From Streptomyces sp. NA02950 (lineage in GTDB: Bacteria; Actinomycetota; Actinomycetes; Streptomycetales; Streptomycetaceae), in NCBI RefSeq assembly GCF_013364155.1, contig NZ_CP054916.1:8834001-8898000 (forward strand): a stretch of 64,000 bases of DNA, read 5' to 3'. Position 1 is the first letter of the stretch. The number at the start of each line of letters is the position of its first letter. The notes beneath the pieces were generated by a model that had not been told where the DNA came from, made no database searches, and saw only the letters and a list, made by a program, of their open reading frames with translations. Both the position numbers and the translations under genes were made by a program. Below are positions 1 through 64,000 of the stretch, in pieces.

Positions 1-870
1 CCGCCCGCGTGACCAGGAGTCCATCCGGATCTGGGACACCGAGTCGAAGTGGAAGTCGGGGGCGCCCCACATGTACTCCAGCATCCGTGGCATCTCCCAG
101 CCCGCGTCCGCATATGCCTCCGCCACCAGCCGCTTCCGGTCCGACACCGTCGAGTCGCGGAGGACCCGGGTGGGCGGCTCGTCCGAGTTGTAGCCGATGA
201 ACACACGGGCCTCGGTGTTGTCCCGGACACTCATCACCATCCCGCCCCAGGCATTGCCACGGGTCCGGTAGATCACCTGCCAGCGGTCCAGCTCAAGGTA
301 GTTCGGCACCGTCCACACGCCCAGATAGACACCGAGGTGGCGCAGGAAGTCCTCCTCCGGTCCGAAGACCATCGCCCGGGTGCTGGAGTGCACACCGTCC
401 GCGGCCACCACGATGTCGAAGGAGCGCTTGGCGCCACGGTGGAAGGTGACGGCCACCTCGTCACCGCCCTGGACGATCGAGGCGATCGAGTCGTCGAAGA
501 GGTACTCGATCCCGTTGCCACCGGCACTGAAGAGGATCGCGGCCAGATCGTCCCGCAGGATCTCCACATCGGGGCTGTCGATATCCCCGCCGCTGGCCGT
601 CCAGTCAGTGGTGCTGAACAGCTCCTTGCCCTCGTCGTCGACCACCGACATCCCCCGCAGCCCCGTGCTCCGGCGGCGAATCCCGGCCAGCACACCCATG
701 CGGTCGCACACCTCGAGCGCCGGCCCCCGCACATCGATCGCCTGCCCGCCCGGGCGCAGCCCCGCGGCCCGTTCGACCACCGTGACCTCGAAGCCGTACC
801 GGTCCAGCCAGTAGGCCAGCGCGGGTCCGCCGATACTGGCACCGGAAATCAGAATCCTCGTCCTGCGCAT
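1..870 (-). CDS. FAD-dependent monooxygenase, partial (3' end beyond left edge)
   Basis: The minus-strand reading frame is open from the ATG at 870 to the window edge, giving 290 codons without a stop. The protein begins MRRTRILISGASIGGPALAY, a Rossmann dinucleotide-binding fold in which GASIGG replaces the usual GxGxxG. Further on are the DG motif (VVAADGVHSSTR, about residue 155) and family-typical stretches of aromatic-ring hydroxylases (PHBH fold, FAD/NAD(P)H). Such proteins are about 390-410 aa, so roughly the last quarter is missing. A GGAG ribosome site lies 6 bases before the ATG. Substrate cannot be inferred; related proteins hydroxylate aromatic or polyketide compounds or inactivate antibiotics. 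It is transcribed away from the polysaccharide genes. The phased repeat at 926-1012 lies 56 bases upstream of its start. Confidence 0.85.
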   Translation of the reverse strand, partial: MRRTRILISGASIGGPALAYWLDRYGFEVTVVERAAGLRPGGQAIDVRGPALEVCDRMGVLAGIRRRSTGLRGMSVVDDEGKELFSTTDWTASGGDIDSPDVEILRDDLAAILFSAGGNGIEYLFDDSIASIVQGGDEVAVTFHRGAKRSFDIVVAADGVHSSTRAMVFGPEEDFLRHLGVYLGVWTVPNYLELDRWQVIYRTRGNAWGGMVMSVRDNTEARVFIGYNSDEPPTRVLRDSTVSDRKRLVAEAYADAGWEMPRMLEYMWGAPDFHFDSVSQIRMDSWSRGR

Positions 871-925
871 GGTGTTCTCCGTTTCAGCCACGGTTCTCAC
901 TGACATGTGAAGGCTGCTGGAACAC

Positions 926-1012
926 ACCGACAGGCCACCGACACCGGACCGACGACGTGCCGACGGCGCACCGACGGACACCGACGTCGCATCGGCACTT
1001 CACCGACACGTC
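926..1012. repeat. Eight phased 11-bp ACCGAC direct repeats
   Basis: Eight consecutive units of 11, 11, 11, 11, 10, 11, 11 and 11 bases each start with ACCGAC or a close variant (GCCGAC in unit 4, ATCGGC in unit 7). Unit starts are 926, 937, 948, 959, 970, 980, 991 and 1002. The core CCGAC therefore recurs once per helical turn on one DNA face. The array is intergenic, 56 bases upstream of the FAD monooxygenase start. SARP-type activators bind heptamer direct repeats with 11-bp phasing, so an operator is a reasonable inference, but the recognised factor is unknown. Confidence 0.75.
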
Positions 1013-1606
1013 TTCCCCACGCTCGACACGCCACCGCACAATGGAGTTGGACACCGCACACCGTGTCGAGTGGGGACATCATGGGGAAGTGAGCCATTAA
1101 TGAGAGTGTTACGTCGATGTGTTGTGTGGTTCCACTGTGATCGATGAAACTGGTGTTTCCGACCGGCGAGACCAAAAACGGCGGTACGGTCGCACTGGTG
1201 ATGTTCGGTCCGCCCCCCACGATCCGAACAGGATGGGACCACATGATGATTTCACTGGAGCACGTTCGCGTGTCCCGAGGGCCTGACGCCGCAGCGCGCG
1301 CCTGTCCCAGACCCCGCCGGAGACCTCACCTCTCCCCGCGCGGACCGGTCATGGCCACGGCGTAGCCGCCCCGAAGTCCCCGCCGAACGGCAGTCCACCG
1401 CGAGACCGGCCCCGTCCGGGCCCGCGGCGGCACCTCCACGTGTCCGCCGCCCCCACCCCGGCGTGTCGGCCTCCTCGGCGATGCCCTCCTCCGGCCCTGC
1501 CCGTCCGCGGCCACGACGGGCCCAGCGGTCTGTTCCCGCCCGGCCGGTGAGCCGGCTTGCCCATGGCCGTTCGGTGACGCACATCTGTGAGAAAGGAACG
1601 GATCAG
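1013..1606. other. Non-coding region before the glycosyltransferase
   Basis: About 590 bases hold no reading frame with convincing Streptomyces codon bias. The first half is comparatively AT-richer (around 1085-1260, with stretches such as CATTAATGAG) and may contain promoters. The second half is GC-rich. A short inverted pair GTTCGG/CCGAAC sits near 1204-1230. The upstream ATG/GTG codons in frame with the glycosyltransferase have no ribosome site, so I treat this as leader DNA. Confidence 0.4.
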
Positions 1607-3949
1607 GTGCTCATTTCGCACCAGCCACGATCACGCGAAACATTTCCACGGGCCGTGCCTGCCCCCCGTAACGGCACACCGGGCCAGAGCGGTCACGTGC
1701 TGGCGGTCGGTACCCCCGGACCGCGGCTCGACCAGCTGACCCACACCCTGCGGTCGACCGGGCACGAGGTGAGCCACGCGGTGCCCGGCGACGTCGACCG
1801 CCAGGTGCGGCAATCGCCACCGGACGCCATCGTCGCCCTCGATGACACCCGGCACGGTCTGGATCTGATACGCGAGGTCCGCGCCGCCCCCGCCGGCCGG
1901 GCCCTTCCCCTGGTGATGGTCACCACCACCCCCGGTCCGGACGATGTGGCGGACCTGCTGCGCGGGGGCGCCGACGACTGCGTATCCGACAGCTCCGACC
2001 CCGTGGAACTGTCCGCCCGGATCGAGGCCAAGCTGCGCCGTGTTCCGGTGCCGGTCGAGAACCTGCTGCTGGACCCGCGCACCGGGCTGTACTCCCAGCG
2101 CCACTTCCTCGGCGAACTCGACCGGGAGCTGCGGCGGGTGGAGACCAGCCGCACCGGTGGTGTGGTGGCCATGGTGGCCGTGGCCGAGATGACGGCCCTC
2201 GAAGCCCGGCTGGGCTCGCGGGTACGCCGGGAGGTGGCCGAGCGGCTGGCTGGAGTGGCCGAGAAGCTGGACGAGTTCTGCGACCGGCTCGGCTGGGACG
2301 ACGACGGCCGTCTGCTGATCCTCATGCCCGGTGTCGACGAGGACACCGCACGCGACAGGCTCCAGAAGTTCGCCAACGCGGTGGCCGGTACCCGGTTTGT
2401 CGTGGCCGACGAGAACGTCCGGCTGACCCCCGCGATCGGCTGGATCCCGCTGGCCGGCGCTTCCGACCACGGGCTGGCCGTGCAGTGGGCCCGGGACGCG
2501 GTCAACGAGGCGATGCGCCACCGCGATCTGCGGCCGGTCAAATACGCGGCGTGGATGCGCGGCGCCCCCCGTGACCGCCGCGCCCTCGCCCAGGCCGTCC
2601 GAGGACTGCTCTCCGCGCTGTCGCCGTTACTGGTGCTGGTGCTCGGTGTCGGCATTCCGTTCGTGTTCTACCAGCAGATGTACCAGCTGGGCTGGGACGT
2701 CGGCTCGGCGGCGTACTGGGTGGTGGTGTCCGGCCTGGTGCTCTCCGCCGGGATGATCGTGCTGGAGTGCCTCTTCTCACTCGACGCCACTCCCCGCCCC
2801 GAGCACCCCGCACAGCCGTATCCACCGGCCAGCGCGGTCATCGCGGCCTATCTGCCGAACGAGGCGGCCACCATCGTGGACACCGTCGAGTCGTTCCTGC
2901 GCCTGGAGTACCCCAGCGAGCTGGAGATCGTGCTCGCGTACAACACCCCGCACCCGATGCCCATCGAGGACACCCTGCGGGAGATGGCCCGCCGCGACCC
3001 CCGGCTGGTGCTGCTGCCGGTGGCGGGCAGCACCTCCAAGGCCCAGAACATCAACGCCGCGGTCACCCGGGTGCGCGGTGAGGTGGTCGGCATCTTCGAC
3101 GCCGACCACCACCCGGCCCCCGACGCCTTCCAGCACGCGTGGCACTGGCTCTCAGGCGGCTATGACGTCGTCCAGGGCCACTGTGTGGTCCGCAACGGTG
3201 ACAGCTCATGGGTGTCGAAGCTGGTGGGCGTGGAGTTCGAGGGGATCTACGCCGTCAGCCACCCCGGCCGCACCCGGCTCTACACCTTCGGTGTGTTCGG
3301 CGGTTCGAACGGGTTCTGGCGCACCGATCTGCTCGCCCGTACCCGGATGCACGGCACGATGCTCACCGAGGACATCGACTCCACCATGCGCGCGCTGCAC
3401 GAGGGCGCCCGGATCGCCACCGATCGCACCCTCGTCTCCCGTGAGCTGGCGCCCACCACCCTCAAGGCGCTGTGGAACCAGCGCTCCCGCTGGGCCCAGG
3501 GCTGGCTCCAGGTGTCGCTGAAGTATCTGCGCCGGGCGCTGCGCTCCAAGGCGTTCACCGTCCGTCAGAAGGCCGGGCTGGTGGTGCTGCTGGGGTGGCG
3601 TGAGATCCAGCCCTGGCTGACCCTCCAGATCCTGCCCGTGCTGCTGTACTCGGCGTGGCGCGCGGGCGGTGTGGACCAGCTCGACTGGACAGTGCCGATC
3701 TGCCTGCTGGCCACGTTGCTCACGCTGTCCGCCGGAGTGGTGCAGGCGCTGTTCGCATGGCGGCTGGCCGTCCCCGAACTCCGCCGCCGCAAGGCGTGGT
3801 TCTGGCGGTACCTGCTGGTGTCCACCCTCTTCTACAGCCACTTCAAGAACATCGTGGCCCGGCAGGCGCTGCTGAAGGAGGTGCTGCGGGACCGTCAGTG
3901 GCGGGTCACCCCGCGACCCGCTGAGGGCAAGGCGGTGGCCCGCTCGTGA
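1607..3949 (+). CDS. Receiver / degenerate GGDEF / GT2 membrane glycosyltransferase
   Basis: A 780-aa protein. The GTG at 1607 is preferred because GAAAGGAAC lies just upstream. Residues 30-145 resemble a response-regulator receiver: a possible phospho-Asp is at about 79, but the conserved Lys-Pro near 128-129 is Asp-Ser. Residues 155-315 resemble GGDEF, but the signature is replaced by GWDDDG (about 229-234), so cyclase activity is unlikely. Two membrane helices (about 335-390) precede a processive family-2 glycosyltransferase: DAD at 499-501, TED at 588-590 and QRSRW at 626-630, as in cellulose, hyaluronan and poly-N-acetylglucosamine synthases. More helices follow at the C-terminus. It probably polymerises and extrudes a surface polysaccharide at the membrane. 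It overlaps the acyltransferase gene by 4 bases. Codon 341 is TTA. Confidence 0.88.
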   Translation: MLISHQPRSRETFPRAVPAPRNGTPGQSGHVLAVGTPGPRLDQLTHTLRSTGHEVSHAVPGDVDRQVRQSPPDAIVALDDTRHGLDLIREVRAAPAGRALPLVMVTTTPGPDDVADLLRGGADDCVSDSSDPVELSARIEAKLRRVPVPVENLLLDPRTGLYSQRHFLGELDRELRRVETSRTGGVVAMVAVAEMTALEARLGSRVRREVAERLAGVAEKLDEFCDRLGWDDDGRLLILMPGVDEDTARDRLQKFANAVAGTRFVVADENVRLTPAIGWIPLAGASDHGLAVQWARDAVNEAMRHRDLRPVKYAAWMRGAPRDRRALAQAVRGLLSALSPLLVLVLGVGIPFVFYQQMYQLGWDVGSAAYWVVVSGLVLSAGMIVLECLFSLDATPRPEHPAQPYPPASAVIAAYLPNEAATIVDTVESFLRLEYPSELEIVLAYNTPHPMPIEDTLREMARRDPRLVLLPVAGSTSKAQNINAAVTRVRGEVVGIFDADHHPAPDAFQHAWHWLSGGYDVVQGHCVVRNGDSSWVSKLVGVEFEGIYAVSHPGRTRLYTFGVFGGSNGFWRTDLLARTRMHGTMLTEDIDSTMRALHEGARIATDRTLVSRELAPTTLKALWNQRSRWAQGWLQVSLKYLRRALRSKAFTVRQKAGLVVLLGWREIQPWLTLQILPVLLYSAWRAGGVDQLDWTVPICLLATLLTLSAGVVQALFAWRLAVPELRRRKAWFWRYLLVSTLFYSHFKNIVARQALLKEVLRDRQWRVTPRPAEGKAVARS

Positions 3950-5190
3950 GCACGGTGTCCACGGCGTCGGTCCGCCCCGCCCCGTCCGCCACGTCGAAGC
4001 GGCCGGACAAGCCCGCCCGTGACCGCAACGGAGAGATCCAGGGGTTCCGCGGGCTGGCCGCACTCTCCACGGTCGTCTTCCACGTCTGGCAGCAGTACTT
4101 CACCTACGACCGGGACGGTTCGCACCCGCCGGTGGCCAACCGGTACGCGAACGCGCTGGTCTCGCTGGAGGTGATCGACTTCTTCTTCGTGTTGTCCGCG
4201 TACCTGCTGACGCTGTCGTACGCGAAGGCGGCGATCGACGGGGCGTCGACACGTCCCGCCCGTAGCTTCCTCTTCCGGCGGGCGGTGCGGATCGTGCCGC
4301 TGTACTTCCTGGCGGTCGCGTTCATCTGGGCGATGCGCAATCCGACGCTGCCCGGCGAGTGGACGGACCTGGTCCGCCACCTCACCTTCACCCAGGTGTT
4401 CGACAAGGAACAGATCTTCTACACCATCGGCCCCACCTGGTCGTTGTCGCTGGAGATCATGTTCTACTTCGCGCTGGTGGCGCTCGGCCCCCTGGCCGCC
4501 CGTGCCACCCGGCCGCTGAACCGGAGGTCGGCGCGGGTGGCGGTGTGCGCCGCGGGGTGCGCGCTGCTGTACATCGGTCCGTTCGCCTGGATCGCGGTGG
4601 CCCGCTACGGGTTCCATGTGCCGCACACCGAGTGGCCGGTGTACTTCGGGCCGCAGGCCCGCTTCGGCGGGTTCGCGGCGGGCATGGGGCTCGCGGTGGC
4701 GGCCGTCGCGCTCGGCGACCGCGGAAAGCGCGGCCCGCGGGTGGCGATCACACTGCGGCTGGCCGCGGTGGCGGGTCTGTACACCCTGTCGCTGACCGGT
4801 GAGAAGGCGGAGGATCCCGCCACCACCTTCTATCACCCGCTGTCCGCCCTGCTGTGGACCGTGCTGCTGTTCAGCACCGTTCACGTACGGCGCCACGCGC
4901 GGTGGAGCGCGTGGCTGACCACCCGCTGGCTCACCACGGTGGGAATGGCCAGTTACAGCCTCTTCGTCTGGCATGAGCCGATCATGCTGGCACTCTACCG
5001 GGGCGGACTGCTGCCTCCGTCGGGCCGGACGGGCTTCCCCCTCGCCGTGGTGGTGGTGCTCGCGGTGGCCGTCCCCGTGGCGCTGGTGAGCTACTGGGCC
5101 ATCGAGTATCCGGCGAGTCTGCTGGCGCGGCTGAAGGATTCCCGCGGCCGTCCACGGGAGTTCTATCCGGAAGTGGCCGCCCGGTCGTGA
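3946..5190 (+). CDS. Acyltransferase 3 family membrane protein (OafA/YrhL type)
   Basis: A 414-aa polytopic protein. The GTG start is inside the stop codon of the glycosyltransferase (GTGA overlap), implying translational coupling. After a roughly 27-residue cytosolic tail comes NGEIQGFRGLAALSTVVFHVW, the signature start of acyltransferase-3 proteins, whose Arg and His (FRG, FHVW) are catalytic-type residues. Ten or so hydrophobic helices follow, with the conserved GPTWSLSLEIMFY segment near residue 160. These enzymes move acetyl or other acyl groups from acyl-CoA across the membrane onto sugars. Here the likely substrate is the polysaccharide made by the upstream GT2. A strong hairpin follows the stop, closing a two-gene unit. 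Confidence 0.88.
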   Translation: MSTVSTASVRPAPSATSKRPDKPARDRNGEIQGFRGLAALSTVVFHVWQQYFTYDRDGSHPPVANRYANALVSLEVIDFFFVLSAYLLTLSYAKAAIDGASTRPARSFLFRRAVRIVPLYFLAVAFIWAMRNPTLPGEWTDLVRHLTFTQVFDKEQIFYTIGPTWSLSLEIMFYFALVALGPLAARATRPLNRRSARVAVCAAGCALLYIGPFAWIAVARYGFHVPHTEWPVYFGPQARFGGFAAGMGLAVAAVALGDRGKRGPRVAITLRLAAVAGLYTLSLTGEKAEDPATTFYHPLSALLWTVLLFSTVHVRRHARWSAWLTTRWLTTVGMASYSLFVWHEPIMLALYRGGLLPPSGRTGFPLAVVVVLAVAVPVALVSYWAIEYPASLLARLKDSRGRPREFYPEVAARS

Positions 5191-5195
5191 ATGCC

Positions 5196-5232
5196 CGGTT
5201 CCCGGTGTGTGGCCACCGCACACCGGGAACCG
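5196..5232 (+). terminator. Hairpin terminator after acyltransferase operon
   Basis: A perfect 14-bp stem (CGGTTCCCGGTGTG with CACACCGGGAACCG) and a 9-base loop begin 5 bases after the acyltransferase stop. There is no clear U tract, which is normal for Streptomyces terminators. Confidence 0.75.
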
Positions 5233-5419
5233 CACACCATGTACCCCCCGCCCGCTGCGCGTGGCGCGGCCGCGGGATACCATCCGCCGTGTTGTTCAGT
5301 GTGTAACAGCTGCGCATCGGGCTGTCTTTCACCCCTGTGATCAGGCTTTACTGGTGCGCCGCAATCAGCCGTCCGCGCCACACGCACAAAGCCACGCACA
5401 ACGGGGAGACAGCGACACG

Positions 5420-6040
5420 ATGGGCCGACACAGCCGACCGACTCCTGCGCAGCAGGCGCGCGCCACCACGCTCAAGGCGGCCGCCGCCCTCGGTGTGGCG
5501 GGCACCATAGCCTTCGGCCTCCACTCCTCGACCGGCGGTGACCGGTCCGTCGAGGCGCGCTCCGATGTGAACTCGCAGCAGAAGCAGTCCCCGGACGTCG
5601 ATCCGACCGAGGACAACACACCCACCGGAAGCCACGTCACCCCGTCCGCCTCCACGGAGCCCAAGCCGGTGGCGGACACCCCGGACACCCCGAACACGCC
5701 GGACACCTCGGACACCGCGTCCGGTAGCGGTACGCGGAACGAGGGTGGCGGACGCCACGCCAAGCCCGGCACCCCGTCCGCGGACTCCCCGGAGGTCAGT
5801 CCTTCGCAGACCCCCCTGCGGGCGGCCCAGCGGGGCGACCAGGTGCCCACCGAGTCCACCGAACCGAGCCAGGCCCCCAGCGACGACCCGACCGGCCCCT
5901 CGGACGGACCGAGTGAGCAGCCGCAGTCGCCGCAGCCCACGGGCGAGCACGGCAAGGGTGTCGTGGGCGAAGTGGTGGACGGCGTCGGCGACACCCTCGA
6001 CGGTGTGGTCGGCGGTATCGGCGGTGCGCTCGGCGGCTGA
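5420..6040 (+). CDS. Secreted or membrane-anchored low-complexity protein
   Basis: A 206-aa protein starting at ATG 5420, with GGGGAG 11 bases upstream. The N-terminus (MGRHSRPTPAQQARATTLKA) is basic and followed by a single hydrophobic segment (residues about 20-38), which is either a signal peptide or an anchor. The rest is disordered and rich in Pro, Ser, Thr, Asp and Glu, with DTPDTPNTPDTSDT-type repeats, ending in a Gly/Val-rich tail (VVGEVVDGVGDTLDGVVGG). I recognise no domain. Composition suggests a cell-wall or surface linker protein. It is convergent with the GH25 lysozyme gene, with only 3 bases between stops. Confidence 0.72.
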   Translation: MGRHSRPTPAQQARATTLKAAAALGVAGTIAFGLHSSTGGDRSVEARSDVNSQQKQSPDVDPTEDNTPTGSHVTPSASTEPKPVADTPDTPNTPDTSDTASGSGTRNEGGGRHAKPGTPSADSPEVSPSQTPLRAAQRGDQVPTESTEPSQAPSDDPTGPSDGPSEQPQSPQPTGEHGKGVVGEVVDGVGDTLDGVVGGIGGALGG

Positions 6041-6043
6041 CGG

Positions 6044-6937
6044 CTACCCCGTGGCGAGGGCCTTGAGGGCGGCCAGATCGCCGTTGAACCGGTCGTGGTC
6101 GCCCACCACCGGCCCGGTCGCGGTGTACTGCCAGAGGGTGTGGGACGGCCAGCCGGCCGGCAGCGGTCCGGGAGTGCCGGCGTAACGTGCCAGCCACAGC
6201 GGATTGTCCGCCAGATCCGGGCTGTTGCCGGTGCAGCTCGTCCACCAGCTGGTGGTGGTGTAGATCACCGGAGCGCGGCCGGTCCGCGTTGCGACCTTCC
6301 GGCTGAAGTCCTTGATCCAGTCGACCATCTGGGCCTGGGTCAGGCCGTAACAGGCCGTTCCGTACGGGTTGTACTCCATGTCCAGGACGGGGGGCAGGGT
6401 GATGCCGTCGTCCGTCCAGCCGCCTCCGTTGTCCACGAAGTAGTCCGCCTGGGCCGCGCCACCGGACCGGTTGGGCAGTGCGAAGTGATACGCGCCGCGG
6501 ATCATGCCTTGTTCGGCGGCACCGTTGTACTGCGCGGAGAACGAGGGGTTCTTGTAGCCGGTGCTTTCGGTGGCCTTGACGTAGGCGAACCGGACATCCG
6601 AGTTCCAGAGGGCGGCCCAGTCGACCCTTCCCTGGTGGTTGCTGACGTCCACACCCTCCACACCGGCCGCGAGCGTGGCCTTGGGGGTGGCGTCGGGGTC
6701 GGTGGCCTCGTGGTCGGCGATGGTCGAGCCCATCCAGTCCCCCTCGGGATGCGCGAGTGGCGGGGGCGATGAGCTTCCGGAACCGGGTCCGCCGCCGGGG
6801 GACTCCGTCGAGGCCATGGCGGGCATCAGGGTGGCGAGGACGGCGGCGGTGACCGCGATTCCCAGTCCGCCGAGGGCGTAGGGCGAACGCAGCGGGGAAG
6901 GGGCCCGATGCGCGCCCTTACCGGATTTTAAGGACAT
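6044..6937 (-). CDS. GH25 family lysozyme (secreted muramidase)
   Basis: A 297-aa protein from the ATG at 6937, preceded by GGAGGAAT. A basic N-terminus and hydrophobic stretch (about 19-42) form a signal peptide or anchor, then a Gly/Ser/Pro linker leads to the GH25 barrel (about 93-297). Diagnostic features are VEGVDVSNHQG (Asp97), AYVKATES and the catalytic LDME (Asp186, Glu188). GH25 enzymes cleave the MurNAc-GlcNAc beta-1,4 bond of peptidoglycan. The third codon is TTA, so synthesis should depend on the bldA tRNA, which fits cell-wall remodelling during development. Its 5' leader contains an 11-bp inverted repeat and, upstream, a 12-bp palindrome. Confidence 0.93.
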   Translation of the reverse strand: MSLKSGKGAHRAPSPLRSPYALGGLGIAVTAAVLATLMPAMASTESPGGGPGSGSSSPPPLAHPEGDWMGSTIADHEATDPDATPKATLAAGVEGVDVSNHQGRVDWAALWNSDVRFAYVKATESTGYKNPSFSAQYNGAAEQGMIRGAYHFALPNRSGGAAQADYFVDNGGGWTDDGITLPPVLDMEYNPYGTACYGLTQAQMVDWIKDFSRKVATRTGRAPVIYTTTSWWTSCTGNSPDLADNPLWLARYAGTPGPLPAGWPSHTLWQYTATGPVVGDHDRFNGDLAALKALATG

Positions 6938-6978
6938 GTATTCCTCCGGAATGGGTGCTCCGTGGGGGAGAGCAGCTG

Positions 6979-7034
6979 CGAAGACACCGCCGATCCGACG
7001 GACCGGACCGGCCGGCCGGAAAACGGTGTCTTCG
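6979..7034 (-). repeat. Inverted repeat in the lysozyme 5' leader
   Basis: CGAAGACACCG (6979-6989) and CGGTGTCTTCG (7024-7034) are perfect 11-bp arms around a 34-base GC-rich loop that can itself pair. It starts 42 bases upstream of the lysozyme ATG, so it would fold in the mRNA leader. I do not recognise a known riboswitch. Confidence 0.6.
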
Positions 7035-7130
7035 TTCCGCATTCGAAGGTAGGCGCGTAGATCCGCGAAAGGGAAGCCGAATGAGAGGTTTCCGTAGCGC
7101 ATCACAGTGACCCAGGGGAAGCATGGCCCG

Positions 7131-7158
7131 CTATACAGGGGGAAACCGTGAATTCACG
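7131..7158 (-). promoter_or_regulatory. Candidate lysozyme promoter and 12-bp palindromic operator
   Basis: The palindrome CGTGAATTCACG (7147-7158) sits just upstream, on the minus strand, of a TATAGC -10-like element (about 7131-7136). No good -35 is visible, suggesting an alternative or activated promoter. Assignment to the lysozyme gene is by position only. Confidence 0.4.
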
Positions 7159-7214
7159 TTCTGGTCAGAGAATTTCGTGCCATGTTCCGCCATCCGTGGC
7201 AGTGGTCGAATTTC

Positions 7215-7862
7215 TCAGCACGCCGGGGCATCGTCGACCGGCGGTCCGTCCGTTCCGCTGTACCCCGCCACCAGGGCCCGCGCCGCCCGGGTGGCACGGG
7301 TGGCGATGGCCTCCGCCACTTCGCCGGGATCGCCGAACTTGCCGTCGAGCAGCAGGGTCACATAACCCCGGCCCAGTGCGTGCAGCGCGTCCAGCAGCGC
7401 CACCGCGGTCTCCGGCCCCCGGCCGGGCGGCAGCACCTCGAAGGCGCTCGGCAGCAGCAGATCGACGAACTCCCGGGTGGCGTCTCGCAGTTCGGGGCGG
7501 GTGGCGCGCAGTCCGGGAACGTTGAGGATGTCGAACGCGCTGCGGTAGCGGGCAGCCGCGCGCACATAGCTGCCCGCCACCGTGGCCAGTCGCTCCTGCG
7601 GGGTGCCGACGGTGGCGACGGCCTCCTCGTGGATCGCCCGCAGCCGCCGCGAGACCTCCAGGGCGGCGGCCGCGAGCAGGGCGTCACGGTCGGTGAAGTG
7701 ACGGTACGGCGCCGCCGGGCTCACCCGGGTGCGGCGCGCGGCCTCCGCGACGGAGAAGCCACGCACCCCGACCTCGTCGACGATCTCCAGGGTCGCCTGC
7801 ACCAGCGCGGCGGCCAGATCGCCGTGGTGGTAGGTGTCGCGTCCCTTCCCGGTGGCTGCCAT
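7215..7862 (-). CDS. TetR/AcrR family transcriptional regulator
   Basis: A 215-aa protein starting MAATGKGRDTYHHGDLAAAL. The N-terminal helix-turn-helix covers about residues 14-60, with GVRGFSVAEAARRTRVSPAAPYRHFTDRDALL, typical of TetR proteins. The C-terminal ligand domain contains the WHG-type sequence around AFDILNVPGL and LLDALHALGRGYVTL. The gene follows the molybdenum hydroxylase large subunit on the same strand, only 10 bases after its stop, so it is probably part of the same operon and represses it. The best operator candidate is the palindrome at 11625-11639. A TetR protein (XdhR) controls xdhABC in S. coelicolor, which supports the idea but not the identity. Confidence 0.88.
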   Translation of the reverse strand: MAATGKGRDTYHHGDLAAALVQATLEIVDEVGVRGFSVAEAARRTRVSPAAPYRHFTDRDALLAAAALEVSRRLRAIHEEAVATVGTPQERLATVAGSYVRAAARYRSAFDILNVPGLRATRPELRDATREFVDLLLPSAFEVLPPGRGPETAVALLDALHALGRGYVTLLLDGKFGDPGEVAEAIATRATRAARALVAGYSGTDGPPVDDAPAC

Positions 7863-7872
7863 CCGACCGACC

Positions 7873-10038
7873 CTATCCGACCCGGCTCTCCGGTCCGCCC
7901 CCCTCCGGCCTGCGCTTTCCGTCCTCGGCCCGGGCCGTCCGCAGGGCCTCGCGCGAGCGCTCCAGACGGATCGGCAGATCGCGCACCCGCTGCCCCGTCG
8001 CATGGTGGAAGGCGTTGGCGATCGCCGCCGCCGAGCCCACGATGCCCAGCTCGCCGATGCCCTTGCCACCGACCGGATTGGGGCTGTTGTCCCGCTCCTC
8101 CAGCCACGCCACCTCCAGCTCGGGCACATCGGCGTGAGCGGCGATGTGATAGCCCGCGAAGTCGTGGTTGGCGAAGTCGCCGAAGACCGGATCGACCTCC
8201 CCGATCTCCAGCAGGGCCATCGACAGACCCATCGTCATGGCGCCCAGGAACTGCGAGCGCGCCGTCTGCGGATTGATGATGCGTCCGGCCGCGAACATCC
8301 CCAGCATCCGGTCCACCCGGATCTCACCGGTGTCACGGTCCACCCGCACCTGGGCGAACTGGGCGCCGAAGGTGTGCCGGGACATCTCCGGCCGGTTGCC
8401 CAGGTCCTCGGTGGTGTCCTCCCGCACCTCCAGACCCCCGTCCGGGACCACACCACCGTAGGCGTCCAGCTCCTTCAGCAGCGCCCGGCACGCCTTGTCC
8501 ACCGCCCAGCCCCAGGACGCGGTGCCCAGTGAGCCACCGGCGAACGGGGCCATGCCCAGGGACGCACGGCCGATCTCCAGCCGCAGCCGCGACGGCGCAA
8601 TGCCCAGCGCGTCCGCCGCGACCTGCGTCATCGCCGTACGGGCGCCGGTGCCGAGGTCGGCCGCGCCGATCCGGACCAGGAATGTCCCGTCCGGCTCGGC
8701 ACGCGCGAGCGCGGAGGAGGGGAAGGTGTAGTCGGGGTGGTGCGAGGCGGCCACCCCGGTGCCCACCAGCCAGCGCCCCTCACACCGGACCCCCGGCGCC
8801 GGATCGCGCCGCTCCCAGCCGAACCGGGCGGCTCCCTGGCGCAGACACTCCACCAGGTTGCGGCTGCTGAACGGCTTGCCGGTGTCCGGGTCGAGCTCCG
8901 GCTCATTGCGGATCCGCAGCTCGATCGGGTCCATGCCCAGCTCTTCGGCCAGTTCGTCCATGGCCGACTCCAGCGCGAACATGCCCGGGGTGTGGCCGGG
9001 GGCGCGGAACCAGGCCGGTGTCATCACATCCAGCGGCGCCACCTTCACCGTCGTCCGGGCGCTGGGCGCGGCGTACATCATCCGCGACGAGGTCACCGTC
9101 TGGTCGGCGAACGGCACCAGCCGCGCCCGCTGCTGCACCGACTCGTGCTCGATCACCGTCAGCCGGCCGTCCCGCTCGGCGCCGAGCCGCACCCGCTGGA
9201 TCGTGGGCGCCCGGTAGGGGATGAGCGCGAACATCTGCTGCCTGGTCAGCGCGATCTTCACCGGCCGGTCCACGGCCCGCGCCGCCAGCGCGGCCAGGAC
9301 CGCGGGGGAGCGCGGAATTCCCTTCGACCCGAAACCGCCGCCGATGTACTCGGCCACGACCTCCACCGCGCCGTCCTCGAGCCCGAAGAGCCCGGTCAGC
9401 AACTGGGCGCTCATGAACGGGCCCTGGTCGGAGTTGTACAGGGTCAGCCGGTCCTCGTCCCACAACGCGATCGTGGAGTGCGGCTCCATCGGGCTCACAT
9501 GCTCCACCGGTGTGGTGTAGACGTGGTCGACGCGGACCGGGGAGGCGGCCCACGCGGCGTCGGTGTCGCCGCGCTCCACGAAGCCCGGGGTGCCGTCGGT
9601 CACCGTCTCGGGGATCTCGGCGGCCTCGTCGTCGGCGCGCAGCACCACATCGTGCGGCTGCTGCTCATAGCTCACCCGCACCGCCGCGGCGCCCTCGCGC
9701 GCCGCCTCCAGCGAGGTGGCCACCACCGCGGCCACGATCTGGCCGTGGTACGCCACCTCGGGGGACTGGAGCACGAACAGGTCCGCGCCCACCTCGGCCT
9801 CCGCGTTCAGCCGCGGGGCGTTCGCGGAGTCCAGCACCGCCAGCACACCCGGCCGGGACAGCGCCGGAGCGGCGTCCACCCCGGTCACCCGGCCGCGGGC
9901 GACGGTGGCCTGCACCGGCCACACATAGCCGACGTCCCGGGTGGGGAACTCATAGGCGTAGCGCGCGGCCCCGGTCACCTTGTCCAGGCCGTCGACCCGG
10001 GTCATCGGGGCGCCGACCGTCCGCTCGATGGTGGTCAT
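7873..10038 (-). CDS. Molybdenum hydroxylase large (Mo-MPT) subunit, PaoC/XdhC-large type
   Basis: A 721-aa protein starting MTTIERTVGAPMTRVDGLDKV. Hallmarks of the xanthine dehydrogenase/aldehyde oxidoreductase large subunit are VTGAARYAYE near the start, EYIGGGFGSKG about one third in (cofactor contact), PAWFRAPGHTPGMFALES, and GGKGIGELGIVGSAAAIANA near the C-terminus, whose Glu is the active-site base. It oxidises an aldehyde or N-heterocycle with water as oxygen source and passes electrons to the FeS and FAD subunits. The ATG overlaps the stop of the FAD subunit by 4 bases. Subunit order matches E. coli paoABC (yagTSR) and Streptomyces xdhABC. Substrate is not determined by sequence. Confidence 0.92.
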   Translation of the reverse strand: MTTIERTVGAPMTRVDGLDKVTGAARYAYEFPTRDVGYVWPVQATVARGRVTGVDAAPALSRPGVLAVLDSANAPRLNAEAEVGADLFVLQSPEVAYHGQIVAAVVATSLEAAREGAAAVRVSYEQQPHDVVLRADDEAAEIPETVTDGTPGFVERGDTDAAWAASPVRVDHVYTTPVEHVSPMEPHSTIALWDEDRLTLYNSDQGPFMSAQLLTGLFGLEDGAVEVVAEYIGGGFGSKGIPRSPAVLAALAARAVDRPVKIALTRQQMFALIPYRAPTIQRVRLGAERDGRLTVIEHESVQQRARLVPFADQTVTSSRMMYAAPSARTTVKVAPLDVMTPAWFRAPGHTPGMFALESAMDELAEELGMDPIELRIRNEPELDPDTGKPFSSRNLVECLRQGAARFGWERRDPAPGVRCEGRWLVGTGVAASHHPDYTFPSSALARAEPDGTFLVRIGAADLGTGARTAMTQVAADALGIAPSRLRLEIGRASLGMAPFAGGSLGTASWGWAVDKACRALLKELDAYGGVVPDGGLEVREDTTEDLGNRPEMSRHTFGAQFAQVRVDRDTGEIRVDRMLGMFAAGRIINPQTARSQFLGAMTMGLSMALLEIGEVDPVFGDFANHDFAGYHIAAHADVPELEVAWLEERDNSPNPVGGKGIGELGIVGSAAAIANAFHHATGQRVRDLPIRLERSREALRTARAEDGKRRPEGGGPESRVG

Positions 10039-11036
10039 GCGCGGTCCTTCCTCGCGATGAGGTCGCGGATGCCCGCGACGATGAGATCCACGGTCAGATC
10101 GACCTTGAAGGCGTTGTCGGGGAGCGGGCGCGCGGCGGCCAGTTCGGCCCGCGCCGCCTCGCGCAGCGTCTCCTCGTCCGGCCGCCGTCCCCGCAGCCGC
10201 TCCTCGGCGACGCTCGCGCGCCATGGCCGCGGCGCCACTCCGCCGAGCGCGATCCGGACATCCGTGAGTGAGCCGTCGTCGGCGACCGACACCGACGTGG
10301 CCACGCTGACCAGGGCGAAGGCGTACGACCAGCGGTCCCGGACCTTGCGGTAGCGCATCGCAGCGCCGGGCGGCGGCGCGGGCAGTTCGACGGCGGTGAT
10401 CAGATCGCCGTGCTCCAGGACGGTCTCCCGCTCCGGGGTGTCACCGGGCAGCAGGTACAGCTCGGCCACCGGCACGGTGCGGGTGGCACCGTCCACCGAC
10501 CGCAGATGGGCCACCGCGTCCAGCGCCACCAGCGCCACCGCCATGTCGGACGGATGGGAGGCCACACAGTGGTCGGAGGTGCCCAGCACGGCCAGATCGC
10601 GGTGGGCGCCCTGAACCGCCGGACACCCCGTCCCCGGCTCACGCTTGTTGCACGGCTTGGTCACGTCCTGGAAGTAGACGCAGCGGGTGCGCTGGAGCAG
10701 ATTGCCGCCCACCGTGGCGACGGTGCGCAGCTGCCCGGAGGCGCCCGACAGCAGGGACTGGGACAGCAGCGGGAAGCGAGTCCGGATCCCCGGGTCGCCC
10801 GCCAGATCGCCGTTGCGCACCGTGGCGCCGATCAGCACCGAGCCGTCGTCGCGGTGCTCGATCCGGTCGTACGGCAGCCGGGACACGTCCACCAGCAGTC
10901 CCGGGTCGGTGACCCCCAGCTTCATCAGGTCCACCAGATTGGTGCCGCCGCCGAGATAGGTGGCGTCGGGCCGCTGCGCGATCAGCGCGGCCGCCTCCTG
11001 GGCGTCGCCCGCGCGGGCGTACGCGAACTCCTTCAT
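10035..11036 (-). CDS. Molybdenum hydroxylase FAD subunit with extra FeS motif (PaoB-like)
   Basis: A 333-aa protein. MKEFAYARAGDAQEAAALIA opens the FAD_binding_5 domain. The flavin loops LGGGTNLVDLMK and ATVGGNLLQRTRC are clear, and a CO dehydrogenase flavoprotein C-terminal domain follows. Residues around 125-150 contain four cysteines in QRTRCVYFQD...CNKREPGTGC. This matches the insertion that binds an additional [4Fe-4S] cluster in PaoB and 4-hydroxybenzoyl-CoA reductase, and argues for the aldehyde oxidoreductase branch over classical xanthine dehydrogenase. The gene overlaps its upstream neighbour (the FeS subunit) by 4 bases. Confidence 0.9.
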   Translation of the reverse strand: MKEFAYARAGDAQEAAALIAQRPDATYLGGGTNLVDLMKLGVTDPGLLVDVSRLPYDRIEHRDDGSVLIGATVRNGDLAGDPGIRTRFPLLSQSLLSGASGQLRTVATVGGNLLQRTRCVYFQDVTKPCNKREPGTGCPAVQGAHRDLAVLGTSDHCVASHPSDMAVALVALDAVAHLRSVDGATRTVPVAELYLLPGDTPERETVLEHGDLITAVELPAPPPGAAMRYRKVRDRWSYAFALVSVATSVSVADDGSLTDVRIALGGVAPRPWRASVAEERLRGRRPDEETLREAARAELAAARPLPDNAFKVDLTVDLIVAGIRDLIARKDRA

Positions 11037-11626
11037 CGCGCGCCCCCGGCCGTGCTCGTGGTGGCGGTGTCGGTGCCGGGTGCGCCCGCGGCCTCCAGGA
11101 CGGCTTCCACGATTCCGTTGTACGCGCCGCAGCGGCACAGATTGCCGCTCATCCGCTCGCGCACCTCCTGCGCGTCCAGCTCCGTCACGTCGGCCACGCC
11201 CGCCGCGGTGTCCTCGGTGACATGGCTCGGCCAGCCGCGCCGGGCCTCGTCGAGGGCGCCGATGGCCGAGCAGATCTGACCCGGGGTGCAGTAGCCGCAC
11301 TGGAGCCCGTCGTGGTCGAGGAAGGCCCTCTGCACGGGGTGGAGTCCGGTGCCGCCGTCCAGCTCCGCCACGCCTTCGATCGACACGATCTCCCGCCCCT
11401 CGGCGGCCACCGCGAACATCAGGCAGCTGTTCACCCGTTCGCCGTCGATCAGCACGGTGCAGGCACCGCACTGGCCGTGGTCACAGCCCTTCTTCGTGCC
11501 CGTCAGACCGAGCCGCTCGCGCAGTACATCGAGCAGCGTCGTCCGGTTGTCGATGGTCAGAGGGTGGGCCGTGCCATTGATCCGCAAAGTGATGTCACTG
11601 CTCGGTGAGTGATGTGAGAGGCTCAT
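11033..11626 (-). CDS. Molybdenum hydroxylase [2Fe-2S] subunit (PaoA-like)
   Basis: A 197-aa protein with two [2Fe-2S] clusters. The plant-ferredoxin motif is GCDHGQCGACTVLIDG plus a later Cys (about residues 48-72). The alpha-helical cluster has CGYCTPGQIC and GNLCRCGAYNGIVEAV. No Tat signal is visible, unlike E. coli PaoA, so the complex is probably cytoplasmic. The start at 11626 has no Shine-Dalgarno sequence and lies inside the palindrome 11625-11639. The minus-strand sequence TACATT, 7 bases upstream of the ATG, could be a -10 element giving a leaderless transcript. It is the first gene of the 2Fe-2S, FAD, Mo, TetR operon. Confidence 0.92.
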   Translation of the reverse strand: MSLSHHSPSSDITLRINGTAHPLTIDNRTTLLDVLRERLGLTGTKKGCDHGQCGACTVLIDGERVNSCLMFAVAAEGREIVSIEGVAELDGGTGLHPVQRAFLDHDGLQCGYCTPGQICSAIGALDEARRGWPSHVTEDTAAGVADVTELDAQEVRERMSGNLCRCGAYNGIVEAVLEAAGAPGTDTATTSTAGGAR

Positions 11627-11639
11627 ACATTGAATGTAT
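11625..11639. promoter_or_regulatory. Perfect palindromic operator between divergent Mo-hydroxylase operon and XdhC gene
   Basis: ATACATT-G-AATGTAT is a perfect 7-1-7 palindrome in the 50-base divergent gap. It covers the start codon of the FeS subunit and contains a TACATT hexamer on each strand, positioned to act as the -10 element of both divergent promoters. A dimeric repressor here would block both directions. The TetR protein encoded at the end of the operon is the obvious candidate (inference). Confidence 0.65.
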
Positions 11640-11676
11640 CAACGTCTTACATCGGGTGCGAGGAGAATGGGGTTCC

Positions 11677-12828
11677 ATGCGAGATGTCGTAGCTCAGATG
11701 CACCGGTGGTGGCGTGAGGGCGAGCCCTTCGCCCGTGCCACGGTGGTCGCGACCTGGCGCTCCTCGCCGCTGCCGCCCGGTACGAGCATGCTGGTCGGAC
11801 CCGATGGCTCCGCGGTGGGCAGTGTCTCCGGCGGCTGTGTCGAGGCGGCCGTCTACGAACTGGCCCAGGAGGTGACCGCCGGAGGCACCCCGGTGCTCCA
11901 GCGCTACGGGGTCAGCGATGACGACGCCTTCGCGGTCGGGCTGACCTGCGGCGGCATCATGGATGTCTTCGTGGAACGTGTCGACCCCGATGCTTTCCCG
12001 GAGTTCGGGGAAGTGGCCGAGGCGGTGGCCGCCGGGGAGCCGGTGGCAGAGGTGACCTGTGTGGCCGTCACCGGCCCCGATCCGGACGGGCGGCTGGGAC
12101 GGCGGCTGGTGGTCCGGCCCGACGGCACCTCCGGCTCACTGGGCTCGGCACGGCTGGACGCGGCCGTCACCGAGGACACGCGCGGACTGCTGGCGGGCGG
12201 CCGCACCGGCACCCTGGCCTACGGCTACGACGGCACCCGCACCGACGAGGAGCTGAGCCTGTTCGTGGCGGTCCACGCCGCGCCGCCCCGGATGCTGGTC
12301 TTCGGCGCCGTGGACTTCGCGGCCGCGATGGCCCGGATGGGCGTCTACCTCGGCTACCACGTCACGGTCTGCGACGCCCGGCCGGTGTTCGCCACCGAGC
12401 GCCGCTTCCCCGAGGCACACGAGGTGGTGACCGACTGGCCGCACCGCTATCTGCGCGCCGAGGCGGAGGCGGGCCGGGTGGACGAGCGCACCGTGGTCTG
12501 TGTCCTCACCCACGACCCCAAGTTCGATGTGCCCCTGCTGGAGGAGGCGCTGCGGCTCCCGCTGGCGTACGTCGGCGCCATGGGCTCCCGCCGCACCCAC
12601 GACGACCGGCTGCGGCGGCTGCGCGCCACCGGGCTCGGCGAGGACCGGCTGGCCCGGCTCGCCTCACCGATCGGCCTGGACCTGGGCTCCCGGACCCCCG
12701 AGGAGACCGCGGTCAGCATCGCCGCCGAGATCATCGCCGACCGCTGGGGCGGCAGCGGCACCCGTCTCACCTCGCTCAGCGGCCGGATCCACGGCGACCG
12801 TCCGATGTCCTCGGCGGCCGGAGGCTGA
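11677..12828 (+). CDS. XdhC/CoxI/PaoD family molybdenum cofactor maturation protein
   Basis: A 383-aa protein. The ATG at 11677 has AGGAGA 10 bases upstream. The N-terminal XdhC/CoxI domain carries GSVSGGCVEAAVYE (about residues 50-65). The C-terminal Rossmann domain starts with MLVFGAVDFAAAMARMG (about 205), and its first glycine motif is degenerate (GAVDFA). The conserved AYVGAMGSRRTHDDR and IGLDLGSRTPEETAVSIAAEI segments follow. Family members bind, sulfurate or modify the molybdopterin cofactor and insert it into xanthine dehydrogenase-type enzymes. Its divergent location across a shared operator from the Mo-hydroxylase operon indicates it serves that enzyme. Confidence 0.92.
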   Translation: MRDVVAQMHRWWREGEPFARATVVATWRSSPLPPGTSMLVGPDGSAVGSVSGGCVEAAVYELAQEVTAGGTPVLQRYGVSDDDAFAVGLTCGGIMDVFVERVDPDAFPEFGEVAEAVAAGEPVAEVTCVAVTGPDPDGRLGRRLVVRPDGTSGSLGSARLDAAVTEDTRGLLAGGRTGTLAYGYDGTRTDEELSLFVAVHAAPPRMLVFGAVDFAAAMARMGVYLGYHVTVCDARPVFATERRFPEAHEVVTDWPHRYLRAEAEAGRVDERTVVCVLTHDPKFDVPLLEEALRLPLAYVGAMGSRRTHDDRLRRLRATGLGEDRLARLASPIGLDLGSRTPEETAVSIAAEIIADRWGGSGTRLTSLSGRIHGDRPMSSAAGG

Positions 12829-12911
12829 GACGGTGTCACCGCCGTTCCGGGCGGTGGTCACAATGGTCTCCGACCGATGGGCACATGGACGCAGGAGGAC
12901 ACACCACCACC

Positions 12912-14252
12912 GTGGAGACCGCCCACAACACCGACGACAGCACAGACACCCCCGCGGACGGCACCGCCACCCCTGAGGACTACACTGTTCCGCCGAAGAC
13001 CGGCTGGCGCCGCTGGGTGATGGACACCCGGCCACTGCGCCACCGCCCCTACCGGCGGCTGTGGAGCTCCACGACGGTCACCGCGGTCGGCAGCCAGCTG
13101 ACCGCCGTCGCCGTGCCCAAGCAGATCTACGACATCACCGGCTCCTCGGCCTGGGTCGGCTACGCCAGTTTCGCGGGACTGCTGCCGCTGGTGGTCTTCG
13201 CGCTGTGGGGCGGGGTCATCGCCGACCGCATGGACCGGCGCACCCTGATGCTGATCACCAACGCGGGCATCGCCGTCACCTCGGTGCTCTTCTGGGCCCA
13301 GTCCTTCGCCGGGCTGGACTCCGTCGCGCTGCTCATGGTGCTGCTCGCCGCCCAGCAGGGCTTCTTCGGGATGAACTCCCCGGCCCGGCAGGCGTCCATC
13401 GCCCGTCTCGTCCCGGCCGACGAACTGCCCGCGGCCGGTGCGCTCCAGTCCACCGTGGCCCAGACAGGCATGATCGTCGGCCCGCTGCTCGCGGGCGCCC
13501 TGATTCCCGTGCTCGGGCTGCCGGTGCTCTATCTGACCGACGCCATCGCGCTCTGCGTCGCGCTGTGGGCCGTCTGGCGGCTGCCCGCGATCCCGCCGCT
13601 CACCGAGCCCTCGGGGGAGGGGACCGACGGGGCGAGGCGGCGGGCCGGATGGCGGGACGTGGCCGACGGCTTCCGCTACATCGCCAACCACCGGATCCTG
13701 CTGCTGTCCTTCCTCGCGGACATCATCGCCATGGTCTTCGGGATGCCCCGGGCCCTGTTCCCGCAACTCGCCGCACACACCTACGCCCCCTGGGGCGAGG
13801 GGTTCGCGCTCGGACTGCTCTTCGCCGCGATCCCCCTCGGCGCGGTGACCGGCGGACTGATGTCGGGCACCTTCTCCCGGGCCCGCCGCCACGGCCTGAT
13901 GGTGACGGCCGCCGTGGTGGCCTGGGGCGTGGCCATCACCGGATTCGGGCTCAGCGCCAATCTGTGGTGGGCGGTGGCGTTCCTGGCGCTGGCGGGTGTG
14001 GCCGACATGGTGTCCATGGTGTTCCGCGGGGCGATCCTCCAGTCCGCGGCCACCGACGACATGCGCGGCCGGATGCAGGGCGTGTTCACCGTGGTGGTGG
14101 CGGGCGGTCCACGCGTCGCCGACCTGCTGCACGGCACCGTCGGCTCCCTGATCGGCGCGCGCGCCGCGGTCACCGCGGGCGGGCTGCTCGTCGCCGTCGG
14201 CACCCTGGGGCTGGCCGCCGCCGTGCCCTCCTTCCGGCGCTACGCCGCCTGA
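12912..14252 (+). CDS. MFS transporter (EntS/DHA3-like)
   Basis: About 446 aa from GTG 12912, for which AGGAGGA lies upstream at a slightly long distance. An in-frame ATG at 12885 would add 9 residues but has no ribosome site. A 40-residue hydrophilic N-terminus precedes twelve hydrophobic helices. The A-motif loop WGGVIADRMDRRTLM between helices 2 and 3 and SPARQASIARLVPADELPAAGAL are characteristic of the DHA3/enterobactin-exporter-like branch. It probably exports a small molecule or drug by proton antiport; the substrate is unknown. It stands alone and converges on gnd, with a hairpin between them. Confidence 0.87.
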   Translation: METAHNTDDSTDTPADGTATPEDYTVPPKTGWRRWVMDTRPLRHRPYRRLWSSTTVTAVGSQLTAVAVPKQIYDITGSSAWVGYASFAGLLPLVVFALWGGVIADRMDRRTLMLITNAGIAVTSVLFWAQSFAGLDSVALLMVLLAAQQGFFGMNSPARQASIARLVPADELPAAGALQSTVAQTGMIVGPLLAGALIPVLGLPVLYLTDAIALCVALWAVWRLPAIPPLTEPSGEGTDGARRRAGWRDVADGFRYIANHRILLLSFLADIIAMVFGMPRALFPQLAAHTYAPWGEGFALGLLFAAIPLGAVTGGLMSGTFSRARRHGLMVTAAVVAWGVAITGFGLSANLWWAVAFLALAGVADMVSMVFRGAILQSAATDDMRGRMQGVFTVVVAGGPRVADLLHGTVGSLIGARAAVTAGGLLVAVGTLGLAAAVPSFRRYAA

Positions 14253-14264
14253 GCCGGTCCCGGC

Positions 14265-14297
14265 CGTGCACACCCCCATCTGGCGGAGGTGTGCACG
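14265..14297. terminator. Bidirectional hairpin terminator between MFS gene and gnd
   Basis: CGTGCACACC and GGTGTGCACG form a perfect 10-bp stem with a 13-base loop. CCGG sequences on each side extend the pairing. It lies between the two convergent stop codons and can serve both. Confidence 0.75.
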
Positions 14298-14308
14298 ACC
14301 GGCACCGC

Positions 14309-15745
14309 TCAGGCCGGGCGCTCGCCGCGGTCCCCGCCCCAGAGCGTGTGGAACGAGCCGTCGCGGTCGGTGCGCCGGTAGGTGTGCGCACCGAAGAAGT
14401 CCCGCTGCCCCTGGACCAGAGCCGCCGGCAGCCGCTCGGAGCGCAGCGCGTCGTAGTACGCCAGCGCCGCCGAGAACCCGGGAGCCGGTACGGCCAGCTC
14501 GGCCGAGGTGGACACCACCCGCCGCCAGGCGTCCTGCGCCGCGCCCAGCGCCTCGGCGAAGTACTCGGCGGTCAACAGGGTCACCGGCGTCCGCTCCTGT
14601 GCGTACGCCTCGGTGATCCGGTTCAGGAACCGCGCCCGGATGATGCAGCCGCCGCGCCAGATCCGCGCCACCGCGCCCGGGTCGATGTCCCAGCCGTACT
14701 CCTGGCTGCCCGCCTGGATCTGGTGGATGCCCTGCGCGTACGCCACGATCTTCGACGCGTACAGCGCCTGCTCGACATCGTCGGCGAACCGCTCCGCCGC
14801 CGCGCCCGTGAGCCCCTTCCCCGACGGACCCGGCAGCCCCTGCGCCGCGTCCCGCAGATCCGCGTGGCCGGACAGCGAACGCGCGAACACCGCCTCCGCG
14901 ATCCCGCTCACCGGAACGCCCAGGTCCAGCGCGGTCTGTACGGTCCAGCGGCCGGTGCCCTTCTGCTCGGCCTGGTCGAGCACCACATCCACGAAGGGCT
15001 TGCCGGTCACGGCGTCGGTGTGCGCCAGCACCTCCGCGGTGATCTCGATCAGATACGACTCCAGGCGCCCGCCGTTCCAGGTGCGGAACACCTCCGCGAT
15101 CTCGCCCGGTGCCATGCCCAGAGCGCGCCGCAGCAGGTCGTAGGACTCCGCGATCAGCTGCATATCGGCGTACTCGATACCGTTGTGCACCATCTTCACG
15201 AAGTGTCCGGCCCCGTCCGGGCCGATGTGGGTGCAGCAGGGCGTGCCGTCCACCTTGGCGGAGATGTCCTCCAGTAGCGGGCCCAGCGCCTCGTACGACT
15301 CCTTCGAACCGCCCGGCATGATGCTCGGGCCGTGCAGCGCGCCCTCCTCGCCGCCGGAGATGCCGGAGCCGACGAAGTGCAGCCCGCGCTCGCGCAGCGC
15401 GGCCTCACGGCGCCGGGTGTCCTCGAAGTGCGCGTTGCCACCGTCGACGATCATGTCGCCCGGCTCCAGCAGCGGCGCGAACTCCTCGATCACCGCGTCG
15501 GTCGGCGCCCCCGCCTTGACCATCATCACCAGGCGCCGCGGGCGCTCCAGCGACGCCACGAACTGCTCGGCCGTCTCGGCGGGCACGAAGTGGCCCTCGT
15601 CGCCGAACTCCTTCACCAGCGCCCTCGTCCGCGCGGGCGTCCGGTTGTGCACGGCCACCGTGTGGCCGTGCCGGGCGAAGTTGCGGGCCAGATTGCTGCC
15701 CATCACCGCCAGTCCGGTCACACCGATGTGAGCCTGCTCCGCCAT
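14309..15745 (-). CDS. gnd: 6-phosphogluconate dehydrogenase, decarboxylating (NADP+)
   Basis: A 478-aa protein, full length for the dimeric long-chain type. AGGAGT lies 9 bases before the ATG. The N-terminus IGVTGLAVMGSNLARN carries the GxAxxG nucleotide loop, and HNRTPARTRALV shows Arg and Thr residues typical of NADP selection. SGISGGEEGALHGPSIMPGGS and KMVHNGIEYADMQ hold the substrate-binding and catalytic Ser, His, Lys and Asn residues. The C-terminal IHQIQAGSQEYGW tail region is also present. The enzyme makes ribulose 5-phosphate, CO2 and NADPH in the oxidative pentose phosphate pathway in the cytosol. Confidence 0.97.
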   Translation of the reverse strand: MAEQAHIGVTGLAVMGSNLARNFARHGHTVAVHNRTPARTRALVKEFGDEGHFVPAETAEQFVASLERPRRLVMMVKAGAPTDAVIEEFAPLLEPGDMIVDGGNAHFEDTRRREAALRERGLHFVGSGISGGEEGALHGPSIMPGGSKESYEALGPLLEDISAKVDGTPCCTHIGPDGAGHFVKMVHNGIEYADMQLIAESYDLLRRALGMAPGEIAEVFRTWNGGRLESYLIEITAEVLAHTDAVTGKPFVDVVLDQAEQKGTGRWTVQTALDLGVPVSGIAEAVFARSLSGHADLRDAAQGLPGPSGKGLTGAAAERFADDVEQALYASKIVAYAQGIHQIQAGSQEYGWDIDPGAVARIWRGGCIIRARFLNRITEAYAQERTPVTLLTAEYFAEALGAAQDAWRRVVSTSAELAVPAPGFSAALAYYDALRSERLPAALVQGQRDFFGAHTYRRTDRDGSFHTLWGGDRGERPA

Positions 15746-15859
15746 GGTTGGCCACTCCTGCCTGTGTCTGTCGTCGTCTCGGATACGCGCCGTGCGCACA
15801 GCGTCCCGGGTACCCCGCCCGGCCGCCACTCACGACGCGGAAGAGCACGGCCCCGGACC

Positions 15860-15909
15860 ATGGATACGAGGGCCGCCGTCCCCCGCGGACGGTGCCCTCG
15901 TATCCATGA
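15860..15909 (-). terminator. Strong hairpin terminator downstream of hypothetical gene
   Basis: CATGGATACGAGGGC (15860-15874) pairs perfectly over 15 bp with 15895-15909, and the 20-base interior can fold into a further short stem. It lies 15 bases after the stop of the minus-strand hypothetical gene and upstream of gnd, insulating the two. Confidence 0.75.
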
Positions 15910-15923
15910 GCGGACGGAATCCG

Positions 15924-16415
15924 CTATCTCGGCATCTCGGACGCGGTGCCGTTCACGGTTCCGGTGGCCCGGGTGGGGCGCTCCAGGATGCCCCGGGCGT
16001 CGGCCGGCGCCGACTCACGGACCGGGACCGGCTGGGGCCCGGCCGGGGTCTCCGCGGACCCCGACCCCGTCCCGCTGCCGTGGGGCGACGAGGTCGAGCC
16101 GTTGATCTTCTCTATCGCCTGCCGGGCCTGCTCACCGGGGGAGCGGGCGGCGAGCGGCGCCGGTGTGTGGCCCGCGCCGGCCGCGGGCTGGCTGCGCTCC
16201 TGGGGGTGCTTGGCGTGGGCACCCGGGCCGAACTGGTTGCGCAGCCGGTGGCTCACCGACTCGTCCAGGCTCACCGGACGCCCCAGCTGGGCAGCCAGCC
16301 GTCCCGCCTCCTGACCGAGCGCGGCGACGACCTCCCAGGGCAGATGGAGTTCCAGCCGGACTTCTGCCTCTCCGTCGGGGAGGGCTTGGATGGGCGGGTT
16401 GAACCGGTCGTTCAT
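15924..16415 (-). CDS. Conserved hypothetical protein, disordered C-terminus
   Basis: A 163-aa protein starting MNDRFNPPIQALPDGEAEVR, with GGAGGA 7-8 bases upstream of the ATG. Residues 15-65 are amphipathic and look folded (VRLELHLPWEVVAALGQEAGRL, DESVSHRLRNQF). The remainder is low-complexity, rich in Gly, Ser, Pro and Ala. I recognise no family. The compact N-terminal segment is loosely reminiscent of small ribbon-helix-helix DNA-binding proteins, but this is not enough to assign one. It is a monocistronic gene with its own strong terminator. Confidence 0.65.
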   Translation of the reverse strand: MNDRFNPPIQALPDGEAEVRLELHLPWEVVAALGQEAGRLAAQLGRPVSLDESVSHRLRNQFGPGAHAKHPQERSQPAAGAGHTPAPLAARSPGEQARQAIEKINGSTSSPHGSGTGSGSAETPAGPQPVPVRESAPADARGILERPTRATGTVNGTASEMPR

Positions 16416-16532
16416 ATGCGGTCCTCCGGTCTCGATCGTCCTGCGCGGCGCGACGCGCGCCCCGCTGCCAGGACGCGCCCACCCAGGCATACGAGGAACC
16501 GGCTCGTCCCGTTCATCCGAGCCGAAGACGCG

Positions 16533-17105
16533 TCAGGTCTTACTGAGCAGGATCGTGATCGTCGCCAGGATGGCCGCCAGCACCAGCGCCGCCACCCCGT
16601 AGACCAGCCGCTGCGAGCGCAGCCCGGGAAGCAGCGCGTCGATGGAGATCCGGCCCGCGCCGCTCAGCGCGAGTCCGGCCGCGCCGACGCCGATGAGCAG
16701 CGGAAACTCAAAGCCGCCGAACAGGCCGAGCTCCCAGGACGCGGCCACGGCGTTCGCCATCGTGCCCGCGACGGCGGCACCGGCGAGCGGGGTGATCAGC
16801 CCCACCGCCAGGGCGAGACCGCCGAAGGTCTCGGTCAGTCCGCAGATGACCGCCATCGCCTTCGGCGCGGGATAGCCGAAATGCGCGAAGGCCACGGCTG
16901 TCCGGTCGACCCCCAGACCGTCCCACCAGCCGAACAGGTGCTGGGCGCCGCGCGCGGCGACGATCAGACCGACGCCGAGACGCACCACCAGCAGACCGAC
17001 GTCATGGGCGGTGAGCACGGCCGCGGTGGACCGGGAGGCGTGGGCGTGGGCATGGCCCGCGTCCGGTTCCGGTGAGGCGGCGTTCTCGCGGTGAGAAGAA
17101 GACAT
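16533..17105 (-). CDS. DoxX family membrane protein
   Basis: A 190-aa protein from ATG 17105, with GAGGG 6 bases upstream. A His-rich cytoplasmic N-terminus (HAHAHAS) precedes four membrane helices. LLVVRLGVGLIVAARGAQHLFGWW is the classic first DoxX helix, followed by KAMAVICGLTETFGGLALAVG and two more. DoxX proteins are small inner-membrane proteins linked to thiol/redox stress and quinone-related functions; the reaction is not established. The upstream gap contains AAGTACTT (17166-17173), an 8-bp palindrome resembling HxlR/MarR-type half-sites, which may be regulatory. Confidence 0.85.
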   Translation of the reverse strand: MSSSHRENAASPEPDAGHAHAHASRSTAAVLTAHDVGLLVVRLGVGLIVAARGAQHLFGWWDGLGVDRTAVAFAHFGYPAPKAMAVICGLTETFGGLALAVGLITPLAGAAVAGTMANAVAASWELGLFGGFEFPLLIGVGAAGLALSGAGRISIDALLPGLRSQRLVYGVAALVLAAILATITILLSKT

Positions 17106-17336
17106 GGCGCCCTCGTCTGGTCGGGCCCGGCGGGCTCGCCGAGCCGGATGTGCGATATGCACCTTAAGTACTTTTTATTCCACCACGCGAGTGGCTTCAA
17201 TCCGTCCCCGGCGTCCGCCCCACCGGAGGGCGGCCGACATGGCATCCGACCGGGCCTCCCCAGGCCCCCGGGAACCCGTACCGCCGAGCGATGTGGTTGC
17301 CCTGAGCAACCGGCTCTGAGCGGCGCCGCCCCGCCC

Positions 17337-18731
17337 TCAGTCGCCGGTCCGCGTACGCCGCCGCCGGGACGGGAGCCCGGGCAGGCGCCGTCGAGACCGG
17401 AGCCCGAGGAGCAGAGCACCGGCCAGACAGCAGAGCCCGGCGTCTGTCAGCGCGCCGCCCAGGGCCCGGGCCGACACCGGCGCGCCGTACGGTCCGGCGA
17501 CCGGACCGCACAGCGCCACGCCCAGCCCCGCCGCGACGGTGATCACCGTCTTGGTCACCCCCGACGCCTCACCCGCGCGCTCGGGCGCCACGGCCGTCTG
17601 CGTGGCGATCAGCGTCAGCGCGTTGGCCACCCCGAGGGCCGCTCCGCACACCGTGGCCGCCGAGATACGGCCAGGCAGCGTCGGCACCCTGGACACCGCA
17701 CCCAGCCCCGCCGCGCCCAGCCCCAGACACCACGCCATCGCCCGCACCGTGCCCGCCCGGGGAATCCGTCCGGCCACCGGACCGGCCAGGGCCATCGCCG
17801 TCGCGGGGGCGAGGAACACCGACCCCGCCACCGCCGACGACAGCCCCCACGGCCCCTGGAGCGCCAGCGGCACCATGAACAGGAACACCACGGTGGCGGC
17901 ATTGGCCACCGCCCCGGCCGCCGTGAGTGCCACAAACCGCTCGTTGCGGAAGAGTCCGAGCCCCACCAGCGGGTTCGCCGCCACCCGCTCGCATCGCACG
18001 AACACCACGAGCACCACGACGACCAGCGCCAGCGTGACCGCCGTAGGGCCCGAGAGCCATCCCCACACCGGCCCGCGGTCGACGAGGAGCGCGAGCCCGG
18101 CCACCGCCGCGGTGACCGTGACCAGTCCCTTGCCGTCCACGGTCGGCGGCGCCGCGGAGTCCCGCGAATCCGCCGCCCGCGCCGCCCACACCGCGGCCAC
18201 CAGCGCCACCGGCACATTGACCCAGAACACCGCCCGCCATGACAGCGCCTCGGTCAGCACACCGCCGAGGAACGGACCGCATGCGGTGGCGGTGCCTCCG
18301 GCACCCAGCGCCCACCCCAGCGCCCGGCCGCGCGACGCGGGCGGATAGGCGTTCGTCAGCAGCGCCAGCCCCACCGGCATGGTCAGCGCACCACCCGCGC
18401 CCTGCACCACCCGCGCGATCACCAGCACCGGCAGTGACGGGGCGAGCGCGCACCCCAGGGACGCCACTGCGAACACCACCAGACCCGCCGTCAGCAGCGC
18501 ACGCCGCCCCAGCAGATCGCCCAGCCGCCCCGCGCCCAGCATCAGCGCACCCGCCGCCAGCAGATATCCGCTGACCACCCAGGACAGCCCGGCACCGGTG
18601 ACCCCGAGATCGCGGGCGATCCCGGGCAGGGCCGGATTCAGCGCGAACGCGTCCAACTGGACACAGAACACTCCCGACGACACGGCCACCAGCGACCGCC
18701 GTCGCGCGGCAGGACCGCCTTCTTCCGCCAT
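17337..18731 (-). CDS. MFS transporter, EmrB/QacA-type (DHA2) drug exporter
   Basis: A 464-aa protein from ATG 18731, with GAGGAG 8 bases upstream. The sequence begins RRRSLVAVSSGVFCVQLDAFALNPALPGIARDLGV, where the Asp-containing first helix (D1 motif) is characteristic of DHA2 exporters. The second and fifth helices carry GAGRLGDLLGRR (A-motif) and GALGAGGTATACGPFLGG (C-motif, drug/proton antiport). At least 12 and probably 14 helices fit. The motifs indicate a proton-driven efflux pump; the substrate is unknown. No adjacent dedicated regulator is present. Confidence 0.88.
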   Translation of the reverse strand: MAEEGGPAARRRSLVAVSSGVFCVQLDAFALNPALPGIARDLGVTGAGLSWVVSGYLLAAGALMLGAGRLGDLLGRRALLTAGLVVFAVASLGCALAPSLPVLVIARVVQGAGGALTMPVGLALLTNAYPPASRGRALGWALGAGGTATACGPFLGGVLTEALSWRAVFWVNVPVALVAAVWAARAADSRDSAAPPTVDGKGLVTVTAAVAGLALLVDRGPVWGWLSGPTAVTLALVVVVLVVFVRCERVAANPLVGLGLFRNERFVALTAAGAVANAATVVFLFMVPLALQGPWGLSSAVAGSVFLAPATAMALAGPVAGRIPRAGTVRAMAWCLGLGAAGLGAVSRVPTLPGRISAATVCGAALGVANALTLIATQTAVAPERAGEASGVTKTVITVAAGLGVALCGPVAGPYGAPVSARALGGALTDAGLCCLAGALLLGLRSRRRLPGLPSRRRRTRTGD

Positions 18732-18855
18732 CACTCACTCCTCGGCACCCCCAGGGACAGGACACAATGCGGGGCTGAAGGGAGAAGAGCTGACAAGAGA
18801 AGAGAAAGCGGTGTGAAACGGGGCCGGTTACGCCCGTGAGGGAAACCGCGCTCGG

Positions 18856-19362
18856 TCAGTGGCGGAGCGGCAGCCGGTGCAGATCCACGGCGGTGAGCCG
18901 TCCGGCCTCGATCGCCGCTGTCATGAACGTACAGTACGGCTGTCTGCGCCGGTCCGTGGGGGAGCCGGGATTGAGCAGCCGCAGCCGCCCGTCGTCGGTG
19001 GTGGAGTCCCACGGGATGTGGCTGTGGCCGAACACCAGCACATCCAGACCGGGGAACCGCTCGGCGCAGCGCCGCTCCCGCCCCCGCGCCGCCCCGGTCT
19101 CGTGCACCACGCCGAACCGCAGCCCCGCCAGCTCCACCCGGGCCACCTCCGGCAGCCGCGCCCGCAGTTCGGGACCGTCGTTGTTGCCGTACACCCCGAT
19201 CAGCCGCCGCGACCGCGCCTCCAGCAGATCGAGGGTGGCGGTGTCGACCCAGTCACCCGCGTGGAAGACGACATCGGCGTCCGGGAGTTGCTCCAGCAGC
19301 TCCCGGGGAAGCGCCTTGGCGCGCCGGGGCAGATGGGTGTCGGACATGAGGAGGAGACGCAC
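18856..19362 (-). CDS. YfcE/MJ0936-type metallophosphoesterase
   Basis: A 168-aa protein. The start is GTG 19362 (an internal ATG at 19347 is possible). All calcineurin-like metal motifs are present: SDTHLP, GDWVD, GNNDG, a buried HE in VVHETG, and GHSHIP. The size fits the small YfcE class of Mn-dependent phosphodiesterases acting on small model phosphodiesters in vitro; the physiological substrate is unknown. No Shine-Dalgarno sequence is evident. A TACGGT hexamer 7 bases upstream would permit a leaderless message. It lies between the DHA2 exporter (same strand, downstream) and a divergent hypothetical gene. Confidence 0.9.
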   Translation of the reverse strand: MRLLLMSDTHLPRRAKALPRELLEQLPDADVVFHAGDWVDTATLDLLEARSRRLIGVYGNNDGPELRARLPEVARVELAGLRFGVVHETGAARGRERRCAERFPGLDVLVFGHSHIPWDSTTDDGRLRLLNPGSPTDRRRQPYCTFMTAAIEAGRLTAVDLHRLPLRH

Positions 19363-19449
19363 GGGGTGACCGTATCGTGCGGATCAGCGCTCCCGCCGTC
19401 ACCCGGGGTGAAATAGTGTGCCAAGCGAATCGATGCACGGGAGGTGACG

Positions 19450-19989
19450 ATGGCGGACACCACGGGGGGCCGGTATCCTCGGCCGCCGGTCTCGGCGGCC
19501 GAGGCCGAGTGGGTGTGGCGGCTGCTGTCGGTCCAGGCGCTGGAGGAGGGCGCCAAACCGGAGACGGTGCGGCTCGCGGTGGTGGTGGGGCTGGCCCGGG
19601 CCAGTGGCGCCCGTTACGGGGGCCTGTTGCGCTGCCGGGTCGGGGCGCTCGATCTGGACGCCGGGTGGGTGACGCTCGAACACGGCAAACACCGTGTCCC
19701 GCGCCGCCACGGCCTGGACCGCGGCACGGTCCTGGTCCTGCGCCGCTGGCTGGGTGTCCGTCAGGAACTCTGCGCAGAACTCGAGGGCTCGGTGCCGGAC
19801 GCGCTGCTGCTGACCGTGCACCACACCCATGACCACGGGGTGACGGTGGCGGCCGGGCTGCCCATCACCCGGCAGGGGCTGGTGCTCTCCTGGCGCCGGT
19901 TCGCCCATCGCACCAACGCCACCTACGCGGCCCGGCGGCCCCCGCTGCCCACCCGCTTCGAACAGGTCCGCCGCGCCTGGGACACCTGA
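19450..19989 (+). CDS. Hypothetical protein with tyrosine-recombinase-like segment
   Basis: A 179-aa protein from ATG 19450, with GGAGG 5 bases upstream. The stretch ASGARYGGLLRCRVGALDLDAGWVTLEHGKH (about residues 50-82) resembles box I of phage-type integrases (TGLRxGELLxLRWxDVDLDxG). It lacks the usual second half: no clear HxxR, and no final Tyr nucleophile in context. The size is about half that of an integrase. It may be a domesticated or decayed recombinase domain, or an unrelated conserved Streptomyces protein. Context gives no attachment-site evidence. Confidence 0.6.
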   Translation: MADTTGGRYPRPPVSAAEAEWVWRLLSVQALEEGAKPETVRLAVVVGLARASGARYGGLLRCRVGALDLDAGWVTLEHGKHRVPRRHGLDRGTVLVLRRWLGVRQELCAELEGSVPDALLLTVHHTHDHGVTVAAGLPITRQGLVLSWRRFAHRTNATYAARRPPLPTRFEQVRRAWDT

Positions 19990-20009
19990 GCCCCGGCCCC
20001 GGACACCTG

Positions 20010-20041
20010 GGGGGCGGGACCGCCCACGCGGCCCCGCCCCC
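20010..20041. terminator. GC hairpin between convergent genes
   Basis: GGGGGCGGG pairs with CCCGCCCCC around a short GC loop. It lies between the convergent stops at 19989 and 20067, so it can act as a bidirectional terminator. Confidence 0.55.
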
Positions 20042-20043
20042 AC

Positions 20044-20076
20044 CGCCGACTACGCGGCCCCGCCGACTACGCGGCC
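20044..20076. repeat. Tandem 17-bp duplication at the end of the phosphoesterase gene
   Basis: The unit CGCCGACTACGCGGCC occurs at 20044-20059 and 20061-20076, a 17-base period. The stop codon TAG of the minus-strand gene lies in one copy and is repeated in the other, so the duplication leaves the protein end unchanged. Confidence 0.7.
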
Positions 20077-23000
20077 GAACCCGACGCCACCGCCACGGCC
20101 CGAGCGGCCACGGTGAAACGCGCCTGTGCCGTCGCGCCGTTGACCTTCACCGTGAGCGTGGCCGCTCCCGGGCGCAGCGCGGTGAGTGTGCCGCTCACCG
20201 GGTCGTAGGCCGCCACATGACGGCGCCCGGCGTGGGACGGATCGCCGATGAACACGTTGGGCGATCCGCTCCAGTCGGCGCTGACCGGGAAGCGGACCGG
20301 CACCCGTCGGGCGGTGGGTCCCTCGCCCTGGATGACGTCCGCCGTCACCGCGGCGTCCTGCCCGGTGCGCAGTTCGGCCGGGGCGGTCACGGTCAGCCCG
20401 TCCACATGCGGCCGGGTCTGGACCGACACCCAGTCGGGCCCGCCCTTCCAGGGTGTCCGGCGGGCCTGCGCCCACTCCTTCGGCGGGACATGGTCGACCC
20501 CGACCATCGACCAGCCGGTGAAACCGCCCCGGTCGGCCGAGGAGGACGGGTACTTGCCCGAGTTGCCGTTGATCAGATACGGGACCCCGTCCACCCGTGA
20601 GGCGTGGAAGGTGCCGACATGGCTGCCGATGAACGCCGCGCCCTTGCCGGTGGTCCGGCGGAAGTCGGCGAGCCAGTTCTCCAGCAGCGCGGCCTCCTTG
20701 CGGTCGCTCAGTCGGCTGCCCTGCTGCGGGGTGGGATCGCGCGGCGGAACGTGCTCGATCACCATGACCGAGCCGACGCTTCGGTCGTGCGATGCGGCCT
20801 CCAGCTGGGCACGCAACTCCTTGATCTGGTCGAAGCCACCGCCGCGCAGCCCGAGGCTGGAGGTGTCGAGGGTGATGAAGCGGGTGCCCTGGTGGTCGAA
20901 GGTCCGGTGGGCGGGCCCGAACTCGGCCGTGAAGTTGTCGATCCGGCCACCCATGACCTCGTGGTTGCCCGGTACGTAGTACCAGGGCACGGCGTCCCCC
21001 AGCTCCTGGGTCAGCACCGTACGGGCGAAGGAGAGATCCTCGGGCGAACCCTCGTCCACCAGATCCCCGTTGATGACCAGGAAGTCGGGCCGGGCCGCCT
21101 TGATCTCCCGCAGGGTGCGCCGGGCCTGGGCGACGATCGGGCTGTTCGGTTCACGGGCCACGAACTGCGCGTCCGACATCACGGCGAACCGCCAGTCCCG
21201 CCCCCCGGTCCGGGCCGCCGTGCTGATCAGCGGATCCGGATGGGCCTTCTCCGCGGGCAGTTCGACGGGAGGTGGCACCTGTGCGGTGAGGTCGTCGATA
21301 ACGATGCCGCCGGTGTACTGGCGGGCCGGGCCGGTCTCGGCGAGATAGAAGCGGTTGACCGTCAGTGGATAGGCGATCCCGGCCGGTACGGTGAAGTCGA
21401 CATGTCGCCATCCGGTCCAGGTCACATACGGGCCGCGCAGCAACTGGTCCGAGCCCGCCGCGTCCTTGAGGTGCAGCGTCGGCCACGCCCCCGTGCCGTC
21501 CCCCTTGATCCACAGGCCGAACGACTGCGGCTGGCCCTCCACGTCGATCGGCCGCGGCGGGGTGACGTAGGCGGCGCGGGTGGCGGTCGACTGGGTGAAG
21601 TCGTACCTGAGCTTCAGCCCGGTGCCGGTGTGGCCCTCGGGAGTGGCCTCGGCCGAACCGGAGGCGCGGGCCTGGCTGAACGTCCACTGGCCGGCGTCGT
21701 CGAAGGCCGCCTCCTGCCGCTCACGGAGACCGGCGGTGACGGCGAGCACCGTGCTGGTGTCCCCGGCCCGGACCGTGACCCGGCCCGCGACCTCGTCGCC
21801 GCGTGCCGTGACGGTGAAGGTGCCGGTCGCCGGATCCGGCGTGATGGTGAACAGCGCGTGGTCGTAGTCGAGGTGGACGTCGGACGGTTCGACGGGTGCG
21901 CTCGCGCCGTGCGCGTCCAGGCCGACGATCCCGAAGCGGCCGGTGGCCTCGGCGTCCGCCAGCCCCAGCAGCCGGGTGGTGGGCCGGATCCGGTCCAGGC
22001 GGTCCAGCACGGTGAGTTTCAGCGCGCCGTGGGCCGACCCGCGCCGGGCGGTGACCGTGGTCGCGCCGCCGCGGCGGGCGGTGAAGGTGCCGTCCGCGGA
22101 GACCCGGCCGACGCCCGGGTCGGCCGTCCGCCAGTGCGGCGCGCCCTTCGCGGGACCGTAGGTCTCGTCGTATCCGGCCGCGGTGAGACGGCGGGTCAGC
22201 CCGGGGAAGACACGCTCGGGGTGGCCGCCGCGGACCGGGTCCACGGTAGGCGCGTCGAGGGCATCGGCCATCGTCCCCACCCGGAACCCCGTGAGCCGTC
22301 CGCTGCCGTCGGGGGCGGTGAAGGCGAGCCCGTTGGGCACGGTGCGCTCGCTGCCGTCGGAGGGGCTGTTCTCCACCTGGGCCCGGTCGCTGCCGGGTTC
22401 GCGGGCCACCAGGGTGGACGAACCGCCGCCGTCGAGGTTGAGCGCGCCGTAGGAGCCCGCCTCCTTCATCATCAGGCCCAGTTCGGTGAGGGTGACCCCG
22501 CCGCTGTCGGCCTGCCGTCCGTCGACGGTGATGATCTGCATACGGCGGCCGTCCCGGGAGAAGCCGACGGCCGTGCGCGGGGCCGCGGTGTTGTTGCCCT
22601 CGCCCTCGTGGCCGATCGGTTTCCCGTCCACGACCAGCAGTTCCCGGCCGCTGACCGCGGTGCGGGGGAGGTCGCCGTCGGCGGCGCGGGGCCGGTACTC
22701 CATCGTCACGCTGTCGCCGACGGCCAGTGCGGACAGCTCGTCGGCTCCCGCGTCCCGGCCCACCAGCAGAGTCGTACCGGCGGGGATGGCGCCCTTGCCG
22801 GGGGCCGAGGCGGCCCGGCTGACCTTTCCGTCCACGACGGCCACCTCCGCGGTGCGCCGTGCGCCGTCCACGGTCTGGGCCCGGTCGGCCTCGCCCCACT
22901 GGGCGTTGTACGCGCCGATGCCACTGGACGGGACGTTGGCCGCGTTGAGCGCGGCCAACGGGTGGTCGCCGTCCGGGAGGGTGAGGGTGCCGTCGAAGTA

Positions 23001-23603
23001 GAGCTGGAGGAGCCGGCCCGCCGCCTGCGGGCCGATGCCGACGGCCTTGCCCGGGCCCGCGGCGGACGCGGAGTTGACCACGTGGCCGTCGTCGATGCCG
23101 ATGCCCTCGGGGGCCCCGGTCTGGTTGATGTCGAAGAAGTCACCGTTGATCGCGGCCACCGTGCGGCGGCCGGGTCCGGCATCGTGCGCTGCGGCCAGCT
23201 CGGAGACGGGTAAACGCTTGGTGACCTTGTCCGGGTGCAGATAGTCGACCCTGGACCCGGCGGTGAGATCCACCGACAGCGAGTCGACCCGCAGCCACTT
23301 GTCGGACTCCAGCCGGTCGTACGAGGTCAGCTCGACCCCGGGGGCGACGGGACGTGAGGTGCGGGCGGTCTGCAACCCGTCCCCGTCGGCCACGGACGTG
23401 GTGTCCGCTGCGCCCTTCTCGCCCTCCGCGGCGGCGGGCGGGGGCGGTGCGATCGGGCGCAGCATCTCGGCCGCGTCGCGGGCGAAGGGTTCGGGGGCCG
23501 GGGCGCGGGTGTCATCGGCGGCGGCAGGCCCCGCGGCGCCCGCCACGAGGGCGGAGACCGCGGCCAGAACCGCCAGGGGTCTGGCGAACGCGACAGGAGG
23601 CAT
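20067..23603 (-). CDS. Secreted phosphodiester glycosidase / metallophosphoesterase fusion
   Basis: A 1178-aa protein with a cleavable signal peptide (MPPVAFARPLAVLAAVSALV, cleavage after AAA near 29) and AGGGAG before the ATG. Residues about 90-430 form a phosphodiester glycosidase (NAGPA-type) domain with AINGDFFDINQTGAPEG and LNLDGGGSSTLV. A central Ig-like and jelly-roll-like region (about 440-800) may bind carbohydrate. Residues about 825-1060 are a calcineurin-type phosphoesterase: MSDAQF, NGDLVDEG, PGNHEV and SHVGTFH. A C-terminal Ig-like domain ends the protein. It probably processes phosphodiester-linked sugars in cell-wall polymers or environmental glycans outside the cell. Codon 131 is TTA. 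Confidence 0.88.
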   Translation of the reverse strand: MPPVAFARPLAVLAAVSALVAGAAGPAAADDTRAPAPEPFARDAAEMLRPIAPPPPAAAEGEKGAADTTSVADGDGLQTARTSRPVAPGVELTSYDRLESDKWLRVDSLSVDLTAGSRVDYLHPDKVTKRLPVSELAAAHDAGPGRRTVAAINGDFFDINQTGAPEGIGIDDGHVVNSASAAGPGKAVGIGPQAAGRLLQLYFDGTLTLPDGDHPLAALNAANVPSSGIGAYNAQWGEADRAQTVDGARRTAEVAVVDGKVSRAASAPGKGAIPAGTTLLVGRDAGADELSALAVGDSVTMEYRPRAADGDLPRTAVSGRELLVVDGKPIGHEGEGNNTAAPRTAVGFSRDGRRMQIITVDGRQADSGGVTLTELGLMMKEAGSYGALNLDGGGSSTLVAREPGSDRAQVENSPSDGSERTVPNGLAFTAPDGSGRLTGFRVGTMADALDAPTVDPVRGGHPERVFPGLTRRLTAAGYDETYGPAKGAPHWRTADPGVGRVSADGTFTARRGGATTVTARRGSAHGALKLTVLDRLDRIRPTTRLLGLADAEATGRFGIVGLDAHGASAPVEPSDVHLDYDHALFTITPDPATGTFTVTARGDEVAGRVTVRAGDTSTVLAVTAGLRERQEAAFDDAGQWTFSQARASGSAEATPEGHTGTGLKLRYDFTQSTATRAAYVTPPRPIDVEGQPQSFGLWIKGDGTGAWPTLHLKDAAGSDQLLRGPYVTWTGWRHVDFTVPAGIAYPLTVNRFYLAETGPARQYTGGIVIDDLTAQVPPPVELPAEKAHPDPLISTAARTGGRDWRFAVMSDAQFVAREPNSPIVAQARRTLREIKAARPDFLVINGDLVDEGSPEDLSFARTVLTQELGDAVPWYYVPGNHEVMGGRIDNFTAEFGPAHRTFDHQGTRFITLDTSSLGLRGGGFDQIKELRAQLEAASHDRSVGSVMVIEHVPPRDPTPQQGSRLSDRKEAALLENWLADFRRTTGKGAAFIGSHVGTFHASRVDGVPYLINGNSGKYPSSSADRGGFTGWSMVGVDHVPPKEWAQARRTPWKGGPDWVSVQTRPHVDGLTVTAPAELRTGQDAAVTADVIQGEGPTARRVPVRFPVSADWSGSPNVFIGDPSHAGRRHVAAYDPVSGTLTALRPGAATLTVKVNGATAQARFTVAARAVAVASGSAA

Positions 23604-23751
23604 GGCAACTCCCTGAGGCCATGGGACTCGCGTGGTTCACACGCACAGCGCCCCAGCATCGCGGCGGAGTTGACCGGACACCAGAAGGCGTCGGCGACAT
23701 CCTGGGGAACTTCTGTCCGTGCCGCATCGGGCCGGGGCGGTGTAGAAGGCG

Positions 23752-24177
23752 TCAGCCGCTGGTCAGGGCGTCGAGATACACCCAGTCGCCCTCATGCCGG
23801 GCGAATCGGCTGTTTTCGTGCAACTCACCCACTCGGCCGCCTTCGGTGTAGCGGGCGAGGAACTCCACGGTGCCGGTGGAGTGGAACGCCGTGCCGTCCG
23901 TGGTGCCCAGGATCTCCAGCCCCGTCCAGCGCGTCCCGGCGTCCAGGGCCACCCGCGGCGGCCGGGTGCTGGGGTGCCAACTGCGCAGCAGATACGCCTC
24001 GTCCCCGACGGCGAAGGCGCTGTAGCGCGAGCGCATCAGCTGCTCCGCGGTGGCCGCCCGGGCCTCCCCGCGGTGCAGCCGCCCGCAGCACTCGTCGTAC
24101 GGGGCGGGCAGCCCGCAGGGACAGACCGTGGGGGCGGTGCGGCGAGGCGGCCGTGGCGGTCGCTTGCGTCGGGACAT
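23752..24177 (-). CDS. YchJ family protein (SEC-C/UPF0225)
   Basis: A 141-aa protein, normal family length. The basic N-terminus leads into CPCGLPAPYDECCGRLH, a Zn-binding SEC-C-type CPCG...CC motif, then TAEQLMRSRYSAFAVGDEAYLLRSWHPSTRP, the YchJ core signature in an NTF2-like fold. FHSTGTVEFLARY and LHENSRFARHEGDWVYLDA complete the family pattern. The function of YchJ is not established. The gene stands alone, in the same direction as the upstream hydrolase. Confidence 0.92.
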   Translation of the reverse strand: MSRRKRPPRPPRRTAPTVCPCGLPAPYDECCGRLHRGEARAATAEQLMRSRYSAFAVGDEAYLLRSWHPSTRPPRVALDAGTRWTGLEILGTTDGTAFHSTGTVEFLARYTEGGRVGELHENSRFARHEGDWVYLDALTSG

Positions 24178-24270
24178 GGGTCCATTGTGACGGGCGGGAC
24201 CGGAGGGGCCGTCCCGGGTGGGGTGTCACCCGGGATGCCCGGGGCCGGGCGGCGGGACGGACGGGGCTGG

Positions 24271-25539
24271 TCAGCGGGGTGGCAGCTGCCGGGTGAAGAA
24301 CGCGCGCACCCGTCCACGCACGGCCGGTACCGAACAGACCGGATCCACCGTGCCGATCAGCCGGTTCCGGGCCTCGGCGGTCATCAGCCCGGCCGCCTGG
24401 AGCTGGGGCACGAGGGTCGCGTAGTCGGTGAACACCCAGTGCGCCGCGTCGTCCAGCCGAGCGCGCGTGGCACATCCGTGCGAACGGGCGAGCACCGACG
24501 ACCAGGAGCGCTCCAGCGCCGCCCGCTCGGTGAAACCGTCGGTGTGCAGCAGAAGAAGCGGCCGGTCCGTGCCGTGTTGGGCGACGGGCAGTAGTACGCC
24601 CGGCCGGTCCGGCGCGGACGGCGCCTCGTCCAGAAACCCTTCGAGGTTGACCGCGGCGGCCAGGCGCCGGTCCTCGTACAGCGCCTCGGCCGCCGTGGTG
24701 CCACCGGCCGAATGCCCGTAGACGCCCACGCGCTCCAGGTCCAGCAGACCGGGCAGACCCTCCGGCAGGGGGCGGTGTTCCGCGTCGGGGTTGTGGCCCG
24801 CCGCCAGGGCCTCCAGCCGGTCCAGGACGAACCGGGTGTCGGCGATCCGGGAGGCGATCGCGGTGTGGAACTGGCCGGGGTGCATCCGGGGGTCTCCCCG
24901 GAAGACACTCCGGCGCAGCAGCTTCCTGCGGTACGCGGCCGGACGCGGGAAGACGACCTCGCTCGCGTCGCCCGGATGGTCGATCGCCACCACCACGAAG
25001 CCGTGGCTCGCCAGGTCCTCCGCGAGCCCCGTGCCCAGGGTGCGGGGGTCACCGCCACCGGGGCTGTACAGCAGCACCGGACGCGGTGTGCGCTGTGCGG
25101 GCGCGCCGCTGTGCGCGTGGGTCGGCGTGGCGGCCCAGTCCACGCCCTGCGCCGGCAGCCCCGGACGCATCAGCGGCGCGGTCTCCCCGAACGAACGGGC
25201 GGCGCGCGCGGTCATCTGATGCGCCACCGGACGGCCGTGGCCGCCACGGGCCGGGTACCACACCGTCACCATCACCTCCCGGACCGGGATTCCCGCATCC
25301 CACGGGTCACGCCGGGTGCGGTCGACCAGATGCAGGGTGGTGACCCCGATCCGGTGCTGGCCGGTGGGCGCGGGCAGCCGCAGCGCCATCCCGCCGCCGG
25401 GGTTCACGGGCCGGGCCTGGGCCGCGCCCCCGCCTCCGGCTCCGGTGAGGAGCGCGGCGGTGGCCACCACGGCCGAGGTGGTGACGGCCCGTCGGCCCAC
25501 TCCGCCGCTCTCAACGTCGATGACATTCCTGAACGACAT
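24271..25539 (-). CDS. Secreted alpha/beta hydrolase (PAF-acetylhydrolase-like)
   Basis: A 422-aa protein with GGGGAG 6 bases before the ATG. A twin-Arg-containing N-terminus (GVGRRAVTTSAVVATAALLTG) precedes Ala/Gly-rich cleavable sequence, suggesting Tat or Sec export. The hydrolase core includes VTVWYPARG, RPVLLYSPGGGDPRTLG (oxyanion region), the nucleophile elbow VGVYGHSAGGTTAAEAL and a probable catalytic His in DDAAHWVFTD. The arrangement resembles platelet-activating-factor acetylhydrolase/plastic-degrading lipase-like proteins; the ester substrate is unknown. It is divergent from an ArsR-type regulator, with a 30-bp operator-like palindrome between. Confidence 0.87.
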   Translation of the reverse strand: MSFRNVIDVESGGVGRRAVTTSAVVATAALLTGAGGGGAAQARPVNPGGGMALRLPAPTGQHRIGVTTLHLVDRTRRDPWDAGIPVREVMVTVWYPARGGHGRPVAHQMTARAARSFGETAPLMRPGLPAQGVDWAATPTHAHSGAPAQRTPRPVLLYSPGGGDPRTLGTGLAEDLASHGFVVVAIDHPGDASEVVFPRPAAYRRKLLRRSVFRGDPRMHPGQFHTAIASRIADTRFVLDRLEALAAGHNPDAEHRPLPEGLPGLLDLERVGVYGHSAGGTTAAEALYEDRRLAAAVNLEGFLDEAPSAPDRPGVLLPVAQHGTDRPLLLLHTDGFTERAALERSWSSVLARSHGCATRARLDDAAHWVFTDYATLVPQLQAAGLMTAEARNRLIGTVDPVCSVPAVRGRVRAFFTRQLPPR

Positions 25540-25666
25540 GCTCGCTCCCCTGGTGTCCCGTCTCGCTGGTCCGGCCGGTCCGGTCGGTCCGGCTGAGCCG
25601 GTGTGATGCCGGTCCTTGCGCCCGTCGGGCGATGAGCTGAATCCTGGTCGCGGCGGGGAGCGACGG

Positions 25667-25696
25667 CCATCGTTGAGGCCCTGGCCTCAAGGATGG
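25667..25696. promoter_or_regulatory. 30-bp near-perfect palindrome in divergent promoter region
   Basis: CCATC-g-TTGAGGCC-ct-GGCCTCAA-g-GATGG is symmetric except for one mismatched pair and the 2-base centre. It lies 22 bases upstream of the ArsR-type regulator start, in the 179-bp gap shared with the hydrolase. It is the natural autoregulatory operator candidate. Confidence 0.65.
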
Positions 25697-25718
25697 TGCG
25701 GCGCCGTCAGGGGGAGTA

Positions 25719-26702
25719 GTGATCCGGATCCATGCCACGGGCGCCGATGTCGCCCGCGTGCGGTTCGCGCCCCGGCCCGCCCCGTTGCAGGAACTGAACG
25801 TGGCTCTGAGCATGATGTGCCGCGGGGACGGCGAGCTGCTCTTCGGCCGCTGGCGACGGCGGGCGCTGCGCGCCCTTCCGCCCGCCGTCCAGCCGCTGGG
25901 CGACCTGGTCCCGGCGGCGGTCGCGCCCAGCTTCCTCGATGTGTTCAGCGACGATCTGGCCGAGGGTCTCGAGTCCCTCCGGGCCACCCCGCGCGAACTG
26001 GTCCGCTCCGAGATCGAGCGGGTGTACGCCGCCCGTCCGCGCCCCGCACCCGCGTGGCTCCACGATCTGCACCGCGGCCAGACCGGTGCCTGGGACCTGC
26101 TGCGCCGCGCCCAGCACGCGGCGTTCGAGACCCTGGTGCGCCCGGTGTGGTCGCAGGTCCAGGATCTGCACCGGGCGGAGTTCAGCCGTCACGCCCTGGC
26201 CGTGGCCGAACACGGGATCGGCCCCGCCCTGGCCGCGCTCGTCCCCGGCACCCGCTGGTGCGAGAGCGGCTGGGAGATCGAGGCGCCCGTGGCGCGGGAC
26301 ATCTCCCTGGGCGGCCGTGGCCTGGTGCTGCTGCCCACCTTCCACTGGACCGGGGGCCCGCTCGTCTCCGATCTGCCCGGCAGTCCGGTGGCCGTGACCT
26401 ACCCGGCCGGGCCGGGTGTCCCCCTCTCGCCACCGGTGGCCGGGGCGGACGACGACGCCCTGGCCGCGGTGCTCGGCCGTACCCGTGTCGAGATGCTGTT
26501 CCTGCTCGCGCAGGAGCACACCACCAGCGGCCTGGCCCGGCGGCTGCGCGTCAGCAACGCCACCGTCTCCGCCCACGCCGCCGCGCTGCGCGGCGCGGGC
26601 CTGATCACCACCGTCCGCGCCGGTCGTGCCGTGCTGCACCAACGCACGGCGCTGGGCAGCCTGTTGACGGGGGAGGGGCGACGGCCCCAGGTACGGCCTT
26701 AG
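25719..26702 (+). CDS. ArsR-type winged-helix transcriptional regulator with long N-terminal domain
   Basis: A 327-aa protein from GTG 25719; GGGGAG is very close upstream. Residues about 1-240 form an unassigned domain opening MIRIHATGADVARVRFAPRP, a pattern seen in a family of Streptomyces ArsR-like regulators. The C-terminal 85 residues are winged helix: LGRTRVEMLFLLAQEHTTSGLARRLRVSNATVSAHAAALRGAGLI. The N-terminal part probably senses an unknown ligand. The gene is divergent from the exported hydrolase and is likely both self-regulating and controlling that hydrolase. Confidence 0.87.
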   Translation: MIRIHATGADVARVRFAPRPAPLQELNVALSMMCRGDGELLFGRWRRRALRALPPAVQPLGDLVPAAVAPSFLDVFSDDLAEGLESLRATPRELVRSEIERVYAARPRPAPAWLHDLHRGQTGAWDLLRRAQHAAFETLVRPVWSQVQDLHRAEFSRHALAVAEHGIGPALAALVPGTRWCESGWEIEAPVARDISLGGRGLVLLPTFHWTGGPLVSDLPGSPVAVTYPAGPGVPLSPPVAGADDDALAAVLGRTRVEMLFLLAQEHTTSGLARRLRVSNATVSAHAAALRGAGLITTVRAGRAVLHQRTALGSLLTGEGRRPQVRP

Positions 26703-27331
26703 GCGCGCAGATGGGCCAGGAGGCCGTCGTCCGCCGGGAAGGGGCGCTCCTCGGGCAGCAGTGCGGCCGCCGCGTCCAGCTCGTTGTCGCGCACCAGCGC
26801 GTGGATCTCCTGGGCCAGCGGGGTGACATCGCTGATGGCCACCGTCCACTCGTCCGCGTACCGGCGGGCCGCCACGCCCGAGAGCCCCAGCTGAAGGGAG
26901 CGGTACGGCAGAGGACGCAGCCGCAGATCGCGCTCCGGGTCCCACTGGACACGGGTGGGCGCCTGTCGCAACTGCCGCTTCCAGGACGCCTGATCGGGGT
27001 GCAGACCGATTGCGTAGTGCGACAGGCAGGCGTTGCGCAGCGCCCACTCGAAGCCCTCGCGGTGGATCTCGACGGCGAGGACGGTCTCCTGACCCTCCTT
27101 CTGGCCCCAGCCGCAGCGGTACATCATCCACAGGAACGACGGTTTGATCCAGGTCATCCGGTCGCGCTTCCAGGCGGCCGGGAACCGGCCGTCGCGGGCC
27201 GCGGGACGGCCGATGTGCGGGCCGTACGCCTGGTACACGGTGACCGTGGTGCCGGTGTGGAGCGCGCGGATCTCATGGCGGGGCCGGTCGTTCCGCGGTT
27301 CTTGCCGCCCGTGGTGGTGCTGTTCTTCCAT
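26699..27331 (-). CDS. DUF4291 family protein
   Basis: A 210-aa protein starting at ATG 27331 (a GTG two codons earlier is possible). The family signature RMTWIKPSFLWMMYRCGWG is at about residues 58-76, followed by AVEIHREGFEWAL, and VQWDPERDLRLRPLPYRSLQLGL further on. The biochemical role of DUF4291 is unknown. It overlaps the end of the ArsR-type regulator gene tail-to-tail by 4 bases and is divergent from the DUF429 gene. Confidence 0.9.
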   Translation of the reverse strand: MEEQHHHGRQEPRNDRPRHEIRALHTGTTVTVYQAYGPHIGRPAARDGRFPAAWKRDRMTWIKPSFLWMMYRCGWGQKEGQETVLAVEIHREGFEWALRNACLSHYAIGLHPDQASWKRQLRQAPTRVQWDPERDLRLRPLPYRSLQLGLSGVAARRYADEWTVAISDVTPLAQEIHALVRDNELDAAAALLPEERPFPADDGLLAHLRA

Positions 27332-27444
27332 GGGCACCCAGGGTGGCCGGGTACGCCACCGCCTGGCCAGCGAATTTCGACGCCCACCGGCCGATATGCC
27401 CTCCTGCCGCCCGCTCGCCCCTTCCGCGTGGTCGGATACGGGAC

Positions 27445-28176
27445 ATGGGTTCCCGACGTGAAGTGCCGCACACAGCCCCCGCCCGCGGCGGAGCCGCCCC
27501 GACCGTCGTAGGGGTGGACGCCTGTCCCACCGGCTGGATCGCGGTGACCCTCCGCGCGGGCGCGTTCACGGGTGCCGAGACCGCCAGTGGACTGGCCGAA
27601 CTGCTCTCCCGGGTGCCGGACGCCACCGTCGTGGCCGTCGACATGCCGCTGGGGCTGCTGGACACCGGACCGCGGCAGGCGGACACCCTGGCCGTCGCGA
27701 TGATGGCACCGCACCGGTCCCGGGTGTTCCCGGTGCCCCCGAGCGAGGTGTGGCAGGAGGAGGACTACGCCGCGGCCAACCAGTGCTGCCGACGGCTCAC
27801 CGGACGCGGTATGAGCCGTCAGACCTGGGGTCTCGCGGTCAAACTGCGCGAGGCCAACGCCTGTCGCGACGGCGGTGACTACCGGCTGCACGAGGTCCAT
27901 CCCGAGGTCTCCTTCGCCGCCATGAACGGCTCCGTGCCGGTGGCCTGGAGCAAGAAGAGCTGGAACGGCCAAGCGGTGCGCCGCGGGCTGCTGGTCGGCG
28001 AGGGCATTGCCCTGCCCGACGACCTCGGCCCGGCCGGACGGGTGCCGCCCGACGACCTCCTGGACGCCGCCGCGGCGGCCTGGAGCGCCCATCGCATTGC
28101 GCGGCGCACCGCCCGCAGCCTGCCCGATCCGCCCGAGCTGACGGCCGCGGAACTGCCCGTCGCCATCTGGTACTGA
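27445..28176 (+). CDS. DUF429 family protein (predicted RNase H-fold nuclease)
   Basis: A 243-aa protein. The start chosen is ATG 27445; no strong ribosome site is seen. VVGVDACPTGWIAV near residue 20 gives the first acidic strand, AVDMPLGLLD the second, EVHPEVSFAAM the conserved HPE segment, and DDLLDAAAAAWSAHR the last acidic helix. This set matches DUF429, predicted to be a metal-dependent RNase H-like nuclease. Substrate and pathway are unknown. A very strong hairpin follows the stop. Confidence 0.88.
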   Translation: MGSRREVPHTAPARGGAAPTVVGVDACPTGWIAVTLRAGAFTGAETASGLAELLSRVPDATVVAVDMPLGLLDTGPRQADTLAVAMMAPHRSRVFPVPPSEVWQEEDYAAANQCCRRLTGRGMSRQTWGLAVKLREANACRDGGDYRLHEVHPEVSFAAMNGSVPVAWSKKSWNGQAVRRGLLVGEGIALPDDLGPAGRVPPDDLLDAAAAAWSAHRIARRTARSLPDPPELTAAELPVAIWY

Positions 28177-28214
28177 CGCCCGGCCGGACCCGCCGCTGCT
28201 CCGCGACGGCGGCG

Positions 28215-28248
28215 GGAGGCCGCCCGAGCCGTGCCTCGGGCGGCCTCC
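28215..28248. terminator. Strong bidirectional hairpin terminator
   Basis: GGAGGCCGCCCGAG and CTCGGGCGGCCTCC form a perfect 14-bp stem with a 6-base loop. On the plus strand it is followed by CTTTCCC. It lies between convergent DUF429 and cell-wall hydrolase genes. Confidence 0.8.
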
Positions 28249-28284
28249 CTTTCCCACCCCCGGATGTGGTCCCTGGGGCCGCGG

Positions 28285-28306
28285 GTCCCCGCGGTGTCGC
28301 GGGGAC
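28285..28306 (-). terminator. Second hairpin adjoining the cell-wall enzyme stop
   Basis: GTCCCCGCG and CGCGGGGAC pair perfectly around a 4-base loop, ending 2 bases beyond the minus-strand stop at 28309. Confidence 0.6.
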
Positions 28307-28308
28307 GG

Positions 28309-29628
<1,320 letters not shown>

Positions 29629-30133
29629 TCACAAGGCGCAGGGGGCCTCATGCACCGCCGTGCGCCGCCGGGTTCCACCCCCCTGTGGGGCTGATGCTCC
29701 CTCAGTTGCGCATGGGCGGGCGCGTGGAGGGGCGGGGGCGCACGGCGCGACCGTCGAGGGTGAGGGCGGCTGTCGGGGCGGGCCGGGGTTCCCGGCCGCG
29801 GTGGGCCTGGGCCGGTGGAAATGATTTTCGGCCCGAGCCCGGCGGGGGGACGTTATTCCGCCGCATTGGTTTCCCGGTGATCCGCCGCGGATGTCCGGTC
29901 GGCGGCCGGGCGAATTTCCCCCGGTGCGGCAGCGGTTGGGCGCGGAGCGGTGCCGAGCGGTCCTATGCGGTGCGTCGAATCGGGGCTTCCCGCGCGACGT
30001 GATCTTCCGGAGAGCGCTTTTGCGGTGTGGCCGGGCCAAGATCGGTCCCTTGACGGACCGGCCGATCGGCCGCCCGGTAACCGCGCGGGGGCCGTGCCGG
30101 AACCGGGCGTCCCGGTCTTCGCACCGGGACGAC

Positions 30134-30228
30134 CGAAAGGGGGTGAGGCCGGGAGAGGACGGAGAAGGCGGAGAAGGCGGGAGAAGGGGCGAGCGGAGAA
30201 GAGAGGAAGAGCGGGGAAAGGGGACGGT
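30134..30228 (+). repeat. Polypurine low-complexity tract
   Basis: Roughly 95 bases on the plus strand are almost entirely G and A, built of imperfect GGAGAAGGC/GGAAGAG-type units. Such tracts can form triplex or R-loop structures. No coding role is evident. Confidence 0.6.
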
Positions 30229-30440
30229 CGAGCGCGACGGAAGGCGTATCCGGAGCTCCGGGAAGGCAACGGCGGGCCGGCCCCGGTGGGGCCGCCGGGC
30301 ACGCGGACCGCTTGAAACGTTCAGGACCGAGCAGGTGACCGAGGCCGGCGGTACGAGCGCCCCCGGGGTCCCGTACCGGGCAACGGCCAGCCGCCCTGCG
30401 CGGATCCGGGGCGCGATCCGCAGCGGCTCGGGCTAGATTG

Positions 30441-30456
30441 CCGGGGTCGACCCCGG
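30441..30456. repeat. 16-bp perfect palindrome
   Basis: CCGGGGTCGACCCCGG is fully self-complementary and lies in the gene-poor region. It could be an operator or part of a transcript hairpin; there is no neighbour close enough to assign it. Confidence 0.45.
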
Positions 30457-31154
30457 AACCGGCCACCGACGCGCGGCCGCCGTGCGCCGGCCAAGGCCGG
30501 GTGAGGGCCAAGGCCCGGCGAGAAGGCGTTCCGGCGCCTGGTCGTGGGCGACCCCCAGGTGGGGATAGTGACTTGACGTCCCGTTTGCCACATGTCCGGT
30601 TGCGCATCGTCTCCCGTACCACCCGCGTAGGTGCGGCGGTTCTCCGGAAATCAGCCGGTCGCCAAGGCCCCGGGGAACTGGCGGAGAATCACATGGTCCG
30701 TGTATAGCGGGAACCCCGCCGCCGGTCATATCATTGCCTCACATCCACTTCTCCACGTCGTCCCGGGGATCGCTCGCTGGAGCGGCTCCGAGAATTTCAC
30801 CCCCTCACCCCGCGCGATCGGGAGCCGAGCGACACCGGTGCCGTGATTTCCGTACGGCTCCGTCCACCGCTCCGGGAAACCGTGCGCCGGGGGATCACGG
30901 CCCTGCGGGATGCGCAGCGCGAGTACGCCGCATGCCGGTCACCGAGGATCTTCTGTGGTCTGCCAACTGTCGTACCCGGGCCTACGCCTTCCGCGTGGAC
31001 GCGATCGCGGGGGCGCACAGGGCCCCCGGAACATGCCGTGACACGCCCGTCGAACCCCGGGCGGTGAACCGTCCGGGCCGTTGGTCCGTGGTCGTGGAGG
31101 ACGGACCGGTCGGACCGGACGGGCGGCGGACGGCAGAGGGCAGGGGGAACGACG

Positions 31155-31481
31155 GTGGAGTGCGGACAGGTGCTGGTCGAGTTGGCGGTCCATGTCCTCG
31201 GTGGCCTGGAGCCGGTCGAGGCGCGCGCCGTGGAGGACCATCTGGCGGCCTGTCCGCGGTGCACCGCGGAGCGGGACCGTCACGCGGAGGTGGCCGGGCT
31301 GATGGGCCGGGTCCGGGCCTGGGAGGTGGCGCCCGACGCACCGGTTCACGGCCCCGGCCCGGAGCGCGCCGTCGCCGTGTTCCGCAGCCGCGAGCGCGAC
31401 CGCGCGCGGGCATCCGACCGCGATGGCGGCCGTGCGTCCGACCGTGACGGCACCCATGACACAGGGCGTGGGCAGGCGTGA
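31155..31481 (+). CDS. Zinc-finger (anti-sigma-factor-like) small protein
   Basis: A 108-aa protein from GTG 31155, with GGGGGAAC upstream. Residues 8-45 match the zf-HC2 anti-sigma fold: LAVHVLGGLEPVEARAVEDHL then AACPRCTAERDRH, giving the HxxxCxxC zinc site. In full anti-sigma factors this domain holds an ECF sigma factor and a membrane helix follows. Here the C-terminus is a short charged tail with an imperfect duplication (ASDRDGG, ASDRDGT) and no membrane segment. No sigma-factor gene is adjacent. It may be a soluble orphan anti-sigma factor or a decayed one. Confidence 0.72.
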   Translation: MECGQVLVELAVHVLGGLEPVEARAVEDHLAACPRCTAERDRHAEVAGLMGRVRAWEVAPDAPVHGPGPERAVAVFRSRERDRARASDRDGGRASDRDGTHDTGRGQA

Positions 31482-31489
31482 TCCATACC

Positions 31490-31520
31490 ATGACGGCCCG
31501 GCCGCGGCGGCGGGTAAAGT
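31490..31520 (+). promoter_or_regulatory. Promoter for the MOSC gene, leaderless
   Basis: TAAAGT (31515-31520) ends exactly 7 bases before the GTG at 31527, so transcription would start at the initiation codon. A weak -35 (TGACGG, 31491-31496) lies 18 bases upstream. The absence of a Shine-Dalgarno sequence agrees. Confidence 0.45.
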
Positions 31521-31526
31521 GCCCAT

Positions 31527-32363
31527 GTGGCAAGAGTCGTTGAGCTGATCACCTATCCCATCAAGGGATGCGCCGGAGTGTCCCTGACCGAGGCGCCGCT
31601 GACCGAGGCCGGTCTGCCGCACGACCGCGGCTTCATGGTCATCAACGAGGACGGGGTCTTCCGCAGCCAGCGGCGGGATCCCGGGCTCGCGCTCATCAGC
31701 CCCCGTGTCGGCCCCGACGGTGAGCGGCTCACCCTGTCGGCGCCCGGCGCCGGCGATCTGAGCATCGGCATCGACACGGTGTCCGCCCGACGCGAGGTCC
31801 TGCTGTTCGGCTCGCCGTACCAGGGCATCGACCAGGGCGACGAGGCGGCCGGATGGCTGTCGGACGTGCTGGGCGTGGCATGCAGGCTGGTGCGGGTGCC
31901 GCCGGAGCACGACCGGGTGGCGGACGGCCTCACCCCGGGTACCTCGGGCTATGCCGACAGCAACGCGGTGCACATCATCTCCCGGGCCAGCCTGGACGAG
32001 CTCAACCGCCGGATCACCGGCGACGGTGGCGAGCCGCTGCCGATGGCCCGCTTCCGCCCCAATGTGGTGGTCGACGGATGGACCGAGCCGCATACGGAGG
32101 ACCGGGCCCGGCACCTCACCATCGGTGACACCGAGCTGGGCTTCGCCAAGACGGCCGCCCGGTGTGTGGTCACCATGGTCGACCAGGACAAGGGCGCCAA
32201 GGCGGGCCCGGAGCCACTGCGCACCCTGGCCCGCTACCGCAGGGCCCCCGAGGGGGGTGGCACCCTCTTCGGCGCCAAGTTCTCCGTGACCCGCACCGGC
32301 ACCATGGCCGTGGGGGACGAGGTGGCCGTCGGCAGTTGGGACGGTCCACCCCCGGCGGAGTGA
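31527..32363 (+). CDS. MOSC domain-containing protein
   Basis: A 278-aa protein. The N-terminal MOSC_N beta-barrel (VVELITYPIKGCAGVSLTEAPLTEAGLPHDRGFMV) is followed by the MOSC domain with SNAVHIISRASLDELN, RFRPNVVVDG and the catalytic-type Cys in KTAARCVVTMVDQDKG. This is the layout of eukaryotic MOCS3-tail/mARC-like and YcbX-type proteins, which bind the molybdenum cofactor. It may act in detoxifying reduction of N-hydroxylated compounds or in cofactor sulfur transfer. It appears monocistronic and starts at a leaderless GTG. Confidence 0.9.
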   Translation: MARVVELITYPIKGCAGVSLTEAPLTEAGLPHDRGFMVINEDGVFRSQRRDPGLALISPRVGPDGERLTLSAPGAGDLSIGIDTVSARREVLLFGSPYQGIDQGDEAAGWLSDVLGVACRLVRVPPEHDRVADGLTPGTSGYADSNAVHIISRASLDELNRRITGDGGEPLPMARFRPNVVVDGWTEPHTEDRARHLTIGDTELGFAKTAARCVVTMVDQDKGAKAGPEPLRTLARYRRAPEGGGTLFGAKFSVTRTGTMAVGDEVAVGSWDGPPPAE

Positions 32364-32369
32364 GACCGG

Positions 32370-32777
32370 TCAGGCAGTCGCCACCACCTTCGCGAAGTTG
32401 TCGAGCAGCTGAGCGGCGCCCTCCTCGGCCTGTGCGCACATCTCCTCCGAGGGGACCGGCTGCCGCAGGACGATCTCGGTACGGCCGCCGAGGTCGGTGA
32501 AGGTGGCGGTCATGACCAGGGGCGCTTCCGGCATGTCCAGGGTCCACACCAGCCGCTCGTGGTCGACCACCTCCCGGTAGACGCCGCGCATGGGCATATC
32601 GCCGCCGGGCGTGGTGATGGTGGCCCGCCAGGCGCCGCCCGGCCGCACGTCGAGTGCGACGGACTCCGGCGCCGCTCCGAACCAGCGGGCGAAGTACTCG
32701 GGCTCGGTCCACACCCGCCACACCAGCCCGCGCGGTGCTTCCAGAATCCGGGTGAGGGTCATCTCGGTGGTGCTCAT
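32370..32777 (-). CDS. SRPBCC/AHSA1 family protein
   Basis: A 135-aa protein with GAGGAG before the ATG. TLTRILEAPRGLVWRVWTEPEYFARWFG is the START-like SRPBCC opening and VRPGGAWRATI, GVYREVVDHERLVWT complete the AHSA1 pattern. These proteins form a helix-grip fold with a hydrophobic cavity; functions range from lipid or small-molecule binding to Hsp90-type co-chaperone relatives. The gene is convergent with the MOSC gene, 6 bases apart, and divergent from the M20 peptidase. Confidence 0.9.
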   Translation of the reverse strand: MSTTEMTLTRILEAPRGLVWRVWTEPEYFARWFGAAPESVALDVRPGGAWRATITTPGGDMPMRGVYREVVDHERLVWTLDMPEAPLVMTATFTDLGGRTEIVLRQPVPSEEMCAQAEEGAAQLLDNFAKVVATA

Positions 32778-32988
32778 GGGATCTCCTCGGTGAGCGGAAG
32801 GATGTCGTCACCGGGTCAGACCCGGGCACCGCGCCAAACTCATCGGTCGTTCCCCTTCCTCGTGCCGACCTCCCCCCATGCCGACATCCCGCCTCCCGCA
32901 CCGGGCCTCGCCCCCGGTGCCGGTCCGGTTCCGTCATGATTCCTCTCATGGACGACCGCCGCCGCCCCTTCCGGGAAGGATCTCCGCG

Positions 32989-34152
32989 ATGACGCCCTCC
33001 GAGCTCGCCGCCGCCACTCAGCGGGCGCTCCCCGAGATGATCGAAGACCTCCGGACCCTGGTGGAGCTGGAGACGCCGAGCAACAACAAGAGACTGCTGG
33101 ACGCCGGGCTCGCCGCCATCAGCGACTGGATCGACGAGCGGCTCGGCGAACCGGACGGGACCGAGCGGCACGACTGCGGGGAGTACGGCGATGTCCTGGC
33201 GCTTACCTATCGCGGCACCGCGCCGGGGACCGTGCTGCTGCTGTGCCACTACGACACGGTCTGGCCCGCCGGAACGCTCGCCGAGTGGCCCTTCGAGGTG
33301 GTGGACGGCCGGGCCTGCGGACCGGGTGTGTTCGACATGAAGACCGGGATCGTCCAGGCGGTGTGGAGTGTGCGGCTGCTGCGTGAGCTGGGGCTGCCCC
33401 ACCCTTCGGTGCGGCTGCTGCTCACCGGCGACGAGGAGATCGGCAGCCTCGCCTCCCGGCGCCATATCGAGCGGCTGAGCGAGGACGTACTGGCCACCCT
33501 GGTCTTCGAGGCGTCGCTCGACGGGGCGGTCAAGACCTCGCGCAAGGGTGTCGGGCTGTTCGATGTGACCGCCTACGGTGTGGAGTCGCACGCGGGGCTC
33601 GACCCGTTCGCCGGAGCCAGTGCGATCCACGCCCTCGCCGAGGTCATCCCGCATATCGCCGCACTGGGCTCGGCGGAGCGGGGGACCACTGTGAACGTGG
33701 GACTGATCAGCGGTGGTACGGGCCGCAATGTGGTCGCCGCGCGGGCGAGCTGTGGTATCGACGTCCGGATCGCCGAACCCGCCGAGATGGAGCGGATCGA
33801 CGCCGCGCTGCACGCCCTCACCCCCTCCGATCCGCAGGTGCGGCTGGCCGTCACCGGCGAGTGGAACCGGCCGCCGATGGTCCCCGACGACGGGTCCCGG
33901 CGGCTGTACAAGCAGGCCCGCGCCGTTGCCGCGGAGCACGGCTGGGTCCTGGAGGAAACGGCGGTCGGCGGGGCCAGCGACGGCAACTTCGTCGCCGGGC
34001 TCGGACGGCCGGTCCTCGACGGCCTCGGCGCCCTCGGCTCCGGCGCCCACGCCCGCCACGAGCACACCGTGCTGGCCCCCGTCCCGGCCCGCACCGCGCT
34101 CACCGTCGGGCTGCTGCGGGCCCTGGCGGTGGCGGACCCGGAGACCGCGTAG
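32989..34152 (+). CDS. M20 family metallopeptidase (carboxypeptidase G2-like)
   Basis: A 387-aa protein from ATG 32989, with GGAAGGA 9 bases upstream. The dinuclear Zn site is visible: LLLCHYDTVWP (His, catalytic Asp), CGPGVFDMKTG (bridging Asp), TGDEEIGS (catalytic Glu and ligand Glu), VFEAS, and a final His in GSGAHARHEHTVL. The lid domain has KGVGLFDVTAYGVESHAG. The pattern is that of glutamate carboxypeptidase-type M20A enzymes that remove C-terminal glutamate or hydrolyse N-acyl amino acids. There is no signal peptide, so it is cytosolic. It is followed by a large nested hairpin. Confidence 0.93.
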   Translation: MTPSELAAATQRALPEMIEDLRTLVELETPSNNKRLLDAGLAAISDWIDERLGEPDGTERHDCGEYGDVLALTYRGTAPGTVLLLCHYDTVWPAGTLAEWPFEVVDGRACGPGVFDMKTGIVQAVWSVRLLRELGLPHPSVRLLLTGDEEIGSLASRRHIERLSEDVLATLVFEASLDGAVKTSRKGVGLFDVTAYGVESHAGLDPFAGASAIHALAEVIPHIAALGSAERGTTVNVGLISGGTGRNVVAARASCGIDVRIAEPAEMERIDAALHALTPSDPQVRLAVTGEWNRPPMVPDDGSRRLYKQARAVAAEHGWVLEETAVGGASDGNFVAGLGRPVLDGLGALGSGAHARHEHTVLAPVPARTALTVGLLRALAVADPETA

Positions 34153-34153
34153 T

Positions 34154-34246
34154 CCGGCGGGGGTCCGGTCCGGGGCGTGGCCGCCGCCGTACCGAACGAC
34201 GGCGGCCGTGGTGGCCCGGACCGGTGTCGGCCGAAGCCCCCGCCGG
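34154..34246. repeat. Triple-nested inverted repeat, probable bidirectional terminator
   Basis: Three concentric arm pairs are present: CCGGCGGGGG with CCCCCGCCGG (34154-34163/34237-34246), CCGGTCCGGG with CCCGGACCGG (34165-34174/34215-34224), and GGCCGCC..GT with ACGGCGGCC (34179-34190/34199-34207). It fills the gap between convergent M20 peptidase and methyltransferase genes and could form a long stem in either transcript. Confidence 0.7.
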
Positions 34247-34271
34247 AGCGGACCGGACACCCGCGCCCCGG

Positions 34272-35081
34272 TTACGGCTTGCGCGCGAGACCCGCGTACA
34301 CGGTGACCTGCTCACCATCGGTCAGCAGCGTGCTCTCGGCGATGTCCGGACGCCAGTCCGAGACCCGGACCAGCCCGGAGCCCACCGGCTCGAGCCCCTC
34401 GAAGAACCGTGCCACCTCGGCGTGGGAACGTGGCCGCAGGGTCACTCCGGACCGCCGGTACAGCGCCACCACCTCCTCGCCCGCCTGCGCGTCGCCATCC
34501 GCCGTGGCATGCGAGAGCACCAGGTGACTGCCGGGCGCGAGGGCCTCCACCAGACGGCGCACCAGGTCGTACGCCCCGTCCCCGTCGTCGATGAAGTGCA
34601 TCAGCGAGATGAGGGAGAGGGCGATGGGTTCACCGAAGTCCAGTACCTCCCCGGCCTGTTGCACGATCCGATCCGGGTCGCGCACATCCGCCTCGAGATA
34701 GTGCGTGAGCCCCTGCGGTGTGCTGCGCAGCAGCGCCTCGGCGTGGCACAGCACGATGGGGTCGTTGTCCGTGTAGACGATACGGGCGTCGGGGGCGATG
34801 GCCTGGGCGATCTGATGAAGATTCGGCTCGGTCGGTATTCCGGTGCCGATGTCGAGGTACTGACGGATGCCCGCGCGGGCGAGCCATTCGGTGGCGTGCC
34901 GCATGAAGGCGCGGTTGGTCCGTGCGGACGTGGTGACCGTGGGGTCGATGGCGAGCACCCGCTTCGCCAGTTCCTCGTCCACGGGGTAGTTGTTCTTGCC
35001 GCCCAGGATGTAGTCGTAGACGCGGGCGGGATGTGGTCTGCTGGTATCGATCCGGCTGGGCCCTGGCTCCAGTTCCGGCAT
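34272..35081 (-). CDS. SAM-dependent methyltransferase, DUF574 (Methyltransf_19)
   Basis: A 269-aa protein. RPHPARVYDYILGGKNNYPVDEELAKRVL is the family signature, followed by QYLDIGTGIPTEPNLHQIAQ (motif I), ARIVYTDNDPIVLCHAEALL and EADVRDPDRIV. This family is greatly expanded in Streptomyces and structurally a class I methyltransferase, but its substrates are unknown. GGAGCG precedes the ATG. It sits downstream of the DUF397 gene on the same strand with 59 bases between, and members of the family often neighbour XRE/DUF397 pairs. Confidence 0.93.
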   Translation of the reverse strand: MPELEPGPSRIDTSRPHPARVYDYILGGKNNYPVDEELAKRVLAIDPTVTTSARTNRAFMRHATEWLARAGIRQYLDIGTGIPTEPNLHQIAQAIAPDARIVYTDNDPIVLCHAEALLRSTPQGLTHYLEADVRDPDRIVQQAGEVLDFGEPIALSLISLMHFIDDGDGAYDLVRRLVEALAPGSHLVLSHATADGDAQAGEEVVALYRRSGVTLRPRSHAEVARFFEGLEPVGSGLVRVSDWRPDIAESTLLTDGEQVTVYAGLARKP

Positions 35082-35140
35082 ATGCGCTCCATGGGGGTCG
35101 GCGCGATCTGCGGAGATGTGTGGGTTGACGGGGGCGTGGG

Positions 35141-35377
35141 TCAGGAGACGAGGAAGTCGGCCTCGCCGGCCTTGGCGCCCTCGATGAAGGCGACGATCTC
35201 GCCGCGGGTGTAGATCAGCGCGGGGCCGTCCGGGTCGGTGGACTGACGCAGCGCCACCCGCCCGTCGTCCAGCCTCATGGCCTCGAGGCAGTTTCCGCCG
35301 TTGCCACCGCTCCACGGTTTGGTCCAGCCTTCGCTGCCGAGGTCGGCCGCGCGCATGCCGCTGTAAATGCGATCCAT
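35141..35377 (-). CDS. DUF397 domain protein
   Basis: A 78-aa protein. The DUF397 core is present: GWTKPWSGGNGGNCLEAMRL, VALRQSTDPDGPALIYTRGEIVAFI. It starts 5 bases after the stop of the XRE regulator, the usual Streptomyces pairing (as at whiJ and related loci), in which the small protein is thought to antagonise its partner DNA-binding protein. It probably acts in developmental or antibiotic control. Confidence 0.95.
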   Translation of the reverse strand: MDRIYSGMRAADLGSEGWTKPWSGGNGGNCLEAMRLDDGRVALRQSTDPDGPALIYTRGEIVAFIEGAKAGEADFLVS

Positions 35378-35382
35378 CCAGA

Positions 35383-36243
35383 TCAGAGCTCCTTGCGGAA
35401 ATCCCGCAGGATTTCCTTTGTGCGTCGTGCGGTTGCCGCCTGTGCGGCCATGCGGTCCATGGCCTCCAGATGGGCGGCCACCTCGATGCGTTCATCGAGG
35501 TAGACGGCGCCGGTCAGGTACTCGACGTAGACCATGTCCGGCAGTTCGGGGACAGCGAAGCGGAAGAGGACGAAGGGGCCGTAGGTGCCCGGGTGGTGTC
35601 CGGAGGCGAACTCGGTGATCTGGAGCGTGATGTGCGACTGTTCGGTGCACTCCAGCAACCGGTCGACCTGGCGGCGCATGACCGACGCGGAGCCGACCGG
35701 CCGGCGCAGCACCGTCTCGTCCATCACCACCCACAGCCGTGGCGCGTTTGGGCCGGCCAGCAGCGTCTGACGCTCCATCCGCAGCGCCACATGGCGCTCG
35801 GCGTCCCCGGGCGCGGCTCGGCCGACGGCGCCGGTCTGCATCACGGCGCGGGCGTACTCCTCGGTCTGGAGCAGTCCGGGGACGAAATGGGGCTCATAGG
35901 CGCGGATCATCTCGGCCGACCCCTCCAGGCTCACATGCACGCTGAACCAGTCCGGGAGGATGTCGTGGAAACGCTGCCACCAGCCGGGCCGATTGGCCTC
36001 CTCGGTCAGGGTGATGAACGCCTCGAGTTCGGCGCCGCCGATCCCGTACGCCTCCAGCAGCAGTTGTACGTAGGGAACCTTCAGCGCGACCTCGGCGGTC
36101 TCCATCCGGCGCACCGTGGCGGGCGCGACCCGTAGCACCTTGGCCGCCTGCTCACGCTTGAGCCCCGCCTTCTCCCGCAGGTCCCGCAACCGCCTGCCGA
36201 GAACGACGTGGCCCACGGTCGGGGCCGACCGCGGCTCGCTCAC
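35383..36243 (-). CDS. XRE family regulator with DUF5753 domain (WhiJ-like)
   Basis: A 286-aa protein from GTG 36243, with GGGGAGG 7 bases upstream. The helix-turn-helix is residues about 15-70 (LGRRLRDLREKAGLKREQAAKVLRVAPATVRRMETAE). Residues about 100-275 are the DUF5753 ligand-like domain (YEPHFVPGLLQTEEYARAVM, HITLQITEFASGHHPGTYGPFVLF). WhiJ-type proteins repress sporulation genes until relieved by their DUF397 partners. The divergent upstream gap contains ACTCTG/CAGAGT inverted arms (36324-36342), flanked by ACTTG/CAAGT, a likely autoregulatory site. Confidence 0.93.
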   Translation of the reverse strand: MSEPRSAPTVGHVVLGRRLRDLREKAGLKREQAAKVLRVAPATVRRMETAEVALKVPYVQLLLEAYGIGGAELEAFITLTEEANRPGWWQRFHDILPDWFSVHVSLEGSAEMIRAYEPHFVPGLLQTEEYARAVMQTGAVGRAAPGDAERHVALRMERQTLLAGPNAPRLWVVMDETVLRRPVGSASVMRRQVDRLLECTEQSHITLQITEFASGHHPGTYGPFVLFRFAVPELPDMVYVEYLTGAVYLDERIEVAAHLEAMDRMAAQAATARRTKEILRDFRKEL

Positions 36244-36323
36244 CAGATACCTCCCCTGACCTCCCCCTTGCTGATGTTCGCAGTGTGCCATGCTCAGTAC
36301 GGCGCGGACACACTGCACTTGCG

Positions 36324-36377
36324 ACTCTGCACATTCCAGAGTGCCCCTTGCCAAGTGTGAGGGGCGGTGCGCATAGT
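36324..36377 (+). promoter_or_regulatory. Divergent control region: inverted repeat and leaderless promoter
   Basis: ACTCTG (36324-36329) and CAGAGT (36337-36342) are inverted arms near the XRE gene. Downstream on the plus strand, TTGCCA (36348-36353) and CATAGT (36372-36377) are spaced by 18 bases. The predicted start site falls on 36384, the A of an ATG. Confidence 0.55.
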
Positions 36378-36383
36378 GGCGTC

Positions 36384-36491
36384 ATGATCCCGTTAGCGCA
36401 GCCGTGGCCGGGCCCTGCCCCGGGCCGCGGCCGTGACGCCGCCGCACTCCGCGCAGGCGCAAGCGGCCCGACCTTTGCGATGTGCCCGTAG
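36384..36491 (+). CDS. 35-aa leader ORF with a TTA codon
   Basis: An ATG at 36384 opens 35 sense codons and ends with TAG at 36489-36491, immediately abutting the ATG of the next gene in the same frame. Codon 4 is TTA. The promoter geometry would make the message leaderless, starting with this ATG. It could be a bldA-sensitive attenuator peptide for the following gene. Alternatively, the TAG could be a nonsense mutation splitting a longer protein. No homology is recognisable in a product of this size. Confidence 0.4.
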   Translation: MIPLAQPWPGPAPGRGRDAAALRAGASGPTFAMCP

Positions 36492-36953
36492 ATGACTCAC
36501 GCCTTCGCCGGTGCGCTGCCCGGCCTCGCCCGCGGCCGGTTCCGGCAGCGGGGATCCCGCCCCGAGCCGGGCGGCCGCCGCCGACTGGCCCTGCCGCCCG
36601 CGCTGCGGACGGGACGCGACTACGACGCCGTCGGGCTGGTCGAGCGCGACGGGCGCCGGGTGATGGATCTGCTGCCCCGGACGGGATGTGTGCTCGCCCA
36701 CGGCGGCCGCTGGTGGTGGATCGTGCCCCCGCAGTCGGATGTCGGGGTCGAGTGGCCGCCGATCGCGCTGTACGCGGTCGGCGCCATGGTGTCCGGCGCG
36801 CCCGAGGGACGGCCGGGTGCGGATGAGGAACCCCGTGTGGTGCACTCGCCGGACGACCGCGAGCCGTACACCCATCCGCTGCTGCTGCACATCGCCGTCT
36901 GCGCGGTGGCCGGGGTTGCCCCGGCCTGGCCGCGTGAGGACCGGCGGCCGTAG
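36492..36953 (+). CDS. Conserved Streptomyces hypothetical protein near WhiJ-type loci
   Basis: A 153-aa protein with no clear ribosome site; it begins directly after the stop of the leader ORF, so translation may depend on it. The middle (LRTGRDYDAVGLVERDGRRVMDLLPRTGCVLAHGGRWWWIVPP) matches a small protein type commonly found beside XRE/DUF397 pairs in Streptomyces. No enzymatic motif is visible. Its stop is 1 base from the convergent aminotransferase stop. Confidence 0.68.
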   Translation: MTHAFAGALPGLARGRFRQRGSRPEPGGRRRLALPPALRTGRDYDAVGLVERDGRRVMDLLPRTGCVLAHGGRWWWIVPPQSDVGVEWPPIALYAVGAMVSGAPEGRPGADEEPRVVHSPDDREPYTHPLLLHIAVCAVAGVAPAWPREDRRP

Positions 36954-36954
36954 C

Positions 36955-38874
36955 TCAGGTCAGGGTGTCATCGCTCCGGAGGTAGGCGGCGGGGCGCGGA
37001 TAGCGCTGGAGGGCCGGGGTGAGGCCGTCGGGGTCGTCGTCCACCACGGGCCGGGCGGTGGCCCGGAGTTCCGCGGGGTCGTAGGAAATGGCCTGGGTCC
37101 GTTCCACGGACGGCTCCGGCGCGGTGTCCCGCTGCTGTCCGTAGACCGGGATCTGGTCGATGGTGGTGTCCTCCCGGGAGTCCTGCGCCCCGTACGACGC
37201 GACCGGTGCCCCGGTCTGGACCGCGGGGATCTCCGCGGTCTGGGTCTGGGCGCTCACCATCTGCCCGCTCTGGAGCTGGGCGCTCTGCGGCTGGGGCGCC
37301 GGGGCCGTCTGCATCTGCGCGGCCAACGCCGCTTGCCCGGCCTGCGCCTGCTCGGCCTGCAACTGCGCCTGGAGCTGGGTGAGCTGGACCCGTGCCGACT
37401 GCATCGGCGGCATCTGCGCCTGCGCCGCCGCTGCCGGGTACTGGGCCATCTGCACCGGGGGAGTGGCGACATAGGCGGGGGCCAGCTCCGCCATGGGCTG
37501 CTGCGGTGCCGCGAAGCCCGCGGTACCCGTTCCGTACGACACTGCCTGGGTGGAGGCGGGTGCCATACCACCTCCCATGGGCAGGGCGGCCGCGGTGTAC
37601 ATCTGCTGCTGCGGCTCCGGCGCCATCGGTGCCGCGGACAGCTGCGGTGTCTGCTGGTACAGGTAGTCGAACTCCTGCTGGGGCGCGGGGGCCAGCGGTG
37701 TCTGCTGCTCCCAGCTGACCTGGGGCGCGTAGAAGGACGTCCCGTACATCACGGTGCTCAGCCCGGTCAGCAGCCGCTGCACATCCGGCTGCGAGCGCAC
37801 CACGAGCCGCATGAACTGGCTGCTGCTGCCCAGCTTGTTGCCGCATTCGCGGACCAGCACCCCGTGCTGGGAGAGCAGTTGGTCCCGGACCCAGCTGCCG
37901 TCCAGGCCCGCGGGGAGCTTGACGAAGACGAAATTGCCCTGGGAGGGGTAGACCGTCATCCCGGGCAGCCCGGCCAGCTGGGTGGTCATCTGCTGCCGGT
38001 CCAGGCTGATCAAGCGGAGACTCTCCATGTACTCCTGCCGGTACCGCTTCAGCATGAAGACGATGACCTCGGCGAAGGAGTTGAGGTTCCACTTGGGCAG
38101 CCGGGAGCGGATCTGCACCGCCAGCGCCGGGTTGGCCACCAGATAGCCGAACCGGACGCCGTGCAGTCCGAAGTTCTTGCCGAGGCTGCGCAGCACGATG
38201 ACGTTGTGGCGCAGTACGGCCTCGTCCACGACGCTCGGGTACGCCTCGGTGTCCGCGAACTCGAGGAAGGACTCGTCGATCACGATCAGGTCGAGATCGG
38301 CGAGGGCGTCCATCATGCCGATGACGGCCTGCCGGGACAGCAGCCCTCCGTCGGGGTTGTTGGGGTTGCAGATGACGGCCACCCGCGAGCCCCGGGAGCG
38401 TACGAAGGAGACGAACGCGGTCGGGTCGAGCGCGAATCCGCTCATCTCCGGGAGCTGGAACATGTCCACCCGCTTGCCGGTCTCCATCGGCTGGTCGGTC
38501 CACCGGCCGAAGGTGGGGATCGGCACCGCCAGGCTCTCCTTGACCAGCAGATGGTCGATCCAGGTGATGAGCTCGGTCGAGCCGTTGCCCATCGCCATGG
38601 TCTGCGGCTGAAGCCCGAGCACGTCGGCCAGTTCGGCGGTGATGGTGTCCGCGGAGCTGGGGTAGTACGTGAGGATGTCGCGCAGCCTGACCGCCATCAC
38701 GGCGAACATCGCGGGGGTGGGGAAGTACGGGTTGCAGGGGATGCAGAAGTCCACGAGCTCCTGTCCGCCGCCCGTGACCCCGGCGCGGTTGAGCGCGAAG
38801 TACGACGGGCTGTGGGCGGTGCCACGGAAGAGCTCCGCGGCATCACCGGTAGGACCGACTGCGGCAACAGTCAC
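36955..38874 (-). CDS. Class I/II PLP aminotransferase (HisC-like) with Gln-rich C-terminal extension
   Basis: A 639-aa protein from GTG 38874, with GAGGAGG 8 bases upstream. Residues about 20-380 are a fold-type I aminotransferase of the histidinol-phosphate/threonine-phosphate decarboxylase class: GNGSTELITW (about 96), NPNNPDGG (170-177), IDESFLEF and the PLP lysine in LRSLGKNFGLHGVRFGYL (Lys233). It is unusual in carrying about 255 further residues that are low-complexity and rich in Gln, Ala, Pro and Met, interrupted by charged stretches (EDTTIDQIPVY). That tail resembles disordered scaffold or phase-separating sequence. The amino substrate is unknown. It has no neighbouring histidine or cobalamin genes, so a housekeeping role is not implied. 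Confidence 0.88.
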   Translation of the reverse strand: MTVAAVGPTGDAAELFRGTAHSPSYFALNRAGVTGGGQELVDFCIPCNPYFPTPAMFAVMAVRLRDILTYYPSSADTITAELADVLGLQPQTMAMGNGSTELITWIDHLLVKESLAVPIPTFGRWTDQPMETGKRVDMFQLPEMSGFALDPTAFVSFVRSRGSRVAVICNPNNPDGGLLSRQAVIGMMDALADLDLIVIDESFLEFADTEAYPSVVDEAVLRHNVIVLRSLGKNFGLHGVRFGYLVANPALAVQIRSRLPKWNLNSFAEVIVFMLKRYRQEYMESLRLISLDRQQMTTQLAGLPGMTVYPSQGNFVFVKLPAGLDGSWVRDQLLSQHGVLVRECGNKLGSSSQFMRLVVRSQPDVQRLLTGLSTVMYGTSFYAPQVSWEQQTPLAPAPQQEFDYLYQQTPQLSAAPMAPEPQQQMYTAAALPMGGGMAPASTQAVSYGTGTAGFAAPQQPMAELAPAYVATPPVQMAQYPAAAAQAQMPPMQSARVQLTQLQAQLQAEQAQAGQAALAAQMQTAPAPQPQSAQLQSGQMVSAQTQTAEIPAVQTGAPVASYGAQDSREDTTIDQIPVYGQQRDTAPEPSVERTQAISYDPAELRATARPVVDDDPDGLTPALQRYPRPAAYLRSDDTLT

Positions 38875-39108
38875 GGCGGGACCTCCTCGGTCGCGTCGGT
38901 CGTGCGGACACGACCGTTGCGGCTCGTCCCTCGAGCCTGACGCATGATCCCTCGAACCCGGGGCAGGTAACGGTTTTCGTGTCGCCTGTGAAGAACCTGA
39001 GGACAACTGATCCTGGATCGAATACAATTCCGGCCCTCGCGTCTCTTCCGGAGCCTTCCTCGGAGAACGTTGCCGTGACGTTTCACCGGGAAGGGGGTGG
39101 TCCGCCCC

Positions 39109-41484
39109 TCAAGGCGCCGTATCGGACCGGTTTCTGTCATCGGCCGGGGCGGTCCGGCCCTGCTCCGCTACCCACACCGCCACTTGTGCACGCGAAGTGA
39201 AACCAAGTTTGCTCAGAATGTGCTCAATATGGCCCTCGGCGGTGCGCTGGGCGATCACCAGGGAGGTGGCGATCTCCCTGTTGCTCAGCCCCTGGGCGAC
39301 CAGTCGCGCGATCTCGGACTCCCTGCGTGTCAGGGGAGACGGCCGTTCGCTCACCGCCGGTTCCGCCGTGGGGAGTTCGTTCTCCAGGGCGTAGACCAGC
39401 CCCTCGTCGTAGGAGAGCCGGGAGCCCTCCTTGACCGCCGCGTTGCAGGCCGATTTGCCCAGCGCCCGGCTCACCGCGGCCTCGCACTCCTCGTGGTAGT
39501 GGACCAGATGGCCGTAGCCGGACAGCGGGGCGCCCACCGCCCCCCAGACCGTCCGGACCACGCCGAGCAGCCGGGCCGCCCGCGGGAAGTCCCGCTCGGT
39601 GGCCGCGATCCAGGCCAGCACCTCGAGGTTGACCCCGACCCCCAGCGGATCGTCCAGTGAACGGTTGAAGGCGAGGCTCTCGCGCTCCAGGGCGGCCGCG
39701 CGCTCGGTGTCGCCCTGCCGCCACACCTCGATCCCCAGCGCCATCATCGTGTAGGCCCGGTGCCAGCCCTCGCCGTAGGCGTCGCACACCGCCAGCGACT
39801 CCTCGCCCAGCGCGATGGCGCGCGGCGAGTCACCGATGAACGAGTGGGCCAGCGAGAGCCGGATGAGCGCCAGGGCCAGCCCCACCGGGTCGCCGGTGGC
39901 GCGGTGGCGGCGGACGGCCTCCTCGTAGAGCGTGATCGCGGCCCCGGCGTCGCCCCGGTACATCGCGACCATGCCGGAGTAGAGCGCGGCGTAGGCGAGC
40001 GCGGGCTCCAGCTCCAGCCGCTCCCCGATGGCCCGGCTCTCCTCGAGCATGTCCGAGGCGGCGTCGGTGTCGGACTGGATGATGGCCAGCCAGCTGTTCG
40101 TCCACAGTGCCCGCGCCCGGACGTCGGTCGGCTCGGGGCAGGCGGCGAGCCCCTCGTCCAGCCAGCCGCGCCCCTCGCTGAGGTAGTAGCTGGTGATCCA
40201 GTGGTAGAGCAGGTCGGCCGCGATCCCCAGACCGCAGACGGCCTCTGCCGGGTCGTCGTAGCAGAGCTCCAGCGCGGTGCGCAGATTGGCGTGCTCGAGC
40301 TGGAGCCGCGTGAACCACTGGACCTGGGCCGGTCCGAACAGCGCGGCCCGCGCGTCCGCCGCCAGCCGCTGGTAGTAGTCGCGGTGGCAGCGCATCCGGA
40401 TGATCTCCTCACCGGACGCCTCCAGCCGCTCCCGGCCGTATGCGCGCAGCGTGTCCAGCATCCGGTAGCGCACCACCCCGTCGTACTCCTCCCGGAGCAG
40501 TACCGACTTGTCCACCAGCTCGGTCACCAGGTCGAGGATCTCCTCGCGGACCAGGCCGTCGCCCGAGCAGACCGCCTCGGCCGCCTCCAGGTCCAGGCTT
40601 CCGGCGAAGACCGAGACCCGGGCCCACAGCAGCTGCTCCCGTTCGGTGCACAGGTCGTAGCTCCAGTCGATCAGCGCGCGCAGGGTCTGGTGGCGGGGGA
40701 GCACCGCCCGGGAGCCGGTGGTCAGCAGGCGGAAGCGGTCGTCGAGCCGGTCCAGCAACTGCTGGACCGACAGGGCGCGCAGCCGTACGACGGCCAGCTC
40801 GATACCGAGCGGAATGCCGTCCAGCCGTCGGCAGATCCCCTCCACGGCATCCCGGTTGGCCTCGGTGACGGTGAAATCGGGCAGCACGGCACGGGCCCGC
40901 TCGGTGAACAGCCGTACCGCGTCGCACTGCGCGAACGCCCCCGTGGACAGCCGTGGCCCGGTGGCGTCGGGCAGCGTCAGGGTGGGGACGGCCAGCGTCT
41001 GTTCGCTGCCGATGCCCAGCACCTGACGGCTGGTGGCCAGCACCCGCAGCCGGGGGGCCTCGCGCAGCAGCCGGTCGGTGAGCAGTGCGCAGGCGTGCAG
41101 CAGATGCTCGCAGTTGTCCAGGACGAGCAGGGTCTGCCGGTCCCGCAGATGGTCGATCAGGACGTCCAGCGGCGGCCGGGAGGAGTGGTCCCGGATCTCC
41201 AGGGCCTCGGTGACGCTCTGGGCGAGCAGTGCGGGGTTGTCCAGCTCGGCGAGTTCCGCGAGCCAGACGCCGTCGGGGAAGGCCCGGCGCGCGTCCTCGG
41301 CGACCCGCAGCGCCAGCCGGGTCTTGCCGACACCGCCGACCCCGGTGAGAGTCACCAGGCGCGATGCGGACAGCATTCTCTTGACCTCGGCCGCCTCGTG
41401 CCGACGCCCCACGAAACTCGTCACCTCCGACGGCAGCCTGCCGGTCTGCCGTCCGGCCGAGGTGTCCGTTGCCACCGCACCCAT
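39109..41484 (-). CDS. LuxR-family ATPase regulator (NB-ARC/TPR/HTH)
   Basis: A 791-aa protein from ATG 41484. Residues 25-300 form an AfsR/NB-ARC-like ATPase with LTGVGGVGKTRLALRV (Lys54), LLVLDNCEHLLHACALL (Walker B) and PLGIELAVVRLRALSVQQLL. A TPR-like helical region follows (about 330-690). The last 65 residues are a LuxR HTH (LTRRESEIARLVAQGLSNREIATSLVIAQRTAEGHIEHILSKLGF). Such proteins are ATP-dependent pathway or global activators; the target is unknown. The P-loop is intact, unlike two of the three LAL proteins downstream. Confidence 0.92.
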   Translation of the reverse strand: MGAVATDTSAGRQTGRLPSEVTSFVGRRHEAAEVKRMLSASRLVTLTGVGGVGKTRLALRVAEDARRAFPDGVWLAELAELDNPALLAQSVTEALEIRDHSSRPPLDVLIDHLRDRQTLLVLDNCEHLLHACALLTDRLLREAPRLRVLATSRQVLGIGSEQTLAVPTLTLPDATGPRLSTGAFAQCDAVRLFTERARAVLPDFTVTEANRDAVEGICRRLDGIPLGIELAVVRLRALSVQQLLDRLDDRFRLLTTGSRAVLPRHQTLRALIDWSYDLCTEREQLLWARVSVFAGSLDLEAAEAVCSGDGLVREEILDLVTELVDKSVLLREEYDGVVRYRMLDTLRAYGRERLEASGEEIIRMRCHRDYYQRLAADARAALFGPAQVQWFTRLQLEHANLRTALELCYDDPAEAVCGLGIAADLLYHWITSYYLSEGRGWLDEGLAACPEPTDVRARALWTNSWLAIIQSDTDAASDMLEESRAIGERLELEPALAYAALYSGMVAMYRGDAGAAITLYEEAVRRHRATGDPVGLALALIRLSLAHSFIGDSPRAIALGEESLAVCDAYGEGWHRAYTMMALGIEVWRQGDTERAAALERESLAFNRSLDDPLGVGVNLEVLAWIAATERDFPRAARLLGVVRTVWGAVGAPLSGYGHLVHYHEECEAAVSRALGKSACNAAVKEGSRLSYDEGLVYALENELPTAEPAVSERPSPLTRRESEIARLVAQGLSNREIATSLVIAQRTAEGHIEHILSKLGFTSRAQVAVWVAEQGRTAPADDRNRSDTAP

Positions 41485-41807
41485 CGCTGCCTCGAACCAG
41501 CCCCGGGCGGGCGGACTCCGCCCGCGCGGACCGAGCCGATACCCCAAGGCTATGCCTGTGCGGGGGCCGTCGCAGCCCGTCGAACAGCCGACGTATGACG
41601 TGGGGTGATCCCTCTGTCGCGCATGGTGGGGGAATGCAGCACGGGCGGTGAGCGGTGGTGGCCGGGTGTGATCCCCCCGGGGCCCGGGGGGCGGGATCGG
41701 GTACCGATGCGGGGATATCTCCCCTCGCCGTGTCCGGTCGCGCCGACCGATGCTGGGTTCCTCGGAAGAGCTCCGCCGACCGTCGGCGGAAGAGCGAAGG
41801 TCCAGCC
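41485..41807. other. 323-bp divergent intergenic region
   Basis: No gene is seen. It holds a 9-1-9 palindrome at 41673-41691 and GC-rich inverted sequence (GGGCGG/CCGCCC near 41507). Promoters for the LuxR ATPase (leftward) and the DUF5999 gene (rightward) must lie here, but I see no strong consensus. Confidence 0.5.
41673..41691. repeat. 19-bp GC palindrome
   Basis: CCCCCCGGG-G-CCCGGGGGG is a perfect inverted repeat with GATC outside each end. It lies in the divergent region and may be an operator or a transcript hairpin. Confidence 0.5.
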
Positions 41808-42002
41808 ATGTGCCTCCATCAGCCCCCCTGTCCCTCCGCGGACGCGACCGATCATGATTCCGCGCGTCTCGTGGCCTCCCATCCCGAGCAGGGCTGGAGC
41901 CTGCTCTGCAACGGAGTGGTGATCTTCGCGGACACGGGCGAACTGCTTCCCGACGGGCGCGTCATCCCCGCCCCCCGGGTCTGCCCCGACCAGTCGGCAT
42001 GA
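41808..42002 (+). CDS. DUF5999 family small protein
   Basis: A 64-aa protein starting MCLHQPPCPSADATDHDSAR, with AAGG 7 bases upstream. The Cys/His-rich opening and HPEQGWSLLCNGVVIFADTGELLPDG match the small DUF5999 proteins widespread in Streptomyces. The N-terminal CxHxxxC arrangement suggests metal binding. The function is unknown. Its TGA overlaps the ATG of the HATPase gene by 4 bases, and the pairing with an anti-sigma-type ATPase is common in the genus. Confidence 0.9.
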   Translation: MCLHQPPCPSADATDHDSARLVASHPEQGWSLLCNGVVIFADTGELLPDGRVIPAPRVCPDQSA

Positions 42003-42040
42003 ACGCCCCACCCCTCACCATGAACGCCCCACCCCTCACC
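41999..42040 (+). repeat. Tandem 21-bp duplication at the HATPase start codon
   Basis: The 21 bases beginning ATGAACGCCCCACCC occur twice in direct succession (41999-42019 and 42020-42040), encoding MNAPPLT twice. The second copy provides an alternative in-frame ATG not coupled to the upstream stop. Confidence 0.85.
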
Positions 42041-42493
42041 GTCGCCCCGCCGGCGCCCATGAGCACGGCCCGCCGACCGGTCCGGACCGCCCCGGCCACC
42101 TGCGGTGGGACCTCGTGGTTGCTGCCCTCCGAACCCGCCTCGGTGCCCCAGGCCCGCCGCCTCGCGGTCGCGCAGCTGGCGGCGTGGGCGCTCACTGAGC
42201 ACATCGACAACGCCGAGCTGCTGGTGAGCGAGCTGGTCACCAACGCGGTGCGGCACGCCTGTGGACCGATCCGGCTGACCTTCTCGCTGTGCGCGACCGA
42301 CCGTGCCTTCCGGTGCGAGGTCGCGGACGAGGACTGCGGAGAGCCCCGGCTGTGCCGGGCGGGCGCACACGACGAAGGGGGGCGCGGGATCCATCTGCTG
42401 GAACTGCTCTCCCGCCGCTGGGGCAGCACCGCCACCGCGGTGGGCAAGGTCGTCTGGTTCGAACTGCACACACGACGGAAGGAGACGCCATAG
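41999..42493 (+). CDS. ATP-binding protein, SpoIIAB/RsbW-type HATPase
   Basis: A 164-aa protein. A 4-base overlap (ATGA) couples it to DUF5999. The HATPase_c domain shows the N box ELLVSELVTNAVRHACG, a modified G1 (VADEDCGEP) and GGRGIHLLELLSRRWG. The G1 box lacks the usual DxGxG, so ATP affinity may be low. These orphan anti-sigma-type kinases are abundant in Streptomyces and modulate sigma factors or DUF397/XRE systems. The first seven residues are duplicated by a tandem 21-bp repeat that doubles the start codon. Confidence 0.9.
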   Translation: MNAPPLTMNAPPLTVAPPAPMSTARRPVRTAPATCGGTSWLLPSEPASVPQARRLAVAQLAAWALTEHIDNAELLVSELVTNAVRHACGPIRLTFSLCATDRAFRCEVADEDCGEPRLCRAGAHDEGGRGIHLLELLSRRWGSTATAVGKVVWFELHTRRKETP

Positions 42494-42638
42494 AGAACTC
42501 CACGCCTCGTACCCATACGGTGAAACCGCATGGCCCGGGGAAGCGGCCAGTGTGCGCCCTCACCGCACCGGCCGTCCCCGGGTCGCTGTCTGCCCAGGGC
42601 CGCACCCCCGCTCACCACGGGAGTCTCTGCCCGCGTCA

Positions 42639-42668
42639 TTGATCGTCGTCATACGGTTCATGTAGCCT
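42639..42668 (+). promoter_or_regulatory. Promoter for the LAL regulator cassette
   Basis: TTGATC (42639-42644) and TAGCCT (42663-42668) are separated by 18 bases. GATCGTC and GACGATC arms (from 42641 and 42669) bracket the region and could form an operator. The start codon is about 70 bases beyond. Confidence 0.5.
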
Positions 42669-42742
42669 GACGATCGCACCGAGTGGCGTAGTTTTCGGAT
42701 TTTTTCGCAGTTTGTGCAGTGTGTGGGGCCGAGGGGGCTGCC

Positions 42743-45646
42743 GTGGGGGATGAGCGGACCACGGCCTCCGGCCCCTCCAGCACCTTGGTCGGCCGCACCG
42801 GGGAACTCGCGGCGCTCACCGGCCACGCCGAGTCCGCCATCGCCGGACGATCCGGACTGGTGCTGCTGACCGGACCGGCCGGAATCGGCAAGACCAGTCT
42901 GCTGCGCGCCTTCCTCGGCAGCGATGTCTGCCGGAAGATGACCATGCTGCACGGCACCTGCGGTGAGGTCGCCTCCGGCACGGGCTACGGCGGTGTCCGC
43001 GCCCTCTTCGGCGCACTGGGGCTCACCGACGGGACTGCCGGGGAGTCCGCGCTGCTGCGCGGCAGCGCCGCACGCGCCCTCCCCGCGCTCACCCCCGACC
43101 CCGGCCATGACGAGCCGTACGCGGCGGCCGCGTACCCGGTGCTGCACGGGCTGTACTGGCTCGCCGCCAACCTCATGGTCCAGGGCCCACTGGCGCTCGT
43201 ACTGGACGATGTGCACTGGTGCGACGAGCGGTCGCTGCGCTGGATCGACTTCCTGCTGCGGCGGGCCGACCACCTCCCGCTGCTCGTGGTGCTCGCCCAG
43301 CGCACCGAGGCCGAGCCCACCGCGCCCGCCGCCCTGGCCGACATCGTCGCCCAGCCCCGCACCGCGGTGCTCCGCCTCGACCCGTTGACCGACACGGACG
43401 TGGGGGAGATGGCGCGGCTGGTCTTCCCCACCCCCGTCGCGCCGAGCTTCGCCGAGCGCGCCGCGGCCGTCTGCGGCGGCAACCCCCTCACCCTCGCCCG
43501 GCTGCTGCGCGAGCTGCGCGCCAAGGGCGTACCGCCCGACGAGCACGGCATCCGGGAGATCGCCGAGGTCGGCCAGCACGTGGTCGCCCTGTCGGTGCGC
43601 GCCCTGTTCGACCACCGGCCCGGCTGGGTCCGGGACGTGGCCACCGCGATCGCGGTCCTCGGCGACGAGGACGCCGGGCACATCGGCGCGCTCGCCGGGG
43701 TCCCGGCCGCCCGGGTCGAGGAGGCCGTGGCGTTGCTGCGCGACGCCGAGGTGATGGCGCCCGACCGCCCGGACCTGGCCCATGACGTGGTGCGCTCGGC
43801 GGTGCTCGAGACCGCCGGCGCCGCGGCCCTGGCCGTGCTGCGTGCCAAGGCCGCCCTGCTGCTGAGCGACATCGGACGGCCCGCCGAGGAGGTCGCCAAC
43901 CAGGTGCTGCTGGTCCCCGGCACCCCCGAACCGTGGATGCGCGTGGTGCTGCGCGAGGCCGCCTCGCGGGCCGAGCACCGGGGCGCCCCCGAGGCCACCG
44001 CCCGCTATCTGTACCGCGTCCTGGAGGCCGAGCCGGACAGCGTCCCGGTCCGGGTCCAACTCGCCAGGGCGCTGGCGGAGATCAACCCGCTGGAAGCGGT
44101 CCGGCTGCTGGAGCACGCGCTGTCGCTGACCTCCGACGTCCGCGCCAAGGCGCCCATCGCCGTGCAGTACGGCATGACCTGTCTGCCCGTGCAGCGTTCG
44201 CGGAGCGCCGTCCGGGTGCTCACCGAGGTGCTGGACGCGCTCGAGGCCGGGACGGGGCCCGAACCCGATCCCCAGGACGCCGAGTTGCTCACCCTCGTCC
44301 GCTCCGCGCTGCTGATCACCGGCTCCGACGAGAAGGCGACCATCGACGCGGTCCGGGAACGCTTCGCGCGGATGCCCGAGCCGCCCGGTGACACCCCCGC
44401 ACAGCGCCAGATCCTGGCCGTGATGACGCTGCACTCCGCGCTGGGCGGCGGCTCCGCCGAGAGCACGGTGCGCCGGGCCCGGCACATCCTGAGCTCCTCG
44501 GGGGTGGCGCTGGACAACTGGTCGTTGCTGCTGTCCTCGGTCAGTCTGACCCTGGCCGACGAGACCGACGGCGCGCTGGAGGCGCTGGACCGCTCGATGC
44601 GGCTCAGCCAGGAGAGCGCGGCGGTGTGGTCGTATGTGCTCGCCCTGTCCAGCCGCGCCCTGGTGCTGCACGGGCTCGGCGCGATGCCCGACGCGCTCGC
44701 CGACGCCCAGACCTCCCTCGAGATCATCGGCGAGGAGCGGTGGGGCGCCAATATGACCATGCCGCAGACCGCGCTGGCCACCGTCCTGATCGACCGCGGC
44801 GAGCCGGAACGCGCCGAAGAGCTGCTGGCGCGGGTCACCCGGCCGAACATCGAGGGGTTCGCCATGGAGTACCACTCGTATCTGATGGCCCGCGCGCGGG
44901 CCCGGTGGGCACTCGGCGACGGAGACACCGCGCTGCGGCTGCTGCTCGACTGCGGGAGTTCCCTGGCCGAAGCCGGGCTCGCCAACCCGGTCTTCGTCCC
45001 CTGGTGGGCCGAGGCGGCCTGTATCTGCGCCGCGGAGAAACGCCCCGACCGGGCACGGGACGCCGTCGACCACGGAGCCGAGCTGGCCCGGCGCTGGAAC
45101 ACCCCCCGCGCCCTCGGGCTCGCCGCGCTCGCCCGGGGAGTGATCACCCCCGGCCGGTCCGGTGTCGAGCTGCTCACCGAGGCCGTCGACCACCTGTCCG
45201 CCTCACCCGCCCGGGCCGAGTACGTCCGGGCCGAACTGCTGCTCGGAGGGGCGCTGCTGGAGGCGGGCGATCCACGCGCCGCCCGGGAGCATCTGCGCAT
45301 GGCCGCCGACCTGGCCCAGAGCTGCGGGGCGCTCGCGCTCGCCCGGGACGCCCGGCGGCGGCTGGTCGCCGCGGGCGGCCGGATGCGCGAGATCACCGCC
45401 TCGCCGGTGGATCTGCTCACCGGCACCGAGCGCACGGTCGCCGGGCTCGCCGCGCGGGGCGCGGGCAACCGGGAGATCGCCGAGTCGCTGTTCGTCACCG
45501 TACGCACCGTCGAGACCCATCTCACCAGCGTCTACCGCAAGTTGGGGGTGAGTCAGCGCACCGAGCTGGGCTCGGTGCTGCACACCCCGAGCGTTCCCGA
45601 TCCACGGGCCCCGGCCTGGGTCTCCGCCGCGCGCGGGCGACCCTGA
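42743..45646 (+). CDS. LAL-type LuxR regulator 1 (NysRI-like)
   Basis: About 967 aa from GTG 42743, with GAGGGGG 5 bases upstream; GTG 42719 is an alternative. The N-terminal AAA ATPase has an intact P-loop (LTGPAGIGKTSLL, Lys50) and Walker B (LALVLDDVHWCDERSL). A long TPR-like middle follows. The C-terminal LuxR HTH is TGTERTVAGLAARGAGNREIAESLFVTVRTVETHLTSVYRKLG. Proteins of this size and layout (MalT/PikD type) activate secondary-metabolite clusters. It is first of three consecutive LAL genes on the plus strand; the next starts 58 bases later. Confidence 0.93.
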   Translation: MGDERTTASGPSSTLVGRTGELAALTGHAESAIAGRSGLVLLTGPAGIGKTSLLRAFLGSDVCRKMTMLHGTCGEVASGTGYGGVRALFGALGLTDGTAGESALLRGSAARALPALTPDPGHDEPYAAAAYPVLHGLYWLAANLMVQGPLALVLDDVHWCDERSLRWIDFLLRRADHLPLLVVLAQRTEAEPTAPAALADIVAQPRTAVLRLDPLTDTDVGEMARLVFPTPVAPSFAERAAAVCGGNPLTLARLLRELRAKGVPPDEHGIREIAEVGQHVVALSVRALFDHRPGWVRDVATAIAVLGDEDAGHIGALAGVPAARVEEAVALLRDAEVMAPDRPDLAHDVVRSAVLETAGAAALAVLRAKAALLLSDIGRPAEEVANQVLLVPGTPEPWMRVVLREAASRAEHRGAPEATARYLYRVLEAEPDSVPVRVQLARALAEINPLEAVRLLEHALSLTSDVRAKAPIAVQYGMTCLPVQRSRSAVRVLTEVLDALEAGTGPEPDPQDAELLTLVRSALLITGSDEKATIDAVRERFARMPEPPGDTPAQRQILAVMTLHSALGGGSAESTVRRARHILSSSGVALDNWSLLLSSVSLTLADETDGALEALDRSMRLSQESAAVWSYVLALSSRALVLHGLGAMPDALADAQTSLEIIGEERWGANMTMPQTALATVLIDRGEPERAEELLARVTRPNIEGFAMEYHSYLMARARARWALGDGDTALRLLLDCGSSLAEAGLANPVFVPWWAEAACICAAEKRPDRARDAVDHGAELARRWNTPRALGLAALARGVITPGRSGVELLTEAVDHLSASPARAEYVRAELLLGGALLEAGDPRAAREHLRMAADLAQSCGALALARDARRRLVAAGGRMREITASPVDLLTGTERTVAGLAARGAGNREIAESLFVTVRTVETHLTSVYRKLGVSQRTELGSVLHTPSVPDPRAPAWVSAARGRP

Positions 45647-45692
45647 GCGCGATGTGACGGCCCGGCGCGGTCCCTGGACGATGCGCCGGACA

Positions 45693-45698
45693 TATAGT
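45693..45698 (+). promoter_or_regulatory. -10 element of a leaderless promoter for LAL gene 2
   Basis: TATAGT ends 7 bases before the ATG at 45705, so initiation would be on the start codon. There is no Shine-Dalgarno sequence. A clear -35 is lacking, so an activator may be needed. Confidence 0.45.
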
Positions 45699-45704
45699 CA
45701 CACC

Positions 45705-48461
45705 ATGCAGTTCAACGGGCTCCCGTTCCCCGGGCGTGAACGAGAGCAGGCGGCGCTGGCGCGGGTCGTCACCGATCTCGTCGAGGGCCGGCCCGCGGTC
45801 GTGACGATCGCCGGGCGACCCGGCTTCGGACAGCGCGCACTGCTCGGATGGGCGGCCCGGCTCGCCGCCGGCCGCGGACTGCGCGTCCTGCGCGCCGAAG
45901 CCACCGTCGGCGAGAGCGTCCTGCGCTACGGCGCCGTCGACCAGGTGCTGACCCCCGTGGACGGGCTCGGCGACGGCGCCCGCCGGGCCCTCGTCGGACA
46001 GGGCCCGGACAGCCGTTTACCGGGACTGGCCGAACTGCTGCGCGCCGCCCGCGACCGGCCCACCCTGGTGACCGTGGCGGACGTGGGCCGGCTGGACCCG
46101 GTCTCACTGCGCTGGTTCGGAGCCCTGATACGCAGACTCTCCGGTACCCCGATCGCGGTCCTGGCCGGCAGCACCGGCGGCCACCACCCGGGCTGGTGCG
46201 GGATCACCTCCGCCCCGGGCCCGGTCCCCGCCACCCAGCTCACCCTGTCCGCCCTGACCGGCCGGGACCTCGCCACCGCCGTGGCGCTGATCTGCGGCGA
46301 GCCCGGCGAGGAGCCGTTCACCGCGGCCGCAGCGGAGGCCACGGCGGGCAATCCCGAGGTGGCGCACGAGGCGTTGCGCCGCTTCGCCGGGCGCGGCCAC
46401 CGGCCGCTGGCCGCCCGGGTGCCCGAACTGCGCTCCCTCGCCGCCTCCGTCACGGGAGAGCACACCGCCCGGGTGCTGAGCGGGCTGCCCGACACCGCCG
46501 TGGCCGTACTGCGGGCGCTGGCGGTCTGCGGCGAACTGCTCGACCTGCCCCTGCTGTACACCCTCGCCGGACCCCGGGCGGCACGTGAACCGGGGCTGCG
46601 CGCCACCCTGGAGGCGACCGGGCTCACCGTCACCTCCGGCACCGCCCTGCGGCTGCGCAACGCCGACGTACGCGCCCGCGTCCTGGAGGAGATGACCGCC
46701 GCCGAACGCGCCGATCTCTTCGCCCGCGCCGCCGAACTGGCGCACCGGGCAGCCGTACCCGACGAGGACATCACCCGCCTCCTGCTCGCCGCCCGCCCCG
46801 CCGGAGAGCCCTGGGCCGTGCACACCCTGCGCCGCACCTGCGCCGCCGCCCTGCGCGCCGGACGGTCCGCCGAGGCGATCGCCTGTCTCACCAGAGCGCT
46901 GGAAGAGCCCATGGAACCCGGGCCGCGCGCCCGGCTGGGCCTCGAACTTGCCGCCATCGAGGTGCTGGCCGCGCCGGAGGCCGGAGACCGTCGCCTGGAG
47001 GAGATCATCCGCACCGAGGGCGACCAGCTCGCCCGGACCCGCACCCGCGCCGCCGATCTGGGCCTGACCCGCGGCGGTGTCGAGGGGCTGCGCCGGGCGA
47101 TGCTGAGCGCGCTGCCCGCGGCCGGTGAGACGGAGCGGGCCGAACTGACCGCCCTCTTCTGGCTCTCCGAGGAGGAACGGGAGGACGACACCGCGCTGAC
47201 GCTGGCCGACGTCCCCCCGCTGCCGGACCGCCCGCCGTGCCCGGCACAGGCCGGGGCGCGTGCCTGGCAACTCGCCCTGCGCGCCGAGAACCTGCCCCTG
47301 ACGCGGGAGCTGGCCCGCCGCGCGGTCACCGGCCAAGAGGGCGGCGGCGCGCTCACCCTGCCCCGGCTCGCGGCGGCCCGCGCCCTGTTCCTGACCGATG
47401 ACGTGGAGGAGGCCGAGACCCGGCTGGACGTCCTCCACACCGAACTGCGCCGCCGCCACGCCCGCGCCGCCGCCGCGCTCGTCCTCGCCGTCCGCGGCGA
47501 ACTCCATCTGCGCCGCGGACGCCTGGACCGGGCCGAACGGGACGCCGTCGCCGCCGAACGGTCCCTGCCCCACGCCCGGTGGCATCCGGACACCGCCCCC
47601 TATCTGTCCGCCGTGCAGATCACCGTCGCCCTGGAGAGCGGCCAGGCCGACCGGGCCCGGGCGCTCGCGGCGACCGCCCCGCCCACCGGCGAGCGACAGG
47701 GCACGGCCTGGGCGTATCTGCTGTTCGCCCAGGGGATGGTGGGCCTTCTGGACGGCCGGGTGACCGAGGCGAGAGAGCGCTTCCGCTCCGCGGGGCGACG
47801 ACTGCTGCGCCGCGGCCACCTCAACCCCGCGCTGATGCCGTGGCGTTCGATGGCCGCCCGGGCCTGCCACGCGGCCGGGGACCACGAGGAGGCCGAGCGG
47901 CTGACCGGGGAGGAGATCGCGCTGGCCCGGCGGTGGGGCGCGCCGAGCGCTCTGGGCTGGGCCCAGCTCGGTGCCGGACGGGTGGCCCGCGAACGGCGCG
48001 CCGACCGGCTCCGCGACGCGGTGCGCACCCTTCGCGGCACCCCCTCCCTGCTGGCCTTCGCCGGTGCGCTCACCGAGCTGGCCAGGACCGAACTCGACGC
48101 CGGGGACCACCGTGCGGCCTCCGCGCTGGTCGCCGAACTGGCCACGTTCACCACCACCCACCGCCCCTCCAGCAGGCTGGCCGAGCGGGTGCGTACGCTC
48201 ACCGAACGACTGGGCCGGTCCGCCGCGTCCGGCACCGTCCCGCATCCGGCGTGGGCCACACTGACCGAGGCCGAACGGCGCACCGCGACCTTGGCCGGAC
48301 ACGGCCGCGGCAACCGCGAGATCGCCGAACTGCTGTCGGTGACCACCCGCACCGTCGAGCTCCGGCTCAGCGGCGCGTACCGAAAGCTGCGGATCCGCGG
48401 GCGGGCGGAACTGCGCACGCTGATCCGGGCGGCAGAGGGGTACGGAACGGATGTTGCTTGA
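45705..48461 (+). CDS. LAL-type LuxR regulator 2 with degenerate ATPase (NysRII-like)
   Basis: A 918-aa protein from ATG 45705. The P-loop position reads GRPGFGQRALL: the Walker A lysine is Gln (residue 43). The Walker B region reads LVTVADVGRLDPVSL, without the acidic pair, so ATP hydrolysis is unlikely. The helical middle and the C-terminal HTH are retained (LTEAERRTATLAGHGRGNREIAELLSVTTRTVELRLSGAYRKL). It may act as a DNA-binding partner or be controlled by hetero-oligomerisation with the neighbouring LAL proteins. Codon 105 is TTA, making it bldA-dependent. The end overlaps the next gene by 11 bases. Confidence 0.9.
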   Translation: MQFNGLPFPGREREQAALARVVTDLVEGRPAVVTIAGRPGFGQRALLGWAARLAAGRGLRVLRAEATVGESVLRYGAVDQVLTPVDGLGDGARRALVGQGPDSRLPGLAELLRAARDRPTLVTVADVGRLDPVSLRWFGALIRRLSGTPIAVLAGSTGGHHPGWCGITSAPGPVPATQLTLSALTGRDLATAVALICGEPGEEPFTAAAAEATAGNPEVAHEALRRFAGRGHRPLAARVPELRSLAASVTGEHTARVLSGLPDTAVAVLRALAVCGELLDLPLLYTLAGPRAAREPGLRATLEATGLTVTSGTALRLRNADVRARVLEEMTAAERADLFARAAELAHRAAVPDEDITRLLLAARPAGEPWAVHTLRRTCAAALRAGRSAEAIACLTRALEEPMEPGPRARLGLELAAIEVLAAPEAGDRRLEEIIRTEGDQLARTRTRAADLGLTRGGVEGLRRAMLSALPAAGETERAELTALFWLSEEEREDDTALTLADVPPLPDRPPCPAQAGARAWQLALRAENLPLTRELARRAVTGQEGGGALTLPRLAAARALFLTDDVEEAETRLDVLHTELRRRHARAAAALVLAVRGELHLRRGRLDRAERDAVAAERSLPHARWHPDTAPYLSAVQITVALESGQADRARALAATAPPTGERQGTAWAYLLFAQGMVGLLDGRVTEARERFRSAGRRLLRRGHLNPALMPWRSMAARACHAAGDHEEAERLTGEEIALARRWGAPSALGWAQLGAGRVARERRADRLRDAVRTLRGTPSLLAFAGALTELARTELDAGDHRAASALVAELATFTTTHRPSSRLAERVRTLTERLGRSAASGTVPHPAWATLTEAERRTATLAGHGRGNREIAELLSVTTRTVELRLSGAYRKLRIRGRAELRTLIRAAEGYGTDVA

Positions 48462-51270
48462 GCGCGAGGCCGAGCGGGCACAGGTCGCGGAGGCCCTGAA
48501 GGCCGCCCGCGCGGGAGAGTCGTCACTGCTGCTGATCACCGGACCGCTCGGGATCGGCCGCACCGCGCTGCTGCAACGGCTGGCCGCCCCCACCGAGGAC
48601 GCCGACGTCCGGGTGCTGCGCGCCAACGCCGCCCCGATGGAGCAGGACTTCGCCTTCGGCGTGGTCCGCCAGCTCTTCGACAGTCTGCTCACCGGTGCCC
48701 CGGAGGAGCTCCGCGAACGCTGGCTGCGGCAGCACGGCGGCTTCGCCCGCACGGTCTTCGCCGACGACGTCGTCCCGTCAGGGGAGGGCCGGGCGGCCGC
48801 CGCCAGTGAGGCCGTGCTGTACGGTCTGCGCTCCCTGCTGGCCGACGTCTGCGCCGACGGTCCGCTGCTGATCCTCGTCGACGACCTCCAGTGGGTGGAC
48901 ACCCCCTCGCTGCGCTGGCTCGCCTACCTGGTCAAGCGGTTGCACGGACTGCGCGCGGTCCTGGTGTGCACCCTGCGTGACGGCGATCCGCGCGCCCAGC
49001 ACCCGCTGCTGAGCGAGGTCACCGACGCGGCCGCGCGGGTGCTGAGCCCCGGGCCGCTCACTCTCGAGGGCACCCAGGGGATGATCCGGGAGCAGTTCGG
49101 CGAGCGGGGCGACGAGGAGTTCGCCCGCGCCTGCTTCGAGATCTCCGGGGGCAACCCGCTGTTCCTGCTGTCGGTGCTGCTCGGCCTCGCCGTGGGCGGC
49201 CACCGGCCCACCGCGGACCACGCCGACGCCGCCCGCGAACTGCGCCCCTCCCAGCTGCGGGAGCGGCTGGCGGGCTGTATGCGCACCCAGCCGCAGCCGG
49301 TACGGGACCTGGCGGCGGCCATCGCGGTCCTCGGCGACCAGGGCGAACCCGAGCTGATGGCCCGGCTCGCCGGACTGGACGCGATCGGCTACACCGCCGC
49401 GCTGCGCGCCGTCCACGAACTGGGGCTGCTCGCCGCCCAACAGGAGCCGCGCTTCGTCCACCGCGTGGTGCAGGACGCGGTCGAGTCCTCCATGACGGTG
49501 GCCGAACGCGAGCGGCTGCACGACACGGCCGCCGCCCTGCTGTACCGCAACGGATGCCCGGCGGAGCTGGTGGCGGCCCAGCTGATGGCCGTCACCGCCT
49601 CCCGCCACCCCTGGTCGGTGGAGGTGCTGCGGGCCGCCGCGGACACCGCGCTGCGCCGCGGCGCACCGGACATCGCCGCCCGCTATCTGCGCCGTGCCCT
49701 GCTGGACGGCTCGCTGTCGGGCGAGGGCCGGGCCCGGCTGCTGATCGATCTGGCCACCGCGGAGCGCGGTTTCGACCCGGCCGCCTGCGAACGCCATATC
49801 TCCCAGGCGATACCCCTGCTGCCCTCGGCCCGGCACCGGGCCGCCGCCGCCCTGCGCATCTCCCCGACCATCGTGGGGCTCACGCCCCCGTCCGTCCTCG
49901 ACCTGCTGCACCAGGTCGCCGAGGACCTGGGCCCGGTGGCCGAGCTGGAGGGCACCGCACGCGATCTGTCCCTGCGGCTGGAGGCCCGGCTGCGGCACGC
50001 CGGGCACGAGGATCCGGCCGAACTGGCCGCCGCCGTGGCCCGGTTGAACGGCATGGGGGAGGAGCCGCCGCTCGGCTCGCCCGCCGAACGCGAGCTGACG
50101 GCCGTGCTGCTCACCGCGGCGACGCTCACCGCCCGGCTGCCCGCCGATCGGGTCACCCGGCTGGCCCACCGCGTCCTGGAACGCGAACCGGCCACCTCGG
50201 CACGGGTGCACTCGGCGCTGCCGCTGGTGGTGATCGCCCTGGTCGCCTCCGACTCGGTGCGCGACATCACCTCATGGCTGTCGGCCGAGCGGCACACCGT
50301 GCGGCAGGACGCCACCGTCGTCGACGCGTTCGTCCACCTCGAGCGGGCGATGGTGCTCACCGCCCGTGGACGGGCCGCCAAGGCGCTCGACCACGCCGAA
50401 CGCGCCGCGCGGCTGGCCGAGGACCACTGGCAGGAGATCGGCGTCATCTCCACCGCGGCCCTCACCGGGGTCGCCCTGGAACTGCGCGACCCCGCGCTCA
50501 CCGAGCGGATCCTCGACCGGCTCGGCCGGCGCCGCTCCGCCGACCTGGCGCTGACGGCCGCCCTCCAGCTCCTCAAGGCGGCACAGGACACCGGGCACGG
50601 CCGCTGGACCGGTGCGCTGGAGACCCTGCTCGCCTGCGGACGGCAGATGGAGGCGTCGGGCTGGCGCAACCCCGTGCTCTTCCCGTGGCGGCCCTGCGCG
50701 GCCGCCCTCCAGGTGCGCGTCGGTGACGCCCGCGCGGCGTTCGCCCTCGCCGAGGAGGAACATCTGCGGGCCGTGGAGTGGGGAGCGCCCGTGGCGGTGG
50801 GCCGCGCCCTGCGGCTCAAGGGGCGGCTGAACGGCGGCGACCGGGGCGTGAACCTCCTGCGGGAATCCGTCGATGTGCTGCGCGCCTCCGCCAATGAACT
50901 CGAACTCGCCCGTGCGCTGCTGACCCTGGGCAGACGGCTGCGCGGCGGCACCGAAGCCGAGACCGTACTCCAGGAGGCCGCCGTCCTCGCCGCCGCCTGC
51001 GGCGCTCCCTGGCTGAGGGAACGGGCCGGTACCCGGAACGGCCGCGCCGCGTCCGCCACGCGGCCGGAGGCCGGTCTCACCCGCACCGAACGCACGGTGA
51101 TCTCCCTCGTCGGCCGCGGGCTCACCAACCAGGAGATCGCCGGTGAACTCGGGGTGACCTCACGCGCCGTCGAGAAGCACCTCACCCACGCCTACCGCAA
51201 GCTCGAGGTCTCCGGCCGCCGCGAACTCATCCGTCTACTGCCTCGCCTTCAACGGGAAAACCGCAGTTAA
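48451..51270 (+). CDS. LAL-type LuxR regulator 3 (NysRIII-like)
   Basis: A 939-aa protein from ATG 48451, 11 bases inside the preceding gene. The P-loop reads ITGPLGIGRTALL, with Arg37 in place of the Walker A Lys. Walker B is intact (LLILVDDLQWVDTPSLRWLAYLVKRLHG). The C-terminal HTH is LTRTERTVISLVGRGLTNQEIAGELGVTSRAVEKHLTHAYRKLEV. Lys-to-Arg changes usually weaken nucleotide handling. Overlap with LAL gene 2 indicates joint translation. It is probably part of a hierarchical activator set with its two upstream neighbours and the PAS-LuxR gene. Confidence 0.92.
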   Translation: MLLEREAERAQVAEALKAARAGESSLLLITGPLGIGRTALLQRLAAPTEDADVRVLRANAAPMEQDFAFGVVRQLFDSLLTGAPEELRERWLRQHGGFARTVFADDVVPSGEGRAAAASEAVLYGLRSLLADVCADGPLLILVDDLQWVDTPSLRWLAYLVKRLHGLRAVLVCTLRDGDPRAQHPLLSEVTDAAARVLSPGPLTLEGTQGMIREQFGERGDEEFARACFEISGGNPLFLLSVLLGLAVGGHRPTADHADAARELRPSQLRERLAGCMRTQPQPVRDLAAAIAVLGDQGEPELMARLAGLDAIGYTAALRAVHELGLLAAQQEPRFVHRVVQDAVESSMTVAERERLHDTAAALLYRNGCPAELVAAQLMAVTASRHPWSVEVLRAAADTALRRGAPDIAARYLRRALLDGSLSGEGRARLLIDLATAERGFDPAACERHISQAIPLLPSARHRAAAALRISPTIVGLTPPSVLDLLHQVAEDLGPVAELEGTARDLSLRLEARLRHAGHEDPAELAAAVARLNGMGEEPPLGSPAERELTAVLLTAATLTARLPADRVTRLAHRVLEREPATSARVHSALPLVVIALVASDSVRDITSWLSAERHTVRQDATVVDAFVHLERAMVLTARGRAAKALDHAERAARLAEDHWQEIGVISTAALTGVALELRDPALTERILDRLGRRRSADLALTAALQLLKAAQDTGHGRWTGALETLLACGRQMEASGWRNPVLFPWRPCAAALQVRVGDARAAFALAEEEHLRAVEWGAPVAVGRALRLKGRLNGGDRGVNLLRESVDVLRASANELELARALLTLGRRLRGGTEAETVLQEAAVLAAACGAPWLRERAGTRNGRAASATRPEAGLTRTERTVISLVGRGLTNQEIAGELGVTSRAVEKHLTHAYRKLEVSGRRELIRLLPRLQRENRS

Positions 51271-51396
51271 CGTCGGTAATTGAGCGGGATCGGCGCAGCC
51301 GGTGAACCACCGAACCGAACCACCGAAACCCAGGGGTGCGGACCGAACCCCGGCCCCCGCCGACCACAGGATTGGGCCACAACACCGCAGTTGACG

Positions 51397-51426
51397 TTGA
51401 CTGGCTCAGCCACTCCTCCCTAGTCT
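51397..51426 (+). promoter_or_regulatory. Housekeeping-type promoter for the PAS-LuxR operon
   Basis: TTGACT (51397-51402), 18 bases, TAGTCT (51421-51426). A second TTGACG starts 6 bases earlier. The predicted leader is about 80 bases. An ACCGCAGTTgACGT element here repeats one near 51262 at the end of LAL gene 3, possibly a shared binding site. Confidence 0.6.
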
Positions 51427-51515
51427 CCATTCTGAAATCACATTCGAAAAACAATTGCGCGCACAATCCCCCCCGCAGAATTCAGAATTCAGGAAGGGAT
51501 GGCAGTCCCTTGGCA

Positions 51516-52196
51516 ATGTCCGCACTAGCAGATTCGGCTCGGCCAACCCCCCACGAGCTCGGATGTGAACAGGCCGAGTACGCCGATCTCCTGCGCCAGT
51601 TCGACCAGCCAGGGGTGTGCGTCGTATGTCTCGACCCGTCCCTGACGGTCCAGCAGGCCAACCGGGAATTCTTCCGCCAGTTCGACGACGCCACGGCCGA
51701 CGTCTGCGGCCGCGGCTTCTGCGACCTGGTCCACCCGAGTGTCCGGCAGACCCTGCGACGTCAGTTCACCGGGCTCGTCGACGGTTCCCGTCATCGCTTC
51801 GCCGCACAAACGGTGCTCGTCGGATCGCAGGGTTCGGCCTTCACCAGTGTGCTCACGGGCGTGGCCGTACGCGAGGGCCGCTCCCATGTGGCGTCCATCC
51901 TCGTGCTGTTGCGCCCCACCGCGGGCGGCGGCGAGCTGAACATGGTCACCGAACGCAAGAAGCTGCTCACCGAGATCGAGGCGCGCATCCTGGAGGGGAT
52001 CGCCGCCGGTCTGTCGACGATCCCCCTGGCCGCGCGGCTCTACCTCAGCCGACAGGGCGTCGAGTACCACGTGACCCGGCTGCTCCGTAAGCTGCGGGTG
52101 CCCAACCGTGCCGCCCTGGTCTCCCGCGCCTATTCCATGGGCGTCCTCAATGTGGGCTCCTGGCCTCCGAAGGTCGTCGAGGACTTCGTCAAGTGA
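51516..52196 (+). CDS. PAS-LuxR transcriptional regulator (PimM/NysRIV-like)
   Basis: A 226-aa protein from ATG 51516; upstream AGGAAGGG is somewhat distant. The PAS-like sensor covers residues about 20-135 (YADLLRQFDQPGVCVVCLDP, VQQANREFFRQF, CDLVHPSVRQTL, AVREGRSHVASILVLLRP). The LuxR HTH covers about 148-206 (LLTEIEARILEGIAAGLSTIPLAARLYLSRQGVEYHVTRLLRKL). The ending VSRAYSMGVLNVGSWPPKV is like those of polyene PAS-LuxR activators. Those proteins directly activate polyketide genes. Here the stop overlaps the GTG of the acyltransferase gene by 4 bases, so its own coupled targets are likely the next two genes. Confidence 0.9.
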   Translation: MSALADSARPTPHELGCEQAEYADLLRQFDQPGVCVVCLDPSLTVQQANREFFRQFDDATADVCGRGFCDLVHPSVRQTLRRQFTGLVDGSRHRFAAQTVLVGSQGSAFTSVLTGVAVREGRSHVASILVLLRPTAGGGELNMVTERKKLLTEIEARILEGIAAGLSTIPLAARLYLSRQGVEYHVTRLLRKLRVPNRAALVSRAYSMGVLNVGSWPPKVVEDFVK

Positions 52197-53074
52197 TCCC
52201 GCCCGAGGGGTGGGCGACTCGCGGCCACAGCCGGTCCGATGCCGACCGGCTGTGGCCGCGCCGCCACTCCAGAACACCTGACACGGACCGGGCCCTCGCC
52301 CACCTCGACCCGCCGGTCGCCGACTACGCCCGCGACGGCGTCGTCCGCACCGTACGGATCGCCCGGACCACCCCGCGCCGCGCCGACGTGCTCCATCTGC
52401 GCCGGGCCCACCACCGGCGGACGCTGGACCGGCTCGGCGTCCCGGTCTGGGACGAGGACGACGAGCGGGCCGTGCATCTGCTGTGCACGGAGGGCGACAC
52501 GGCGGTCGGCGCCCTGCGCGTCACCGTCGACCGGGCCGGAGAGGGCGAGCTCTACGAGGACTTCGGGCACGAGGAGTTCGGGCACGAGTACTTCGGGCAA
52601 AGCGACTTCGGCCACGAGGACTTCGGCCGAGGCGACTTCGGCCACGACGATTTCGGCCCGCTGCACAGGACGCTCGGCGACGCTGAACTGCTGATGTTCG
52701 CCCGGCAGATCGTGCAGCCGCGACGGCGCGGCAGCGAGGTCGCCACCGCGCTGGCCCACGCCGCGTGCCTGTGGTGGAGCGTGCACTCCCGGCTGCGGCG
52801 GATCGCGTTCACCGGGATCACCCCCGCGGCGCCGGCCCCGGTCTTCGGGGCCACCGCGGTCACCCCGCCGTTAGCCCTGGGCCCGGCGTGCGTCGCGGTC
52901 GCCGTCTTCACCGGGCGGCTGGACACGGTCGCCGACGAGACCGCGCGGCGGCTGCTCCGCACCGGATGGTCGATCACCCTCCGGGAGGCCCTGGGCACCG
53001 GCGGAGCCGCGGGCGCGGCCGTCGACACGGCGGCCGGAACGCGGGAGGCGGACGCGCCGCGGGAGACACCGTGA
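52193..53074 (+). CDS. GNAT/autoinducer-synthase-like N-acyltransferase with FG pentapeptide repeat
   Basis: A 293-aa protein from GTG 52193, coupled to the PAS-LuxR gene. Residues 65-115 (LHLRRAHHRRTLDRLGVPVW, EDDERAVHLLCTEGDTAVGALRV) and 164-182 (ELLMFARQIVQPRRRGSEV) resemble the fold shared by LuxI-type and FeeM-type N-acyltransferases, with a GNAT-like acyl-CoA motif near PRRRGS. Between them, residues 123-155 are seven [DEY]FGxx units, an insertion not expected in the family. The C-terminal tail is Ala/Gly/Thr-rich. It may join an acyl chain to an amino acid or amine. Codon 227 is TTA. The stop overlaps the P450 start. Assignment to GNAT is moderate. Confidence 0.72.
   Translation: MIPPEGWATRGHSRSDADRLWPRRHSRTPDTDRALAHLDPPVADYARDGVVRTVRIARTTPRRADVLHLRRAHHRRTLDRLGVPVWDEDDERAVHLLCTEGDTAVGALRVTVDRAGEGELYEDFGHEEFGHEYFGQSDFGHEDFGRGDFGHDDFGPLHRTLGDAELLMFARQIVQPRRRGSEVATALAHAACLWWSVHSRLRRIAFTGITPAAPAPVFGATAVTPPLALGPACVAVAVFTGRLDTVADETARRLLRTGWSITLREALGTGGAAGAAVDTAAGTREADAPRETP
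52559..52657 (+). repeat. In-frame 15-bp minisatellite (FG pentapeptide repeat)
   Basis: Seven units of 15 bases (the last partial) encode D/E/Y-F-G-x-x, with x-x usually His-Glu or His-Asp. The DNA units share TTCGG(G/C)CACGA. The spacing and central Phe fit the pentapeptide-repeat pattern. The array could expand or contract without frameshift. Confidence 0.85.
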
Positions 53075-54291
53075 CCGACGTCCGCGCCCCCGCCGGGCCG
53101 CCCCGGCTGCCGTTCCCGGGCGGGCGCCCGGCCGAACCGCCCTCCCTCTACCTCCGGTTGCGCCGGGAGTGCCCGGTCAGCCGGGTCCGGATGCCGTCCG
53201 GCGATCTCGGCTGGCTGGTCACCCGGTACAAGGACGCCCGGTTCGCGCTCTCCGACCGCCGGTTGAGCAAGGCCGCGCTCACCGAGCCCGGCGCACCCCG
53301 GATCCGGCCCGGAGTCCTGCCGCCGGGGCTGCTGTTCACCACCGATCCGCCCGAGCACACCGTACTGCGCACCCGGGCCACCGCCGCGCTGACCCGTACC
53401 CGGATCGGCACCCTGCGCCCCGCGGTCGGCCAGATCGCGCGGGACCTCGCGGACACCCTCGGCCCCCGCGGCGAGGCCGACCTCGTGGCCGACTTCGCCA
53501 GGCCCCTCGCCATGCGCGTCATGTGCCGTCTGCTCGGCGTCCCCCTGGGCGACCGGGAGCGGTTCGCGCACTGGGCCGAGGCGGTGCTCGCGGTCGACGG
53601 ACACGGCTCCGGCGAGGTCGAGCGCGCCCAGCGCGACCTCATGGCGTACACCGCGGCCCTGGTCGCCGCACGCGCCGCGGCACCCTCGGACGACCTGGTC
53701 TCCGCGCTCGCACGGGACGGCGACGACGCCACCGCCGTCTCCCTCGCCGCCACGTTCCTGGTCACCGGATACGAGACGATGGTCGCCGCCGTCGCGAACG
53801 CGGTGCTGACCCTGCTCACCCGGGGCGGTCTCCCCGCGCCCTGGCCCACCGACCCCCGGGCGCTGATCGAGGAACTGCTGCGGCTGGGCACCTTCGGTGA
53901 CGCGCTGCGCACCCGCCGCGCGATCGCCGATGTCACCGTGGGCGGCGTGACGGTGCCCGCTGGTGACGTGGTGCTGGTCTCCCTCGCCTCCGCCAACCGC
54001 GACGAGACCGTCTTCACCGCCCCCGACCGGCTGCTGCCGGGCCGCACCCCCCGCCATCTGGCCTTCGGCCACGGTGCGCACTACTGCCCCGGCGCGCGGC
54101 TGGCCCGGATGGAGCTGGAGGCCGGCCTGCGGTGTCTGGCCGGCCGCTTGCCCGGGCTGCGGCCGGCGATGGCGCCGGAGGAGGTGGTGCCGCGCGCGGG
54201 CTCCGCCGAGCGGCCGCCCGAACGGCTCCCCGTCCGCTGGGATCCGCCGGGCGGTGCGAGCGGCTCAGGACGCGGAGGAGGGGCCGTGTGA
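53071..54291 (+). CDS. Cytochrome P450 (bacterial class I)
   Basis: A 406-aa protein from GTG 53071, 4-base overlap with the acyltransferase gene. The I-helix has FLVTGYETM (Thr236 of the oxygen-activating pair), EELLR gives Glu268-Arg271 of the ExxR motif, and FGHGAHYCPGARLARME supplies the haem ligand Cys339. FTTDPPEHTVLRTRATAALT is the conserved C-helix region. Such soluble P450s hydroxylate or epoxidise secondary metabolites using ferredoxin partners, none of which is encoded nearby. Its likely substrate is the acyltransferase product. The last 27 bases overlap the PucR gene end-to-end. Confidence 0.94.
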   Translation: MTDVRAPAGPPRLPFPGGRPAEPPSLYLRLRRECPVSRVRMPSGDLGWLVTRYKDARFALSDRRLSKAALTEPGAPRIRPGVLPPGLLFTTDPPEHTVLRTRATAALTRTRIGTLRPAVGQIARDLADTLGPRGEADLVADFARPLAMRVMCRLLGVPLGDRERFAHWAEAVLAVDGHGSGEVERAQRDLMAYTAALVAARAAAPSDDLVSALARDGDDATAVSLAATFLVTGYETMVAAVANAVLTLLTRGGLPAPWPTDPRALIEELLRLGTFGDALRTRRAIADVTVGGVTVPAGDVVLVSLASANRDETVFTAPDRLLPGRTPRHLAFGHGAHYCPGARLARMELEAGLRCLAGRLPGLRPAMAPEEVVPRAGSAERPPERLPVRWDPPGGASGSGRGGGAV

Positions 54292-55926
54292 CAGCCGCAG
54301 CACATGGAAGGCGGTGAGCGCGACATGGAGTTCGGTGCGCCGGCCGCCTGACTCCAGATCACAGCCGAGCAGCCGCTCGATCGAGCGCAGTCGCTGGTAG
54401 AACGCCTGCCGGGACAGATTCGCCCGCTTGGCGGCCACGGTCTTGCTGCCCGCCGCGTCCAGATAGGCGTGCAGAGTCGACAGCAGGTCGGTGCCGTGCC
54501 GCTCGTCGTGGTCGACCAGCCGCCCCAGCTGCCGCTCCACGTACTCCTGCACCCGCACATCACCGCGCAGCGCGTACAGCAGCTGCCGCAGTCCGATGTC
54601 GCACAGCTCGTGGAAGGGCTTGTCCGGGGTGCCGGGAACGGCGGCGTCCGCGACCCGGGCCGCCTGCTGGAAGGAGCGCGCCAACTGGGACAGATCCGCC
54701 ACCTCGGAGCCCACGCTGACCACCGCGTCCGGCCGGGACTCCCGCACCAACCGGCTCAGCCGCTCCGCCAGCGGCCGCCAGGAGGTGGCCGGGGGAAAGG
54801 CGAGCAGCACCCCGATATGGTCCCCGGGCACCGCCCCGACCAGCACGGACGTTCCGCCCGCCGTCAGCTCGGCCGTCAGCCGGTCCTCCAGCTCCGCCGA
54901 CTCCTCGGGTGGCCCCGGCCGCCCGGTGAGGGCGACCAGGGCGACGATGAACCGGCGGCCCTGCACCGGTGTCCCCAGCGCCTCGGCCCGCGCCCTGGCC
55001 TCCCCGGCCGACCGGCAGCGCTGCTCGACCAGGTCCAGCAGCAGGGTGCGGTGCGCCCGCCGCTCCCAGCGGATGTGCTGGGTCAGCCGGGCGATGGTCA
55101 GGGCGGTGGCCGTGCGCTCCAGGACCATCGCGTGCTCGGGGCCGGTGGCCGGGGCGCCGGAGGCGTCGGGGAGCATCAGCAGCCGCCCCCAGCGCTCGCC
55201 CCGGTACTCCACCGCGGTCACCAGCCAGTTCTCCGGCCCGCTCAGCTCGGTGCGATCGGGGGAAGGGGTGGCACGGGACCGCCGTTCCCAGCCGGACAGC
55301 GCCGCCTCGACCCCCGGGCCCGGGGGACCGCAGATCACGGCCTGGTGCACCAGGTTCTCCAGCACCACGGGATGTCCGCTCATCTCGGCCGCCATGCCCA
55401 CCACCTCATCGGGCTCGGCGCCGCGCAGGGTCAGCGCGGTGAAGGTGTCGTGGACGTCGTGGGCCCGGCGCAGGCTCTCGACCTGACTGCCGATGATCAC
55501 GGAGTGGACGATCTGGGTGACCTCCACGAAGTTCACGCTCCTGGAGAGCAGCACCAGCGGGAAATCCCGGTCCAGACAGGCGCGCACCAGCTCTTTCGGC
55601 GGCTGGTGGTAGCGCCGGACCAGCTCTATCACCAGCCCCGCCGCACCGACGTCCGCCAGCTCCTCCACATAGCGGCGAACCTGCGAGGGGTCCTCCTCGG
55701 GCAGCGGCATCCCGGTGGTGAGCACGAGCTCCCCGCCCTTGAGGAAGGAGGCCGGATCGAGCAGCTCGGTGATGTGCACCCAGCGCACCGGACGGGACAG
55801 CTGCTCCCGGCCGGACACCACCTCCGGCAGCCCCGCGGCCAGCACCGGCAGGCGCAGCGTCGCGGCGAGCGTGAGCGGTGCGCCGGCCTCGTACGTGATA
55901 CCGCCGGAGCCGTTCATGCGGATCAC
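54265..55926 (-). CDS. PucR family transcriptional regulator
   Basis: A 553-aa protein from GTG 55926, with GGGAG 9 bases upstream (ATG 55917 lacks a site). The N-terminal PucR domain (LRLPVLAAGLPEVVSGREQLSRPVRWVHITELLDPASFLKGGELVLTTG) senses a ligand. A central GGDEF-like region follows (RFIVALVALTGR to VVSVGSEVADLSQL). The C-terminal HTH_30 is LLSTLHAYLDAAGSKTVAAKRANLSRQAFYQRLRSIERLLG. It is divergent from gabT-gabD across a gap containing a perfect palindrome, so it is probably the activator or repressor of GABA catabolism. Confidence 0.93.
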   Translation of the reverse strand: MIRMNGSGGITYEAGAPLTLAATLRLPVLAAGLPEVVSGREQLSRPVRWVHITELLDPASFLKGGELVLTTGMPLPEEDPSQVRRYVEELADVGAAGLVIELVRRYHQPPKELVRACLDRDFPLVLLSRSVNFVEVTQIVHSVIIGSQVESLRRAHDVHDTFTALTLRGAEPDEVVGMAAEMSGHPVVLENLVHQAVICGPPGPGVEAALSGWERRSRATPSPDRTELSGPENWLVTAVEYRGERWGRLLMLPDASGAPATGPEHAMVLERTATALTIARLTQHIRWERRAHRTLLLDLVEQRCRSAGEARARAEALGTPVQGRRFIVALVALTGRPGPPEESAELEDRLTAELTAGGTSVLVGAVPGDHIGVLLAFPPATSWRPLAERLSRLVRESRPDAVVSVGSEVADLSQLARSFQQAARVADAAVPGTPDKPFHELCDIGLRQLLYALRGDVRVQEYVERQLGRLVDHDERHGTDLLSTLHAYLDAAGSKTVAAKRANLSRQAFYQRLRSIERLLGCDLESGGRRTELHVALTAFHVLRLSHGPSSAS

Positions 55927-56023
55927 TCTGACAAGCTCCCGTCCTCCGCGCAACGGGCCCTCTTGACACGGTGCCCGTGCGGTGTCGTTGACAGATCGTC
56001 CATACCGATCACCACAGAGCGAC

Positions 56024-56037
56024 ACAATGATCATTGT
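56024..56037. promoter_or_regulatory. 14-bp palindromic operator, PucR/gabT intergenic region
   Basis: ACAATGATCATTGT is a perfect palindrome 72 bases upstream of gabT and about 100 from the PucR start. Two TTGACA sequences (55963-55968, 55988-55993) lie between it and the PucR gene. Confidence 0.55.
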
Positions 56038-56108
56038 CTTGGCCCGGTCCGCTCCCTCACGCTCGAAGAGTCCGCGCAAACGCCGACCTGTTGGGTGTGG
56101 GAGAGAAC

Positions 56109-57368
56109 ATGACCAATCTGTCGCCGCAGCTTCGCCAGGCCACTCCGGTGGTTGCCGTCCGTGGAGAGGGCGTCCATGTCGACGGCGAGGACGGCCGGCG
56201 GTATCTCGACTTCACCGCGGGCATCGGTGTCACCAGCACCGGCCACTGCCATCCGCGGGTCGTCGCCGCGGCGCAGGAGCAGGTGGGCACCCTCATCCAC
56301 GGCCAGTACACGACCGTGATGCACCCGCCGCTGCGGCGGCTGGTCGAGAAGCTGGGCGAGGTGCTGCCGCCGGGGCTCGACAGTCTGTTCTTCGCCAACT
56401 CGGGCAGCGAGGCGGTGGAGTCGGCCCTGCGGCTCGCCCGTCAGGCCACCGGACGGCCGAACGTCCTGGTGTGCCACGGCGGCTTCCACGGCCGTACCGT
56501 CGCCACCGCGTCCATGACCACCTCCGGGACCCGCTTCCGCTCCGGCTTCTCGCCCCTGATGAGCGGTGTCGTGGTGACCCCGTTCCCCACGGCCTACCGG
56601 TACGGATGGGACGAGGAGACCGCGACGAGGTTCGCCCTGCGGGAGCTGGACTACGTCCTCCAGAGCATCTCCCACCCGGACGACACCGCGGCGGTCATCG
56701 TCGAACCGGTGCTCGGCGAGGGCGGCTATGTGCCCGCCACCGAGGGCTTCCTCCAGGGACTGCGCGAGCGGGCCGACCGCCACGGCTTCCTGCTCATCCT
56801 GGACGAGGTGCAGACCGGCGTCGGCCGCACCGGCCGGTTCTGGGGACATGATCACTTCGGGGTCCGCCCCGACATCCTGGTCACCGCCAAGGGCCTGGCC
56901 AGCGGCTTCCCGCTGTCGGGCATCGCGGCCTCCGAGGAGCTGATGAGCAAGGCCTGGCCCGGCTCCCAGGGCGGCACCTACGGCGCCAACGCGGTGGCGT
57001 GCGCCGCCGCGGCCGCCACCCTCGACGTGGTACGCGAGGAGAACCTCGTCGCCAACGCCGCGGCCATGGGGGCGCGGCTGCGCAGCGGGCTCGAGGACGT
57101 GGCCGCCAAGACCCCCGCCATCGGCGATGTCCGCGGACTCGGGCTGATGCAGGCCAGCGAGTTCGTCACCGAGGACGGCGAGCCGGACCCGGCCACCGCC
57201 GCCCGGGTCCAGAAGGCCGCGGTGGACGAAGGGCTGTTGCTGCTGCTGTGCGGCGCCTGGAACCATGTGGTCCGGATGATCCCCGCCCTGGTCGTCGACG
57301 AAGCGGCGATCGACGAGGGTCTGCGCGCCTGGTCCGCCGCCGTGAGCGCCGGAACCGCGGCCTCCTGA
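56109..57368 (+). CDS. gabT: 4-aminobutyrate aminotransferase (class III PLP enzyme)
   Basis: A 419-aa protein from ATG 56109, with GGGAG 6-7 bases upstream. DFTAGIGVTSTGHCHPRVV and FFANSGSEAVESALRLAR near the start, GGFHGRT, ILDEVQTGVGRTGRFW (Asp232) and the PLP Lys261 in LVTAKGLASGFPLSG define a class III aminotransferase. Context with an adjacent succinate-semialdehyde dehydrogenase 31 bases downstream indicates transamination of GABA with 2-oxoglutarate to succinate semialdehyde and glutamate. Other omega-amino substrates (putrescine, beta-alanine) are possible. Confidence 0.9.
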   Translation: MTNLSPQLRQATPVVAVRGEGVHVDGEDGRRYLDFTAGIGVTSTGHCHPRVVAAAQEQVGTLIHGQYTTVMHPPLRRLVEKLGEVLPPGLDSLFFANSGSEAVESALRLARQATGRPNVLVCHGGFHGRTVATASMTTSGTRFRSGFSPLMSGVVVTPFPTAYRYGWDEETATRFALRELDYVLQSISHPDDTAAVIVEPVLGEGGYVPATEGFLQGLRERADRHGFLLILDEVQTGVGRTGRFWGHDHFGVRPDILVTAKGLASGFPLSGIAASEELMSKAWPGSQGGTYGANAVACAAAAATLDVVREENLVANAAAMGARLRSGLEDVAAKTPAIGDVRGLGLMQASEFVTEDGEPDPATAARVQKAAVDEGLLLLLCGAWNHVVRMIPALVVDEAAIDEGLRAWSAAVSAGTAAS

Positions 57369-57399
57369 CGCGCCCCGGACCTCGAAGGAGACTGCCGCC

Positions 57400-58872
57400 A
57401 TGTCCACCCCCTCGTTCCCCGCCGCGGACGACGTCCTCGCCAGGGTGCCCAAGAAGCTCTACATCGCCGGATCGTGGTCCGACGCGGCCGGTGGCCTGAC
57501 CATGCCGGTCGACGACCCGGCCACCGGCGAGGCGCTGTGCGAGGTCGCCGACGCGAGCCCCGCGGACGGGCAGCGCGCCCTGGCCGCCGCCGTGGACGCC
57601 CAGGAGAAGTGGGCCGCCACCGCGCCCCGGGCCCGCAGCGAGATCCTGCGCCGCGCCTATGAGCTGATCCTCGAGCGCGCCGACGTGCTGGCCGCCCTGA
57701 TGACGGCCGAGATGGGCAAACCGCTGGCCGAGGCGCGCGGCGAGGCCGCCTACGCCGCCGAGTTCTTCCGCTGGTTCTCCGAGGAGGCCGTCCGTATCGA
57801 CGGCGGGTTCGCCACGATGCCGGACGGCAGGAACCGCATGCTGCTCATGCGCCGCCCGGTCGGCCCCTGTCTGCTCATCACCCCGTGGAACTTCCCGCTC
57901 GCCATGGGCACCCGCAAGATCGGCCCGGCGATCGCCGCGGGCTGCACCATGGTGCTCAAGCCCGCACCCCAGACACCGCTGTCCAGCCTCGCCCTCGCCG
58001 GGATCCTGGAGGAGGCCGGGCTCCCGCCGGGCGTACTGAACGTGGTGACCACCTCACGTGCCGGAGAGGTGGTGGAGCCGCTGCTGACCGGCGGGCAGAT
58101 CCGGAAGCTCTCCTTCACCGGCTCCACCCAGGTCGGGCGCACCCTGCTGGCCCAGTGCGCGCCCGCCGTCGTCCGCACCTCCATGGAGCTCGGCGGCAAC
58201 GCTCCCTTCATCGTCTTCGACGACGCCGATCTCGATGCCGCGGTCGAGGGCGCCATGATCGCCAAGATGCGCAACATGGGGGAGGCGTGCACCGCGGCCA
58301 ACCGGTTCTTCGTCCACCGGTCCGTCGCCGCCGAGTTCGCCGGCCGGCTCGCCCGCCGGATGGGCGCGCTCGAGGTGGGGCCCGGCAGCCGCCCCGGTGT
58401 CGACGTGGGTCCCCTCATCGACCGGGCCGGCCGGGAGAAGGTCGAGGACCTGGTCGCCGACGCGGTGGCCCGCGGCGCCGAGGTACTGATCGGCGGCAGC
58501 GCCCCGGAGGGGCCCGGCTGCTTCTACCCGCCCACGGTGCTCACCGGAGTGGACCCCGCGAGCCGGCTGATGGAGACGGAGATCTTCGGACCGGTCGCGG
58601 CCATCCTCACCTTCGACGACGAGGACGAGGTCGTCGCCACGGCCAACGCCACCGAATGGGGGCTGGTGGGCTATGTGTTCACCCAGGAGCTGAACCGCGC
58701 GCTGCGGATGAGCGAACGGCTCGAGGTCGGCATGGTCGGCCTCAACACCGGTCTGGTCTCCAACCCGGCGGCTCCCTTCGGCGGGGTCAAGCAGTCCGGG
58801 CTCGGCCGCGAGGGCGGCCGGGTCGGCATCGACGAGTTCCTGGAGTACAAGTACGTCGCGGTCCCGGTCTGA
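57400..58872 (+). CDS. gabD: Succinate-semialdehyde dehydrogenase
   Basis: A 490-aa protein, family length, with GAAGGAG before the ATG. Aldehyde dehydrogenase motifs are complete: TPWNFP (Asn164), CTMVLKPAPQTP, FTGSTQVGRTL, MELGGNAPFIV (Glu263) and the catalytic Cys297 in MGEACTAANRF. EIFGPVAAI and the C-terminal QSGLGREGG region agree with the SSADH branch. With GabT it converts GABA nitrogen donors to succinate for the TCA cycle. Cofactor preference (NAD or NADP) is not settled by sequence. Confidence 0.93.
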   Translation: MSTPSFPAADDVLARVPKKLYIAGSWSDAAGGLTMPVDDPATGEALCEVADASPADGQRALAAAVDAQEKWAATAPRARSEILRRAYELILERADVLAALMTAEMGKPLAEARGEAAYAAEFFRWFSEEAVRIDGGFATMPDGRNRMLLMRRPVGPCLLITPWNFPLAMGTRKIGPAIAAGCTMVLKPAPQTPLSSLALAGILEEAGLPPGVLNVVTTSRAGEVVEPLLTGGQIRKLSFTGSTQVGRTLLAQCAPAVVRTSMELGGNAPFIVFDDADLDAAVEGAMIAKMRNMGEACTAANRFFVHRSVAAEFAGRLARRMGALEVGPGSRPGVDVGPLIDRAGREKVEDLVADAVARGAEVLIGGSAPEGPGCFYPPTVLTGVDPASRLMETEIFGPVAAILTFDDEDEVVATANATEWGLVGYVFTQELNRALRMSERLEVGMVGLNTGLVSNPAAPFGGVKQSGLGREGGRVGIDEFLEYKYVAVPV

Positions 58873-58897
58873 CCGCACCGCCCGAACCAACCGCCCC

Positions 58898-58932
58898 GCG
58901 CCCGCCCCGGCCCCACGGCCCGGGGCGGGCGC
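58898..58932 (+). terminator. Hairpin terminator after gabTD
   Basis: GCGCCCGCCCCGG and CCGGGGCGGGCGC pair over 13 bp, and the loop (CCCCACGGC) has internal complementarity. It lies 26 bases after the gabD stop. Confidence 0.7.
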
Positions 58933-59019
58933 ACCGCCGTACACCCGCTGACCGGACCGTCCGGAACCAGCGGTGCGGCCGGGGCGTTGCCCCCATGAAC
59001 GCGGTGGTGAGGAGCGGAC

Positions 59020-60327
59020 ATGGGCGAGTTGGTCCCCGGCGGCAATCTGGCGCTGCCCGACGGCGCGCTGACAATCCGGGTGCCCGGCCCCTTCGACCTG
59101 TCCGCGCTGATCACCGGTGCGGACGGAAAGGTCGCGGGCGACGCCGACTTCGTCTTCTTCAACCAGCCCTCGGCGCCCGGCGCGCGGCTGCACGGCGACA
59201 CCCTCGCCCTCCACCCCCGGCGGCTGCGCCCGGACGCCGAGCGGATCACCGTCGTCGTCAGCCCCGCCGACCCCGCCACCCCGCTCGGGCGGCTGCCGGT
59301 GCCCGCGCTGACCGTCCTGGCGGACGGCGGGGTGCCGGTCGCCCGGTTCACCCCGCCGCGCCCCGCCCAGGAGACCCTGCTGCTGCTGGCCGAGGTCTAC
59401 CGGCGCGGCGGCCGGTGGAAGGTGCGGGCGCTCGGCCAGGGATACGCCGACGGACTGGCCGGGCTGGCCCGGGACTTCGGTGTCGATGTCGCCGACGACG
59501 GGCCCCGGCCCGCAGCCCCGGCACCGTCCCCGCCCCAGGGGCAGCGCTCCGCGCCGGGAGGACCGCTGGAGGTGGTGAACGCGGCGCGGGCACGGGCCGG
59601 AGCGCCACCGCTGACCCTCGACACACGGCTCACCGCCGCGGCCGAGGCGCACGCCGGGGCCATGGCCACCGCCGGGCGGTTGGCCATGGAGGGCCCGGAC
59701 GGCATCTCGCTGTTCCACCGGATCGCCACCGCGGGCTACCGCTGTCTGACGGTCGATGAGCACCTGATCTCCGGACCGCGCACGCCCGAGGGGTTCGTGG
59801 ACTACTGCCTGTCGGACGCGGAGCGCCGCGGCCCGTTCGGCGACCCGGCCGTGGTCCACATCGGGCTCGGCCGGGCGGTCGGCCCCGGCGGGGACATCTT
59901 CTGGACGGCGGTGTGGGCCCGGCCGTTCACCCCGGACGGTCTGGGCCGGCTCACCTCCGAGGTGATCGCGCTCACCAACGCCGAGCGGGCCGCCGCCCGC
60001 CTCGCCCCGCTCACCCCCGAGCCGCGGCTGACGACGGCCGCGCAGCGGCACAGCGACGACATGGTCGCCCGCGACTTCTACTCCCACACCGGGCCCGAGG
60101 GGCAGCAGCCCTGGGACCGGGCCCGCGCCGCCGGGGCCGGCCACCGGGGCATCGGTGAGAACATCGCCTGTGGCCAGCGCTCCGCGGCGGAGGTCGTGCG
60201 CGGCTGGATGGACAGTCCGGGTCACCGCGCCAATATCCTCAAGCCCGACTTCACCCACATCGGCGTCGGCTACACCACCGGCAGCCGGGCCGGCACCTAC
60301 TGGACCCAGGTCTTCGGCGGCGTCTGA
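59020..60327 (+). CDS. TerD domain / tandem CAP (SCP-like) domain fusion
   Basis: A 435-aa protein. Residues 1-165 resemble a TerD domain (GELVPGGNLALPDGALTIRV, ADFVFFNQPSAPGARLHGDTLAL, RRGGRWKVRALGQGYADGLAGLARDFGVDV), a Ca-binding fold tied to tellurite and stress resistance. Residues about 185-305 are a degenerate CAP domain. Residues about 310-435 are a well-conserved one (LTNAERAAARLAPL, AQRHSDDMVARDFYSHTGPEG, GIGENIA, MDSPGHRANILKPDFTHIGVGY) with the His/Glu/His cleft. CAP proteins are usually secreted, but no signal peptide is visible. Its role is unknown. Confidence 0.87.
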   Translation: MGELVPGGNLALPDGALTIRVPGPFDLSALITGADGKVAGDADFVFFNQPSAPGARLHGDTLALHPRRLRPDAERITVVVSPADPATPLGRLPVPALTVLADGGVPVARFTPPRPAQETLLLLAEVYRRGGRWKVRALGQGYADGLAGLARDFGVDVADDGPRPAAPAPSPPQGQRSAPGGPLEVVNAARARAGAPPLTLDTRLTAAAEAHAGAMATAGRLAMEGPDGISLFHRIATAGYRCLTVDEHLISGPRTPEGFVDYCLSDAERRGPFGDPAVVHIGLGRAVGPGGDIFWTAVWARPFTPDGLGRLTSEVIALTNAERAAARLAPLTPEPRLTTAAQRHSDDMVARDFYSHTGPEGQQPWDRARAAGAGHRGIGENIACGQRSAAEVVRGWMDSPGHRANILKPDFTHIGVGYTTGSRAGTYWTQVFGGV

Positions 60328-60345
60328 CGACAGGGGCGGGGCCGC

Positions 60346-61143
60346 TCAGGTGCGCGACTCCAGAATGCGCCGGGTGGCGTCCCCGTACACCCCGTTCGCG
60401 TCCCCGCGGATCCCGTTCAGGATCTGGAAGCGGGACACGGCCTCCGCGAGGGTCTGGTCGTACTGGCCGTTGACCTGCCCGCCCTGATACACGTCCGGGA
60501 TCCGCAGCAGCCGGGTCTGGAGCTCGGTGACCGGCGGGCCGCTGTCCCCGAGCGTCAGGATGTTCGGATGCGCCTGCTGCTGCCACTGCCCGTCCGGTGT
60601 CTGCGTCGGGGGCTGCGACGGCGGTGTGGCGGGCGGCGTGGGCGCGGTGGAGGAGCCCCCGGCGGCGGGCGGCGAACTCACCCCTCCCGTCACCGGAGGC
60701 GCCGCGCCCGTCGCCGCGTCCCGGGGCAGCACCAGGGCGAGCGTCAGCGCGACCCCCGCACCGAGCCCGCCCACGAGCAGCGCCGCGGCCCGGGAGCGGC
60801 GCCCCACCACCGGGCCGGGTTCGGGGAAGGGAACGGGGTCGGGCGCGAACGCGGGAGCGGTGGGCACCGCGTCCCAGGACCCGGGCATCCCCGGCCCGGG
60901 CTCCATCTCCTGGGTGTCGGCCTCGGCCATCCGGTGGGCGTCCGGCGGCAGCGCGGCACCGGGCGGGCGGAACAGCTGCAGATCCTCCATCCACTCCTCG
61001 ACCGGAGGGCCCGGCTCCGCGTCCGGTTCCCGCGCCGCGCGGGGTGCCGGGACCGGGCCGGGCGCGGGGACCGAACGGAAGGTGCCGGTCGGCCGGCTCA
61101 TCTCACTCCCGATCCGCCGGCCGGGATCGTGTTCGGCTGCCAT
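60346..61143 (-). CDS. Membrane-anchored peptidoglycan-binding domain protein
   Basis: A 265-aa protein with AAGGAGG before the ATG. A Pro/Glu-rich cytosolic region (1-112) precedes one membrane helix (about 118-140, AAALLVGGLGAGVALTLALVL). A Pro/Ser/Thr/Gln linker follows, then a C-terminal PG_binding_1 domain (NILTLGDSGPPVTELQTRLLRI, QYDQTLAEAVSRFQILNGI, GVYGDATRRILE). It probably ties the membrane to the wall. Similar proteins are common in Streptomyces. It is convergent with the TerD-CAP gene. Confidence 0.87.
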   Translation of the reverse strand: MAAEHDPGRRIGSEMSRPTGTFRSVPAPGPVPAPRAAREPDAEPGPPVEEWMEDLQLFRPPGAALPPDAHRMAEADTQEMEPGPGMPGSWDAVPTAPAFAPDPVPFPEPGPVVGRRSRAAALLVGGLGAGVALTLALVLPRDAATGAAPPVTGGVSSPPAAGGSSTAPTPPATPPSQPPTQTPDGQWQQQAHPNILTLGDSGPPVTELQTRLLRIPDVYQGGQVNGQYDQTLAEAVSRFQILNGIRGDANGVYGDATRRILESRT

Positions 61144-61233
61144 ACAACCTCCTTCTGCGCCCACACCGTCAAGCGGACATACGGACGGAAGTCCGGGACG
61201 TCTCAAGCGGAGCGTTCATCGAAGGCCGCGAAT

Positions 61234-61247
61234 CAGTGATCTCACTG
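61234..61247. promoter_or_regulatory. Candidate operator upstream of the FAD monooxygenase
   Basis: CAGTGA-TC-TCACTG are perfect 6-bp inverted arms in the divergent gap between the PG-binding protein and the monooxygenase. A third TCACC half-like sequence follows at about 61251. Confidence 0.35.
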
Positions 61248-61351
61248 GTCTCACCATTCCCGGCACCGGGCGTCGGTATGGCGTGGCTCCCCGGGGTACG
61301 CATCCCGAAGTGTTGCCCTGTCTCCTGACACATCGAAGGGAGCGCATTGTG

Positions 61352-62599
61352 ATGGAACGGACCACATGTTGTGTGGTGGGCGGCGGCCCCGCCGGGATGG
61401 TCCTCGGTCTGCTGCTGGCCAGAGCGGGCGTCGAGGTGACCGTCCTGGAGAAGCACGGGGACTTCCTGCGCGACTTCCGCGGTGACACGGTGCACCCCAG
61501 CACCCTGGCCCTGCTGGAGGACCTGGGCCTGTCCGAGCGGTTCGCCGCGCTGCCCCAGAGGCATGTCCGCACCGTCCGGCTGCCCATCGGGCCGGGCGGC
61601 GATCTGGTCACCGTGGGTGACATCGGCGCGCTCTCGGGCCCGTACAACTACGTGGCCATGGTGCCGCAGTGGGACCTGCTGAACCTGCTGGCGGACGAGG
61701 CCGCGCGGGAGCCCTCCTTCCGGCTGCGGATGAACACCGAGGCCACCTCCTTCCTCCGGGAGGGCGGACGGATCACCGGGGTGCGCTATCGCGAGCGCAC
61801 CGGCGGCGGTGCCACCGGTGAGCTGCGTGCCACCCTCACGGTGGCCTGCGACGGCCGGAGCTCGCTGGCCAGGGCCCTGCCCGAACTGGGGCTGCGCGCC
61901 TTCCCCTGCCCGATGGACGCCTGGTGGTTCCGGCTGCCGCGGCGGGAGTCCGATCCGCAAGGCGCGGTGGCCAACGCGGGTGACCGCTTCGTGACCGCCA
62001 TGATCGACCGCGGCGACTACTGGCAGTGCGCCGTCCTCATCCCCAAGGGCCGCGACGAGGAACGCCGCGCCGCCGGTCTCGACCGGTTCCTGGCCGACTT
62101 CGCCGAGGCGAACCCCTGGATCGCCGACCGCGAGCCGGAGCTGAAGTCCTGGGACGAGGTGAAGCTGCTGGACGTACGGCTCGAACGGCTCCACCGCTGG
62201 CACCGCCCCGGACTGCTGTGCATCGGCGACGCCGCGCACGCCATGTCGCCCGTCTTCGGGATCGGGATCAACCTCGCCGTCGAGGACGCCGTCGCCGCCG
62301 CCCGCCATCTCGTCGGGCCCCTGTGCGAGGGCACCGTCGGGCTGGGCGACGTCCGCGCGGTCCAGCGCCGCCGGTGGCCGACCACGGTCGCGACCCAGGC
62401 ACTCCAGCGGCTCGCCCATGCCCGGGTCATCGAACCGCTGCTCAGCGGACGTTCACCGGTCGGCAAGGAAGTACGCCCCCTGCGGCTGGCCGATCTGCTG
62501 ACCAAGGCGCCATGGCTCAAGCGGGCGCCCGCGTACTTCCTCGCCTACGGCGCGATGCGCGAGCGCCCGCCCGCCGTGTCGCTGCGGCGCCCGGACTGA
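61352..62599 (+). CDS. FAD-dependent aromatic-ring/polyketide monooxygenase
   Basis: A 415-aa protein from ATG 61352, with GAAGGGAG 9 bases upstream. CCVVGGGPAGMVLGLLLARAGVEVTVLEKH is a full GxGxxG FAD fold, VACDGRSSLARAL the DG motif, and LLCIGDAAHAMSPVFGIGINLAVEDAVAAA the GD motif. RDFRGDTVHPSTLALLEDLGL is typical of PHBH-like hydroxylases in actinomycetes. It uses NAD(P)H and O2. The substrate is unknown and it stands alone, so it may be catabolic or a resistance enzyme. Confidence 0.9.
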   Translation: MERTTCCVVGGGPAGMVLGLLLARAGVEVTVLEKHGDFLRDFRGDTVHPSTLALLEDLGLSERFAALPQRHVRTVRLPIGPGGDLVTVGDIGALSGPYNYVAMVPQWDLLNLLADEAAREPSFRLRMNTEATSFLREGGRITGVRYRERTGGGATGELRATLTVACDGRSSLARALPELGLRAFPCPMDAWWFRLPRRESDPQGAVANAGDRFVTAMIDRGDYWQCAVLIPKGRDEERRAAGLDRFLADFAEANPWIADREPELKSWDEVKLLDVRLERLHRWHRPGLLCIGDAAHAMSPVFGIGINLAVEDAVAAARHLVGPLCEGTVGLGDVRAVQRRRWPTTVATQALQRLAHARVIEPLLSGRSPVGKEVRPLRLADLLTKAPWLKRAPAYFLAYGAMRERPPAVSLRRPD

Positions 62600-62627
62600 A
62601 CCGGGCGAGCGCACGGAGCCGGACCGC

Positions 62628-64000
62628 TCAGACGATGCCCTCCGCGATCTCCGCCTGCTCACGGGCGGTCCCGTAACCGGTGGGGGTCCGGTACGAGCGG
62701 CGGGCGACGAACCACCAGACGGTGGCCAGGAGCAGCACTACCGCCAGGGCGATGGCGGCGTAGTTCATGGAGTCGACCGTCACCGGGCTGGACTGCGGCA
62801 GACAGAACAGCACCGTCACGCAGGCGACCCACACCACCGCCACCCAGCCCACCGGCTTGCTCCAGCGGCCCAGCTGCCACGGCCCCGGACGGAACCGGTC
62901 CCCGGCGCGCAGCCGCAGGAAGACCGGGATGGCGTAGGCGGGCGTGATCCCGATGACGTTGATCGCCGTCACCGCGCCGTAGGCGGTCTTGGAGTACAGA
63001 GACGGCAGCGCCAGCACACAGGCGACCACCACCGAAAGCCACACCGCGTGTACCGGGGTCTGGGTACGGGAGCTCACCCGCTGCCACATCCGGGACCCCG
63101 GCAGCGCGCCATCGCGGCTGAACGCGAACACCATCCGGCTGGCCGCCGCCACCTCGGCGTTGCCACAGAACAGCTGCGCCACGATGACGATGAGCAGCAT
63201 GGCGGTGGCACCGCCGGTGCCGAGGGCGTCGATGAGGATCTGCGCCGGGGGCACCCCGGTGTCACTGTTCTGGGTCCCGGCGTAGTCCTGGATGGCGAAC
63301 GTCAGCCCGGCCAGCAGCACGAACCCGGCGGCCCAGGACACCCAGATGGCCCGGACGATCCCGCGCGCGGCGGACACCGAGGCGTTGGAGGTCTCCTCGG
63401 ACAGATGCGCGGAGGCGTCGTACCCGGAGAAGGTGTACTGCGCGAGCAGCAGCCCGATCGCCGCCACATACAGGGGATTCGACCAGCCGGTGTCATTGAC
63501 GAACTCGGTGAACACGAACTCCGGCGACTGGTGGTGGGACGGGACGACCGCCAGCGCCCCGACGATCACGGCCACACCCACCAGATGCCACCACACACTG
63601 ATCGAGTTGAGCACACTGACCAGCCGCACCCCGAACAGATTCAGCACCGCGTGCAGCAGCAGGATGCAGGCGAAGATGACCATGGTCGATTCCGGGGTGG
63701 GATCGAAACCCCACTGGAGCTGGAACAGGGCGCCGGTGAACAGCGCGGCGCCGTAGTCGATTCCGGCGATCGCTCCCAGCAGTCCCAGGAGGTTGAGCCA
63801 GCCGGTGTACCAGCCCCAGGCCCGGCCGCCGAGCCGGTCGGCCATGTAGTACAGCGCACCGGAGGTGGGATACGCACTGGTCACCTCCGCCAGCGCCAGC
63901 CCGACGAACAGCACGAACAGGCCGACTCCGGCCCAGCCCCACAGCATCACCGCCGGACCGCCGGTGCTCAGCCCGAAGCCGTACAGCGTCATACAGCCGG
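62628..64000 (-). CDS. APC-family amino acid permease, N-terminus beyond right edge
   Basis: A minus-strand frame is open to the window edge. The visible 457 residues include GCMTLYGFGLSTGGPAVMLWGW, YPTSGALYYMADRLGG, LLLAQYTFSGYDASAHLSEET (conserved helix 6 motif) and AVTAINVIGITPAYAIPVFLRL, with about eleven helices. Full members of the bacterial GABA/choline permease (BAT1/UGA4-like) group are about 510 aa, so some 50 N-terminal residues are missing. Given gabT, gabD and PucR 4 kb away, GABA or another omega-amino acid is a plausible substrate, but this is inference. Confidence 0.88.
   Translation of the reverse strand, partial: GCMTLYGFGLSTGGPAVMLWGWAGVGLFVLFVGLALAEVTSAYPTSGALYYMADRLGGRAWGWYTGWLNLLGLLGAIAGIDYGAALFTGALFQLQWGFDPTPESTMVIFACILLLHAVLNLFGVRLVSVLNSISVWWHLVGVAVIVGALAVVPSHHQSPEFVFTEFVNDTGWSNPLYVAAIGLLLAQYTFSGYDASAHLSEETSNASVSAARGIVRAIWVSWAAGFVLLAGLTFAIQDYAGTQNSDTGVPPAQILIDALGTGGATAMLLIVIVAQLFCGNAEVAAASRMVFAFSRDGALPGSRMWQRVSSRTQTPVHAVWLSVVVACVLALPSLYSKTAYGAVTAINVIGITPAYAIPVFLRLRAGDRFRPGPWQLGRWSKPVGWVAVVWVACVTVLFCLPQSSPVTVDSMNYAAIALAVVLLLATVWWFVARRSYRTPTGYGTAREQAEIAEGIV

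Follow-up and report, generated by a model that had tools for sequence, protein, structure and literature searches.

A polyene-type LAL/PAS-LuxR regulatory quartet without a neighboring polyketide synthase in Streptomyces sp. NA02950

The regulators of nystatin (NysRI–RIV), amphotericin (AmphRI–RIV), and tetramycin (TtmRI–RIV) biosynthesis sit inside their polyketide synthase (PKS) clusters and comprise three LuxR/ATPase (LAL) proteins and one PAS-LuxR protein. Candicidin (FR-008) likewise has three LALs (FscRII–RIV) and one PAS-LuxR regulator (FscRI). According to the part of the published work available to us, the PAS-LuxR operator is the 16-mer CTVGGGAWWTCCCBAG, FscRI and PteF act across clusters, and the ligand of the PAS domain in the polyene PAS-LuxR proteins is called unidentified.

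The same kinds of genes, in a contiguous plus-strand set arranged as in the polyene regulatory quartets, are found in the window, i.e., the whole 64,000-nucleotide stretch analyzed here, and are followed by two further genes:

42719..45646, plus strand: LAL1, LuxR/ATPase, 975 aa (GTG 42719) or 967 aa (GTG 42743)
45654..48461, plus strand: LAL2, 935 aa (start 45654) or 918 aa (ATG 45705)
48451..51270, plus strand: LAL3, 939 aa
51516..52196, plus strand: PAS-LuxR regulator, 226 aa (ATG 51516)
52193..53074, plus strand: GNAT-type acyltransferase
52221..52259, plus strand: 16-bp inverted repeat right after the PAS stop, within the annotated start of the GNAT reading frame
52559..52648, plus strand: DFGHE-like repeat insert of 30 residues in the GNAT, not in 14 aligned homologues
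53071..54291, plus strand: cytochrome P450, 406 aa from GTG 53071

A sequence-only reading had described three LuxR/ATPase genes of about 967, 918, and 939 aa and then a 226-aa PAS-LuxR gene on one strand, and the reading frames and Pfam agree with it (AAA_16 and GerE in all three LALs, PAS and GerE in the PAS-LuxR protein). The likeness to the nystatin, amphotericin, and tetramycin regulators is one of kind and size, the PAS-LuxR protein being similar in length to NysRIV (210 aa), AmphRIV (243 aa), and TtmRIV (201 aa). Pimaricin differs: PimR is a SARP-LAL with CGGCAAG repeats separated by 4-bp spacers, whereas the LALs of the window are plain and its ACCGAACC repeats are spaced by about 20 bp. 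Unlike in candicidin, PKS, sugar, and transport genes are missing beside the quartet, no candicidin-type operator is detectable before LAL1, and GNAT and P450 genes follow the PAS gene.

The Walker A motif is intact in LAL1 (GPAGIGKT). Its Lys is replaced in LAL2 (GRPGFGQR), likewise in 29 of the 30 aligned LAL2 rows, the remaining row being a gap, and by Arg in LAL3 (GPLGIGRT), likewise in 48 of 71 aligned LAL3 rows. The heme Cys and ExxR of the P450 are present, as judged by eye, and its start overlaps the GNAT stop by 4 bp. The GNAT start also overlaps the PAS stop; we discarded this as evidence of coupling because, by our reading, a C-terminal Lys codon followed by TGA yields such an overlap anyway.

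The quartet, its flanks, and its relatives

Our own-genome search gave 79 PF00109 (ketosynthase) matches, and those nearest the block lie at C1:8593421-8594128 (~283 kb to the left) and C1:9123307 (~235 kb to the right), which means that the window is not simply cut at the edge of a cluster. The claim that the window lacks a PKS therefore holds, and no PKS cluster lies immediately outside it. Since no polyene PKS cluster surrounds the quartet, it is classed as a regulatory remnant of a polyene cluster and not as part of one. The flanks had been described as ordinary metabolism; this fits the left one less plainly, where a further LuxR/ATPase gene (39109-41547, minus strand) and a DUF5753 regulator are found, and the right flank carries a PucR regulator and an aldehyde dehydrogenase.

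Of 80 fetched loci, 39 share the LAL1-LAL2-LAL3-PAS arrangement, strand included; in a further 18, the three LALs are in order but are not directly followed by a PAS gene. A PKS adjoins the quartet in S. albidoflavus, S. celluloflavus, Kitasatospora, Allokutzneria, and others, and several syntenic quartets adjoin candicidin-type aromatic-polyene genes. The assignment to polyene quartets is anchored in synteny and in the candicidin-type genes around the S. albidoflavus quartet (L068), a locus that contains PKS, PabAB, DegT, TE, P450, CoA ligase, and ABC genes and is probably the candicidin cluster itself; the LAL1 of the window is the syntenic counterpart of the first LAL in such quartets.

Ten Streptomyces genomes, that of the window included, have the quartet without a PKS in the flanks read, and these rows form a single clade in the LAL3 (10 rows), PAS (10 rows), and LAL1 (9 rows) trees, with SH-aLRT values of 99, 100, and 100, respectively. 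PKS labels were mapped on the LAL3 tree only, the LAL1 and PAS trees giving the same clade without them, and the kinship of LAL2 rests on synteny and identity. LAL1, LAL3, and the PAS-LuxR protein thus branch among quartets, many of them PKS-adjoining, and not with unrelated LAL families. It should be noted that 18 of 46 rows were labeled "unknown" for PKS, including Nonomuraea L083 and Goodfellowiella L088, both outside the clade, in which no PKS was found in the ~20–30 kb examined beside the quartet. If these two are counted as PKS-less, more than the single reported change is needed, and quartets without a PKS may have more than one origin.

In eight relatives, the block and both flanks are collinear with the window except for the GNAT-P450 segment, which indicates a common site. 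Neither the window nor ~50 kb surrounding the site in S. coffeae showed a PKS remnant, so loss of the PKS from the site and relocation of the quartet are inseparable here.

Candidate operators and coding constraint

Two conserved elements precede the PAS gene:

51309..51349, plus strand: predicted operator responding to the LALs, with direct repeats of the ACCGAA type (51309, 51322, and 51342) and a 20-bp spacing from the second to the third
51391..51426, plus strand: candidate PAS-LuxR promoter (TTGAC..., TAGTCT), conserved in the clade

Of 19 loci, 17 have the element ACCGAACC upstream of the PAS gene (0.6 expected; across 60 shuffled sets, the highest count reached by an 8-mer was 7), although the 19 loci are related, four belonging to the PKS-less clade, and the shuffles ignore kinship; a twentieth named locus, L083, gave no sequence. 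Eighteen operator matches carried the label "elsewhere", a label under which those of L071, L083, L099, L117, L119, L211, and L215 in fact lie near a PAS gene.

The recognition helix of the PAS-LuxR protein matches that of PKS-linked relatives, its segment LSRQGVEYHVT being identical in 16 of 21 rows, including the window and L068. The published 16-mer was not detectable before LAL1 in the window (best site, 4 mismatches). The best site there has 2 mismatches in L068, L070, L071, L080, and L130, and a site with ≤3 mismatches is absent also in the PKS-linked L074, L075, L081, L084, L103, and L138. At ≤1 mismatch, the 16-mer occurs in 3 of 120 loci (L060-L179) and is thus too strict to decide. 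In the own genome, it gave 23 distinct sites with ≤2 mismatches versus 11 for the reversed control, which makes it a weak guide to trans targets. The best site (1 mismatch, C1:621319) lies in an apparently non-coding stretch, and none of these sites was a convincing trans target of the PAS-LuxR protein.

The quartet frames are full-length in all ten genomes except for LAL1 of S. himastatinicus, which is interrupted by an N run. In PKS-less pairs, dN/dS is 0.24–0.53 for the LALs and 0.08–0.26 for the PAS gene; the LAL2 value for L070-L080, from an 11-codon piece, is meaningless, and a value of 2.1 for the gene 56034-57368 versus L065 probably reflects a frame artefact and was disregarded. The LAL values exceed those of most flanking genes, and LAL constraint may accordingly be relaxed. 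Judged by the intact frames, dN/dS <1, the retained helix, and the ACCGAACC repeats, the wiring looks alive.

The GNAT-P450 pair

The window GNAT alone matched no Pfam family at E 1. PF21926 (FeeM) matches 8 of 15 members of the family to which this GNAT belongs at E ≤1 (best 1.8e-6), the window member not being among them, and against autoinducer synthases (LuxI) there was no significant PDB match (best E 0.23). The likeness of the GNAT family to FeeM-type N-acyl amino acid synthases is a weak profile similarity. The available part of PMC10883386, on LuxI homologues in Streptomyces, holds no link to polyene regulators.

The six genes recur in identical order and orientation in two Kitasatospora-type genomes (L211, L215); unlike in the window, they lie there beside an aromatic-polyene cluster (PabAB, DegT aminotransferase, TE, CoA ligase/loading PKS, and ABC genes). 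Identity between the window and L215 is 64% for LAL3, 62% for PAS, 51% for GNAT, and 70% for P450. In Allokutzneria, PAS-GNAT-P450 adjoin a PKS. The P450 is 55% identical to that of Allokutzneria and 66–70% to those of the Kitasatospora-type genomes, against ≤45% among the matches listed in 60 other genomes.

The segment missing from the relatives is the following:

52265..54260, no strand assigned: indel segment, most of GNAT and P450, unaligned in all nine PKS-less relatives

In NBS 14/10, more than this segment is missing. S. coffeae, with which the 16-bp inverted repeat is largely common, keeps a GNAT stub of 24 codons. S. cucumeris and NPDC048636 have GNAT homologues, the GNAT and LAL3 matches of S. 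cucumeris citing contigs of unequal length.

Given the six-gene order in the Kitasatospora-type genomes, the Allokutzneria arrangement, and the S. coffeae stub, the pair is an old neighbor of the quartet, and it is absent from most sampled members of the PKS-less clade. Of the two options raised from the sequence, a detached polyene-type regulatory island therefore stands, there being no PKS near, whereas a new coupling to the acyltransferase-P450 pair is contradicted by that six-gene order.

Origin and function of the block

With a probability of about 0.72, we regard the quartet as the edge of an ancestral aromatic-polyene-type cluster, kept at a fixed site after PKS loss. The PKS would have been lost from this chromosomal site in the ancestor of a violaceusniger-like Streptomyces clade, and the regulatory edge, LAL1-LAL2-LAL3/PAS-LuxR with the GNAT-P450 pair behind the PAS gene, would have been kept. 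The LALs would still activate the PAS-GNAT-P450 operon via the ACCGAACC repeats, and the PAS-LuxR protein, its recognition helix being unchanged, would act in trans at promoters in other parts of the chromosome, much as the cross-cluster action of FscRI and PteF is known; the candicidin-type feedback operator from PAS-LuxR to LAL1 is not detectable here.

The quartet could instead be the split-off dedicated regulator of a PKS cluster in its own genome, which we consider unlikely. Two highly unsaturated clusters are at hand, 8.5426-8.5941 Mb (10 KS, 8 DH) and 8.0839-8.1394 Mb (10 KS, 9 DH), two P450 genes near 8.531-8.533 Mb are 45% identical to the polyene-cluster P450, and the published cross-cluster control would offer a precedent. 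However, a LAL of its own is present in the 8.54 Mb cluster, and a scan of 40 stretches of the own genome (795 kb in all, most of it near KS genes) found no homologue of the Kitasatospora-type DegT aminotransferase; in these stretches and the window, the sole exact match to the double ACCGAA operator is the PAS promoter, six others having 1 mismatch. That the quartet is a decaying remnant without present function is quite improbable. Such decay would fit the absence of PKS, sugar, and transport genes beside it, the loss of the pair from nine relatives with a stub in one, the undetectable site before LAL1, and the raised LAL dN/dS, but not the frames complete in nearly every case, the low PAS dN/dS, or the retained PAS promoter repeats.

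Recent acquisition of the pair, unrelated to the regulators, is very unlikely and is disfavored by the Kitasatospora-type and Allokutzneria arrangements and by the S. coffeae stub. The pair is indeed patchy, in 4 of 41 LAL3-tree rows, scattered and requiring 3–4 changes, in a count that scores L086 as pair-less though its contig ends soon after LAL3 and omits seven long-branch rows. A GNAT profile match (E ≤1e-15) occurs in 6 of 394 Streptomycetaceae genomes, including this one, and three of the six have no quartet in the stretch read. Yet in all four loci where a GNAT adjoins a quartet, the pair lies directly behind the PAS gene, and the identities of pair and regulators drop in parallel.

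Under the preferred reading of a retained cluster edge, the pair may give a clue to the signal or to the present targets of the switch. One speculative and rather doubtful possibility is that GNAT-P450 makes an N-acyl, P450-oxidized small molecule, diffusible or intracellular, that the neighboring PAS-LuxR protein binds as its ligand. Against this, the pair is missing behind the quartets of nine PKS-less relatives, and many PKS-linked quartets, the candicidin-type locus included, show no pair. If true, it would explain why, of all non-regulatory genes, only GNAT and P450 were retained next to the quartet and why the pair lies where it does in the four loci, and the six genes would be a self-contained signal-and-switch module, LuxI/LuxR-like in logic, outliving its polyene.

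Cluster-situated regulators are normally read as serving their own cluster. A complete PKS-less quartet with a conserved internal promoter element in ten sampled genomes suggests that it serves other genes. The ACCGAACC repeats provide a concrete candidate operator for the LALs of large polyene clusters, and two questions become testable: what role a polyene regulator has after the loss of its cluster, and what the PAS domain of the polyene PAS-LuxR proteins senses.

The regulatory block and polyketide synthases of the genome

The window (C1:8834001-8898000 on the chromosome contig C1; genome size 9.77 Mb) has its closest relatives in Streptomyces according to homologue searches. It carries the following block:

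42719-45646, + strand: LAL1, LuxR/ATPase regulator (Pfam AAA_16 and GerE)
45654-48461, + strand: LAL2, LuxR/ATPase regulator (Pfam AAA_16 and GerE)
48451-51270, + strand: LAL3, LuxR/ATPase regulator (Pfam AAA_16 and GerE)
51516-52196, + strand: PAS-LuxR regulator (Pfam PAS and GerE)
52193-53074, + strand: GNAT-type acyltransferase (no Pfam domain found with the window protein alone)
53071-54291, + strand: P450 (Pfam p450)

The sequence-only reading, which described three LALs and a PAS-LuxR gene on one strand without a polyketide synthase (PKS) in the window, is borne out by this six-gene order; the nearest of the 79 ketosynthase matches in the genome lie about 283 kb to the left and about 235 kb to the right of the block. 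The Walker A motif is canonical in LAL1, and its lysine is substituted in LAL2 and LAL3, as it is in 29/30 LAL2 and 48/71 LAL3 rows of the alignments. Upstream of the quartet, an extra LuxR/ATPase regulator of the NB-ARC/TPR type (39109-41547, − strand) is collinear in the PKS-less relatives.

In 40 stretches of this genome (G000; 795 kb, mostly around PKS genes), the Kitasatospora-type DegT aminotransferase gave no match; the other query genes do have homologues there, including a PabAB (44%) near 0.869 Mb and two P450s (45%) near 8.532 Mb. Ketosynthase and dehydratase counts describe two PKS clusters, G000:C1:8542622-8594128 (dehydratases in 8/10 modules, with its own LAL gene inside) and G000:C1:8083903-8139389 (9/10 modules), and such dehydratase-rich modules imply highly unsaturated products. 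A second PAS-LuxR paralogue, 44% identical, is located at G000:C1:943894-944496.

Quartets in relatives and the PKS-less clade

Loci with LAL3 relatives are spread over genera including Streptomyces, Kitasatospora, Nonomuraea, Allokutzneria and Goodfellowiella. Among the best 80 named loci from a LAL3 profile search, 39 have LAL1-LAL2-LAL3-PAS in window order and all on one strand, and a further 18 have the three LALs in order but no PAS gene directly behind them. Within the fetched flanks (at most 10 kb per side), a PKS is present in 18/80 loci and is already evident at the S. celluloflavus quartet. Wider flanks, read for 16 selected genomes, show a PKS adjoining the quartet in S. albidoflavus, S. 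odonnellii, S. lushanensis, Kitasatospora MAA4, S. calvus, HNM0575, CB00316, S. xantholiticus, S. lonarensis and Allokutzneria A3M-2-11; none was seen in the stretches read around S. coffeae, S. himastatinicus, NBS 14/10, Nonomuraea basaltis (L083) and Goodfellowiella (L088).

PabAB, DegT, TE, P450, CoA ligase and ABC homologues are present in addition at the S. albidoflavus, S. calvus and Kitasatospora MAA4 loci, which matches the gene complement of aromatic heptaenes, for example candicidin. Candicidin-type genes were looked for around L068 (S. albidoflavus), L072, L077 and both Kitasatospora-type loci, and the outcome strengthens the anchoring of the quartet while leaving the weight of the competing explanations as it was.

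S. himastatinicus has a second, distant quartet (L126; 39% for LAL3), in which a PAS gene is surrounded by four LAL-like genes and a PKS follows. In loci L094, L100, L107, L114 and L128, LAL3 is directly followed by a P450 that is 35-39% identical to that of the window, and a PAS gene was not detected anywhere in the locus.

On both sides of the quartet, the flanking DNA is collinear with S. coffeae, S. himastatinicus, S. endocoffeicus, S. rugosispiralis, NBRC 110028, S. samsunensis, S. niphimycinicus and S. hygroscopicus, and partially with NBS 14/10; PKS absence in six of these nine relatives (L062-L065, L067, L076) was judged from flanks of at most 10 kb. In trees built by a quick method (LAL3, 46 rows; PAS, 55 rows; LAL1, 36 rows; SH-aLRT support, no bootstrap), the PKS-less rows form one side of a single branch for LAL3 (10 rows, SH-aLRT 99), PAS (10 rows, SH-aLRT 100) and LAL1 (9 rows, SH-aLRT 100). 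They sit among PKS-linked rows in the LAL3 tree, where a single change of PKS state is enough, counting the 28 rows of labelled state; L083 and L088, if counted as PKS-less, would raise that number above one.

The dN/dS values (NG86) are 0.24-0.53 for the LALs and 0.08-0.26 for PAS in eight PKS-less pairs, and 0.16-0.47 and 0.12-0.35, respectively, in four PKS-linked pairs; flanking genes of the same genomes give 0.11-0.41, with one outlier set aside.

The GNAT-P450 pair

Segment 52265-54260 has no alignment in any of the nine PKS-less relatives. In S. coffeae, 24 codons of the GNAT start are still readable (VILSEGWAIRGHSRSLADRLWPRR against VIPPEGWATRGHSRSDADRLWPRR), a stub that points to loss of the pair by deletion there. 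S. rugosispiralis carries an inverted repeat, ATATCCCCGGTCGG...CCGGGGATATGACAC, between its PAS and PucR genes (L063, about 14510-14590); it was not seen in the other stretches compared and is possibly a small mobile element.

The GNAT is rare: with the 8000 candidates sharing most words scored, the protein search gave at least four matches, own included, and a five-sequence profile at least 15. Matches occur in 6/394 Streptomycetaceae genomes, own included. Two of these (Kitasatospora-type) have LAL1-LAL2-LAL3-PAS-GNAT-P450 in order, adjoining DegT, P450, TE, PabAB, CoA ligase, ABC and PKS genes (by tblastn for both loci, and by Pfam and NCBIfam for one of them); no quartet was seen in the stretches read in the other three, whose matches are weaker. 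Allokutzneria A3M-2-11 (L089) likewise has PAS-GNAT-P450. Identities of regulators and pair to the window drop together from the Kitasatospora-type L215 (LAL3 64%, PAS 62%, GNAT 51%, P450 70%) to L089 (51%, 50%, 33% and 55%). The GNAT family is weakly similar to FeeM (8/15 members, best E 1.8e-6) and to Acetyltransf_5 (12/15 members); a 30-residue repeat insert in the window GNAT is missing from 14 homologues.

Promoter elements and proposed regulation

The 8-mer ACCGAACC occurs ahead of the PAS gene, on either strand, in 17/19 representative loci (0.6 expected); across 60 shuffled sets, single 8-mers reach at most 7, a contrast inflated by the kinship of the 19 loci. It lies mostly about 170-245 bp ahead of the PAS start in PKS-linked and PKS-less loci alike; the exact double repeat is found once in the window, at 51322. 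PimR is reported to bind repeats in the pimM promoter (PMC5930380) and, by analogy, the LALs would bind the ACCGAACC repeats. Among the literature matches listed for ACCGAACC with LuxR and Streptomyces, the string appears only in one Serratia paper.

A PAS-LuxR site has been reported upstream of fscRIV (PMC5143413). In L068, L070, L071, L080 and L130, this site can be recognised, with 2 mismatches, as CCGGGGAAATCCTTAG some 170 bp upstream of LAL1; the mean for shuffled sequences is 4.5-4.7 mismatches, with 2 reached in L080 and L130. The best match before LAL1 has 4 or 5 mismatches in the ten PKS-less genomes and also in the PKS-linked L074, L075, L084, L103 and L138, so that lack of the site is not confined to orphan quartets. 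Across the own genome, sites with at most 2 mismatches number 23 versus 11 in the control, with no target named. Titles and abstract openings of the papers listed in a literature search, with subscription journals mostly outside its scope, gave no orphan polyene quartet.

Our data demonstrate the anatomy, history, constraint and conserved promoter element of the quartet. As for its action, the LALs would turn on PAS-GNAT-P450, and the PAS-LuxR protein may thereafter act on unlinked promoters, because published PAS-LuxR proteins work across clusters: such action is reviewed in PMC9774167 and is reported for PteF, and FscRI is reported to act across clusters on the antimycin cluster (PMC5143413).
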